Below are positions 1-64,000 of a stretch of 64,000 bases of DNA, one piece after another (position 1 is the stretch's first letter; every line of letters starts with the position of its first letter). The notes under the pieces were generated by a model that saw only the letters and a program-made list of their open reading frames with translations, had not been told where the DNA came from and made no database searches. A program made the position numbers and the translations under genes. Source of the stretch: Sialis fuliginosa (Eukaryota > Arthropoda > Insecta > Megaloptera > Sialidae); NCBI GenBank assembly GCA_961205875.1, contig OY540816.1, forward strand, positions 15,696,701-15,760,700, in the 5' to 3' direction.

Positions 1-59
1 TAGTGCAATTTAAATTTAAAAAAAAATTGTACAGTTCTATTTGATTATATTTATTAATT

Positions 60-424
60 TAATTTTTGATTGGTTTTACATTTACAATTATTTTCACATA
101 ATTAGAATGTATCATTAAATTATGTCTTTTCAAAGTTTATTTCTTTTTATAACTATATTCAGATTGATGACATTTAAAAGGTCGTTTATTAGAATGTATT
201 AATTTATGTGCGTTCAAAACACATTTTAGTTTAAAACTATATTTACACTGGTTGAATTAAAAATATCTGTGTTAATTCAAATCTGTTTTTCGTTTACAAT
301 TGTATTCACAATGGTCGCATTTTAAATGTCGTTTATTAGAATGGGGTAATTTATGTTTATTTAAATAAATCCTTTGTTTACAAGTGTACTCACATTGGTA
401 GGCCATTTATTAGAATGGGTTAAT
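60..424 (-). pseudogene. Decayed zinc fingers beyond the stop of the zinc-finger gene
   Basis: The minus strand continues to encode recognisable fingers out of frame with the gene above. In order they are CEYTCKQRIYLNKHKLPH, then CDHCEYNCKRKTDLN cut by a stop, then CKYSFKLKCVLNAHKLIH, then a finger with Cys replaced by Ser and an internal stop. The array once held about 16-17 fingers; frameshifts, a small deletion and stops removed the last four or five. Whether the shortened protein is still used cannot be seen here. Confidence 0.6.
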
Positions 425-2302
425 TTATTGTTTGTTTAAAAGTGTACTCCAGAGGTCGCATTTTAAATGCCGTTTATTAGAATGGGTTAATTTATGTTTA
501 TTTAGATAAGCCTTTTGTTTACAAGTGTAATCACATTGATTGCATTCAAAAGGCCGTTTATCAGAATGGGTTAATTTGTGTGTATTTAAAGCAGACTTTT
601 GTTTACAAGTATAATCACATTGATCGCATTCGAAAGGCCGTTTATTAGAATGGGTTAATTTATGTGTATTTAAATAGTTCTTTTGTTTACAAGTGTACTC
701 ACATTGATTGCATTCAAAAGGCCGTTTATTAGAATGGGTTAATTTATGTGTATTTAACGTAGTCTTTAGTTTAGAAGTGTATTTACATTGATCGCATTTA
801 AAAGGCCGTTTATTAGAATGGGTTAATTTATGTGTATTTAAAGTAGCCTTTTGTTTAGAAGTGTATTTACATTGGTCGCATTTAAAAGGCCGTTTATTAG
901 AATGGGTTAATTTATGCTTATTTAAATAAGTCTTTTGTTTACAAGTGTAATCACATTGATTGCATTCGAAAGGCCTTTTGTTAGAATGGGTTAATTTATG
1001 CTTATTTAAATAAGTTTTTTGTTTACAAGTGTAATCACATTGATCACATTCGAAAGGCCGTTTATTAGAATGGGTTAATTTATGTGTATTTAAATAGTTC
1101 TTTTGTTTGCAAGTGTATTCACAGTGGTCGCATTTAAAAGGCCGTTTATTACAATGGATTAACTTATGTTTATTCAAATAGCTCTTTTGTTTACAAGTGT
1201 ACTCACATTGATCGCATTCGAAAGGCCGTTTATTAGAATGGGTTAATTTATGTGTATTTAACGTAATCTTTTGTTTAGAAGTGTATTTACATTGGTCGCA
1301 TTTAAAAGGTTGTTTATTAGAATGGGTTAATTTATGTTTATACAAATAAGTCTTTCGTATACAACTATATTCACACTCGTCGCATTTAAATGGCCGTTGA
1401 CCATTATGTATTAATATATGCCGTAGTAAATTGTTTTTCTGTTTAAAGTCTTTAATGCATAAATAACATTTATACTTTTTTAAATTCACAGTCTGGTTAG
1501 TAGATCTTAACTTATACTTAATTGTTTTATTTTCAATGCTTAAATTTAAACATTTATCACTGTTATTTGTTTCTTCGCTGAGATCTTGGTTTTCTTTTTG
1601 ATTATTTTGAATGTCTGTGGCTGTCAGATTTTCTTTTTTAACTTCCGAGTATCCCTGGAAATTTAACAAACAATATTAGAAATTAACGCACGTTTATAGA
1701 GGTTATTGTTAAGTGAGCCATTTTAAGCGTCCATCCCTTATTTTTCCAAAATTTGAAATGATATTGTTGACTTTAGTATTTTAAATTATAGAAATTAATA
1801 ACAAAGGTCTACAAGTTTTTTTCATAACATTAATTGTTTTTAATTTAAAAAAATGTAGGTATTGTATACATAAAATATACAATACCTTGATACCTCCTGA
1901 TAACGTATAATAACGTTAACGTATAACGAAGTCCCCACACAACGAACGCTCGTAGCCCCTCTACAGCGTACTAAACAATAAATTACTTTGTTAAATAACA
2001 AAAACATTCATTAAATCAACACAGTGTTTTTTAGCCTTAAGATTAATTGCTACATTAAAAAAAAATAACAGCGAAATTGGACAATTTTTTAAGGTTAGGT
2101 AGTCATTATTGTCAATTCGACAGCGATTTAATATATTAAATTAGTAAACTATACTTATATATTACTCTGAGTATTCTGTATTAGCAATGTTTTTAATTAC
2201 CTTGTGTTCTTGCTTATAATGTATCAAAAATTCGTCATAAATTTCAATATCTTGCAAAAACTTGATATCTTGTTCTATATCTTCTTGTTTTACATGAAAC
2301 AT
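425..2302 (-). CDS. C2H2 zinc-finger protein, 12 intact fingers, two exons
   Basis: Predicted nucleic-acid-binding protein, probably nuclear. I join exon 1 (2302-2201, ATG at 2302-2300, 34 codons, acidic and Glu/Asp-rich) to exon 2 (1654-425). The donor is GTAATT and the acceptor TTTCCAG; both junctions are phase 0, giving about 443 aa. An unspliced start at 1669 would read MLNFQ through the acceptor and is less likely. From about residue 95 there are 12 fingers of the form C-x2-C-x12-H-x3-H at 28-residue spacing, joined by SNKRPF-type linkers instead of TGEKPY. Two finger types are mixed, CKYTSKQK..TLNTH and CEYTCKQK..YLNKH, with helix -1,2,3,6 residues such as QSYK, QNYT and QATT. The repeats are very similar at DNA level, suggesting recent array expansion or homogenisation. 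A 13th finger starts (KCDLW) but is frameshifted and the frame stops at 425. The target is unknown. I am sure of the finger array and less sure of exon 1. Confidence 0.72.
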
Positions 2303-3562
2303 TTTTATACACTTAATAATTCGATATTAATGCCCAATCTTTAAAATTTAATATATAAAACTACAACTCAATCAGATGGAACTACTATAAAATAAAATTA
2401 GTCTCTATATTCTAATCTCACGCTCACCAAAGAATAATTGTAACAAAAAAATTTAACAATCACAGAATGTAACAATCAGTTTTGTAAAAAGTGAACGTAA
2501 GAGTACTAAAAAACCCTAAAAAATAAATAAATTCCCGGTTGTGCTCGGGTATGACACTCTGGAGCTCTGGTGCAAGGTATACATAGACAAGGTAGTCTCA
2601 ATAGCTTCTTAACCAATCAGCGTTGGCGCGGGAATTAACGTCACCCAAAGGATATATTCAAATGTTATAAATGTATAATAGAATATCTATTACAAAAAAA
2701 TTCTTTAATTATTCTTATTTTCATATTTTTTGATATTTTAACAACACATACAATCAAAGAAGTACAAATTCGAGATTGCAAAATTATAAAAAGCTGTCAG
2801 AATCACAGAACGTATTGTCAACTTAAGAATTGTAAAAATGACACTTCTCGAATAAACAGACCAAACTTTTTCTGTTTTTGCAATGTCGAATTTGTACTTC
2901 TTTGATTGTGTGTGTTATTAAAATATCAAAAAACATGAAAAACAAGAATAAATAGCATGACTTGGCCATAAAATGCACACCCTTAACCATTTAAATATGT
3001 ATTAATTAATAAGGTTGTCAACTTTCCAATTTTAGTAACAACAGTAATTATGCAAGTGAAAAGAATAAATAAATACAAAAACTAAAAAAAAATATTATTA
3101 CAAATACATTTAAAATTACGAATAATTTCAATTTATATCAGTTAAGGTAACTAGTTCACCTAGACGCAAGATCACAAAACTGCATTTGATTTACGCTAAA
3201 AAAATTATGTAATGAACTAGTATTAAAAAAAAAGCTGCCTTCAAGTTTCTTTCTGACTTACTAGTATATTTTGACGTAGTTGTTTTATATAATCAAGCTT
3301 CGGCGTGAAGTAGTTGTAGGTACAACTAAATATAAATAATAAACAAACACCCATAAGCAGAGCCCCTAATTAATAACAACTTTTTTTCAATCTAGCATAG
3401 CAAATGACGTATTTTTCGTCATTCAATTATTTTTAATCAAACACTAAATAATTTTTTTTTTACCAAATAGGTAGTCAATATTCAACCTTGATTTAAAGAA
3501 ATATTGAGGAATTAATTAAATTTAAAAGAGAATTTTAATATACATACCTACGTAACAGTTAT
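2303..3562. other. Stretch upstream of the zinc-finger gene, no gene seen
   Basis: The first few hundred bases probably hold the 5' UTR and promoter of the zinc-finger gene. A CCAAT motif lies in a GC-richer patch near 2610-2640, but no start site can be fixed. The rest is AT-rich and contains an inverted-repeat element at 2711-2951. Confidence 0.4.
2711..2951. mobile_element. Inverted-repeat element (MITE-like), ~240 bp
   Basis: Arms of about 75 bp, including TCAAAGAAGTACAAATTCGA and its complement, face each other across a short centre. No coding capacity. It looks like a non-autonomous DNA element; the family is not recognised. Confidence 0.6.
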
Positions 3563-3807
3563 TTACTTTTCTGAATTTAAATTAGTTTTAGTTTTTTTTA
3601 AATAACTAATCTTACTTTTTTTAAATTTCTTGGCATTTTTCTTTGCAATTTTTTTAAATTTTCTTTAAATGTTGTTTCTTCTTCCTGATGAGTAAGGAAT
3701 GCTTCTGTGCCTGTCAGGGCAGGATAAGACATACAGTACGGTAGTTGTCTAGGATTAGGTATTGGGTATTGCTTTTTTACAAGAGGTTTTGTTGTAAGGA
3801 AGTGATG
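3563..3807 (-). other. Coding-like minus-strand segment, unidentified
   Basis: A stop-free minus-strand frame ends at TAA 3565-3563 and has protein-like composition. It contains RQLPYCMSYPALTGTEAF, then an acidic THQEEET stretch, then a lysine-rich tail of repeated KKIAKKNAKKFKK type. A possible acceptor (CCTAG, about 3752) and a good donor (GTAAGA, about 3611) would frame it as an internal exon. It is less AT-rich than its surroundings. No partner exons were found and I do not recognise the protein. It may be a captured exon, a fragment of another gene, or chance. Confidence 0.3.
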
Positions 3808-3869
3808 TTACTTATATACAAATAAAATAAGGTATCATAGATCCTTATTTAAATTGTTTTTGTTTTCAG

Positions 3870-5608
3870 GATTAATGAGCGCATTCAGGAATGAATACCG
3901 ATTACGAAACAAAAATATAAAAACTCTGTCAGTTCATCCCGGCATTATGAGTGGAGGCATGTATCTGAAAAGACAATCTGATAATCCGTAAGTATATTTT
4001 TGGATTTATATTAATACTAATGGCCCGCTAAAAACTTGAAATTTTTCATAAAATGATGCCCTCTAATAAAATATATACACATTTTTTGAAAAATTTTCAG
4101 AGGGGGCGCGAAGGGGTGCGTTAATGCTCAGGGACGTGCTAACTAGTTGCATTTAAAATTATCAATCAATTAAGCGGAGACTACGAAATTGTTAGTAAGT
4201 CCCGTTGCATTTTTATACGAAAAGGGCCCGAATGTGGATTTTGAATAAAAGGGAGGGGGGGGGGGTGAAAAGTGTGCGCACACGATGGAATAATATAAAT
4301 CATTGTTTTATTTTTTATAAAAAAAACTAAGAAAGCAATCAAACGTATATATATATGCATAAATGTAATTTTTTTAATATTTATTATATTATGAGTATTT
4401 ATCTTGAATAGGGGTGCGCAAACTGTTAATTCCTCATCCCCCTCTTTTTACTCAAAATCCACACTAAGGCCCATTTCGTATAAGTATGCAACGGGTCTTA
4501 CTAACAATTTTGTAGTCGCCGCTTAATTGATCGATAATTTCAAGTTTGCACGTCCCTGATCATTAATTAGCGTACCTATATAGATAATTATATATATAAT
4601 TGTATGTTTCAAAAGGTGTATATCTTAAGTTTACAATTACATTCCATCAAAACAAGTTCATGTATATAATTAAAAATACACTTATCTTTATTAATTACAA
4701 TAAACTGTTTTATTTTTTATTAAATACCATATGCCATATGGTTTTTTTTTGTTATTTTTATTACTATACATTATTATTAATAAAAAGCCTTTACAATTTT
4801 TATTTATTCAAGTACATATGGTATACTTGCTATAATTTTCGTACCTTAATACAAAAGTTGTCAAACTACAGCCCATCGCATAATGGGGCATAAGTGACTT
4901 TTTAGTTTCGAATCAGTCTACAAGCTTTCATTTTTGAGTAATTTATTATCTTTGTAATTAATCTACTTATCAATCTATTAAGCCCCCAATAATATTGCTA
5001 AAAATATGCAACGTTAATAAAAACCTGAAGAAAATGTTTATAAATGATCGATAATTTATCTGTTGCAAATTTACAAATCCTTGTTTAGCAGCCCAAATAA
5101 CATTCAATCAGGTATTTTAATGCAAGGGCTAAATTTTGATATTTATTTTCTCATATTTTCTCGGATTATTATTAACATTGCATATTTTTTGGCAACAATT
5201 TTACAAAATCGATCGATAACCAATTTAATTACAAAGATCAAAAACCGAACTGTTTAGTCATAAATTAAACAAAAAAGTTACTTATGTCCTACTGTGTACC
5301 CGCAGAAATAACATTGATAAAATTTTCATAATTTATTTAATTTTGTAACTTTTATCATATAATATAAATGATATTATATTTTCAGCATAGCAATAGCCTC
5401 AATTCTCAACGTGAAAACTGCAGCAAGCAATATCGTGAATGCTATAAAAGAAGAAAAACACATACTTGTAATGCCATTCAATATGGATCTTCTAAACTAC
5501 TGCATAAAACATTTTCCAGAAATTACATGGCAATGGGTACTTGATACAATAGGAAGAAGGTGTGTGGTGCTAGACGATGAAGAAGTAACTGAAGTTACAA
5601 GTATATAA
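3870..5608 (+). pseudogene. SDR copy A: exons 4 and 5 only, 5' part missing
   Basis: Exon 4 (3870-3987) and exon 5 (5386-5608) of the SDR family, separated by a 1398-bp intron with an intact GTAAGT donor and TTTTCAG acceptor. Both exons are open and in frame. Exon 4 contains the post-catalytic HPGIMSGGMY segment (family form HPGTMNGGMY); exon 5 ends at TAA 5606-5608 after EVTSI. No exons 1-3 can be found between here and the zinc-finger gene, so the nucleotide-binding TGxxxGxG, NNAG and catalytic Ser-Tyr-Lys parts are absent. The remaining ~113 residues cannot form an enzyme by themselves. It is most likely a 5'-truncated duplicate. Its 3' flank still resembles that of copies B and C near 5960-6300. 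It could be used as alternative 3' exons of something further left, but nothing supports that. Confidence 0.75.
4117..4572. mobile_element. Fold-back element in intron 4 of copy A
   Basis: Long imperfect inverted arms start at TCAGGGACGTGC (4128) and end at GCACGTCCCTGA (4559). Further internal matches run through the CCCGTTGCAT and ATCCACA segments. The inverted symmetry extends slightly beyond these ends. No protein is encoded. Confidence 0.6.
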
Positions 5609-5636
5609 ATTTACAAAAATCTAGTTACAGTATAAT

Positions 5637-5773
5637 GCGGTGTTCACACCAAAGAAAACAAAACAGCAACACGGTGTTTGAAAACACGTCGTATTTAAAA
5701 ATGCATAGGCTTTATTGCACTTTTGTCAAAAAGACACGATGTTGCTGTTTTGTTTTTTCGGTGTGAACACTCC
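5637..5773. mobile_element. Short palindromic MITE-like element
   Basis: GGTGTTCACACC on the left mirrors GGTGTGAACACTCC on the right, with the AACAAAACAGCAACA arm also mirrored. It lies just downstream of the copy A stop. A fragment of the same family appears near 29400. Confidence 0.6.
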
Positions 5774-7825
5774 ATAAGAATAACCACAAACAAAAAGAGA
5801 TACAAAAAATTAAACGACAAGTCGAAAACATTATCGTATTAGAAACAAATATCGGACATATTTTGTTATTGTATTTACAATACTGGACATTATGTTTTGA
5901 ATGACTCAGTTGTCATATCGTTATTTGGGTCATTCCATGGTGGCAGGTGGGACGTTTTGCAAACATTCAAATATTTAAACCATCAATAGTCAATATTTCG
6001 AATATTAAACAACTGTTTTCGTAAGTTTACAACGACACTATCTTATGCAAAAATTAATATTTTCTTTCTTTCAACCGATATTAGTCTCCCCCCGTAAATT
6101 CACATTTTAGCGTTATTTGTATATATACATTAGATTAGGAAATACTTGTCTAAGGTTTGTACAATTTATCATATTTTTGTGTTGTTAATTTGTTTACCAT
6201 TCAACTAGATATTTAGGTAGGGTAAAATTATTAAGAATAGTATTATGAACAAATATGTATAATTGAAATGTGATTATGTAGTTATAATTAAAAATATATC
6301 GTTTATAAAATTGCTTGTTTTTTTAATATTTTTCTGAATTTCAGCTTATATATATTTCCAAAATAACGAAGTTTTCATGGTTTCGAGGAGTTTAAATATT
6401 GACATTACTTATTGACTTTTCGTTTTCAAATCTAAACCCATATTTTTTGTTATACTATTATTTACTAGGTATTAATAGTCCAAGAGCTAGTGGCTTTTTT
6501 TTAATTTAGGGGTGTAATTTTTCTCTAATCGAACAAGGGATGGAATATCTGGCAGCACCGCATTGGTGAGACTGGCACATTTGTTAAAGATGGGCACAAA
6601 AAAATATATATACAGCTTAAGGGGTAAAATTTTGACAGATAATACGGAATATGTTTCAAACCACGAAAAGGAGTTGAAAGTGAGTGCAAGAAAGAGAGAT
6701 AAGGCTTTATGCATTCGTGTATAATTTGTTTGGACAGTGTGTTTCATAGTGTGCGCCATGGCGCCCTGGGGAGCCATTGAGTTTTTACAGAGACGCCGCG
6801 GATCTTCAGGCTGATCCATCCCATTAATTTAATGCTAATGAATAAATAATAAATGAATGAATTTGTTCAATAACGCGGTTATTTGACTTGTTCATTACAA
6901 GTAAGTCATACTTTGATTTAGCGAAGGGCACCATGGGAAACAGTTCAAAAAGGGCACACCACTCGAAAAAGTTTGGAGATAAGTATCATTTAATAAATAT
7001 TATTTAATATAATGAATATAATCCAAAGTTTACTAAAATTAGACTACACCAATTTTATAATGAATTTGTATTGATAATAATTTTTTTATTAATTATTATT
7101 TCTGGTCTTCTATATAGATATTACTAGATTCTTTAATTTCTTTGAACGCTTCGATTAAAATTAACAAAAGTGTGTATCAAAATTAAGTATACAATTGTTA
7201 ATACTTAACTGTATTTGATATGTAGGTATATCATAGTAGGACTTTCGGGGAAAAAATTACCCATTACCTCGCATAGAAATCGAGATATTTACGATTATGT
7301 ATAGTAAATAAATAGCGAAAAAAATCTCAATATTTCGCCCCGTCGCAGATAATTTGTCTCATTCGATCCGAGGGGAAAAAACAAGCATGTGTAAATTTTA
7401 AAAATATTTAAGCAGCTAAAATATATCTGTATGGTATCAAGTTTTAAAATACCAATAAATAATGGTTTTATTTATTCACAAAAATACTTCAAATTCTAAT
7501 TTTGTATTATATTATAAAACAAAATTATCAATTAAAATGATTAGTTAAGTTACATAAATAGAACAATATTTTAAAGAAAACAACGGGAAATTAAAACAAA
7601 CCTCAGATATTCTGAAACATCTGATACTTAAAATAAACATTATAATAACATAATTTGTTCATATGTAGCCGCGGGCCGCACATGAAAGTGTCGCGGGCCG
7701 CGGGTTGGCCAGCCCTACCCTAAATAGTGGTTTATGTCCGACCGTGATTACTTTAAAATTGTTCGTGTTATAGGTAAATATATAATGCACGTAATTTAAA
7801 TTATAATTATCACAATTATATTTAA
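5774..7825. other. Intergenic, repeat fragments, no gene seen
   Basis: 5960-6300 resembles the 3' flank of SDR copies B and C, ending in a degenerate polyadenylation block. 6490-6830 is a GC-richer dispersed-repeat fragment. Near 7670-7720, GCGGGCCGCGGGTTGGCCAGCCCT looks like one end of a hAT-type element. No intact gene was found on either strand. Confidence 0.4.
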
Positions 7826-8335
7826 AAAACGGCCAAGTGCGTGTTTTTGCTTTCCGTAGTCATTACGATTTATAAAAAAGAGTTATTTCAATTTGTTTTA
7901 TAAACTATTCTAGCTGGTGTTCGTTATAATTTTCATTTAATGTACTAACTAAAAGCTACATTCTGGATTTTTTTTTAGATTTTTTGCATCGATAGTTTAG
8001 AAAGTACAAGGGGGGAGGGAACGCTCTGATAACGACATTTAAATGCAAATATATCGTGACTGAAGGGTTAAAATCAAAAGGTCATTTAACATCTTTTGTT
8101 TCATTTTAAGAGACCTATCTAATGACACCCCACTCAATGGAGTAAGCGAAAAAAAATGTGAGTTCATTTTCAGTCTATGGAAGGGGGTCCAAAAAAAATT
8201 TTTTTTTAATCTTATCATTTCTGTTTTTGTCTTGTCAGTCTTCGTCCGTATACAAAATTTTATCTTAATCGGCTTAAAATTTTTGAGGACGGACATGGCG
8301 AAACTATAAGGTTTCCTAGTTTTCTACGGAAACCT
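7826..8335. repeat. Dispersed repeat of CGGCCAAGTGCG type
   Basis: It begins with ACGGCCAAGTGCG and runs to CGGACATGGCGAAACTATAAG and AGGTTTCC. Repeats with this signature are common in lepidopteran genomes, as far as I recall. Degenerate and non-coding. Confidence 0.45.
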
Positions 8336-8690
8336 AAGAACCCAAATATTTTTAATTTTCTTTGTAACATAAAAGCAGTCATTGTGGCTAAATATAAAAG
8401 TTAGACATATGGTGTCGCTGACTTTATTGTAGATCTTTTGATTCTACACAATTCTTTAATACATTATTTTGTTCAATATTGAACGGTTTAGGCAGCGTAT
8501 TGCAAAATAGCGCGCCGACGTCAAATTTTTTTCCGACTTGATTTACTATTATCGTCACTGCTTAGTTGTTATGTTACCTAACGTAACAAAATATAGCCTA
8601 TAACCTGGCCAGAAAAAAGAAACCACGTAAATCGGATAAGTGGTTCTCGAGTGATAAGCGCACTAACGGACAGACGGACAGACCTAGATT
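8336..8690 (-). mobile_element. Truncated non-autonomous Helitron-like copy
   Basis: The reverse complement matches the 5' half of the element at 21855-22723. Shared parts are the GTCTGTCCGT start, the CACTCGAGAACCACTTATCC segment and the TAGGCAGCGTATT region. The 3' hairpin end is missing; the copy abuts another repeat at about 8335. Confidence 0.55.
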
Positions 8691-9194
8691 ATATATTATT
8701 TTATTCATACAATTTTTAAAAAAATATTCAAATTTGAAATTTCCATTGAGTGAAATAATTATATAATCTTTGTATCAACATAACAATTAAGACGCAACCC
8801 ATCTCCGCTAAGGTACGGCTAAAATGAGATTTGTGATGCACAAGTAAATTTTGGCGTTACAACGTCCAGATTAAAAAAATTGTTAATTTGTAGGTAAAAT
8901 TATGTGCAACATAATCACTAACTGTGAGTATATAATTTTGGCGCTACACCGGATTAAATAATTGTATGATTAGTTCGAGGAACTATTAAATTAAATTAAA
9001 TTTTAAAGAAATGCCACTCAAGGCTAAAAATATTAAAATTATTTTGACACAAAAAATTACTAAAAAAAGAAAATTTGAATACATATGCAAGTTCTTTAAT
9101 TAGGTTTTGATTTAATTGTTAGCAGAAGATACGAATTCCTGTGAATATATGTATCGCCTGATTTAGAAAAAGGATATCCTATGATATATAGGTA

Positions 9195-9964
9195 TAGTGT
9201 GTCCCGGGATAGATGTAACAAGAGGTGTAATGAACTAACACCCTGTACAGGACCGAATGGACGATTATTGGTATAGGGTCAACTGGGGTAAAAGTGAAAC
9301 AAAATACAAATCTTTCATGTTTTTTGACAGATAACGATACAAATTCATACTTTAATATTTTGTTCTACTAGATGCGCTTATGAATAACCATTTTAAATAC
9401 ATATGTATGTACGTCATTTGAACTGCACGATACAACACGGACTTTAAAAATGAAAAAAGTGTGTTTCATTTTTAACCTCTAATTTGGGAAAAAGTGAAAC
9501 AGGTAAGAGAATAAGTGAAACAGGCCTCTAATATTATATTTATAATATAATATTTCTCGAAAAATTAAAAGAAAAACTACAAAGGCAATTTTGATTTATC
9601 TTCTTAATTAATAGCTGAGCTATACAGAAAGTTATGTGCAAAGAATTAAAATTTAATTCACACGTTTTGACATCGACTAACAGGGAAATCTGTAGGGGTG
9701 ACACATCACTTATTAGGCGATTCATATTTTCAGGTCGCTATAACAAACTTTTAATGATGATGTCAGTTTTTATAATTCTCCTATAAACAAATTAGTTTTT
9801 TAGTTGCAAGCTTGTTTCACTTTTAACCCATTTTTTTAGAGTTTCATCGACCCTACCTTAGTTTTGCATCAAGCAGGACTCGATCCGTAAATATCAAACT
9901 AAAATTAAAAAAAAAAATTGTTCATTACACCTATCTTGTTACATATATCCTAGGACACACTGTA
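9195..9964. mobile_element. TIR element with a second element nested inside
   Basis: The outer ends TAGTGTGTCC..GGATA and TATCC..GGACACACTG are inverted and flanked by TA, compatible with a Tc1/mariner-type insertion. Inside, TAGGGTCAACTGGGG and CATCGACCCTA (about 9274-9855) form another inverted pair, with AAAAGTGAAACA and its complement repeated within. The inner element appears to have inserted into the outer one. No transposase frame. Confidence 0.55.
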
Positions 9965-11862
9965 TATGATATGAATATGTAATTATTTAAATATTGTGTG
10001 ATTGATGACTGTAATATAAATAATAATTTTAAATATAAGAAAAAATAATTATGATTATATTATATTAAATTTAGTAAAGGTAATTACAATTAGATTCGGC
10101 AAATAAGTCAATTATTGAAAAATTAATTGGTCAGGTGTAATTATTTGCGAAATAAATAATTTTATTTTATAGTAATATGTATGCAAATATTGACTATTTA
10201 CATCCTCTTTCAAAAAGATTTGTACTTGTGTATAGTAATTATTTTAATCACGAGACGTGAGGAAATTAAATATTAAAAAAAAATGTCCAGAGGTGAAGAT
10301 GTCAAAAAAATGTTTGTTTTCACATTAAAGTTGCACTGAATACTTATTATTTATTACACTGATTTTATTCTAATCTAATATCCATATTTTGAATATTTAT
10401 AATATATTTGCTTCCTCGCAATATCGAAGATATGAGGAGCTTTGTGATCGTTTTAGAATGAAACAAAAAAAATGTTCCCCGATTTCAAAATTTTAAATTG
10501 ATCTTTCCGTTTCACGTCAAGACAAACACTTTTCGTTCCGTGTCTGTCTGTCTGTCCGTTTGTGTGTGTGTCTGTCCCCTGAATCCTTGTCACACGCATG
10601 ACTCATAAACCACTGAAACGATATTATTGAAACTTAGTCGGATAGTTGGGTCTGGCTTGAGGACGGTCCGATTCCAAAATCATCAAAATCGTGTGTAAGG
10701 GGGAGTGACATCCCAAAATATTTATTTTTTCGAGATATCTCAAGAACGACACATATTACGTAAAAATTTTATAGAACTTTTTTTGTAGAACATTCAATTT
10801 CCTATAATAAAGGTTTGCAAAGTTTGTTATAAAATATTCCCTTACAATGATTTATCTCAATTTTCTTTTAAAAATCGTGTTTTGTTTTTTTAAATTAATA
10901 TTTACTTTGATATATTAAATGTCATTTTGAAGATTGTATACATTTAGATTTAGATTGAAATTGTTAATAAATTAGAAATATACGAAAAAATAATCAGGTG
11001 CGTCTTAAGATAAATTTGGAACTAATATTTTTTTAGTAAAATTGTATAAAAATAAATGGTTAACCAATGCATTCATTCCATTCATTTTAATCAATTCCTA
11101 AACATAACTGCATGATGTTCGTGAAACATAGATTAACTATACAATTGCTCTTATTGCGAAATGTAAAAAAAGTGATATGATATGTAGAAAAAATAGCATA
11201 TTTAAAAACAAAAACTACTCACTTGTAGATTATAAAGAAAAATAAAATGAAACAAGTTTTTGCTGATATCTGTTTACCTTTATGTATAAAAGAAAAAGTA
11301 TTATTTTATAAAAAAAAAATAGGACTTATTTACGTGATATTGCAATGTTAAAAAGAGGACATGCTACAAAAACAGTTCTTTTTCATGCAATGCAGTGAAT
11401 ATACTTTTTGTATATTTAAATAAAATTATAGATTGGTAAACTATTATTTTATCTATTAAAATCTCAAAAATTATAAATAAAAACGTACAAAAATATATAT
11501 CAATGTCAGCCTTTTTTCACTGACATGACGATATTTCGTTACAGTCACATTGTTACAGCGTTACAAAATATTTTATTTTGCTCCATACCCCCCACCCCCA
11601 TTCCATGCTCTAATATAGATTTTTGTTTCAACAAATGTAATATACTTATTCTGGTGTAATTTTCTTGTGTCTTCGAAAAATTCATCATCATATTAAATAT
11701 ATTCACTGCACTTACAAAAATAATAAATAATACTATAATAAACTAATTATTGTATACTTTTCATAGTTTTAAGGGTTTTTAAGTCATTTTTTTATACTAA
11801 TGTAAGTATAATATTATATAGAATTTATGAAAATGACCATTTTTAATAAAATTTGAAATTTG
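9965..11862. other. Diverged upstream block and dispersed repeat, no gene seen
   Basis: About 9970-10200 resembles 25550-25740 and 55610-55830, the regions upstream of SDR copies C and E, so it is part of the ancient duplication unit. 10420-10990 is a dispersed repeat with a GTCTGTCTGTCTGTCCG core; reverse-orientation copies lie at 37560-38130 and 56470-56790. The rest is AT-rich sequence without signals I can name. Confidence 0.45.
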
Positions 11863-12278
11863 TTTTCGAGGTTTAAATTAATTGGTTGAATAAAAAAATA
11901 GTTATATAAAATATAACATTTTTTATTATTTATAGACGTTTCGTCTTATTAAGACTTCTTCAGTATCTATCTAAACAACAAATTCAAATATATAAACATT
12001 AATTAATATAGTAAAAACTTAAATAAATTTACTAACAATTTTGAAGAGTATTTTTTAAGAATGTTTTAAAATAATTATTACGTTAATTATAAATATTACG
12101 TTAATATAACAAAAAATTTTTAGCATATAAAAAGATAACAAGTCAGGTTATAATTAAAATATAAATACTTTTAGTGCCATTATTATTAACAAATATAACA
12201 AAACAATTTACCTTATTTTTTGTTTCTTATATAACTATTTTTTTATTCAACCAATGACCTTAAACCTCAAAAAAAAAA
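11863..12278. mobile_element. TIR element, ~415 bp
   Basis: Inverted ends of about 45 bp contain ATTGGTTGAATAAAAAAATA and its complement. Non-coding. Confidence 0.6.
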
Positions 12279-12670
12279 TTCTAAATATAATATTATATTT
12301 ATATATTATTATAATATAATATAGTGACGCTAAATTTATTAAATAATATCAATTTGATTGTCTAAACGTCAAAGTTTACTATTAAAAAAACTACCACAAA
12401 TAAAAAAGAAAAAATATCATGATACTGCAACACTAACCTGAGTATATTTATCTGAAATGTTTGTAAGTAAACAGCTTATTTTTCAAAACAAAAATTCGTT
12501 TAATTTTAAACACCCGAATAATTTTTGTGTGTACATTGCTGAAATGATTTTATGACGTGGATGCATATTTCAATATCACTTGTTCTACTGATGACCCTTA
12601 AACATATCACCTTGTAGACCTTCGATTACTTGCAAACTGGTATTTATAAGGCTCATATCATGCAGATATA

Positions 12671-13416
12671 ACGGGTGTTTTTTAAAGACTTTCCAGTTGA
12701 TTATTTCCAAATTAACGAATTTTTAGAAAAAATGTTTAATGTTTCGAGGGGGCTAAATAAATATTGACATTATGGGTTGAACTTGAAAAAGTCGCCTTGA
12801 TGGGTTCTCAGGTTCAACTTTTCTTGTTTTTATTTTACACTCCTAATTTAAGAGATAAAATAAACAACTTTTGTTTGAAACATTTTTTCTGAAAATGTCC
12901 ATTTTTTATGATAAGGTGCAAACCAAAGAGAAATTTCTGGATTTTCCATAATTTTTTACTCGAAAATTACTAAATTTAAAAAAAAGAGATTTAAGCAAAT
13001 ATTTTTTTTTAAATTAAAATTTTTTCTTTATAAAAAATTGTATAAAAAAATTTACATTAAATTTGAAAAACAATTCTCCGAAAATCTTTGGTTAGGTTTA
13101 AGTACCTACTTTTTCAATTTTGGGATTTTTCTTAAAAGTTTTCGAGTAAAAAAATATGAAAAATCCATAAATTTCTTTTTGGTTTGCTCCATATCATAAA
13201 AAATGGACATTTTCAGAAAAAAATGTCTCAAACAAAAGTCGTTTATTTTATCTGTTAAATTAGGAATCTACAACAAAAATAATAGGTTTAGATTTGAAAA
13301 AGAAAAGTCAATATTTCGCCCCCTCGATACCATGAAACTTTTATCTGAAACATATATTATGAAAACTCATTATTTTGGAAATAATCCGTCGGAAAGTTTT
13401 TAAAAAAACACCCGGT
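12671..13416. mobile_element. Long fold-back element upstream of SDR copy B
   Basis: Two arms of more than 300 bp face each other. Ends are ACGGGTGTTTTTTA and AAAAAACACCCGGT, flanked by ATA on both sides. Inner matches include AAAATGTCCATTTTTTATGA and its complement. A 66-codon open frame at 13203-13403 lies wholly within an arm and is not a gene. Confidence 0.7.
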
Positions 13417-13424
13417 ATAAAAAA

Positions 13425-13570
13425 TAAAACATAAACGAGTAGAAGTAATCACCCCTACCTCCTTTACATGGGAATAAATAATTGACATCTGATTGTCCGC
13501 TCGTTACAACAATAATTGCCATTCGCAGATCCCTATAGAAAGTTAGTGATTAGTGAAAACGGACCTAACA
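13425..13570 (+). promoter_or_regulatory. Conserved 5' block of SDR copy B
   Basis: The ~145 bp before the ATG match those of copies C and E, including CTGATTGTCYGC, TTACAACAATAA and TGCCATTCG-like stretches. Introns and more distal flanks are far less alike. It probably holds the core promoter and 5' UTR. No clear TATA box; the start site is unknown. Confidence 0.45.
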
Positions 13571-16500
13571 ATGGATTATTTGAATTATTATACAACGTGT
13601 GGTGTAATTGTTCTTATAATTTTTGTAATTTTTGTGATTAATTGGATTAATATTTTGGTAAAAAGAAGCCGAAATTTCAAAAACCAAATTGCTGTTGTAA
13701 GTACTTTAGTAATTTAATAGATAAAATCGACAAAAAAAAAAAACACTAAAAAATATATAATAATTAAATTTAACAGTTTTTTTGAAGTAGATTTTCTTTT
13801 TTTCTTTTTGTAATTGTTCTTACAATTTTTATAATATTTTGATAAAAAGAAGCCGAAATTTCAAAAATCAAATTACTGTTTAAGTATATACTTGAGTAAT
13901 TTAATAAATTAAACCGACAAAAAAAAAAACTTTTAAAATACTTTAACAATTAAATTTAGCAGTTTTTGAAGTAGGTTTTCTTTTTTTCTTTTAAAAAAAG
14001 TTTTATTGCTTTGATTGGTACCGACTTCAAATACTGTGAAATTTAATTTAACAGTGGTTTCATATAAATTTTATTAGAATATGAAGATACACTACTCAAA
14101 AGGGAAAAATAAAAAATAAAAAATCGACTTAAAAAAATCCTAATAAGTCTGAAAAGTATACAATAATTAAATTTAACAGTTTTTGAACTCGGTCTGTTGT
14201 AAGTACTTTAGTAATTTTAAATTACATAGATATATGCAGAGCTATTTAATCCATTAGATAAAATTGGAATTTATATAAATTCCGAAATAAAAAAAATTAT
14301 TAACGTCAATAAACATAAAAATTGATAACACTTTTTATAAAGACTAGCTGTATTAATTTTTAAACAAAATAAAATTCTACACAATTTTATTTAAAAAAGT
14401 AAGCTGATTACAAAAAAACTTTTATAACAAAATTTATCAATTTGTAGAGAGCAAAATCATAATTTTTCTATTTGTATAGAAATTTTTTTTAATAGTAAAA
14501 AAAAAAAATGTTAAAAATATTTTTTTACTATATTCATTGTTGTTGGTTAAGTTTATCCTCTTTTAAAAAGTATTTTTAGCAAATGAATGTACGTGAGTTT
14601 TTTTGTTTGTAAATAATTTAGAGAAAAAATAAACAAAAAAAGATATAAGTATTATTAATCGCAATATTATTTTGTTTAACTTTTTTAGATAAAAAAAAAA
14701 CACGTTTTTTTTATTAATTAAGAATGGAACATTAATCACGCGAAACCCGACTTGCACATAATACATTTTTTTATCTGTATACTTTTTATCAAAATATTGT
14801 ACCTACCTTAAATTAATTTTGTATTTTAAGCAATTATCTTAAGCAAAAATAGATCTTTTATACTCATTTCATAGTAATTGTTAACAGGTTACTGGTGCTG
14901 GGGGTGGCTTAGGAAGATGTATCTGTTTAGAGTTAGCTAAAAATAAATGTAATATTGCCTGTGTGGACATAAACACCTCTGAAAATGAAGAAACTGTGGC
15001 TAAGATATTAAAATTAACTGAAAACAAAGTTCTCGCTAAAGCATACAAATGTGACGTATCAAAACCAGAAGAAGTGAAACAATTAGCTAAAAATATCCTC
15101 AACGATTTTAAACATGTTGATATACTAATAAATAATGCTGGTATAATACAAGTGAGGCATTTTGAAGACTTTAGTGAAGAATTTCTAAAGAAGATCATGG
15201 ATGTTAATGTTCTTTCACATTTTTGGGTAAGTTAAAACCTGTATTATTTTAGTATCGGAATAAACTGTGATTGTTTCATTAATTTTACAGACAATAAGGC
15301 AATTTCTTCCGTCAATGCTGCAGAGAAACAAAGGCTTCATTGTAAGTATATCCTCCTTGGCTGGACTCATAGGATTGAGAGGTTTAATACCTTACTGTAC
15401 GTCTAAATATGCACTTACAGGTAAGATTAAAAATATTAAATAAGATACTAATAAAATATAATTTATAATCTGGGCATATGAAGATATTGTTAATACATAT
15501 TTATATTGGTTTAGTTTTATTTCTTTAATATCATTGCTGTGAAATGTTATACTATATACATATATGTGTGTCCGTTATTGCGCTTATCACTCGAGAACTA
15601 CTTATCCGATTTACGTGTGTTTTTTAATGTTTAATATGTTCTTTACCCAGGTTTTAGTATATATTTTGTTTTAAATAACATAAGGACAAAGCAGTTGCGA
15701 TAATCAAGTCGGAAAAAAGTTTGCCGCCAGCGTGTTCTTTTGCAATACGCTACCTAAACCGTTAAATATTAAACAATATAATGTAGTTAAGAACTGTGCA
15801 GAGTAAAAAGATCTTAAATAATTAACTATATTTTTCAAAAATCGTAAACAGCAATTCCTTAATCCACGCGAGCGAAGCCGCGGGCAAATCTAGTCTAAAT
15901 AAATCAGTAATCTGACCGGAAGATTTAAGATTTAATGCCGTTTTGTTTTCAGGATTAATGTGTGCATTCAGGAATGAATACCGATTACGAAACAAAAATA
16001 TAAAAACTCTGTCAGTTCATCCCGGTACTATGAATGGGGGCATGTATCTGAATAGACAGTCCAATAATCCGTAAGTATATTTTTGCTTTACCTGTATATT
16101 AAGAGTAGTCACCCACTTGTAGCATCGCCAATGCTGTATGTGTATTTATTTTTAAGGAAATTTATAAAATCTAATACTATTCTTATTGCTAGTCTGGAAC
16201 ATTTTTTTTAACCTTTGACAGCACCCTAATTTACATTGGTTTTATATGGGGTTCTTTAAATCTCTCTTTTCTAAAATAATGTTCACATATGTATATGTAA
16301 CAAAAAATTAGAAACTAAAAAATTCAAAATAAAAATAAAAGCTTGTAATAAAAAAACGCACGCATAGCTTTAGGCCCTCCGCACACGGAACTAGAGCTGG
16401 GCGCGTGAGTAATTTTTGCTCACGATCACGCACGCTCACGAGAGACAATTTTTTAGTCACGCCCGCTCACTCACGGTTACAAAAAAAAGTATTCACGATC

Positions 16501-19387
16501 ACGCCCGCTCACGAATTCTATTTTTTTTACTCACGCCTGATCACGCACGGCGGGTCACGCTCGTGACCCGAATAATATGTTATAAATAAAATGTTTATTG
16601 AATTTTTTTCGTGCAATATAATATGTGTATATTTTATATTTGTATATTTTTTCTAAACTGCATTTTTAGTGCAAATAATAATGGAAATAAAACAGGTATG
16701 GTTACAGAATAATAATACCACTGAAATCTATAGATGAAAATTATATTATACCTATACACAAAAATTGATGTTTCGACAATTTTTTGATATCTTATTTCAA
16801 GTGCGTATTTATATTCGTATAGAAGTAAAAATAAGTACAATAAAAATCAGATGTACTATTTTGAAAATTTTTATTTATATAGGGATACATACTTTATTTT
16901 GTAATATTACCATATTATTATATTAAACATACTATAATTGTTTAATATATGAATTACTTATATAAAGTTGATTAAAAATAAATAAATACATTGTGAATTA
17001 CATAAAAAAATTCGATTTAACAGATTATCATATATGCATGAGATCAGAAATTAAAGAAATATCAAAATATACGTACATATACTCACGGACTCACGCACGA
17101 CAAAAATGTACTCACGCCCGGTCACGCACGATTGTTTTATTTTGACTCACGATCACGCCCGCTCACGATGCAATATTTGAAAATCGCTCACGTCACGCCG
17201 GGTCACGGCCGTGACCCGACGTGACCCGAAAAATTCACGGCCCGCGCCCAGCTCTACACGGAACAACCGTTTTGCTATGAGAATTGCAAACCAGTTGCGT
17301 AAGCAACCGTTTGGTGACTTTGCACGTGTAACGTAATGAATGGCCCTCCGCACTCGGTGCGACCGAAACAAAACTGATTTGCAATCAGTTTCCAACTGGT
17401 TTCGTGCAACTGTGCTTGCAGGTCGAATTTTGGTTTCAGTTGCGTGGTTGCATGATATTTTAGCTTTATAATTACAATAATATTATTATTTATTTATAAT
17501 TAAAATTATTAGTTAATTATCATTATTCCTATTAATAATTACCTACTTAGTTAGTTGATTCAGAATAAATGATCAGTTAATAAACATTAAATTCGTCGAG
17601 GAGGTGGAAAAATATGAAGGTCTATACATATACTATAGTCCTGGGTATTCAAAAATGCTTGACATGTTGCCAAAAATAAAAAAAACTTTTAAAAATCGCG
17701 GTTTTTTTTCACGGCAATTTCCATAAAACTGTCGATTGATCAAGATTCAGTCATGCTCGTGTGCGGAGCGAGGACTTAAATCGATTGCAAACCAGTTGTA
17801 AAATAGTCGCTTTACATGGGCCTTATTTTCCGCAGGTTACCATTGTTTTTTTAACTTGCCGTGCATTGTTCATGCGCTAAAATATTAATAATAAATGTCA
17901 TAGAATTTTCATACATTTGATACCCCTTACAAAGTGCTTGCAAGTTTAAAGAAAATTCTATTAGTTTTCTATATAATATTGCGCTTAAATAAACCTGCTA
18001 GCGACATACCTACGTAATCTTTGTTTGTCATTCTACTTAATGCATGTATGTACACTGTACAATGTACAGTGCACACTATTATTAAAAAAAAACTCATTGA
18101 CATGAAACACGATACAATAATAAAACCTGTCTTTTTATAAAAAAAATTCCGAGACAATAAATAAACGCGTTTATTAAGTACCTATCTCATTTGATTATAG
18201 TATTTAATTACGCATGTTTATCTATATCAGGGATGCCCAAACTGTTTATGTTTTGATAAAAATACAAACTCGGGCTCCTTTTTATGGCGGACAAGATTTT
18301 TTTTAATCTGACAGTTATATAATTGTTATAATTAAAGTCTTTTTATCCGACTATAGTAAAGCAAAAGAAAGAGTTACGTAATTGGCATTCTATGAGTGTT
18401 TTTTATTTACGTTCCGTAAAATTTCACTACTGTAACGTTTTAAATGAATAGAAAGTTTTAAATGAATTGTTTTTTTTTTTTACTTTTATTTTGTTTACTA
18501 TTTGTGCAATTAATTATTAGAATGTACATGGGAATATAAAAAATTAAACCTCACTAATAAATATTTAATCTATATATAATATATATCCAACAAAAAATGC
18601 CAACACCTGCCTTTTTAATTACTTCCACGTTTTGAAGTAAATGGAAGTAATTGTAATACCATCGAAAAATCGTGTCCGAGAAAATGACAGATTCGGAATG
18701 TACTAACTTCAAAACTTAAAGAAAAGTTAATTTCCGCATGGCGGCTGTGCGTGTGTCTGTGTATCTGTGCGGATGTAGAATTTTCTTTCGTTCACGATAA
18801 CTACTGTAAAAATAAATCCATCGATCTGAATTATTTTTGGGGAAAATGTTTGTCTCAGTGAGTACTCCAGACCTATTGATTTTGGTGCTAATCGGATTAA
18901 GGGTTTTGGAAATATTCGAAATTTTGTAACTTTTTTCGTCTAAAAAGTGAACATTGCGAGTATTATCTCACTAATTTTGATAAGACTTGGTACATTTGTA
19001 GTTCAATTGAACCTAAGGGACATTTATTATTTGTACGTGCCTAAAAAGCTATTTAAAGGGTGAAAAACACCCTCAAAATTTGAAGAAGCTATCTGAAAAG
19101 GCTACGCTAACAGACAAGAATGCATGAAGAAGAAGAAGAAATAAATGTAAATATTATACAAAAGATATTATATTTTCAGCATTGCAAAAGCTGTATCTCT
19201 CGATATGGAAACTGCTGCCAATAATATCGTAAATGCAATAAAAGAAGAAAAACACATGATTATAATACCATTCAGTATGAGTTTAACGTACTTTTACACA
19301 CAATATTTTCCAGCATTTACATGGCAATGGATAAATGATCTAGTAGGAAAGAAATTAGTGAGACTAGATCCTGAAGACATACATTAA
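13571..19387 (+). CDS. Membrane-anchored SDR (16C-like), copy B, five exons
   Basis: Predicted NAD(H)-dependent oxidoreductase of the classical SDR fold, nearest in layout to SDR16C / HSD17B11 / epidermal retinol dehydrogenase proteins that act on retinoids, sterols or fatty alcohols at ER or lipid droplets; the substrate is not visible. Exons: 13571-13696, 14888-15226, 15291-15420, 15953-16070, 19180-19387, all GT-AG, 306 aa, normal family length. Residues ~11-30 are a hydrophobic anchor followed by KRSR. TGAGGGLG is at 44-51; Asp69 after beta-2 favours NAD over NADP; CDVS is at 97-100 and NNAG at 124-127. The catalytic tetrad is Asn149, Ser177, Tyr190 and Lys194. HPGTMNGGMY (221-230) is the cofactor/substrate loop. 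The start is the only ATG before the anchor and is conserved in all copies. Intron 2 is only 64 bp; intron 4 (3.1 kb) carries nested transposons. Family confident, exact enzyme unknown. Confidence 0.88.
13808..14217 (+). repeat. Exon 1 fragments repeated inside intron 1 of copy B
   Basis: 13808-13883 is a degenerate copy of exon 1. It retains GTAATTGTTCTTA, then a deletion, then AAAAGAAGCCGAAATTTCAAA, and has lost the GT donor (CTGTTTAAGT). A third, shorter piece near 14160-14217 ends with CTGTTGTAAGTACTTTAG, matching the exon 1/intron 1 junction. The spacing of the first repeat is about 203 bp. These are tandem duplications of the exon 1 region, not functional exons. Confidence 0.6.
15550..15893 (+). 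mobile_element. Non-autonomous Helitron-like element in intron 3 of copy B
   Basis: It contains CACTCGAGAACTACTTATCC and CTACCTAAACCGTTAAAT as in the 21855-22723 element, and ends CCACGCG..GCCGCGGGC..CTAG|T (CTAG 15890-15893). The hairpin is partly mispaired and the 5' boundary is unclear. Confidence 0.6.
16370..17779. mobile_element. Outer TIR element in intron 4 of copy B, host of a nested hAT
   Basis: TTTAGGCCCTCCGCACACGG on the left mirrors CGTGTGCGGAGCGAGGACTTAAA on the right. The internal sequence has repeated TTGCAAACCAGTTG segments and its complement. It is interrupted by the element at 16392-17256, which landed just inside its left end. Confidence 0.55.
16392..17256. mobile_element. 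hAT-like element with 8-bp target duplication
   Basis: Ends TAGAGCTGGGCGCG and CGCGCCCAGCTCTA are inverted. They are flanked by the identical 8 bp CACGGAAC at 16384-16391 and 17257-17264, the signature of hAT insertion. Inside, clusters of CTCACGATCACGC-like repeats lie near each end. No transposase, so non-autonomous. Confidence 0.85.
18600..18950. repeat. Dispersed repeat in intron 4 of copy B
   Basis: A locally GC-richer block with CGTGTGTCTGTGTATCTGTG and TCACGATAACTACTG resembles the tail regions of dispersed insect repeats. Boundaries and family are not determined. The rest of intron 4 (17780-19179) is AT-rich with nothing identifiable. Confidence 0.3.
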
Positions 19388-20296
19388 TGTAAATTACACG
19401 TGGGTATGTATATTTTTACAAAAATGTAATTTAACATTTTAAAAAACTAGACAAAAATTGTTGCAATAACACGTTCAATACAACAATAATTAATATTATT
19501 ATCTCTGAATAATTATGTATATATAAAATTATTCACAGATAGGTACTTATTACAAATTCAATTAAAAGAAAAAAACATAATTAGGTGTAATTAAGGATTA
19601 ATTTCATCAAAAAATTCTTGAGAACTGCAATTATATTTACCCAGCAAGAGTGATTTTAATTTTTTTTTAATTCAGTAAATGGTAGAATTGCAATAGAAGA
19701 TATAATTTATTGAATATTTTCATTGTTTAAATTAATAATGAATTAAATTTCATTGTTTAATTTAAAAATGTTCAACACTAGGGTATTGTTCAAGACTGGT
19801 GCCAATACCTTATATCACTTCATAAGAATTTTTTTCAGGAAATAACAATTTACTTGCTGATACGTTTTGCCATGAAACCCAAATGCTGTTATTTCGAATA
19901 TGTAACAAAGCTGTCAATTAGGTCAGTAAAAACATAAACACTAAACTTAAGGTGTATTTTTAGTTTAGTGACTAAGAAACCACAGTTTCTTCGTTTTTCA
20001 AGTAAGAAAAAAAACAAACATAAACGTTGTTTACAATCAGTGCAACTATAATATAATAAAAAATAGTTTTATTCAATACCATATTGCCAATGTTTCAATC
20101 AACAGCTTGTCTCAACCGACATGGTCTCTACTACATTTTAGCGTCGTACAATATGTCTATTTTTGTATTTTTGTATATTTTGACGTCTTAACCAACTGTT
20201 TATTTAGTTAATAATGTTAAAAATTAATTTTAAACTAGAATTAAAAATAAATATATGTAATTGAAATGTGATTGTTTAGTTATAAATAAAAATATA
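19388..20296 (+). other. Probable 3' UTR and polyadenylation block of copy B
   Basis: Non-coding sequence after the stop resembles that after copies A and C, including GCTGTTATTTCGAATAT. It ends in a conserved AATTGAAATGTGATT..TTATAAATAAAAATA block with AATAAA at 20285-20290. The matching block in copy C is at about 34240-34280. Confidence 0.45.
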
Positions 20297-20380
20297 TACC
20301 TACATAAAAAATTTTCTTGCTTAATCCTCATATGAACCATTATTTTGTCTCATTGAAAGTACACCGAAATATTGCTGGAA

Positions 20381-21082
20381 CCATAGACATAGAGCATGGA
20401 CAGTGCATTCTGTATTAACACAATGGTGTAACATTTGTTCAAAAGGTGAGAGAGAGATTCAGTGTAGTTTGGAATATATCTATCTCTTTTTCTTAGAATC
20501 TGATTGGTAGCTTACTCTAGTTCAGGGTAGTATTTCTGTCAGATATATTTTTGTATATCTATCTTGTGATTTTTGTGCAATCAGTTTTTTATTAGAAAAG
20601 TAAATACATCCGGGAAAATAAAATTTTTGCTATCAAAAATATTAAATATATATTAATAAAAAATAGTTTTAAATCAATTCCCATGTGGTTGCTACAAAAT
20701 GATGAGGTGGATTGCACTTACAAATAGCACATATAAGATTTACTTAACAAAATTTTAAATATTGTTTACATTACGAAGCTACGAAAAAGAATGAACAAGA
20801 TATTAAAATTGGGTTAAAAAATTCGAAACTTATATTATTTAGAAATCAATAATTGTTTTTTTAAATAAATTTTTTTTATAATATTAATTATTTTTTGTTT
20901 TTTAACCTTTTTATATACATATAGTATATCTATGAATATTTTTAATGTTCGGGACCAAGAATGAAATAGTTACATTCCTGTTTAAAAAAAGGACAAGTAT
21001 ATTCCAAACCTGTTTCTATCTCTTTCTTTTGACACGGCTCTGTTTTCGAGTCAGATGCGTGGTCCATGCTCTATGTCTATGG
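20381..21082. mobile_element. TIR element, ~700 bp
   Basis: The ends CCATAGACATAGAGCATGGAC and GTCCATGCTCTATGTCTATGG are perfect 21-bp inverted repeats. Non-coding inside. Family not recognised. Confidence 0.7.
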
Positions 21083-21276
21083 ACGGACCAGTAAAACACA
21101 GTGTAACATATCTGCATCTTTCATTGTATTTTCAAATAGTGAAGAAGTAAGATAATTTTAATTGCTGTCAGTTTGTGGTTAACCAGATAAGAGTATTTAT
21201 TTCGGTTATTAATTAATTTTCTGAACAAATAGAAATACTGTTTGAAGGTATTGAATATCTAAATAAAAAAAATAAA

Positions 21277-21780
21277 GGTAATATATTTTATAATGTCATG
21301 TTTTATAAAGAATTTGCTCGAGAGATACATATATGCATAATATAAATGACTATATCATAATGTGGATAATATTAATAATTAATTATCCATGTAATAACAC
21401 TATCATAGAAAACCGTTTTAACTCATTAACGCCCGCCGTACACACCTCATTTTATAATTAGTGTTGTTTCTATGGATATTAATTCACAAGATTTCCTTAA
21501 AAATCAGATGCTTGTAGTGCAAAAAAAAAAAGGTAATATATAATGTCATGTATTATAAAGAATTTGCTCGAGAGATATATGTATAATATAAATGACTATA
21601 TCATAATGTGGATAATTAATTATCCATGTAATAACACTATCATAAAAACCCGTTTTAACTCATTAACGCTCGCCGTACACACTTGTGTACACCTCATTTT
21701 ATAATTAGTGTTGCTTTCTATGGATATTAATTCACAAGATTTCCTTAAAACTCAGATGCTTGTAGTGCAACAAACAAAAT
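21277..21780. repeat. Direct tandem duplication, ~255-bp period
   Basis: Two near-identical head-to-tail copies start at GGTAATATA (21277 and 21532) and end at CAGATGCTTGTAGTGCAA. They differ by small indels, including a GTACACACTTGT expansion in the second. Confidence 0.75.
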
Positions 21781-21854
21781 CTGTCAACGTTATTAGTTTC
21801 ATGAGTGTTTAAACGTGCTGCGATTTTTTTATATATGAATAGAGGTATGTGATA

Positions 21855-22723
21855 TCCTTAATATATATAAAGCTCAACGTCTCTCTGTCTGTCTGTCTGT
21901 CCGTTAGTTACCTTATCACTCGAGAACCACTTATCCGATTTACGTTTTTTTTTTTTTTTAATTCATAGGTACGTTCTCTGGCCAGGTTATAGGCTATATT
22001 TTTTTACGCTAGGTAACATAACAACTAAGCAGTGACGATAATAGTAAATCAAGTCGGAAAAAATTTTGCCGTCGGCGCGCTGTTTTGTAATACGCTGCCT
22101 AAACCGTTCAATATAGAACAAAATAATGTATTAAAGAATTGTGTAGAATCAAAAGTTCTACAATAAAGTCAGCGACACGATATGTCTAACTTTTATATTT
22201 AAGCCACAATGACTGCTTTTATGTTACAAAGAAAACATAAAATATTTGGGTTCTGTTTACATGGACTTATGACCTGCAAAACATTAATCCTTATCAAAAT
22301 AAATGATTTCATCGTCATAAGTACTTAATGTAGATATAATTTGCCATTTACAGCATCCAATTTGGTCGTATAGTTTAGAAAATATCGAAATATACATATT
22401 AGAACATATTATTCGCGCGATTGTGACCGTGCGCGGGGAGCGGCGAGGGAACATGCCAACACGCTGGGAAGAACAGGCCGGTATTCTATTGATTGTCAAT
22501 TGTTTATTTTGTTTTCAATAATTTACTTTTAAATTTAAATAGAACAAAAATTATTTTTACTTTTTATTCTGATTCGTTTTTGTTAGGTAGGTAATTTAAG
22601 TGTTATTTGGTTTTTATTACATTAATAACTAATCGTGTTTGTAATTAATTCAACTATATATTTTTTAAATCCTAAACAATAATTCCGTAATCCACGCGAG
22701 CGAAGCCGCGTGGGCCCAGCTAG
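21855..22723 (+). mobile_element. Non-autonomous Helitron-like element
   Basis: Starts with TC after A and ends GCCCAG-CTAG before T, the A|T insertion pattern of Helitrons. A perfect 7-bp stem hairpin, CCACGCG-loop-CGCGTGG, lies just before the end. GTCTGTCTGTCTGTCCGT is near the 5' end. No Rep/helicase is encoded; a 71-codon minus frame at 22284-22499 is within it and not a gene. Confidence 0.72.
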
Positions 22724-22747
22724 TACTAATATATTTTATCCAATTGA

Positions 22748-22974
22748 CCTCGGGTTGCATAAAGCAAAATTGACCACAATTAGTTAATCAGTTGTTTTCA
22801 AACCATGATTAATGTTAATTCTAAACTTAATCTTAATTTATAAATGAAAAATTCACTAAATATGATAATTTTTTACCTTATAATATATAATATATAATTT
22901 ACAATTGACGTAATAATGGTTTTAAAACAACTGATTAACTAATTGTGATTAATTTTGCTTTGTGCAACCCAAGG
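22748..22974. mobile_element. Fold-back MITE, copy 1
   Basis: Inverted arms CCTCGGGTTGCATAAAGC.. and ..GCTTTGTGCAACCCAAGG, with CAATTAGTTAATCAGTTGTT mirrored inside. The same family lies inverted at 31722-31958. Confidence 0.75.
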
Positions 22975-23649
22975 TGAAACGTGTGATTTCGAATTTTGTT
23001 TAAATCAAATGGAATAACTTAAATGTACATTTATCTTGATTTTAAATGTAATTTATCTAAAAAAAATGATATCAGAAAAACAGTCTCACACAAAATAGGC
23101 TTCATATCTGCCTTTACTCGCTCGAATGCACACTGTTATTTTTTTTAAATATAAAAAAAAGTTTTTGTTTTCTTTTGGACGTTAATGGATTAATATATCA
23201 AATAATTCAATTATATATGAAGTATATCTATCTAAGAGATGAAAATCCACAATGTATTGTTATGAATCATAAAGTTCGGAAAATAAATATTATTAATTAC
23301 AAGAATTTCAACATTCATTTATGATATTATTCGATTGTACCTAACAGTCATACATATTATGCAAAACTTATTTACAATTAGTTATAAAAATATCTATTGC
23401 TTCTTAGTACTTATTGACTTACTTGACATACTGCGGATGTTTATGTTGAAATAACAATAAAATATTGATTTCATTAAACAAATAGTAATTTTTATAACGT
23501 GTTAAAATCTTTTACATAATGTGTGTTAGCGATGTATAAAAACTTATAAATGAAAGTATTGTGAAAATAAAGAGTTGATAATATTTTAATTGATAATTTA
23601 TTTTCGAATTTCAAAATAATATATCGTTTTAACTCTGCGCTCTTTGTTT

Positions 23650-23933
23650 GGTATAATAAAGAATTTATTTTCGAGTAAAAGCTAAGCTAACTCTATCTAA
23701 TAGTATTAAATATAAATGACAGCCCACTGACAGTTGTAATGAATAGTATGATTTATAGAAATGGTAGAAATCAACGATTTAACAGCAGTGGTGACAAGTG
23801 TACCTCATAAAATGTATAGCATTTACATTGTTATACATTTATTACCACTGTTTTATAATCGCAAGCAAAATAAATATTTAGTACCTCGCGTTAGTTTAGC
23901 TTTTGCTCTATAGCAAATTCTTTATAATAGGTA
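23650..23933. mobile_element. TIR element, ~285 bp
   Basis: Ends GTATAATAAAGAATTT..AAAAGCTAAGCTAAC and GTTAGTTTAGCTTTTGC..AAATTCTTTATAATAGGTAC are inverted. Non-coding. Confidence 0.6.
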
Positions 23934-24102
23934 CCCAACATTACTCGACATATAGGTACTTTATATCATTTAATAACGAATAGAAATAATTTTACTATTA
24001 TTATTATTTTACTAACAAATATATAAAATATATAAAAAACTTCAATTTAAAATTGTAATAAGTACATATTTTATTTATCCCTATATCAAAGTTGACCTAC
24101 TA

Positions 24103-24699
24103 ATTGCACTAAAAATTTGATTTATTTTATTTTATTTAGGTGTGTTTTGTCTATCGAGTCGCTAGACTCATTTAGACAGCCTATTAGCGTTAAAAATTTG
24201 ATAGTATGTACTTTCTACACTCGAACATAAATTTTAATACTTTGCACTATATATACTCGAACATAAATTTTAATACTTTGCACTAAAAATACTCGAACAT
24301 AAATTTTAACACTTTGCACTAAATTTTAACTCGTATTGAAGAGTATGCCGATATGACGTGACTATTATCAAAAATTCAGAATAAAGTTGATGCTCTAATA
24401 ATACACGTTTACTGTCCTTGATTAGGGCAATCTATTGGGGCGAAGGGAGGTTGGTTAGTTTTGGTTAGGTTAAAATATAGAAAATCTCAAAAATCACAAT
24501 AAATATATAAAAATATGTAATAATAATCATCAAAAAATCACAGTATAAAATGTATATAAAAATATGTAATAATAATCATCAAAAAATCACATTAAAAATA
24601 TTAAAACATCAGTAGGATCATTTAGTGCAAAGTATTAATTTTTAGTGCATATGATTAATATTATGTTTGAGTGTGCATGCTATCAAATTTTTAGTGAAA
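24103..24699. repeat. Fold-back element with internal direct repeats
   Basis: AAAAATTTGAT near 24110 and again at 24192 mirrors ATCAAATTTTTAGTG at 24682. Within it, three ~36-bp direct repeats ACTCGAACATAAATTTTAA.. lie at 24222-24330, and two ~60-bp direct repeats with AATAATCATCAAAAAATCAC at about 24500-24600. Confidence 0.5.
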
Positions 24700-25142
24700 T
24701 GATTTTAAAAAAGTGCATTTAAATTCAAACCCATCAAAAGTAGGTATAAGAATTCCAAAAAGAACAAGATAAAGTACCATATTAACAGAAAGGAGAAATA
24801 AGTTCATCTGAGTCCTGAAATATCTAGAGGTAAGATATTATCACTAAACTTGGTCTTAGATATTCAATTATTCTTCTGAATTCTACCAATAAAATTCATA
24901 GTTTTTTCTAAAAACAGAAATAACTTGTACTTCGATTTCAAAACTTTTAAAATCTATGTTTTGTTAGCGGGGCAGTTAAATTTAATATTAAAAAAATGCT
25001 GCCCAAGGGTTCAGGGGTCAATATGTTAAGAAAGCGTTTATTTTCACACAAAAAATCCAGTAACTCCACATTTGTGTCAGTTAACAATTAAAATATTGGT
25101 ACTTACTTATGTATGTATGTAACTTCTCTAACTGAAAATAGC

Positions 25143-25460
25143 TATGAGTACGCTGTTGTTCCGGTTTTACTATAAACGATGTAGTTAAACCGTTTTAAGT
25201 GGTGCTATTTACACATACGAGAATAAGTAACGTCCGCTAGAATTATAATTCCGATTTGAAATACGCTATAAGTTCGATGGCGTACTAACAATAAATCCCA
25301 AAAATACTTCGTCTCCTTTACGAACCACGTTTTCTTTTGTTTTCCATTTTTTCGTCTCAGATGTTTTAACACTTTTAGCCATATTTTAACTGACGTCACT
25401 TTTTCACTACTACATCGGTTACAGTAAAACCGGAATATAGGCGCTGTGTAAACGTACTCT
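25143..25460. mobile_element. TIR element, ~315 bp
   Basis: GAGTACGCTG..TTCCGGTTTTACT mirrors AGTAAAACCGGAA..CGTACTC. Non-coding; the 64-codon minus frame inside it is not supported as a gene. Confidence 0.6.
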
Positions 25461-25549
25461 ATGAGAGTAGTTGATGAAGAGTAGAAACGAATTCTTCTGA
25501 ATATACTGCATTTATATCAGGCAACAAGTCGTTATAAATTCAAATGTAA

Positions 25550-25740
25550 GTACCTATAATTATTTAAATATTGTGTGATGGTCATATTATAAATTTAAAT
25601 TACCACACAGTGATCTTATTCATTTTTTCTATACTTTCAATTAGTTTCGGCAAACAAGTCAATTATTTAAAATTAATTGAGTTTGTGCAATTATTTTCAA
25701 AATAAATTATTTTATTCTAATTATATATTTATGTAAATGT
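25550..25740. other. Ancient duplicated block upstream of copy C
   Basis: AATTATTTAAATATTGTGTG and the TTCGGCAAACAAGTCAATTA region align with blocks near 9975-10190 and 55610-55830. It marks the left part of the unit that spread with the SDR genes. Confidence 0.45.
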
Positions 25741-25818
25741 TCTAGAAATACGATAGTAAAAACATAATAATGCAAAATTTGAATTAATACGGAAGCTTCA
25801 AATTAATCAAAATACATT

Positions 25819-26152
25819 TATATTCTTGTTCTAGGATTAAAAATAAATATTCCTCTTAACCCATTTAGATTCGTTGTCCCTGAGTGAGGCAAAATTACAA
25901 AAGTATTGTTAAAATAAAATTACCAGGTTTGATTATTTGACAAGTTTTAGTTAAGAAAATTAAAAAAAAAATATGGCGGGTCCAAATAGATTAATATGAG
26001 TCTTCGTTGACCTAGAGCCAGTTGTATAACTTCAATACGTACTTAACTAATTTGACTAAAAAACAAAACTAAAAATTGCTATAAGGATGCATTTTTGGAG
26101 ATATATTTACATGATTTTTTTTTCTTATTTTTAATCCTAGAACATGAATATA
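25819..26152. mobile_element. TIR element, ~335 bp
   Basis: TATTCTTGTTCTAGGATTAA and TTAATCCTAGAACATGAATA are inverted ends. Non-coding. Confidence 0.65.
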
Positions 26153-26544
26153 AAATTAACAAAGTATATTTCTATGTATTTCGTGGCATATAACCATATA
26201 AAAGTTCCAAACATAGAAAAAAAAATTATGGACAAAAAAATACTAGCTGAAAATCAAGGGGCCCACTGACCCCATACATCTTTCGCATTAATAATCATTG
26301 GTTGATACTGGAAATCAATAACAAGTATAAATACTAAATTGGGTATCAAGTTTCATTACTGTATATCACAATAGGTTCTTCAGATATTAAATAAAAACTA
26401 ATTTTAGGTAAAATATTTGAGGGTCCGTAGCTCCCTTACGAAGTTTCTGGATACATATTTATATAAACTTTTTTGCTTGAAATATTTTTCTAATTTTTTT
26501 TTCAAATTTGTTCCACCTGATAAGACTCAACCTGTATATTATAC

Positions 26545-26732
26545 GTATACAACAATCCCTCCATTTAAGCGGTTAATTGGTGCCATAAAAACAGCGCGTA
26601 AATAAAACAATAGAAATTGCTCCCTCACGTTGTTTTTTAAGTCTTTCCACCCTTTTTCCAAACTTTTCCAACCGCGTAAAAGTGAATCCGCGTAAATGGA
26701 GACCACGTAAATAGAGAGATTACTGTATATCA
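26545..26732. mobile_element. Short TIR element with CGCGTAAA motifs
   Basis: AACAATCCCTCCATTTAAGCGG resembles the complement of the right end CCACGTAAATAGAGAGATTACT. Repeated CCGCGTAAA motifs lie inside the right end. Similar to non-autonomous pogo/Tc1-type elements, but the assignment is weak. Confidence 0.35.
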
Positions 26733-26882
26733 AAAATATTATTATAAAGATTTTATAGTGCATTGCGACTTTTAAGTTATTGGCAAATATTATCGAACGT
26801 GAAATTTGTAATTTAAAATAAATTAATTTGAGAAAAGATACAACGGTAATGTCCGGTATCATAAAGGAGCTACTAAAATTTG

Positions 26883-27090
26883 CTAGCTAGCAAATGGGGT
26901 ATCAAACTTATATGACAGTTTTCTTGGAGTTTTTTGACAAATAATTTCATGCATAGGAAATAAAAACAAAGGTTCGTAAAGTATATTTACTAAAGTGTAT
27001 TTACTAACATTGAGTAAAAATGGTAAAAAACAACTTACTGCGCATGCAAATATCTGTTAAAAACTCAAATATAAGTTTGATACCATTTTT
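26883..27090. mobile_element. Short TIR element, ~205 bp
   Basis: AATGGGGTATCAAACTTATA mirrors TATAAGTTTGATACCATT. Related to the GGGGTAT-ended element at 62297-62512 and to the module found in the 3-kb array. Confidence 0.55.
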
Positions 27091-27399
27091 GTATTTTTTT
27101 TTAATATAATTTTTTTTATTTTTTCATAATCAGATCTATAAAATAGAAATAAAATAGTTCTTAATAAAATAGAAAAATTATCTTTATAATTTTGAGCAAA
27201 AAATTCTTACTTTCGAAACCGAAAAAATTTCTAGATACGGCGCTGAAACGAATGTATTACGTAAATGCAAAATTCAAAATTATTTGCTCTACTGATGACT
27301 CTTGGACGTAAATATTACCTTGTAGAACTCTGATTATTCGGAAACTTGTAATTAATAAAGTTACAATATCATGCAGATATTATGTAAAAATAAATAAAA

Positions 27400-27544
27400 C
27401 ATAAATTAAACGAGTGGAAGTAATCATCCCTACCTCCTTTACCTGGGAATAAATCCACAACTGATTGTCTGCTTATTACAACAATAACTGCCATTCGTGA
27501 ATCTTTCAATAGAAGGCATATGATTAATAAATACGAACACAACA
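27400..27544 (+). promoter_or_regulatory. Conserved 5' block of SDR copy C
   Basis: Matches the block before copy B closely (CTACCTCCTTTAC, GGGAATAAAT, TGATTGTC, TTACAACAATAACTGCCATT) up to the ATG at 27545. Probably promoter plus 5' UTR. Confidence 0.45.
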
Positions 27545-30500
27545 ATGAATCATTTGTATATAGCTTGTGGTGCAATTGTTGTTATAATTATTGTATATTT
27601 AGTGATTAGTTGGATTAATATTTTATTCAAAAGAAGCCGAAATTTCAAAGACAAAATTGCTATTGTAAGTATTTTGGTTTTAAAATTTGATATATGCAGA
27701 GCTATTTTTAACTAGGTAAAATCAATTAACTTAAAAATAATTAATAATTTTAAAATTAATATACAAATAAATTTTTTTAAATTACATCGGATTACAAAAA
27801 TTATCAATTACGAGTTTCGAGAATCCTTTTTTGGATTATTTTTTTAACGGAATGATCTTATTTATTTCCTGTACAGAAAGTTTATATAGTGATACAATAT
27901 TTTAGAAAATTTAATAAACTATAAGCATGTGAAATTCGAATTGCGCTTATTGCACGAGCGACGCAAAAGAAAAGTCGGCAAAAAATATGAACGACAAAGA
28001 TTGATATTTTGTATTGGTTGGTATAGAACAATAATCATATGAAACCCGACTTGCATTTAGCACTTTTTTTTATATGTATTATACTGTTTATCAAAATATT
28101 GTACCTATTTATGTTGTATTTCATATAAGTATATTACTTATTCCTACATTAGAGTGTCCTTACAAATTGAAATATAACCGGGACACCCGCTCAATCTGTT
28201 TTTGTGATAAAAAAATAAGGTAACCATAAACTTAACGTTGACAATTAATACTACTTTTTTCTCAATTTTTCCCGTTTTTCCTGTATATTTTGACTTTTTC
28301 CGGTAACTGGCAAATTTTTAAAGAAGAAAAGAAAATCGATTTTTTATTAAATTTGACAAATTTTTATATTTAATTGATTTTCTCTGGAGATGGAATTTAT
28401 AAATTAATTTAATTAAAAAAAACTGTAGTCTTCTATAAAAATTTACCAGCTACCAGAAAAAGTCATAATATACAAGAAAAATGGAAAAAATTAGTATTTT
28501 TTAGAAAAACGTGAAAATTGCTATTTAAAATACGCGTTAAATTTAAAGTACATTGAGCATAGCTTAAATATTAATTGTAAACGCTGAATTTATGGCTACC
28601 TTACTTTTTGGTCAAAAAGAATACAATTGTGGGGGCGTCCCATTAATATTTCTATTTGTACGGGCACCCTAGTCTACATATTATGAAAACATCGACTTCC
28701 AAATGGATCATTTTGACTCATTTCATTGTGATTGTTAACAGGTTACTGGCGCTGGGGGTGGCTTAGGAAGATGTATCTGTTTAGAGTTAGCTAAAAATAA
28801 ATGTAATATTGCCTGTGTGGACATAAACAGTTCTGAAAATGAAGAAACTGTGGCTAAGATATTGAAATTGACTAAAAATAAAGTTCTCGCTAAAGCATAC
28901 ACATGCGACGTATCAAAACTAGAAGAAGTGAAACAATTAGCTAAACAAGTCCATAGTGATTTTAAACATGTTGATATACTAATAAATAATGCTGGTATAA
29001 TACAAGTGAAACATTTTGAAGACTTTAGTGAAGAATTTCTAAAGAAGATCATGGATGTTAATGTTCTTTCACATTTTTGGGTAAGTGAAAACCTGTATTA
29101 TTTTAGTATTGGAGGAAACTGTGATTGTTTTTGAAAATTTAAAATTTCCACATTATATTTTACTTTCATGAATCCTTGATACACAGAAAACTCAAAGTTC
29201 GATTAATCAACCTTGATTTATTAGTTGGATCTGTCTAATATAGAAGATAGTCCCATATAAAATACATCAAAATCGTGTTTAGAAATGGGGAAAGTTAAAA
29301 AACGCATGTAATGAAAAGAAAAAACCGCAAAATAATGTTTTTTGACAAAATATCAACAAACCTTAAACATTTTTAAGTACCTACAAAGTTTTTTTTTTAA
29401 ACACCGTGTTGCTGTTTTGTCTTTATAATGTAAATACGGAATTACATTTTCTATAAAAAGGGTCAGTAGTAAAATATTTCGTTTAGAAGATACATACAAA
29501 TATCTTTTATGCAGAAATAATTTTTTTTTATAATATATGTCACTTTTTACTTTTAGTTATAAAACACCTTAAGTTCAAGCTTTTACTTTTTTAAATAAAT
29601 TCTTATATATTTATACAGTAACTAAATGATTCTACGTCTTATTTTCTTGTATTTTAGTCGATATTTGTATGACGAGTTGAAGTTCACTGCAGGAAATATC
29701 ACTAAACAATTTCGAATTTTTGATTTCGATAGAAAATGACGTTAAAAGTTTAAATTTTCAAACCGCAGGTCTGTATCTCAAACCGTTCTCAAGATATAGC
29801 CTCTCAAAGTTTTAGTTTTTTTCAAATTCTTGGAGAAAAAAGGCCATAACTTTTGAACGCGTAGTCGGAATTGATTTTAGTTGACGGATTTGAAATCAGC
29901 GTGTCAAAATCTATATAATGACATGTATAATACTTTAAAATCCGACAAAAATTTTTTGCCAAAAATCGACATTTTTTTAAGGTATACCCCTTTGAATTTT
30001 TTCGATTTTTCGCGAAATTTTTTTTTTCGAGTTTAAAAGTATTATACATGTCATTATCTAGATTTTGATACGCTGATTCCAAATCCGTCAACTAAAATCA
30101 ATTCCGACCACGCGTTCAAAAGTTAGGGCCATTTTTTTTTAAATTTTGAAAAAACTGAAATTTTGAGAGGCTATATCTCGAGAACGGTTTGAGATACAGA
30201 CCTGCGGTTTTTTTAAATTTAAACTTTTCACATCATTTTCTATACAATAAACATACTTTTAACGAAATCAAAAATTCAAAAAATTTTAGTGAAATTTCCT
30301 GCAGCTAACTTCAACTCGTCATACAAATATCGACTAAAATACAAGAAAATAAGACGTAGAGGTATTATAGTTTTATAATTGAGCGTGTAAATTAATATTG
30401 AATGCTATTTTTGATTTTTGGTTAAAATGTTTGAGTTGCGCATAATGATGAATATTCTAATATTTTTAAATTATGTATTAACTGAAAACACAGATTTGTA

Positions 30501-32531
30501 TTAATTTACCCATAAAGTAAGGGAAGCACGGCTTCCTCTACTTCCATGGACGCTTCGCCACTGTAATCTTATAATCTGCATATTTTTTACAGACAATAAA
30601 GCAATTTCTTCCATCGATGCTGCAGAGAAACAAAGGCCTTATTGTTAGTATATCCTCTGTTGCTGGACTCATGGGATTGAGAGGTTTAATAGCTTACTGT
30701 ACGTCGAAATTTGCACTTACAGGTAAGAATTTTCAAATAAGATACTATTAAGATATAATTGATAAACTCAGATATAATAATTTTTTTAATACATATTTGC
30801 AGTTATACAGGATGTTTCATAATTGAATGTCAAAATTGAAGGGGGTTAATCAGTGTATGATTTTAAGACAAAAAGTTCAAATAAACATCCGTTTTCGCTT
30901 TATTTTTGATATACAGAATGATCAAGATTTTTGTTATTAATTTTTAACAGTCAATTAAAATTATTAACTAATTTATTCAGAAATGGTTCTTAGTTATCTA
31001 ATTGTTAAAGAATTATTTCAATAAAAAATATAAATAGTATATTGAGTGTAAAAATATTTATTTTCACGTACAGATCTAATTGTTTTTGTACTGAAAAATA
31101 GTTCAAGATACGAAAAAAAGATTATTATTAAGATTATTTTTTTCACAAAATAAATCACCATTAATAAAATAATGTTTGTTTTTGAAAATATCTGTAGCAT
31201 ATAATATTTTCATTCAAAATAATCAAGGTGACATTAATTGGGACGCCACTGGTTGAAACTGAAAATTTGTTTTTTTTTCACAAAATATGTGTCTACACTT
31301 TGTTTACATACACCAATCAACCAATCAACCTGTATATCAAAAATAAAGCGAAAATGGACCTATGTTTATATGAACTTTTTGTCTTAAAATCATGCACAAA
31401 TTAACTCCCTTCAATTATTAAACTTCCTGTATTCGTTTAGTTTTAGTTCTTTAAATAACTTATCTTAAATAAATTAGTAACTGAAATATTTAAAATCAAG
31501 TCTTATTTAGATTAATTTTGTTTTCAGGATTAATGTCCGCTTTCAGGAATGAATACCGATTACGAAACAAAAATATAAAAACTCTGTCAGTTCATCCTGG
31601 TACTATGAATGGGGGCATGTATCTGACAAGACAGTCTGATAAACTGTAAGTATATTTTTGATTTACCTTTAAGTCTAGTGACCCGCTCCTGTCTTTGCTA
31701 ACGAGTAATTATAAACTCTATCCTTGGGTTGCATAAAGCAAAATTAATCACAATTAGTTAATCAGTTGTTTTAAAACCATTATTACGTTAATTCTAAAAA
31801 ACAATCACATTTGTGATAAATTTTATAAGGTAAAAAATTATCATATTTAGTGAATTCTTCATTTACAAATCGAAATTAAGTTTAGATTTAACATTAATCA
31901 TGGTTTGAAAACAACTGATTAACTAACCGTGGTTAATTTTGCTTTATGCAGCCCAGGGTAAATCTAATCATTTGTGCTGTTGGAATTTTTTTTTTAATTT
32001 TTGGCACTGAATAACAATAACTACATTTCCGGCCAAATTGACCCTAATTTTTAGTAGTTTCACAAAAAAGTTCACATACATGTAATTAAAAATTGGAAAC
32101 TAAAAAATTCTCAATAAAAATTGTAATTTATAATTAGTAAAACTTCAACTCACTAATATAAACTAAAATATATGTAGACCCTTTATACATTGTAATAAAG
32201 TATTACAAATTTTTGATTTTCTCATAATAAAGTAAATGTTCACGAAGAAAAATGTATGAAGAAGAAGAAGTAAATATAAATATTATACAAAGGATATTAT
32301 ATTTTCAGCATTGCAAAAGCTACAGCACTCGATATGGAAATTGCTGCCAATAATATCATAAATGCAATAAAAGAAGAAAAACACATGATTATAATACCAT
32401 TCAGTATGAGTTTTATGCACTTTTGCACACAATATTTTCCAGCATTTACATGGCAATGGATAATTGATACAATAGGAAGAAAATGTGTGATACTAGATAC
32501 TGAAGATTTACATACGATAAGTTACAAGTAG
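27545..32531 (+). CDS. Membrane-anchored SDR (16C-like), copy C, five exons
   Basis: Second complete paralogue. Exons: 27545-27664, 28742-29080, 30593-30722, 31528-31645, 32309-32531, all GT-AG and in frame, 309 aa. All SDR landmarks are kept, each two residues earlier than in copy B because exon 1 is two codons shorter: TGAGGGLG, Asp after beta-2, CDVS, NNAG, Asn147, Ser175, Tyr188, Lys192, HPGTMNGGMY. The N-terminal hydrophobic anchor followed by KRSR is also kept. Differences from B include Leu for Pro at the exon 4/5 junction (CT+C), Ala for Pro before the catalytic Tyr, and a longer C-terminus ending SYK. Exon 2 is about 95% identical to B, yet introns barely align. Intron 2 is 1512 bp against 64 bp in B, because a fold-back element lies in it. 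Likely functional; substrate unknown. Confidence 0.88.
28149..28673. mobile_element. Fold-back element in intron 1 of copy C
   Basis: GAGTGTCCTTACAAATTGAAAT mirrors ATTTCTATTTGTACGGGCACCC, with GGGACACCC/GGGGCGTCCC and the TAACGTTGACAATTAATA region also mirrored. Non-coding. Confidence 0.65.
29631..30360. mobile_element. 730-bp fold-back element in intron 2 of copy C
   Basis: TCTACGTCTTATTTTCTTGT mirrors ACAAGAAAATAAGACGTAGA, and long internal stretches (AGTCGATATTTGTATGACGA; TTTGAACGCG; AATTGATTTTAGTTGACGGA) are mirrored too. The two arms cover nearly the whole element. It explains most of the extra length of this intron relative to copy B. The 89-codon minus frame inside it is an arm, not a gene. 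Confidence 0.8.
30803..31434. mobile_element. Fold-back element in intron 3 of copy C
   Basis: ACAGGATGTTTCATAATTGAA mirrors TTCAATTATTAAACTTCCTGT. TTTTAAGACAAAAAGTTCA and TCGCTTTATTTTTGATATACA also face their complements. Non-coding. Confidence 0.7.
31722..31958. mobile_element. Fold-back MITE, copy 2, in intron 4 of copy C
   Basis: CCTTGGGTTGCATAAAGC to GCTTTATGCAGCCCAGG. Same family as 22748-22974 but inserted in the opposite orientation, since the internal TTAAGTTTAGATTTAACATT matches the complement of copy 1. Confidence 0.75.
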
Positions 32532-33651
32532 ATATGTATTTATACAGCATAAAAAGGATGTAAAAAAGTAAATAAAAAAACTGAATATTCTTGCAATTGC
32601 TGACGGGGAACATTTAGGTGTCTTAATTGACTGTAAAATATCACAATCTTATACATAAACATAACTGCTTTTTAATATAATAATAATAGTATTTATTTAT
32701 TCACTAAAAGGTGCTTATTACTAATAGAATCAAAAAAATTAACATAATAATGTATAATTATGGATAAGTTTATTCCTAAAATTCTTATAAACTATGTATA
32801 AGTAAATTTATCCAAGAAGTGATTTAATTTTTTTCAATTCAGTTAAAGGTAGAATTGTAAATTGAAGATTTCAATTTATTGAATATTTTTATTATATAAC
32901 TGTGCGAGCATACAGTAAATATTTCATACCTGTTTGGGCACGGTACTTTTCATACTGTAAAATCCCTCCACTTCTCGAAAAACCCCGCCCGCGCGTCTAT
33001 GTATAACTGTTTTTATGCCGCGAACATCTTATGATTGGTCGAAAAACTAGGAGTAGGTGGTAAACAAGCTCACAGGAAATTTAAATTTACATTATGAATT
33101 TGTTTAAAGTACGGACATCTACAGAATGGAACGTTTACTGTAATGGTTTGTATGATTTTAAATTATACTAATAAGTACCAACTCTGTCGATAAATAAATA
33201 TTATATATATCATATCACAAGCAAATGTTTCAGCAAATTACAATTTAAATACTTGCTAATACGTTTTAGTATGAAAGCACCAATGCTGTTATTTCGAATA
33301 TTAAACAACTGAAAATTAAATATTTCAGTTAATTGACAACATCAACGCTATCTTATTGTTAGTGCATAAGTTTCATTATCAATACTGTTAGAATCTATCC
33401 AATATTCAATATAGTAAGAATCGAACCAGACTATCGATCCGATCTCGCTCCAATCAAATATAAATAAATAAAAAATATAAAAAATAATTTGCCTTTTATA
33501 ACCGACTAAAATGCAGAAAATAAAATTCGGTTTGACTTTTTTCGTACTAAATATTAAATTAAAAAAAATATATTTTGTTCTTTCTATTATGAATGTTTGT
33601 ATGTTTTAACAATATATAATATACCAATTATTTGTGTTCTTAATCAATTAG
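32532..33651 (+). other. Probable 3' UTR/flank of copy C, no gene seen
   Basis: Starts with sequence nearly identical to that after copy D (to about 32764 and 54583), then resembles the copy B flank (GCTGTTATTTCGAATATTAAACAACTG near 33290). The conserved polyadenylation block with AATAAA lies further on at 34269-34274, beyond the element at 33652-34186. Confidence 0.45.
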
Positions 33652-34186
33652 ATAAGGTACTGGCACCAATCTTGGATATGACCCCAGTAATGGCTATTTT
33701 TTAATTAAATGTACTGAATGTTGATATTTGATTACTTTCTGAATATTAATCTATATATATGTACATTTAACTCTTACAGCGTGATTGGATAACAATCGGC
33801 CAATAGGTGTCAAAATGGTGGACATTTAAACTAATTATTAGTATAATTTATTTATTAATTATTATATTATCATAGTAACTACTTTATATTGTTTTAATTA
33901 AATTTGACGATTCTTTCTTTTATATTGTAGTACTTATCATTTTGTTATCATTAGAAAGTGTCCATCACTGCGAGCTAATTATTTACTTTATCCATTACTG
34001 GATAAAAAACGGCTATATTTAAAAAAAAACTATGTTTGTGGACTTTGGTAATTAAATTGATTAAATAAAGAGTTACTTGTTTTATTAGTAACATGAGTTC
34101 ATGGGAATTACAAAAAAGAAGCCCGTCAATCACAAAAACAGTAAACAAGGCTCTTATAGCGGTCATAACTGGTGCCAGTACCTTAT
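33652..34186. mobile_element. TIR element, ~535 bp
   Basis: ATAAGGTACTGGCACCA and TGGTGCCAGTACCTTAT are perfect inverted ends. A related single end (GGTGCCAATACCTTAT) is at about 19798. Non-coding. Confidence 0.65.
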
Positions 34187-34599
34187 TTAGTTTATAATGT
34201 TTAAAATCTAACTAGCTTTTAACTAGAATTAAAAATAAATATAATTGAAATGTAATTAGGTAATTATAAATAAAAATATAAACATATATAATTGCTTACT
34301 TTATTTCTTTACTGCATTTTGATGCACATACCTATATGCATCATTACACATTTCTTTCATTTAAGGTAGGTACACGGAGTATTAAAACACAATATAACAA
34401 ATCTGCAACATTTCTATAGTTGTATTTTCAAGTTTGTATAGTGGGAGAAGTAAATATTTTTATTGTTAGTTAGTTAGTTGAAATGATTTCAACTGATTTA
34501 GCATTATTAATTTAAGAGTATTTTTATTTAAACAGAAAAGGTTATAACATGTTTATCTGTTATTTTATTTATTATTTATAGTTGCACATATGTATCATT

Positions 34600-35524
34600 C
34601 TTCGTTTTGAGTAATATACACGTGACTTCAAATTTAAAGGATCACTCAAATATCAATTTTTATATTATTTTCTTGGATAAAAAATAACATTTTAATTTAT
34701 TAATAACAATAACAAATTAGCATATTCTTATTCATATCTCTAGCAATAGTTGCAACCTTTTAGCCCTATGCTTGGATACACACCTACAGTGGCGTAGTAA
34801 GCATAATTGGCGCCCGGGGCACGATATCTTTTTGGCGCCCTCAAAAATAATTTTTAAAAAATAATAATATTTTTTTTCATAATTAATTTGAATTAAAATT
34901 GACGTGACTAAAAAAAAAAAAAAAAAGGTAATTGAGTATTTAATTTCTCAAATCTTATTTATTAAATACATTCTACATTTTCACGACTAAAAAAAAAAAA
35001 AAAAAGGTGTTCAGTTGCATATTCTAAAATTAAGTTTATGCGGTTCAAAACGTTTCAGAGCCTTTTGGCGCCCCTTTATAAGTAGCGCCCGGGGCATGAT
35101 AACCCCCCTTGCCCCCCCCCCTCGCTACGCCACTGCACACCTATGTACATTGTACATACTTTAAATCTATCATGCTGATACTAATTGATTTCGCCGACAT
35201 TCAAGAATCGTTGATTATACATATGTATTTACAAATATCAATTTTATAGATATACAATACAACTTCACTTACAGTGTAGTATATATTTGCATATCTATAA
35301 CATGAACGTAAAACATCAATTTAACAAAAACATCTAGTGGAACGTTACTCAAGAGGCACATTTGTCTACTACCTAAGGCCCCGTGGTAAAAAGGAGCCCC
35401 GAGGGGATTGAATTCATTTAAATTAAAAAAATAGTAAACTTAACTATTTTTTAACTAAAGAAATGAGGAAACTGATCCAGCTTTTATATAAAATTTACAG
35501 GAATATAACCGCTTCGATTGTTAA
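34600..35524. repeat. Segment duplicated at 54590-55184
   Basis: GAGTAATATACACGTGACTT, CGACATTCAAGAATCGTTG and AACTAAAGAAATGAGGAAAC recur in order at 54.6-55.2 kb. This copy additionally carries the hAT-like insertion at 34787-35135. It is the downstream part of the copy C to copy D duplication. Confidence 0.7.
34787..35135. mobile_element. hAT-like MITE with perfect 8-bp target duplication
   Basis: CAGTGGCGTAG and CTACGCCACTG ends are flanked by CACACCTA at 34779-34786 and 35136-35143. Inside are two A-tracts of about 17, each next to ACGACTAAAA-like sequence, and GGCGCCC-rich ends. The duplicate segment near 54757-54770 lacks the element. Non-autonomous. Confidence 0.88.
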
Positions 35525-36204
35525 GGGGGCAGACTCACTTAGAATTTTGAAAAAATAAATTTTTTTTGCATTTTCTCAAAGTAGAATATTTCAAAAGTAT
35601 TCTCTGAAAATTTCAGACAAATGTCCTGTCCATAAACGATTCAGTGTAAGTTCCAAAATAATTTTTTTATCTGCATGCAAATCGTACTCAAAACTTTAAA
35701 CGCGTTTTTCTCGAAACCATGTTTTCGAAGTAGGTGATCACTCTAACTTGAGAACGGCTTTGCCGATCGATTTGAAATTTTTCTCACTTATGCTATACAT
35801 AATTGTCCTCCGGATGAACGAAGGATTTTCTTTTATAGCCGAAAATGCGAGTGAAATTTTAGTTGAATAAAGAACTTTGACTTTCAATATCCGCCATTTT
35901 GTGAAAATACAAATTTTTCAAATCCCTTCGTTCATCCGGAGCATTATGTCATTAGCTAATGATCCCTTTTGTTTTTTTTTAATTTTAGATGATCTAGTGA
36001 CGAGCAAAACACTTTTTTTTGGACCCCTCCCAAATTTGCTGTATCCCACTTATTTTTTAATATTTTGCTATAAAAAAATTACAATGTTTTCTGTAAATAC
36101 ATATATTTCATGTGGAAAAACATTTGTTATTAATTATTTTAATGCGTTGCCAAAAAAAATCCTAAAAAGAGCTTTTATTGGAAGTCCCAACTGGGTCTGC
36201 CCCC
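35525..36204. mobile_element. TTAA-flanked piggyBac-like non-autonomous element
   Basis: GGGGGCAGAC and GTCTGCCCCC inverted ends lie between TTAA at 35521-35524 and TTAA at 36205-36208, the insertion signature of piggyBac elements. The left flank up to and including TTAA is shared with 55165-55182, where the element is absent. A 118-codon open frame at 35877-36233 crosses its right end and shows no transposase motif. Confidence 0.7.
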
Positions 36205-36909
36205 TTAATTCGGGACCCCAACAAAATTCTTGAGTTTATTAGTCAGGGAACTAATAGAATCTATTTGTTCCGGAGTTTGTAAGTCAGTGAACGAATATAG
36301 GTTGATACGAAACGGGTGTTGTTGTTGTTGTGTGTGTGTGTGTGAGAGAGAGAGGGGGGATGTTTATATTGTATTTTATTCGAAACAATAACTATGTGAA
36401 TATACAATGATATTTGACAAGTATATTGTATATTATATTAATGTAGTAAGTATGTAACTGCATCAGTTTGGGGAGACTGTAGACTTGCGTATTTGGCGGG
36501 TGACCGCGGAAGCTTCAGCGAGCTGGTGACGGTGCACAGTAGGGCAAGAGACCTTCAAAGCTGGCATCAAATCAGATACTGTATGATTGGACTTCTACGT
36601 TGGTTATTTCTTTGTAAAGTCGTTTGTAGTGTAAAATAAAAGGCATATTACATTTATTTATTTATTTTTTTAATAATAAAATTTTTTATACAGTTTTATA
36701 AATTCAAATTTTATTTACAAAAACTATGGTATTTGCTTAAGGTGTTATTCATCTTCAGAAAATAAAAATAAACCATTGTCAATGTCCCTTCTGTCATCAT
36801 CACCATCTATCAAAATATTGAAGGATATGAAAAATTCAGGTTCCGGAGTTGGTGCTGAAATTAATCTCGGAGCTAAATCCTAGCTGGACTTACCAATCTC
36901 TTGTTTAGT

Positions 36910-37203
36910 CTATACCTTTTCAACTTCAAATTGAGACTAATCAATTTCAAATTGGGAATAATCAATTTCAAATTGAGACTAAACAATTTCATATTGGGAA
37001 TAATCAATTTCAAATTGAGACTAAACATTTTCAAATTGGGAATAATCAATTTCAAAGTGAAGTTGATTGTTCCCAATTTGAAAATGTTTAGTCTCAATTT
37101 GAAATTGATTATTCCCAATATGAAATTGTTTAGTCTCAATTTGAAATTGATTATTCCCAATTTGAAATTGATTAGTCTCAATTTGAAGTTGAAAAAGGTA
37201 TAG
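36910..37203. repeat. 294-bp palindrome built from alternating 22-bp motifs
   Basis: An almost perfect inverted repeat centred near 37057. Each arm is a run of ATCAATTTCAAATTG-type units whose spacer alternates between GGGAATA and GAGACTA. Both strands are open for about 100 codons purely because of this symmetry. Helitron-like 3' sequence follows directly. Confidence 0.85.
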
Positions 37204-37247
37204 TATGTAGGTCTAGCCAGGCGAACGAAGTCGCGGGCAACTGCTAG
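37204..37247 (+). mobile_element. Helitron-like 3' terminus
   Basis: GGCGAACGAAGTCGCGGGCAA followed by CTGCTAG|T (CTAG 37244-37247), the usual 3' end of lepidopteran non-autonomous Helitrons. The 5' end was not located; the palindrome may be part of the same element. Confidence 0.5.
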
Positions 37248-37559
37248 TTATAAATAAATTCGAGTTAAAAAAAAACTAAAAAACACGTTTTTCATTGAAA
37301 CAAGTCAAATGAGCCCAAACTCGATGAGCTTATTGTTAGCCTTGAGAAGTCCCTATAACCACCTCAATCATCATACAAGCTCGATGGTACCATATTATTG
37401 TATTGTCACCAAAATTGCATAAGTTTGCAAAGTTAAAAGTAGTAGGTGAAAAGTGAGTCGCAAATTTGCTAACAATGTTAGGAAGTTACAGGTCAAGCTA
37501 ATAAAAGCGTGTTAAAAACAAGTAAATGCACATTGTTTCCTCGTACTAAATTCACTAAA

Positions 37560-38130
37560 GGTACAAAAAAAAAATTAGTTCGAATTATTTCTTAAGACGC
37601 ACCTGATTCTATTTTTGTATATATACCTATTTAATTTTTTGAAAATTTCAATCTAAATCTAAATTTATACAAACGTCAACATGTCATTTAAAACATCAAA
37701 TTGACATCGTTGTAGACCTATATTATAGGAAATTGAATGCTCTACAAAAAAGATCCCATAAGATTTTTACGTAACATGTATCGTTCTTGAGATATCTTAA
37801 AAAATAATATGTTGGGTTGTCACCCCTCCCCCTTACACACGATTTTGATGATATTGAAATGGAACCGTCCTCAAGCCAGACCCAACCATCCAACCAAGTT
37901 TAATTAATATCGGTTCAGTGGTTGATGAGTTATGCGTGTGACAAAAATTCAGGGAACAAACACACACACACACACACGGACGGGCAGACAGACAGACACG
38001 GATCGAAAAGTGTTTGTATTGGCCTGAAACGAATAGATCAATTTAAAATTTTGAAATCGGAGAATTATTTTTTTGTCTCATTCTAAAACGATCACAAAGC
38101 TACCCGTATCTTCAATATTATGAGGAAGCA
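37560..38130 (-). repeat. Dispersed repeat with tandem CA/GACA core
   Basis: Reverse-orientation copy of 10420-10990. It shares GACGGTYC..CAAGCCAGACCCAACC, CGGTTCAGTGGTT and GATATCTYAA segments around a CACACACACACACAC and CAGACAGACAGACA core. A third copy is at about 56470-56790. Probably the tail of a retroelement; not identified. Confidence 0.5.
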
Positions 38131-38559
38131 AAATTTTTTTGGTCATTGAAAATCTGTAAGACGTGTGATAACAATACAATTTATTTAAAAAAATAGGTAT
38201 TTTTTGTGTCGTTAAAAAATCAGTGTGACACCCGCCTAATGTGTAAAAATTAAACCTGTTGACTTTTTTGCATGGGAGGGGGACACTCTCGATTTCCTCC
38301 CCTATTATCCCTCCCCTAGAGACACCATTATAAGATTTGATCAGCGTTAATGTGAGTCAAGTATGTACTATGTATTAGTTTAAATATTTATTTTTATGTA
38401 ATATTCGATTTATTGTTTTAAACAAAATTTAAAAATAATAATAATAAAAATTTTAAAAATAATAAAACGCATTTAGTGGGACAATTATAAAAATTAAAAT
38501 ATAAAGTAGCGAATAAAAACTTTAAGATGAGAGACGAATTATGATGCCGATGGTAGACA

Positions 38560-39730
38560 TACTTACACACACGTACTCGAGTTGACAGTTTAGTCTGTGT
38601 CTTGTAATTGTTGTTTAAGTAATATTTTAAGTGTTTTTTTTGTTCTACAAGTATAAATATATGTGCAAAAGTTTTTTTACAAAGTGCGAAACTATTGTTA
38701 CAATTATTAACAATGTAAGCGAATTAGGTAAGTGTAATTTATATTAGAATTTTGAACTAGTTACACTGGCGTATTAATATTGCTACATGAGCTATATCTG
38801 CATATCTACAACGTTAAATATATATTATATCTTATGTTGTTTTCATTAATTAATTTTTTGCATAATTATTTTGAGTGTGCTAATTCTTCTAGTAATATTT
38901 ATTTTAATAGAAGATCGTCTATTGTAAAATGTAAAAAGTAACAATTAAAAATAATTTTTTTATAGTGTTACCTGCCATTGTTTTCAAATTACACACACAT
39001 ACATGCACTCAAAAACACACACACACACACAGTCCTTGTGACGTATGGCGCTTTATTCTGGCGGTCTTTTTGTGCTTAAAGTAATAAAGTCATATTCTAA
39101 GTATTTTTCGTTTTACAAATCTAAATATATGTGCAAAAGTTTCTATACAAAGTGCGGAAATATTGTCATTTTGAATTTCAACGTATCGTGTACGAAATTT
39201 AACGTATTAGTGTAATTTATATTTGAAATATATACCTATAAAATGGCGTGCCTATATGTACATATATGTAAGTACTTATTACTTATGCATCATCGTATCT
39301 ACTAACCTATGTTAGTTATATCGTATGAACATTTTATTCATTAATTTATTTACTTTTGTTCATACGATATACATTTTATTCATTAATTTATTTTACAAAA
39401 TTTGCTAATCCTTTCAATAATTTTATTTTTTAAATGTTAGACATTTTTTTTATAGTGTTGTCTACCACCTTTTCAAATCACACGTATACTCTCACACATA
39501 GTTCAGAATTCAGATGGCGGTTTTTTTTTGTGCAGTATTCATGTGATTATTTTAGTTGGTTTCATTTGTTTTACAAATCTAAATATATGTGCAAAAGTTT
39601 CTCTACGAAGTGCGGAATTATTGTCAATATAAATAACAACATATTGTGTACGAAATTTTGAGTATTAGTTTAGTTTATATTTGAAAAAGGTACAGTGCTG
39701 ATCCGTATTAGTACATCTATATGTAAAATA
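38560..39730 (+). repeat. Three diverged tandem repeats, ~400 bp
   Basis: TAAATATATGTGCAAAAGTTT followed by ACAAAGTGCG occurs near 38655, 39122 and 39582. Each lies downstream of a TTTTTATAGTGTT.. and CACACA segment or its equivalent. The copies differ more than those of the adjacent 3-kb array. A GATCAGCGYYAATGTGAGT motif also recurs at 38338 and 40227. No coding frame is supported. Confidence 0.6.
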
Positions 39731-40800
39731 GGTACGTTATATTATTTTGTAACTTTATTACAAAATAAAATTGTGTACCTACATTATCGTGAATGCAAAA
39801 TTAAATATATTTTTAATTAAATATGTTTTTCCATATATAATAACACAAAATAAATAATAATATATAAATAATAAATAATATATATAATAATAAATAATAC
39901 CCCATTTGAAAGTGCTAGAAAATTTTATTAGCTCTTTTATAATACCGGACATTAAACAAAATGCAATAATTGATATTTTTTTTCAAATTTTGATTGTTAA
40001 ACATATTGTAAGTTCAAAGTGCCTTTGGTATCAACATTGTTGTAAATTCGATTTGCGGTTATATACACTATATTTTACATTATTTTGACATATTTTATAA
40101 TTTTATTTCAAATTTTAACAACAATTGAAATACAACAACATATCATTTAATTTGAGGTTATAATCATATTTGTTGTACTTGTGCATTATATTCCCGGTAT
40201 TTGTAGATATACAAGTATTATATGTTGATCAGCGCCAATGTGAGTGAAGTGTGTACTATTAATTTAAATATTTATTATTGCATATTCGTTTGCTAAACTG
40301 CTAAGCGGTATTAAAAATTATTCATAAGGCGAAGATTTAATTGTTTTGAAGAGAGACCGGAATATAATTATTATATAATATTTACGCCAGTAAATACCTA
40401 AATTAAAAAAAACAATGATGAGACTGATTTAATGTTTTTAAACCTTGTGGATTTCATTAAAAAATGTAAACAAAACTATCTTTTGTATTAAATTTCAAAT
40501 TTTTACGTCTAATAGTTTCAGAGAAAATTGCTTGTGACAGACGGACGGATGGACACTAAAGTGATTCTAATAGTGCATCGTGTTCACTGAACACTAAAAA
40601 TACATTTTTTTATTATAATAAAACTTAATATTTAAAAATCATTTTATTGCATAACCTAAAGAAAATAAAAACCAAAAGCATTAGTATTTAAGGACCATTA
40701 GTATATACTTATATAATATTTAAACTAAAAGTACACTTTACTCACATTGGCACTTCTGCAAATGCCGGGGATAAAATGCACAAAGCGCAATTAGGTACCT

Positions 40801-43640
40801 TTTTTATTAATATTAATTTTCTCTATTTTCAGATCACTGACTGGATCTCAAGCTTACATTTATTTCACGTTCACTAATATGATATTAAAGAACGAAGAAA
40901 GAAAATTCGATGAGTTAGTGTTGTAAATGTTAAGTGAAAAAAGTGTGTTTAAAATTAAGTGAAATGGGCAATTTTAAAAAAGTGAAGTGCATGTATAAAA
41001 TATTGTGTTTGTTTATTGTGTGTTCACCATAGGAGTCACCCCCACTTTTCAAGGAGTAAAAGCTTTATAAAGGTTTGAGTTATTAATATTAACAGTGTGC
41101 TTAGTAGGTATTTGGTCCAACGTTTCACCCTTTCCCCAAGCGGTCGTAGGGCTTGATCAATAGGCCCTCCGCTTACCAATCATTTTATTATTATATCGTA
41201 TTTCACCAAACAGATACATTGATCTGTTTTGAGACTTACGAATTTATATTATTTTGTAGTATAATTTAGCTGTTCTTCCGATTTAATTGGTTTCCGATCT
41301 AGCGAGGAACCCTGTCTGTTGGGATCTAGAAGATCTGTTATCGGACAGTGTTAGTCGTTGGGTTCTTTTAGGGTGGGAGGGCGGAATATTTGAACAACAA
41401 ACGACGAACCGTGGTCCGCTGCCCATTTGGAATGTCTTAGGTAGGGACGTGAGAGGTAGACTTGTTTGATATTTTGTACGTCAATGGACTTTAAGTAAAA
41501 CAAGCGATAAGTAATCTTGTCTAGGATTTCTTAAGCGATATCTCACTGAATAGTGATTAGACGATATATATATCGCTGGAAGAAACTAGCGAAAAGACCG
41601 TTATCTGCTTGAATTAGCTGGAGAAAGTCTAGGCGATGTCTGCCTTGAGCGGGTGCGTTTTGGGCGGCACAAGTAGAGACACTGACTACACAACCAACAC
41701 CCTATATTGTAAACCTCATCCACCTCACACAATGTATGTATATATGTATATTTATTTCAGGATTTGGACTGCTGTGTCGTTTTCCAGACACGGCGGCATC
41801 GAGGGATTTTTGTTTGTTGAATCTTTTTAAAATAAATTTTTAATTGGTGTTTTTTTTTAAAATGAATTAGTTAGTTTTATGAGTAAATTAGAATATCGCG
41901 GAACTTTGTCCTCCAGAACAGATACTGAATAGCACACTTAGGTTAATGCGGAGTTGCTCTCTTCCTATGGACTATAAATATGTATTTATTTAGTTTATAA
42001 GTACTAATCGTTTTTTTTATTTTTCAGGTTTTTTATAAATAATCCCCTATCTCTAACTCGTTATTTATAATATCTGTTATGTTAATTAAAAAGAAAATAA
42101 AACTGAGTAATCTTGTTTTATTTGAAATTTTAAGAAGATATAAATATTTTTCTAAAGATTACTGAGTTTTCATTTTCTAGTCATTTCTAGGAAGAGAGTA
42201 TTTTTTATTTCAGGAAAAGTTTGTGAAAAAAAAATAGTTTGAAAAGTGCCTATTTGCAAAAAAAATATCTAATCAAATCAGTGTTTCTCAACTTTTTTAA
42301 CAACATGAAAATAAAATACCGTAATTAAACAAGAATAAATCAAACATTATAAACAGAATATCTACAATTTATTTTGAATCTGAAAAATTTAAATTATTGA
42401 CACGAGAAACACTGTATAGATTATATATTTTGCGATTTAATAATTTTTTATTAATATAATTTTCTCTGTTTTCAGATTTTCAACCATTCCGCAAGAGTAT
42501 TTTTCTTTTTTCTGACAAAATTGAAGTTATCAAGAAAAGGATACAAGAATTGCTTAGCTTTAATTTGCATCGCGATAATACAGAGTTGGATTGATTTTTA
42601 ATCTGTTGACAATCAATGCAACTCTGTATAATGATTATTCACATATTTTTTATTAATATAATTTTCTGTTTTCAAATTTTCGACCGTTCCGCAAGAGTAT
42701 TTTTCTTTTTTCTAACACAAAATGGAAGTTATCAAGAAAAGAAATCAAAAAATACAATAAAAATTGCTTTGTTTGAATTTGCATCGCGATAATACAGGGT
42801 TGGATTGATTTTTAATCTGTTGACAATCAATGCAACCCTGTATAATGATTATTCACATAGTTATTTTTTATTAATATAATTTTCTGTTTTCAGATTTTCG
42901 ACCGTTCCGCAAGAGTAATTTTCTTTTTTCTAGCACAAAATGGAAGTTATCAAGAAAAGAAATAAAAAAAAAAAAAAAAAATTGCTTAGTTTTAATTTGC
43001 ATCGCGAGAATACAGGGTTGGATTGATTTTTAATCTGTTGACAATCAATGCAACCCTGTATAATGATTATTCACATATTTTTTATTAATATAAATGATCT
43101 CTGTTTTCAGATTACGGGCGGATCTTTAGCTGATATTTATTTTTTTGGTTTCAATTTACTAGCTAGCAAGCACTTTCAAATGAGGTTTCAAACCTATCGG
43201 ACAGTTCACTTGCAGTTCCATGAAATGTTTGACAATTTTCGCGTACGCATGGTATGTAAACACCAACGGTATTAAAACAGTGGCGATATTATGAAAATTA
43301 TTTTGTATGGTCAGTACCGCCAACTGTGTTACAATGATTTGGTACGCGTGGTATGTAAACACTAACGGTATTAAAACAGTGGCGATATCATGAAAATTAT
43401 TTTGTATGGTCAGTACCGCCAACTGTGTTACAATGATTTGAAGTATCACTGCTCTAAATTCCATAACTAATCCATAGATACTATCACAGAATTAATACCC
43501 CAAAATTGAAGTTATCAAGAAAAGGAATCAAAAAATACAAGAAGAACTGCTTAGCTTTAATTTGCATCGCGATAATACAGAGTTGGATTGATTTTTAATC
43601 TGTTGACAATCAATGCAACCCTGTGTAATGATTATTCACA
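40801..43640 (+). repeat. 3-kb tandem array, unit 1
   Basis: Begins with an acceptor-like TTATTAATAT..TCTCTATTTTCAG|ATCAC. Then comes a GC-richer core (about 41000-41830), nearly unchanged in all units, with stop-free frames at 41287-41469 (opens with TTG) and 41636-41830. Acceptor-like TTTCAG follows near 41760 and 42028, AATAAA at 42096-42101, four hairpin sub-repeats from 42580, and the 99-bp repeat module (two copies). It lacks the ~180-bp segment (TTATGCCTGGAACAC..) that units 2-4 have. High nucleotide identity of the frames reflects recent duplication and is not evidence of coding. Confidence 0.85.
43113..43500. repeat. Module with 99-bp repeats, in array units 1-3
   Basis: Begins TAGCTAGCAAGCACTTTCAA and ends TTAATACCCCAAAATTGAAG. 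Internal 99-bp repeats start at GGTATGTAAACACCAACGG (43251, 43350). Also at about 45998-46490 and 49415-49905. A single-repeat relative stands alone at 62297-62512, so the module derives from a dispersed TIR element. Minus-strand frames over it (for example 46045-46449) merely read the repeat. Confidence 0.7.
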
Positions 43641-46625
43641 TATTTTTTATTAATATAAATGATCTCTATTTTCAGATCACGGGCGGATCTTAAGCTGATA
43701 TTTTTTTTTTGGTTCACGTGTATATTCTCAAAGAATGAAGAAAGAAAATTCAAGGAGTAAGAGTGTTAAATATTAATAGTGAAAAAAGTGTATTTAAATA
43801 AGCTTTTATGCCTGGAACACATCGTCAAGTGTTTGTCGAATATGGCTGAATGCCGAGTCGTAAACGGTATCAATATTCGTGTTAGTTTGTCTTCATTAGT
43901 AAAATGTTAAGAACATTCGGGCCGTTGTCACGTGAAAATCGTCGCGATGTGTGTCCAAGGCATTGGTATTTAATATTAATAGTGAAAAAAGTGTATTTAA
44001 AATTAAGTGAAATAGGGCAATTTTAAAAAAGTGAAGTGCATGTATAAAATATTGTGTTTGTTTAGTGTGTGTTCACCATAGGAGTCACCCCCACTTTTCA
44101 AGGAGTAAAAGCTTTATAAAGGTTTGAGTTATTAATATTAACAGTGTGCTTAGTAGGTATTTGGTCCAACGTTTCACCCCTTCCCCAAGCGGTCGTAGGG
44201 CTTGATCAATAGGCCCTCCGCTTACCAATCACTTTATTATTATATCGTATTTCACCAAACAGATACATTGATCTGTTTTGAGACTTACGAATTTATATTA
44301 TTTTGTAGTATAATTTAGCTGTTCTTCCGATTTAATTGGTTTCCGATCTAGCGAGGAACCCTGTCTGTTGGGATCTAGAAGATCTGTTATCGGACAGTGT
44401 TAGTCGTTGGGTTCTTTTAGGGTGGGAGGGCGGAATATTTGAACAACAAACGACGAACCGTGGTCCGCTGCCCATTTGGAATGTCTTAGGTAGGGACGTG
44501 AGAGGTAGACTTGTTTGATATTTTGTACGTCAATGGACTTTAAGTAAAACAAGCGATAAGTAATCTTGTCTAGGATTTCTTAAGCGATATCTCACTGAAT
44601 AGTGATTAGACGATATATATATCGCTGGAAGAAACTAGCGAAAAGACCGTTATCTGCTTGAATTAGCTGGAGAAAGTCTAGGCGATGTCTGCCTTGAGCG
44701 GGTGCGTTTTGGGCGGCACAAGTAGAGACACTGACTACACAACCAACACCCTATATTGTAAACCTCATCCACCTCACACAATGTATGTATATATGTATAT
44801 TTATTTCAGGATTTGGACTGCTGTGTCGATTTCCAGACACGGCGGCATCGAGGGATTTTTGTTTGTTGATTCTTTTAAAAATTAATTTTTTATTAGTGGG
44901 TTTTTTTTTTTTAATTACTTGGTTACTTTCATAGTCAGTTTGTTGAGTAAATTAGAATATCGCGTAACTTTGTCCTCCAGAACAGATACTGAACAGCACA
45001 CTTAGGTTAATGCGGAGTTGCTCTCTTCCTATGGACTATAAATGTTTATTTATTTAGTTTATAAGTACTAATCATCTTTTTTATTTTCAGGTTTTTATTA
45101 TAAATAATCCCCTACCTCTTACTCGTTATTTATAATATCTGTTATGTTAATTAAAGAGAAAATAAAACTGAGTAATCTTGTTTTATTTTAACCACGTTAG
45201 TAAATTTTTTATTATCTATTTGTAATTTTAAGAAGATATAAATATTTTTCTAAAGATTACTGAGTTTTCATTTTCTAGTCATTTCTAGGAAGAGAGTATT
45301 TTTTATTTCAGGAAAAGTTTGTGAAAAAAAAATAGTGTTTGAAAAGTGCCTATTTGCAAAAAAAATATATAATCAAATCAGTGTTTCTCAACTTTTTTAA
45401 CAACATGAAAATAAAATACCGTAATTAAACAAGAATAAAACAAACATTATAAACAGAATATCTACAATTTATTTTGAATCTGAAAAATGTAAATTATTGA
45501 CACGAGAAACACTGTATAGATTATATATTTGCGATTTAATAATTTTTTATTAATATAATTTTCTCTGTTTTCAGATTTTCAACATTTCCGCAAGAGTATT
45601 TTTCTTTTTTCTGACAAAATTGAAGTTATCAAGAAAAGGATACAAGAATTGATTAGCTTTAATTTGCATCGCGATAATACAGGGTTGGATTGATTTTTAA
45701 TCTGTTGACAATCAATGCAACTCTGTATAATGATTATTCACATATTTTTTATTAATATAATTTTCTGTTTTCAGATTTTCGACCGTTCCGCAAGAGTATT
45801 TTTCTTTTTTCTAACACAAAATGGAAAATATCGAGAAAAGAAATTAAAAAAAAAAAAACAAGAAAAATTGCTTAGTTTGAATTTGCATCGCGATAATATA
45901 GTGTTGGATTGATTTTTAATCTGTTGACAATCAATGCAACCCTGTATAATGATTATTCACATATTTTTTATTAATATAAATGATCTCTGTTTTCAGATTA
46001 CGGGCGGATCTTTAGCTGATATTTATTTTTTTGGTTTCAATTTACTAGCTAGCAAGCACTTCCAAATGAGGTTTCAAACCTATCTGACAGTTCACTTGCA
46101 GTTTCATGAAATATTTGACAATTTTCGCGTACGCATGGTATGTAAACACCAACGGTATTAAAACAGTGGCGATATTATGAAAATTATTTTGTATGGTCAG
46201 TACCACCAACAGTGTTACAATGATTTGGTACGCGTGGTATGTAAACACTAACGGTATTAAAACAGTGGCGATATTATGAAAATTATTTTGTATGGTCAGT
46301 ACCGCCAACTGTGTTACAATGATTTGGTACGCGTGGTATGTAAACACTAACGGTATTAAAACAGTGGCGATATCATGAAAATTATTTTGTATGGTCAGTA
46401 CCGCCAACTGTGTTACAATGATTTGAAGTATCACTGCTCTAAATTCCATAACTAATCCATAGATACTATCACAGAATTAATACCCCAAAATTGAAGTTAT
46501 CAAGAAAAGGAATCAAAAAATACAAGAAGAACTGCTTAGCTTTAATTTGCATCGCGATAATACAGGGTTGGATTGATTTTTAATCTGTTGACAATCAATG
46601 CAACCCTGTGTAATGATTATTCACA
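43641..46625 (+). repeat. 3-kb tandem array, unit 2
   Basis: Same layout as unit 1, plus the ~180-bp segment (about 43800-43970) flanked by a direct repeat TATTAATAGTGAAAAAAGTG. Core frames recur at 44336-44518 and 44685-44885. Three hairpin sub-repeats and three copies of the 99-bp repeat. Nearly identical to unit 3 over most of its length. Confidence 0.85.
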
Positions 46626-49600
46626 TATTTTTTATTAATATAAATGATCTCTATTTTCAGATCACGGGCGGATCTTAAGCTGATATTTCTTTTTTTGGTT
46701 CACGTGTATATTCTCAAAGAATGAAGAAAGAAAATTCAAGGAGTGAGAGTGTTAAATATTAATAGTGAAAAAAGTGTATTTAAATAAGCTTTTATGCCTG
46801 GAACACATCGTCAAGTGTTTGTCGAATATGGCTGAATGCCGAGTCGTAAACGGTATAAATATTCGTGTTAGTTTGTTTTCATTAGTAAAATGTTAAGAAC
46901 ATTCGGGCCGTTGTCACGTGAAAATCATCGCGATGTGTGTCCAAGGCATTGGTATTTAATATTAATAGTGAAAAAAGTGTATTTAAAATTAAGTGAAATA
47001 GGGCAATTTTAAAAAAGTGAAGTGCATGTATAAAATATTGTGTTTGTTTAGTGTGTGTTCACCATAGGAGTCACCCCCACTTTTAAAGGAGTAAAAGCTT
47101 TATAAAGGTTTGAGTTATTAATATTAACAGTGTGCTTAGTAGGTATTTGGTCCAACGTTTCACCCCTTCCCCAAGCGGTCGTAAGGCTTGATCAATAGGC
47201 CCTCCGCTTACCAATCACTTTATTATTATATCGTATTTCACCAAACAGATACATTGATCTGTTTTGAGACTTACGAATTTATATTATTTTGTAGTATAAT
47301 TTAGCTGTTCTTCCGATTTAATTGGTTTCCGATCTAGCGAGGAACCCTGTCTGTTGGGATCTAGAAGATCTGTTATCGGACAGTGTTAGTCGTTGGGTTC
47401 TTTTAGGGTGGGAGGGCGGAATATTTGAACAACAAACGACGAACCGTGGTCCGCTGCCCATTTGGAATGTCTTAGGTAGGGACGTGAGAGGTAGACTTGT
47501 TTGATATTTTGTACGTCAATGGACTTTAAGTAAAACAAGCGATAAGTAATCTTGTCTAGGATTTCTTAAGCGATATCTCACTGAATAGTGATTAGACGAT
47601 ATATATATCGCTGGAAGAAACTAGCGAAAAGACCGTTATCTGCTTGAATTAGCTGGAGAAAGTCTAGGCGATGTCTGCCTTGAGCGGGTGCGTTTTGGGC
47701 GGCACAAGTAGAGACACTGACTACACAACCAACACCCTATATTGTAAACCTCATCCACCTCACACAATGTATGTATATATGTATATTTATTTCAGGATTT
47801 GGACTGCTGTGTCGATTTCCAGACACGGCGGCATCGAGGGATTTTTGTTTGTTGATTCTTTTAAAAATTAATTTTTTATTAGTGGGTTTTTTTTTTTTAA
47901 TTACTTGGTTACTTTCATAGTCAGTTTGTTGAGTAAATTAGAATATCGCGTAACTTTGTCCTCCAGAACAGATACTGAACAGCACACTTAGGTTAATGCG
48001 GAGTTGCTCTCTTCCTATGGACTATAAATGTTTATTTATTTAGTTTATAAGTACTAATCATCTTTTTTATTTTCAGGTTTTTATTATAAATAATCCCCTA
48101 CCTCTTACTCGTTATTTATAATATCTGTTATGTTAATTAAAGAGAAAATAAAACTGAGTAATCTTGTTTTATTTTAACCACGTTAGTAAATTTTTTATTA
48201 TCTATTTGTAATTTTAAGAAGATATAAATATTTTTCTAAAGATTACTGAGTTTTCATTTTCTAGTCATTTCTAGGAAGAGAGTATTTTTTATTTCAGGAA
48301 AAGTTTGTGAAAAAAAAATAGTGTTTGAAAAGTGCCTATTTGCAAAAAAAATATATAATCAAATCAGTGTTTCTCAACTTTTTTAACAACATGAAAATAA
48401 AATACCGTAATTAAACAAGAATAAAACAAACATTATAAACAGAATATCTACAATTTATTTTGAATCTGAAAAATTTAAATTATTGACACGAGAAACACTG
48501 TATAGATTATATATTTTGCGATTTAATAATTTTTTATTAATATAATTTTCTCTGTTTTCAGATTTTCAACATTTCCGCAAGAGTATTTTTCTTTTTTCTG
48601 ACAAAATTGAAGTTATCAAGAAAAGGATACAAGAATTGCTAAGCTTTAATTTGCATCGCGATAATACAGGGTTGGATTGATTTTTAATCTGTTGACAATC
48701 AATGCAACTCTGTATAATGATTATTCACATATTTTTTATTAATATAATTTTCTGTTTTCAGATTTTCGACCGTTCCGCAAGAGTATTTTTCTTTTTTCTA
48801 ACACAAAATGGAAAATATCGAGAAAAGAAATAAAAAAAAAATAAAAAAATAAATTGTTTAGTTTGAATTTGCATCGCGAGAATACAGGGTTGGATTGATT
48901 TTTAATCTGTTGACAATCAATGCAACTCTGTATAATGATTATTCACATATTTTTTATTAATATAATTTTCTGTTTTCAGATTTTCGACCGTTCCGCAAGA
49001 GTATTTTTCTTTTTTCTAACACAAAATGGAAGTTATCAAGAAAAGAAATCAAAAAATACAAGAAAAATTGCTTTGTTTGAATTTGTATCGCGATAATACA
49101 GGGTTGGATTGATTTTTAATCTGTTGACAATCAATGCAACTCTGTATAATGATTATTCACATATTTTTTATTAATATAATTTTCTGTTTTCAGATTTTCG
49201 ACCGTTCCGCAAGAGTATTTTTCTTTTTTCTAACACAAAATGGAAAATATCGAGAAAAGAAATTAAAAAAAAAAAACAAGAAAAATTGCTTAGTTTGAAT
49301 TTGCATCGCGATAATATAGTGTTGGATTGATTTTTAATCTGTTGACAATCAATGCAACCCTGTATAATGATTATTCACATATTTTTTATTAATATAAATG
49401 ATCTCTGTTTTCAGATTACGGGCGGATCTTTAGCTGATATTTATTTTTTTGGTTTCAATTTACTAGCTAGCAAGCACTTTCAAATGAGGTTTCAAACCTA
49501 TCGGACAGTTCACTTGCAGTTCCATGAAATGTTTGACAATTTTCGCGTACGCATGGTATGTAAACACCAACGGTATTAAAACAGTGGCGATATTATGAAA

Positions 49601-50043
49601 ATTATTTTGTATGGTCAGTACCGCCAACTGTGTTACAATGATTTGGTACGCGTGGTATGTAAACACCAACGGTATTAAAACAGTGGCGATATTATGAAAA
49701 TTATTTTGTATGGTCAGTACCGCCAACTGTGTTACAATGATTTGGTACGCGTGGTATGTAAACACTAACGGTATTAAAACAGTGGCGATATCATGAAAAT
49801 TATTTTGTATGGTCAGTACCGCCAACTGTGTTACAATGATTTGAAGTATCACTGCTCTAAATTCCATAACTAATCCATAGATACTATCACAGAATTAATA
49901 CCCCAAAATTGAAGTTATCAAGAAAAGGAATCAAAAAATACAAGAAGAACTGCTTAGCTTTAATTTGCATCGCGATAATACAGAGTTGGATTGATTTTTA
50001 ATCTGTTGACAATCAATGCAACCCTGTGTAATGATTATTCACA
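46626..50043 (+). repeat. 3-kb tandem array, unit 3 (longest)
   Basis: Core frames recur at 47322-47504 and 47671-47871. Five hairpin sub-repeats, the most in the array, account for its extra length over unit 2; the 99-bp repeat is present three times. Almost no substitutions separate its core from that of unit 2. Confidence 0.85.
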
Positions 50044-52545
50044 TATTTTTTATTAATATAAATGATCTCTATTTTCAGATCACGGGCGGATCTTAAGCTG
50101 ATATTTTTTTTTTGGTTCACGTGTATATTCTCAAAGAATGAAGAAAGAAAATTCAAGGAGTGAGAGTGTTAAATATTAATAGTGAAAAAAGTGTATTTAA
50201 ATAAGCTTTTATGCCTGGAACACATCGTCAAGTGTTTGTCGAATATGGCTGAATGCCGAGTCGTAAACGGTATAAATATTCGTGTTAGTTTGTTTTCATT
50301 AGTAAAATGTTAAGAACATTCGGGCCGTTGTCACGTGAAAATCATCGCGATGTGTGTCCAAGGCATTGGTGTTTAATATTAATAGTGAAAAAAGTGTATT
50401 TAAAATTAAGTGAAATAGGGCAATTTTAAAAAAGTGAAGTGCATGTATAAAATATTGTGTTTGTTTAGTGTGTGTTCACCATAGGAGTCACCCCCACTTT
50501 TCAAGGAGTAAAAGCTTTGTAAAGGTTTGAGTTATTAATATTAACAGTGTGCTTAGTAGGTATTTGGTCCAACGTTTCACGCCTTCCCCAAGCGGTCGTA
50601 GGGCTTGATCAATAGGCCCTCCGCTTACCAATCACTTTATTATTATATCGTATTTCACCAAACAGATACATTGATCTGTTTTGCGACTTACGTATTTATA
50701 TTATTTTGTAGTATAATTTAGCTGTTCTTCCGATTTAATTGGTTTCCGATCTAGCGAGGAACCCTGTCTGTTGGGATCTAGAAGATCTGTTATCGGACAG
50801 TGTTAGTCGTTGGGTTCTTTTAGGGTGGGAGGGCGGAATATTTGAACAACAAACGACGAACCGTGGTCCGCTGCCCATTTGGAATGTCTTAGGTAGGGAC
50901 GTGAGAGGTAGACTTTTTTGATATTTTGTACGTCAATGGACTTTAAGTAAAACAAGCGATAAGTAATCTTGTCTAGGATTTCTTAAGCGATATCTCACTG
51001 AATAGTGATTAGACGATATATATATCGCTGGAAGAAACTAGCGAAAAGACCGTTATCTGCTTGAATTAGCTGGAGAAAGTCTAGGCGATGTCTGCCTTGA
51101 GCGGGTGCGTTTTGGGCGGCACAAGTAGAGACACTGACTACACAACCAACACCCTATATTGTAAACCTCATCCACCTCACACAATGTATGTATATATGTA
51201 TATTTATTTCAGGATTTGGACTGCTGTGTCGTTTTCCAGACACGGCGGCATCGAGGGATTTTTGTTTGTTGATTCTTTTAAAAATTAATTTTTTATTAGT
51301 GGTTTTTTTTTTAATTACTTGGTTACTTTCATAGTCAGTTTGTTGAGTAAATTAGAATATCGCGTAACTTTGTTCTCCAGAACAGATACTGAATAGCACA
51401 CTTAGGTTAATGCGGAGTTGCTCTCTTCCTATGGACTATAAATGTGTATTTATTTAGCTTATAAGTACTAATCATCTTCTTTTTTTCAGGTTTTTATAAA
51501 TAATCCTCTATCTCTTACTCGTTATTTATAATATCTGTTATGTTAATGAAAGGGAAAATAAAACTGAGTAATCTTGTTTTATTTGAAATTTTAAGAAGAT
51601 ATAAATATTTTTCTAAAGATTACTGAGTTTTTATTTTCTAGTCATTCCTAGGAAGAGAGTATTTTTTTATTCCAGGAACAGTTTGTGAAAAAAAGTGTTT
51701 GAAAAGTTCCTATTTGCAATAAAATATATAATCAAATCAGTGTTTCTCAACTTTTTTAACAACATGAATATAAAATACCGTAATATGAATCTGAAAAATG
51801 TAAATTATTGACACGAGAAACACAATGGATTATATATTTTGCGATTTAATAATTTTTTATTAATATAATTTTCTCTGTTTTCAGATTTTCGACCGTTCCG
51901 CAAGAGTATTTTTCTTTTTTCTGACAAAATTGAAGTTATCAAGAAAAGGATACAAGAATTGCTTAGCTTTAATTTGCATCGCGATAATACAGGGTTGGAT
52001 TGATTTTTAATCTGTTGACAATCAATGCAATTCTGTATAATGATTATTCACATATTTTCTTATTAATATAATTTTCTGTTTTCAGATTTTCGACCGTTCC
52101 GCAAGAGTATTTTTCTTTTTTCTAACACAAAATGGAAGTTATCAAGAAAAGAAATCAAAAAATACAAAAAAAATTGCTTTGTTTGAATTTGCATCGCGAT
52201 AATACAGGGCTGGATTGATTTTTAATCTGTTGACGATCAATGCAACTCTGTATAATGATTATTCACATATTTTTTATTAATATAATTTTCTTTTTTCAGA
52301 TTTTCGACCGTTCCGCAAGAGTATTATTCTTTTTTCTAACAAAATTGAAGTTATTAAGAAAAGGAATCAAAAAATATAAGAATTGCTTAGATTTTTTTTT
52401 TTTTTTTTTTTAATTTAAATTATTGGCCATCGGGCGTAGCCCCTCAGCCAGACTTAAAGATTTAATTTGCATCGCGATAATACAGGGCTGGATTGTTTTT
52501 TAATCTGTTGACAATCAATGCAACCCTGTGTAATAATTATTCACA
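50044..52545 (+). repeat. 3-kb tandem array, unit 4 (shortest)
   Basis: Has the ~180-bp segment and core (frames at 50739-50921 and 51088-51288) and three hairpin sub-repeats, but no 99-bp repeat module. The last sub-repeat is interrupted near 52390-52460 by a T-tract followed by ATTGGCCATCGGGCGTAGCC, an insertion. More diverged than units 2 and 3. Confidence 0.85.
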
Positions 52546-52640
52546 TATTTTTTATTAATATAATTTGCTCTATTTTCAGATTATGGGCTGGATCTCAAGA
52601 TTTAATATTTATTTATATAACTTTGGTCTTTCAGAATCAG
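52546..52640 (+). repeat. Start of a fifth array unit, then divergence
   Basis: TTATTAATATAATTTGCTCTATTTTCAG and GGATCTCAAG.TTA match the first ~60 bp of unit 1 better than the internal units. The array therefore ends in the same diverged variant with which it begins. Confidence 0.6.
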
Positions 52641-52865
52641 TTCTTAAGTTATCAAAAAATATACATGTGTACATCGGATTTTAAAATATTGTATAAGATG
52701 AAATTAATCATTGATTTTTATGTTTCAGATAATTATTTTATTAAAACTAAAATATTTCTAAGGGGGCCCCTTATATTTCAGATTGTTTGGTTTATGTGAT
52801 GTTATGTTTATGTTACGTATTTCATGTTTTTTTTAATTGAGTTACAGCGCACCGAGAACCGACAT

Positions 52866-53060
52866 TCTAGCTGTTTTTTTTTGCATGTATTATTATGTTT
52901 TGTATAATTTTTTTTGCATGTGTTATAATGTTTTATGTTTTGTTTTTGCATTCATTTTGTTTTTTTTTTTGCATGCATTTTATGTTTTTTTTTTGCATGC
53001 ATTTTATGTTTTTGTTTTTTTTTGCATGCATTTTATGTTTTATGTTTTGGGTTTTGTTAT
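52866..53060 (+). repeat. Minisatellite with GCATGCATTTTATGTTT units
   Basis: T-rich units of about 25-30 bp with TTTTTTGCATGCATTTTATG are repeated several times. All three plus frames are open here because of composition, not coding. Confidence 0.7.
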
Positions 53061-54000
53061 GTGTTTGTGTTGTCCTGTCCGGGCCGTGCGCGGAAGCCTG
53101 AAACCGCGTATACGGCGCGTCCCCCGGTTGGCCGATGGGGGAAGCCCCTTGTTAACAGAAATACACCTTAGAGTTGTTGGCAATATTATTTGTGTTCAGT
53201 CTTCTAAACATTTATAAATAGGTACATTTGATTTTGTATCAATTATTAATTTCTGGGAACAAGGGGTCACTCCTAATATACTGAATATGGAGTCGTGGAC
53301 CAAACAGGCATTACCTTCCTACAGGTCGAGCTGAAACTTTCTGTGTGTTGAAATATTGTAATTACTATCAATCTCATGTAAATGGATTCAAAAAAAGTAA
53401 TTAAAACAAGATATGAAGAAAATTCTTATCTGTATTACTAAGAAAAGAACACCAAAAGAGGAAAAAGAAGAAAAAAGTAAGTATGTAGTTTTTACCTTTT
53501 ATGTATAATATTTACATACAATACCCTCAAGCAGGTACCGTTTTTTAAACGGGCCTGCGATGTACACCGTGTTCCGTGCCATCAACCTTCCCCCCACTTA
53601 AATTATAGAAAATTTTGAAAAAGTGTAAGTTCTTCTTTCAATCCTGATAATTTTCTATCAATCTATACCTAATTCTCAATGTTCATGATTTTTTTTCTGA
53701 TTTTTCTGGGCAATCATTTAAGTGATAAGAGTAGGGGACAACTTTTAAGCGTTTTTCTCAAAAAATGTTTAAAAAAAGATCATATATATTATTCGTGTTT
53801 CAATAAACTTTCATTTGATACCCTACATGATGCCTTTGAAAAAACTTGTTTTTTCATTTCCCAATTTACCCCCGGAAATTAACCTCCAGAATCAAACACA
53901 CACTATCTCTGTGCTAAATTTCAAATTTTTATGTCGAATTGTTTCAGAGAAAATAGCCAATGATAGACGGACGGACAGACACCGAAATGATTCGCTTTAA
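53061..54000. other. No gene seen; dispersed repeat at the end
   Basis: A short GC-richer patch (53070-53150), then AT-rich sequence. 53890-54000 carries a TCAGAGAAAATAGCC..GACGGACGGACAGACAC repeat that is also found at about 40495-40570. Confidence 0.4.
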
Positions 54001-54141
54001 AAGCTACAAAATTCTCAATAAAAATAAAAACTTTAAAAATTATCACAAGTTTTTGCTTTTCTCGTAATAAAGTAAAAATAAATATTATATAAAATTTAAC
54101 GACTCGATGGACAAAAACACAAAAAAATATTATATTTTCAG

Positions 54142-54406
54142 CATGGCATAAGCTACACTTCTAAATATGGAAACTGCTGCCAATAATATCGTGAATGTAA
54201 TAAAAGAAGAAAAATACATGATTATAATACCATTCAATATGAGTTTTATGCACTTTTGCACACAATATTTTCCAGCATTTACATGGCAATGGATAATTGA
54301 TACAATAGGAAGAAAATGTGTGATACTAGATACTGAAAACTTACATACATACGAAGTTACAAGTAGATATGTATTTATACAGCATAAAAAGAATGTAAAA
54401 AAGTAA
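54142..54406 (+). pseudogene. SDR copy D: orphan exon 5 with an in-frame stop
   Basis: The acceptor TATTTTCAG and exon 5 are preserved, but the third codon is TAA where B and C have AAA, so the exon cannot be read through from an upstream exon. The remaining frame runs to a stop at 54404-54406. It passes the copy C end point, because a small insertion changes the tail to TYEVTSRYVF. No exons 1-4 are nearby: the 3-kb array lies upstream. Left flank (from ~54000), 3' flank (to ~54583) and then 54590-55184 match copy C and its downstream region. It is thus a partial copy of the C locus, with 32765-34608 deleted between. Confidence 0.8.
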
Positions 54407-54583
54407 ATAAAAAAACTGAATATTCTTGCAATAGCTGACAGGGAACATTTAGGCGTCTTAATTGACTGTAAAATAACATAATATTATACATAAACATAAT
54501 GCGTTTTTAATATATATTTATTTATTCACTAATAGGTGATTATTACAAATAGAATCAAAATAATTAACATAATTAGGTATAAT

Positions 54584-57039
54584 TATGGAGTAATATACAC
54601 GTGACTTTAAAATTGAAGGATCACTCAAATATGAATTGTTACCTATCTTATTTTCTTGCCTAAAAATTAACATGTTTATTTATTAATAACAATAACATAT
54701 TCTTATTCATATCTCTAGCAATAGGTACAACCTTTCATCCCTGTGCATGGATACATACCTTCATACTTTAAACCATCATGATAACACTAATTGATTTCGT
54801 CGACATTCAAGAATCGTTGGTTATATTTACAAATATCAATGTTATAGATATGCAACTTCACTTACAGTGTAGTATATATTTGCATATCTATACCTAACAT
54901 GAACTTAAAACATCAATTTAACAAAAACACCTAGTTACTCACGCAGTGGAGCGTTACAAAGTAGGCATATTAGTCTACTGCCTAGGGCCCCGAACTAAAG
55001 GGGAGTGCTTCCATTTTAGAAAATATTTTTATTCGTAAAGCTTATAATAAACCTCTTGAATTCAATTCATTTAAATAAAAAAAAAATAATAAACTTAAAT
55101 ATTTTTTAACTAAAGAAATGAGGAAACTGATTCAGTTTTTTTATGTTAAATTTATAGGAATATAACCACTTCGATTGTTAATTAATTATGAGTATATTAT
55201 ATAAGTCATTATAAACGTTTTAGAAAATATTTGCTTATTTATTTAAATCTGAAAAAAAAAACAATACAAGACCTTCACCGTACACACTGAGCAGCGACAA
55301 AACTTAACATTTGTGACGCTCAAGTAAATTTTGGCGTTACAACATCAACATTTAAACTCTTAATTTATGTACAAAATTATGTTCAACATTTTAATCACAA
55401 ATCGCGGGTAGGTATATAATTCTGGAGTCGAACCGGATTAAAATGTATGATTAGCTTAACATTTAACTAAATATGTTTTTAAAAATACATCATATGACAT
55501 TTAAATCACGTTGGAAATAGACCAAATCTACTTTAAAGAAGCATTTAGCGCTCAAGAATTCCTTTGAATGCATCTATCGTATGATTTAGATTAGGAATAA
55601 CCAAGGCGTTACAATTAAGTAATTGTTTAAATATTGTATGGTTGATGGTTACTCTATAAATATCAATTATAATTTCACATTATATTATAGTGATAATCAT
55701 AATTATAACGATGATCTCATAAAACATTATACATTTTTAAAACCTCATTAATTTTGGCAAACTATTGTAAAATTAATTAATTACATGCCATATTATTCAT
55801 GAAACAAATAATTTTATTCAAAAACAATGCTTAGGTAACTTTGTTTACTTCTTTCATTCACCTTCAATATGGTTTTATTGTTGTTTATGTTACAGGCAAT
55901 GTATAAAATTCCTAGGTATTCTATAGAATGCCTAAAATCATCAGACAATGTATGAAATGAATTTAATTATATACATTTCCTAAGCATTGTATAAATTACT
56001 TAATTAAATAGGCTGAATCGACAAATTTTGATCCAGACAGATGTTGCTTACTTTATGTTATAAATTTATAAAATACTTCAGATGCAAATATATAATAAAA
56101 AAATCTTGGACCATCCTCGATAGCTATAGGTTTTTTTACCGCATTTATGTCAGTTAAAAAAATTTGATACATATTAATACTTTTAATCTTTCGAGATGAC
56201 AAAAGTTCAAACCTTTAAATTTTCTGAAAAATTAACACCAACTTTATTCACAACAACGTTCTTTATCTTATGAAAAATGTAATCTATCGTCATGGATATG
56301 GAACAGAGAGTCTGATTATCCATCCCCACACCTGACGTACACTGTATATTATTTTCTATTTTTATCTTATTTTTCACGTAAAATCATATCCTTGAAACAA
56401 AAATGTACGTTCTTTTTTTATTAAAAAACAAGTTCAACACTAAAAAAAATGTACCACAGTTTTTAGCAAATTGAGATAAATCTTTGTAAAGGAATAGTTT
56501 ACAACAAACGTTGTAAACCCATATTATAGGAAATTTAATGCTCTACAAAAAAGATTCTATAAAATTTTCACGTAAAATGTGTTGTTCTTGAGATATCTTG
56601 AAAAAGTTAATAATTTGGTATGTTACCCCTCACGATTTTGATGATTTTTAAATGGGACCGTCCTCAAGTCAGGCCCAACCATCCAACCAAGTTTCATTAA
56701 TATCGGTTCAGTGGTTTATGAGTTGCGCGTGTGACAAGGATTCAGGACACACACACACGCACACGCACGCACGGGTTGGCAAAATGGGTCAGAATAGCAT
56801 TATTAAGATCAAAAAAGCGGCATAAGGAGAAAAAAAGGTGTTCCAAAATTGAAAAATAGTGTAAAATCAAGTTTTAATGAGGGCAAAATCGTAATGACAA
56901 CGAAACAAAGGTCTTAAATTACATCAGGGGGTGCTATTTTCAGTTTTCGCCGGGGGCGCAGCGACCCCTTATTACGTCACTGCCTAGAACGTATCACCTT
57001 GTAGAAAACTGATTATTTGCAAACTGGTATTAATAAGAA
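54584..57039. other. Duplicated flanks and repeats, no gene seen
   Basis: 54590-55184 repeats 34600-35524. 55290-55460 resembles 8800-8960, and 55610-55830 resembles the upstream blocks of copies B and C. 56470-56790 is the third copy of the CA/GACA-core repeat. 56985-57040 (TATCACCTTGTAG..TTGCAAACTGGTATT) matches 12605-12655. Together these show the duplication unit extended 1.5 kb or more upstream of exon 1. Confidence 0.5.
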
Positions 57040-57186
57040 GTAAGTAAGTGGAAGAACTTAATTATTCATACGTAGTTACTTCACATAGGAAAATAATCTA
57101 CACCTGATTATCCGTTTGTTACAACAATAACAACTGCAGTTCGCGAATCCTTACGTAGTATGTGATTAGTGAATGAAAACATAACA
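57040..57186 (+). promoter_or_regulatory. Conserved 5' block of SDR copy E
   Basis: TGATTATCCGTTTGTTACAA, CAATAACAACTGCAGTTCGCG and GTGATTAGTGAA match copies B and C up to the ATG. Somewhat more diverged than B is from C. Confidence 0.4.
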
Positions 57187-60100
57187 ATGGATTATTTATA
57201 TACAACGTGTGGTGTAACTGTTTTTATAATTATTATAAATTTTGTGTTTAATTGGATAAATATTTTGTTAAAAAGAAGACGGACTTTCAAAAACCAAGTT
57301 GCTGTTGTAAGTACATAAATAATTTTAAAAATTAGGTAAAAGGAGGTAGAAGAATTTTATTAACTAGGAAAAATATTATAATTTAAAATGTAAACTTCGA
57401 AAAAAAATAGTTAACTAACCAAGTGAATTAAAACCATTAAACATAAAAACCGAATACCATTTTTATTATGAATCTAGCTGTATTAGTTTTTATGAAAATA
57501 TCATATCGTAGCAGGGTAAAATTTGCCTCACGATATCAGGTATAATTTGTATGGGTAATTTTTTATATATATTAAACTTATTAGGTATATTCCTTAAAAC
57601 TAAAACAATAAATTTTCTTATACAACACTATAATAACGTGAAATCCTACTTGCACTTACTTATGTACGGTTTAGTCGAGTCAAGCTAAGGAAAAACCAGT
57701 ACAAAGATTTGAATGACAAGTAATGATATTTTGTATTGATCTATACGGAACACCAATCGCGCGAAACCTAACTCGCACTTCATGTATGTATGTATGCTTA
57801 TAAAAACATCGTTAATGTTTTACTCATTTCATTGTAATTTTTAACAGGTTCCTGGTGCGGGAGGTGACTTAGGAAGATGTATATGTTTTGAGTAAATGAA
57901 AAATAAATGTGAAATTACTTGTATGGACCTAAATAGCTCTAGCAATGAAGAAACCGTGGCTAAGATATTGAAATTGACAATTGAGTCATCGTCAAAACTC
58001 AAGGCATACACATATGACGTAATGAAACCAGAAGAAGTGAAACAACTAGCTAAAAATTTCTACAGCGTTTTTAAACATGTTAATATATTAATTTAAAAAT
58101 GTTAGTATTGTAAATTTTAAATAATCGCTTCGGATTGTGCGAAATTGGGGTTCGCACACAGGCCCTGAGAGAGCTTCAGTAAGGCCCGAGCCAAACAAAA
58201 TTTTGGGGGGCCCATATCCCTCCGTTTGGCGAGCACAAAGAAAATCTTAACAAATTCCGTATTGTCCTTTTTAGTAAATAAACAACAAAATAATAGAAGT
58301 GTATTAAAACATACTTCTAAATGAATAATTTTCACACATTTATTTGTAATTGTTAACAGGTTACTGGTGCTGGGGGTGGCTTAGGAAGATGTATCTGTTT
58401 AGAGTTAGCCAAAAATAAATGTAACATTGCTTGTGTAGACATAAACAGCTCTGGCAATGAAAAAACTGTGGCTATGATATTGAAAATGACTGAAAATAAT
58501 GTCCTCGTCAAAGCATACACATGCGACGTATCAAAACCAGAAGAAGTGAAACAATTAGCTAAACATGTCCACAGCGATTTTAAACATGTTGATATACTAA
58601 TTAATAATGCTGGTATAATACAAGTGAAACATTTTGAAGATTTTAGTGAAGAATTTCTAAAGAAGATCATGGATGTTAATGTTCTTTCACATTTTTGGGT
58701 ATTTAAAAAACTGTATTTTTTAGGATAGGACAAAGCTATTTGATCATTTCTGAAAACAGATAGATTTTTGATCTCCAAATTCAAAATTTCCTCATTATTA
58801 ACTATCTCGGAGACAATTTTTTGTCCCTATTATCGCAATATGCAGAAGTAAAATTTCATAATCCACATATTTTTGTTATACAGACAATAAGGCAATTTCT
58901 TCCGTTGATGCTGCAGAGAAACAAAGGTTTCATTGTAAGTATATCCTCTTTTGCTGGACTCATAGGATTGAGAGGTTTAATACCTTACTCTACATCTAAA
59001 TTTGCCCTTACAGGTAAGAATAGAAATATCAAATAAGATATTTATTATTTATAGTCTGGGATATTGTAAATACACCTTTGCAGTTATTAAATATAGTTTA
59101 GTTTTAGACACGGCAGAATTTTTACTATGAAAATATAAATATATACCTATTTTACTTGTAAGTAATATTTCAGCCCCTTTCTTTATTAATTTTATAAACC
59201 ATTTGTTTTCATGTAAATACATCGAATGTATTCAATGTAATGATGACCATCTGGCAAAATAAACTATTAGATTAAACACTTCTCCACTTTGTATTAAAAA
59301 TCCAGAAACTGATATTATTCCATGTGGAGCTGTAAGAGTGCGTATCGAAATCTCTGGGAGGTCGATGTGGAAATGAACAGCTTAATATTAATGTATATTA
59401 CATATATTATATAGGGTGGATATAATATCATGTGTGTAAGCCTAGGAACTATCTAGGAAACACGTGTTGTGTTTTCAGGGTCTCGTGAGTGTCACGACCC
59501 CAGACCAGTATTCACAGTCTGGCCACAGTGTTTATAATGTTGTGCTGACTGTATAATACAGGAATATGAATGTCAAATACAAAAAAAATCAATTACTTTT
59601 TCCACACCTTCCTAATTTTTTAAAATATTTACGAAAAATTGAATTTGGTTACTTTTTGTGGGAAAGAGGTGAAATATTATTATATAAAAGTAAAATAAGT
59701 TATCTTAAATAAATTAAGTTTTGTTTTTGTTTTGTTTTCAGGATTAATGTCCGCTTTCAGAAATGAATACCGATTACGAAACATAAATATAAAAACTCTG
59801 TCAGTTCATCCTGGTACTATGAATGGGGGCATGTATCTGACAAGACAGTCCAATAATCCGTATGTATATTGTCTATTTATTTATTAATACTAGTGTTAAG
59901 AACAATTTATAAAATCTAATACCATTTGTGTTGTTACGAGTATTTTGGAATATTTTTAAACTTTGGAATTGAACAACAGCCATACAGTCAGCAAGCCATA
60001 CATATAATATTCTATTTTCAGAATTGCACATGCTGCAGCCCTCGATATGGAAACTGCTGCAAATAATATCGTGAATGCTATCAAAGAAGAAAAACACATG

Positions 60101-60232
60101 CTTATAATACCATTTAATATGCGTTTTCTAAATTTTTGCACAAAACGTTTTCCTTCATTTACATCGCAATGGATTATTGATACAATAGGAAAAAAATGTG
60201 TAGTACTAGATCCTAAAGGCATACATACGTGA
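57187..60232 (+). CDS. Membrane-anchored SDR (16C-like), copy E, five exons
   Basis: Third complete paralogue. Exons: 57187-57306, 58360-58698, 58884-59013, 59742-59859, 60022-60232, 305 aa, frame open throughout. It keeps the hydrophobic N-terminus (KRRR after it), TGAGGGLG, Asp67, CDVS, NNAG, Asn147, Ser175, Tyr188 (PYSTSK), Lys192 and HPGTMNGGMY. Substitutions specific to it include TSQW for TWQW in the C-terminal part and Ile for Lys in exon 4 (RNINI). Two oddities bear on function. Intron 1 holds a dead extra exon 2 whose acceptor still looks usable. The intron 2 donor is GTATTT where B and C have GTAAGT. The gene is compact (introns 1053, 185, 728, 162 bp). Probably functional if the weak donor is spliced. 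Confidence 0.82.
57848..58096 (+). pseudogene. Dead duplicate of SDR exon 2 in intron 1 of copy E
   Basis: Follows TTTTTAACAG exactly as true exon 2 does. TGAGGGLG has become PGAGGDLG, a TAA follows CICFE after 15 codons, and the NNAG region collapses into stops (LI followed by TAA at 58094-58096). The 3' third and the donor are gone. Reading resumes as MKNKCEITCMDLN.. through the family's KPEEVKQLAKN, so the origin is certain. It is the remnant of a tandem exon or gene duplication. Confidence 0.88.
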
Positions 60233-60446
60233 AGTTACTTACAAGTATGTATATTTTGTATTATTTTATAATAATAATTTTATATTATTTTTTATTGTCA
60301 ATGTTTCAATCAACAACTTCTTTCAACTGCTCTCCCATATCTACGTTTTAGCGTTCTGCAATATTCCCAATTTTGCGTTCTTTACCATCTAGATATTTTT
60401 GTAATAGTTTTAAAAGACTTACAAACTAAAATTAATATTTTTCTAG

Positions 60447-60596
60447 ATTTCAGCGGAGCAAAAACTGATTGATCATGTGAAAATAGCGATCATAAATACA
60501 TTCTCAATGATCTGTGCCAGCATACAAGGACTATCAACAAAAAATATACCCCAACTAGAGGTGGAGTTATATAAGTTTCAACTACACACCAGTTAA
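60447..60596 (+). other. Possible orphan terminal exon, unidentified protein end
   Basis: After TTTTTCTAG and TTTCAG, two possible acceptors, an open frame reads about 49 codons (AEQKLIDHVKIAIINTFSM.. to ..LYKFQLHTS, stop 60594-60596). AATAAATAAATA follows 15 bp later as a polyadenylation signal. It is less AT-rich than its surroundings. The sequence before it resembles the 3' flank of copies B and C, so this piece begins where that homology stops. It could be an alternative 3' exon or a captured exon. I do not recognise the protein. Confidence 0.35.
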
Positions 60597-60779
60597 TGAA
60601 CATTATAATAAATAAATACCATTTTCATTTAAAGTTTTTATTTGTGCCAAGACAATTCAGTGCTGGCCGTTTCATCACCGGCCATTTCAGCGCCACTATT
60701 AGTAAATTAAATTAGGGGTATACATGTTACTGTGTATATTTTCTTTGTTTTAAAATATTTTAAAAATAAATAGATATTA

Positions 60780-61070
60780 GAAAAGTAGTTTTTTAATTGG
60801 TTAATTAATATTATATGTGTTTACTTTATGTAAGTTTAATTTAATTTTTTTTTTGTGGGAGGAGCTAGAGGGAGTAAATTTTATCTTGATTTTAATAAGT
60901 AAAATGGAAGCTGTAAAAAATTTTGGAAAAGTAGTTTTTTAATATTATATGTATGTAGGTATGTATTTAATTTATGTAAATTTATTGTTATTTTTTGAGG
61001 AAGGGGCTATAGGGGATAAATTTTATCTTTATTTTAATGAGTAACATGGAACCTATAAATATTAACGTCA
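60780..61070. repeat. Tandem duplication, ~147-bp period
   Basis: AAAAGTAGTTTTTTAAT, a G-rich GAGGARGGGGCTA-like piece and TAAATTTTATCTT..ATTTTAATRAGTAA occur twice in order, starting at about 60780 and 60927. Confidence 0.6.
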
Positions 61071-62296
61071 TCTATAACGTTTCATGTCCACCTATCATGG
61101 TATCAATCCGCTTTGACAAAGTTTCAAACCTTATTCGTTCTCAGATATGAATTTTTGGAGTTTCATACAATCAACAGTTGTTTAATATACATATGATCCA
61201 ATTAATACAATTAATTTATTATTATTATACACTGAAAATAGGCAACTATATATTTCAATCGTAGATACAAACCAAAATTTTTATTTTACCTGTATTCGTT
61301 ATTATTTTTCAGTATCATGAGATGGCGCACATAACGAGATTAATTCCAATTTAATTTCAACGTCAATACACACAACGTTCGTGGCAAACTGTTTACCTAT
61401 CTACATTCTACCTTGTTGAACAAATAACTATTTTTTATATATTATATTCTAAAAATAAAATTGGAATCTTCATGAACATTTCTTCGTATGTTACAGTTCT
61501 TATGATTCAAATTAAAATAGTACCTAATCTAATTATTAATAACTTTATAAGATTTAACATTATAATCCGAGGCTCGGTATAGCTGCACCTCTACTCACCC
61601 CTTGTCACCGAAATTTTGATTAACTGTATAATATAAAAAATACAAACCCAATTTACTTTTTTGCATATTTTAAATTTATTTAGAGTAGAAAATTAATGAT
61701 AATCGAAATATCGTTAAAAAAGGCCTTAATTAACCAACCCTACTTTAGAATATTGTGTACTATATCTTAAACGTAAATAGTACATTTAAAAAAACATTAA
61801 CATACGCATCTTGAACTTTTTTCAAATATTTATAATGAATCTTTAAAATGTTCACTGTTATGTTTGTTACAGTATTGATGAAGGAAACAATTTGTATTGA
61901 ATTTGAAAAATATACTTTTTCCGAATCGACTCAGTTTTAGTTAAGACAATAATTAAAAATTTACTTCATTAATTATCACACGTTCTTGGCTCATGTCCAA
62001 AACGTCATTCCTATCCACAAAACAATAAACAGAAATCTATTTCAAAGATGTCTGTTAGTAATTTTATACAGTTGTTGGTAAATTTAAATCAAATTGATCT
62101 AATCATGTTATTCTTAAAACAACGAAAATAAATAAACGAACGAAAGAGTTTCGTTCTAGTTTTTTTTTAATGGATTGATCATTGAATGTTTGATTTCATT
62201 ATTGACATTATAATGATAATATGAACATATAAGTACCTACAGTATATTAATTGGAAAGTAAAAATAATTTAAAATATTTAATTTGTTAGCTAACAA

Positions 62297-62512
62297 GCAA
62301 TTTCAAATGGGGTATCAAGCCTAACTATATGACAGTTCCCATGAAGTGTTTGACAAGTTTGTCTTATGCGCGGTAAGTGAACAGCTATGGTATTAAAACA
62401 ATGGTGATATTATGAAAATTATCTAGCTTGGTCATATTCACCAACTCTGTTATAATATTCCACAACAAATCCAAATATGTTATCGCAAAATTAATACCCC
62501 GTTGAAAGTACA
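62297..62512. mobile_element. TIR element related to the array's 99-bp module
   Basis: TTTCAAATGGGGTAT mirrors ATACCCCGTTGAAAG. Inside, GACAGTTC.C..AAGTGTTTGACAA, a GTAAGTGAACAGC stretch and GGTATTAAAACAATGG align with the module at 43160-43500, with only one copy of the 99-bp repeat. Confidence 0.65.
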
Positions 62513-64000
62513 TTATATTATGCATAGAATTCTTACTAACGTATTTGTATTCAATTGTTTATTTTATTTTATTAAATAATATTTTTTATTTCAAGTATTT
62601 TCTTTAAACTCGTTATTTACTAGAAATTAATAGTTAACCTCGGGCAGAGAACTACGTAGTCATGGTACTGCACACCATCTTAAGTAAAAATATTCTTTTC
62701 ATTGTTTCCATATTTTAATTTATTTAAAAACATTTTGAAAAAAATAACACAATATAAATAAACACACATATCTGAAATTTGTTTTTATAAAATACTAAAT
62801 AAAATTTCGCATATCTTTTGTACTATGCAAAACAACTATATTTAAATATGTCAACGCTGTGATTTTTCATACCGATTCGATTTAGAAACTTTAAAGTCCT
62901 CTTAGCTTTAGTTAATGATCGTTGACTAATGAATCTTTATAATTAACCTACTTTAAAATAGTACGTTTTCATCATTTCAAGTTTTTCTATTCTTATCCTT
63001 TCTTCACAATATTGCACTCTATATATCTATCTTTATTTATTATTTATAATACAGATCGTTTCCTGTAATGATGACATTAATTTTATGGATTAATAATATG
63101 CAAGAATTTAAACATAAATTTTATTTCTTTAGATTTTAAGATTTAAGGCCGCTTTTTACAGATTTGGTAACTTTTACATGTAGCTAGAACCCAATAAATA
63201 GCTTTTCACAGTAACAATTTCAGTAAAGTGAAAAATATTCTATTCTTAAGTGCTGCAAATGTTTTTATTATTTAATTGAATGAAATGAACAAAATAATTA
63301 ATATTTTACAGATTCAAATCAGTTCAAAAAGAACGAATCATTCGTGAATTTCGCATCTCTAATGCACAGAAAACATAAACGTTTTCAGATTTTTTTCCAA
63401 AATTTCTACAAAATTTTGATTAAATAAAAAATCCCTACATACCTACTTCTATATAGCCAGTAGTAGGTATATAGATTTTTTTAAATTTTGGTTTTTTGTT
63501 CGAGATTTTATATTTCACGAGAAATTTGTCCGCTACAGATGTTTTTTAAAAAGATAATTTCGAAGATTGGCTCTCTTGCCACTATTTTGTACAAAAATAA
63601 TAATTTTTTTTTCTATACCTACATAAATATATGTTGAATAAACCCTCTAAAAACAGTTCCCAATCCCTTATTATACTCCCAAAAAATCGTCAAAGTTAGG
63701 CCCTTTTTTCGGCCACTATATAAAATGGTGTTACACCTTAAGACGTGTTTTCAAATCTCGACGTCGCTAGTTGATTTTTTGCGCGCTGTATACACTGTTA
63801 AAAACGTTGTCTTGGGTTCAGTAATCCTTGTTTTATATATTCATTTTTTCTTGAGTATTTTAATAAGTATGTTTTAATAGTACGTCCATAATTTTTTTTA
63901 AATAAGTACTGTTTTGTTCGAAATTTTATCTGCTTTAAGATTTATGTTTTTCCAAATAGCTGATTTTAGCAGCTTTATTCCACACACAGGCATTCTCAAT

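Follow-up and report, generated by a model that had tools for sequence, protein, structure and literature searches.

A putative multicopy family of structured non-coding RNA genes, arranged in tandem arrays in the genome of Sialis fuliginosa

Insects are known to carry multicopy genes for long non-coding RNAs (lncRNAs), such as the Ya family of the aphid Myzus persicae, whose members lie in tandem and have three exons. Non-coding loci that span 10-20 kb and contain tandem repeats are also familiar, hsr-omega in Drosophila and similar lncRNA loci among them, hsr-omega being one locus with short (~280-bp) repeats. A third parallel is the tandem miRNA cluster in an intron of rodent Sfmbt2 where, according to the part of the source used here, hairpins have multiplied within one transcript region (PMC3212979). 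These are among the closest parallels to an array in Sialis fuliginosa, which we consider likely, on the strength of its sequence, to be one locus of an unnamed and still putative family of multicopy structured non-coding RNA genes, read from the + strand.

The window, that is, the whole stretch of 64,000 nucleotides that was analysed (C8:15696701-15760700), contains four head-to-tail units between 40.8 and 52.6 kb (Table 1). Such a four-unit array had been proposed in an earlier note on this DNA, and both self-BLAST and TRF recover it, with a unit spacing of 3.0-3.4 kb (from core starts found by BLAST with window 44120-45112). Units 2 and 3 are as close to identical as that note had claimed (43243-45999 and 46228-48982 agree at 98.99% over 2.76 kb in self-BLAST) and the remaining long matches between units are ~93-99% identical. 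The array is opened by a partial unit, and a similar piece stands at the start of other arrays of the near family (see below); its 3' end consists of sub-repeats near 52.6 kb. Two further features noted earlier, a GC-richer core and an acceptor-like site in each unit, are confirmed: the cores have 36-38% GC per kb versus 24-31% in the kb after, and ATTTCAGG is found shortly before the block at 44816 in all 38 cores examined, the remaining one of the 39 cores being without a match to the search string. This site lies somewhat farther from the same block in the diverged family. The AATAAA proposed for every unit was seen in 30 of 38 units, which says little because 0.5-0.76 would be expected per 250 bp by chance anyway. 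As for the neighbourhood, a C2H2 zinc-finger array built from 84-bp repeats (28-residue fingers) occupies 146-1675 on the - strand, where a 416-aa open frame (425-1675, -) has zinc-finger Pfam matches. Three stretches, two before the RNA array and one beyond it (14847-15276, 28682-29134 and 57813-58730), are 79-93% alike, and matches to short-chain dehydrogenase PF00106 in two of them (28739-29134 and 58357-58728) point to a duplicated gene.

Table 1. Features of the array and of the duplicated block around it (window coordinates)
Feature	Position	Strand	Remarks
Entire duplicated block (upstream repeats, array and terminal block)	38300-53403	+	homology with other near loci
Upstream block with repeated element (near 38.64, 39.11, 39.57 kb)	38300-40110	+	
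Partial unit opening the array	40800-40953	+	79-80% identical to the matching part of later units
Core, unit 1	41071-42047	+	putative structured RNA; model R1 match 41490-41643
218-bp sub-repeats, unit 1	42548-43113	+	each with 74-nt hairpin (from 42567, 42781, 42999); TRF
99-bp repeats, 2 copies	43243-43440	+	3 copies each at 46129-46425 and 49547-49843; TRF
Single hairpin before core 2	43564-43637	+	cores 3 and 4 are preceded by such copies at 46549 and 49967
Core, unit 2	44120-45112	+	putative structured RNA; reference copy
Intron-like stretch inside core	44722-44809	+	begins GTAG, ends TTATTTCAG
Hairpin copies, unit 2	45666-45958	+	45666, 45885
Core, unit 3	47106-48098	+	putative structured RNA
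218-bp sub-repeats, unit 3	48634-49417	+	four hairpins (48653, 48871, 49085, 49303); TRF
Core, unit 4	50523-51506	+	putative structured RNA
Last hairpin copies and array end	51976-52542	+	51976, 52191, 52469
Terminal block: two GC-richer patches	53066-53330	+	nearly identical at eight near loci

The core is far from confined to the window. In the 392-Mb assembly (20 contigs), a 1-kb piece of it has at least 65 matches (40 of 56 candidates scored), and a profile search with model R1, a 154-nt core domain, over the window and 19 other stretches (235 kb) gave 39 cores at 12 loci, which is a lower bound for the loci. Matches occur in 18 of the 20 sources, the weakest with an E-value of 5e-27, 18 of the 39 sequences having built the model and so matching by construction; the 39 copies of the domain represent 18 distinct sequences. 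These cores fall into a near family (four in the window on C8, six at C13:15.80 Mb, two each at C10:9.33, C10:11.73 and C11:7.83, three at C12:17.48, four at C14:9.56 and one at C10:19.94) and an old, diverged family with 64-72% identity at four loci (11 at C14:11.13-11.17, two at C14:15.44 and one each at C13:17.54 and C13:14.95). The largest array, at C14:11.13-11.17 Mb (L022-L026), belongs to the old family and lies on the - strand of its contig, with units 3.2-3.9 kb apart and, among the matches listed, long internal matches of 89-99%. Together with the near arrays, it shows that tandem arrays exist in both branches. At the C12 locus, a ~145-bp piece from the core start is itself tandemly repeated several times (L014:5340-6328 and 8802-9498).

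Comparison between the two families shows what is preserved in the core. In 50-base windows, identity to the old family peaks at 80-92% and drops to 32-60% in the troughs, GC-richer blocks staying nearly unchanged while AT-rich linkers diverge. The intron-like stretch (Table 1) is conserved at near loci, yet diverged and of other lengths at old loci where both its sides are conserved, which is how an intron would behave and suggests that it may be spliced out.

The conserved blocks appear to be parts of a folded RNA. Alignment A1 comprises 16 core sequences chosen from the 39, and RNAalifold predicts 98 pairs on the full alignment, seven of them changed on both sides. For counting, a structure of 142 pairs was computed without gap-rich columns; it was derived from the very rows on which it was counted, and related rows are not independent. 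Of 2203 cells, 96.1% are paired versus 94.4% after shuffling (none of 500 as high) and 39-43% when the structure is slid along the alignment. Cells changed on both sides number 46 versus 17.5 (again 0/500), and covariation amounts to 0.122 versus 0.096 (0/500 as high; at most 0.057 when slid). Base pairs in the core are thus kept by compensatory change, as in a structured non-coding RNA gene. The excess of pairs changed on both sides is modest (10 versus 7.2 in letter-shuffled alignments, 8/500 as high), and further pair types are not enriched in this fold (45 versus 47.1, a value reached or exceeded in 492 of 500 shuffles for the observed count). The best helix, 257-279/308-330, has 19 pairs, is 99.3% paired and includes replacement of GC by AU and, several times, by GU; other best helices are 288-293/297-302, 441-453/647-659, 471-484/632-644 and 523-526/586-589. 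For 12 of the 16 rows, consensus energy is -212.6 on the + strand versus -184.8 on the - strand. Shuffling the columns of the + strand 40 times gave a mean of -153.0 (sd 5.6, best -167.1), but the number of both-side-changed pairs on these 12 rows stays within column shuffles (12 versus a mean of 7.7 and a maximum of 16). One core sequence folded by itself has a z-score of -3.39 (0/20 shuffles). Predicted separately, the near and old structures contain 162 and 207 pairs, respectively, and have only 40 in common, although the near structure fits 622/765 cells of the old rows and the old one 1440/1841 cells of the near rows (37-45% when slid). The global architecture is therefore uncertain, and the case is carried by a few helices (11, 12, 15, 16, 21 and 22): support is good for the predicted local helices, and the overall fold is to be taken as provisional.

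There is no sign that the core encodes a protein. Counting all row pairs, which are not independent, gap lengths are multiples of three in 173/974 cases (18%) between near and old rows and 113/416 (27%) between near rows, 33% being expected at random. The longest stop-free stretches are 54-105 codons per core of at least 700 bp, in a frame that varies between copies, so gaps and frames alike reveal no conserved reading frame in the core, as would be the case for a non-coding RNA gene. With no Pfam match above the curated cut-off for two ORFs of the block, a protein-coding gene was rejected. Two frames of 143 aa on the - strand (46045-46476 and 49463-49894) derive from the 99-bp repeat and arise because its length is a multiple of three; the single Pfam match of the first, XFP_C, scores 20.2 bits, below the cut-off of 23.4.

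Nor was a described RNA recognised. Rfam 15 has no match at the gathering threshold in the 64 kb, and a relaxed search of two stretches gave nothing credible below it (best Termite-flg, 23.6 bits for a gathering score of 40, E 0.079, at 53072-53146; SCARNA7, 11.5 bits for 65), so a known Rfam RNA was rejected as well. The window has no tRNA. Exact matches numbered zero in viral contigs for one core pattern and one terminal-block pattern, and zero in prokaryote genome contigs for one core pattern. Among the matches listed by a literature search there was no report of the core RNA, and a search with the letters of core and hairpin listed papers that are unrelated by title. The earlier statement that neither a known transposon nor a known satellite was recognised was followed up through Rfam (at threshold), Pfam (the two ORFs) and the behaviour of the sequence, and the novelty of the putative RNA family is limited to Rfam 15 and this literature search.

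The array is part of a larger duplicated block of ~15 kb. Homology to other near loci starts at ~38.0-38.33 kb (38.55-38.6 kb for C14 and C11) and reaches its downstream limit at 53.2-53.57 kb. The array and the terminal part are found again at seven other loci of the genome, and the upstream part (~38.3-40.1 kb) at six other near loci, only partially at C14:9.56 and C11; it was not found in the examined flank of C10:19.94. The upstream element is present in one to several copies per locus, with a period of ~430 bp in the C14 locus. Five near loci share a patch (39090-39210) with 94-99% conservation, and a donor-like AG/GTAAGTG at 38726-38734 is partly conserved. In the terminal block, the two patches lie at ~53.07-53.17 and 53.25-53.31 kb, and two more, diverged copies are found inside the C14 array; no structure is claimed for this block because its fold is not significant (z -1.44) and no compensation is visible in the two C14 copies. 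Immediately before the block, at 36920-37192, two neighbouring arrays with units of 42 bp, mutual reverse complements by eye, form a large fold-back, followed by what we take to be a retroposon-like tail.

The recurrence of much of this block at several near loci on six contigs, with roughly 66-95% identity, is what one would see if the block were a large transposable element, non-autonomous and containing tandem repeats, with the conserved parts being signals for its machinery and the loci its insertions. A 100-bp direct repeat, 81% alike, that flanks the array (40468-40567 and 53894-53993) could be cited in the same sense, although its first copy lies inside the block and it is probably a dispersed repeat. 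The earlier note had named a core that matches a known transposon family with many genomic locations as a sign against its proposal, and with 12 loci this applies in part. However, the homology has ragged ends, scattered upstream from ~38.0 to 38.6 kb and likewise downstream (few-kb flanks compared), and limits that vary by locus are easier to reconcile with a copied segment than with an inserted element whose ends are fixed. What is conserved follows RNA helices, the + strand being preferred, the loci are few and their units are homogenised by locus, and we regard a transposable element as unlikely.

Besides the core, the units contain a second folded element, a 74-nt hairpin of the form ACAGGGTTG-ATTGATT...AATCAAT-CAACCCTGT within the 218-bp sub-repeats, whose free energy of -26.8 kcal/mol compares with a mean of -11.2 (sd 3.0) in 300 mono-shuffles. 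The cassette of hairpin sub-repeats reported earlier is real; the 99-bp repeats fold only modestly. Outside the array, 62277-62459 is a diverged copy (75-76%) of the sequence that runs into the 99-bp repeat, and another is found close to the C13:17.54 Mb core (L020:7328-7535). Across the eight near loci, 60 copies of the hairpin (48 distinct, mean -24.5 kcal/mol) retain standard pairs in 1013/1042 cells, with nearly invariant arms and stem and a variable central mismatch, loop and flanks. It is thus a stable single hairpin with conserved arms and a variable loop, like a microRNA precursor. Since covariation is weak (shuffles as high in 11/1000 for pairing and 47/1000 for double changes), its putative resemblance to a pre-miRNA, which is our reading, rests on shape and pattern of variation. 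Multiplied hairpins that vary like pre-miRNAs might suggest that they are the actual product, of a miRNA or hairpin-siRNA cluster, and that the core is mere sequence of the host transcript. Yet no hairpin was found at the four old loci, where the core is conserved, which argues that the core is under constraint of its own, and Rfam has no miRNA match at gathering score in the window. We find it improbable that such a cluster is the main product.

How alike the units of a locus are is seen in a tree of 38 cores, in which grouping by locus takes 11 changes for 12 groups, the minimum (shuffled mean 25.3). Long branches separate the near from the old family, the two C14:15.44 units fall within the C14:11.1 group, and support for the group of the window itself is 78/79 only. 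The tree supports the view that each locus has been largely homogenised within itself, as had been proposed for the array in the window. A selectively neutral satellite or segmental duplication, whose similarity would come from homogenisation, agrees with this strong grouping (homogenisation alone keeps the units of one locus alike) but is very improbable, as it accounts neither for the conservation in blocks nor for the covariation seen between the near family and the old one, and core identity to the window is 91-95% at C10:9.3, C10:11.7, C12 and C13:15.8 and 81-86% at C14:9.56 and C11, versus 76-78% and 69-72%, respectively, for the upstream block.

A structured non-coding RNA gene family is thus the reading that we prefer, and the earlier idea of a non-coding, tandemly amplified RNA locus gains from a fold that beats shuffles, covariation, a + strand preference, the lack of a reading frame and a hairpin repeated 60 times. 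In such a family, (i) each unit would yield an RNA body of ~0.6-1 kb that folds into a multi-helix structure, (ii) this body would be what selection preserves, as covariation and block conservation suggest, (iii) the block would be transcribed as a spliced or cut precursor from which the structured body is released, and (iv) the pre-miRNA-like hairpins between bodies would most likely be cut from the same primary transcript. Homology between loci shows that a locus of ~15 kb, with its upstream donor-like element and terminal block, has been copied between chromosomes, and the tree suggests that unequal exchange or conversion has multiplied the units within each locus and homogenised them. Many copies would probably give a high dosage of RNA, as for rRNA or snRNA genes, and the RNA could serve, for example, as a ribonucleoprotein scaffold or as the host of a miRNA cluster.

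OLE, GOLLD and ROOL, bacterial or phage RNAs of several hundred nt, were first recognised through covariation, and Rfam gave no gathering-score match here. To our knowledge, large animal non-coding RNAs seldom show covariation. It is conceivable, and we say so tentatively, that the family represents a novel class of large structured RNAs in animals, with a body of >550 nt and a conserved multi-helix fold, tandem in both near and old branches and joined in the near branch to a miRNA-like hairpin that multiplies, a single locus thus giving a scaffold-type RNA plus small RNAs. The 39 copies of graded divergence in one genome are a natural alignment for solving the fold, and arrays that combine dosage, concerted evolution and attached hairpin amplification could be a good system for studying the origin and spread of structured RNAs and miRNAs. 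Should the family be confirmed, the annotation of this animal group may lack an entire gene family. Unlike hsr-omega, it occurs at several loci, and its units span several kb, each containing a conserved body that is predicted to fold. For Ya, neither dispersed loci nor a covarying core are described in the part of a review used here (PMC10174565). Unlike the hairpins of the Sfmbt2 cluster, as far as the part of PMC3212979 cited above goes, those of S. fuliginosa adjoin a separately conserved structured RNA body.
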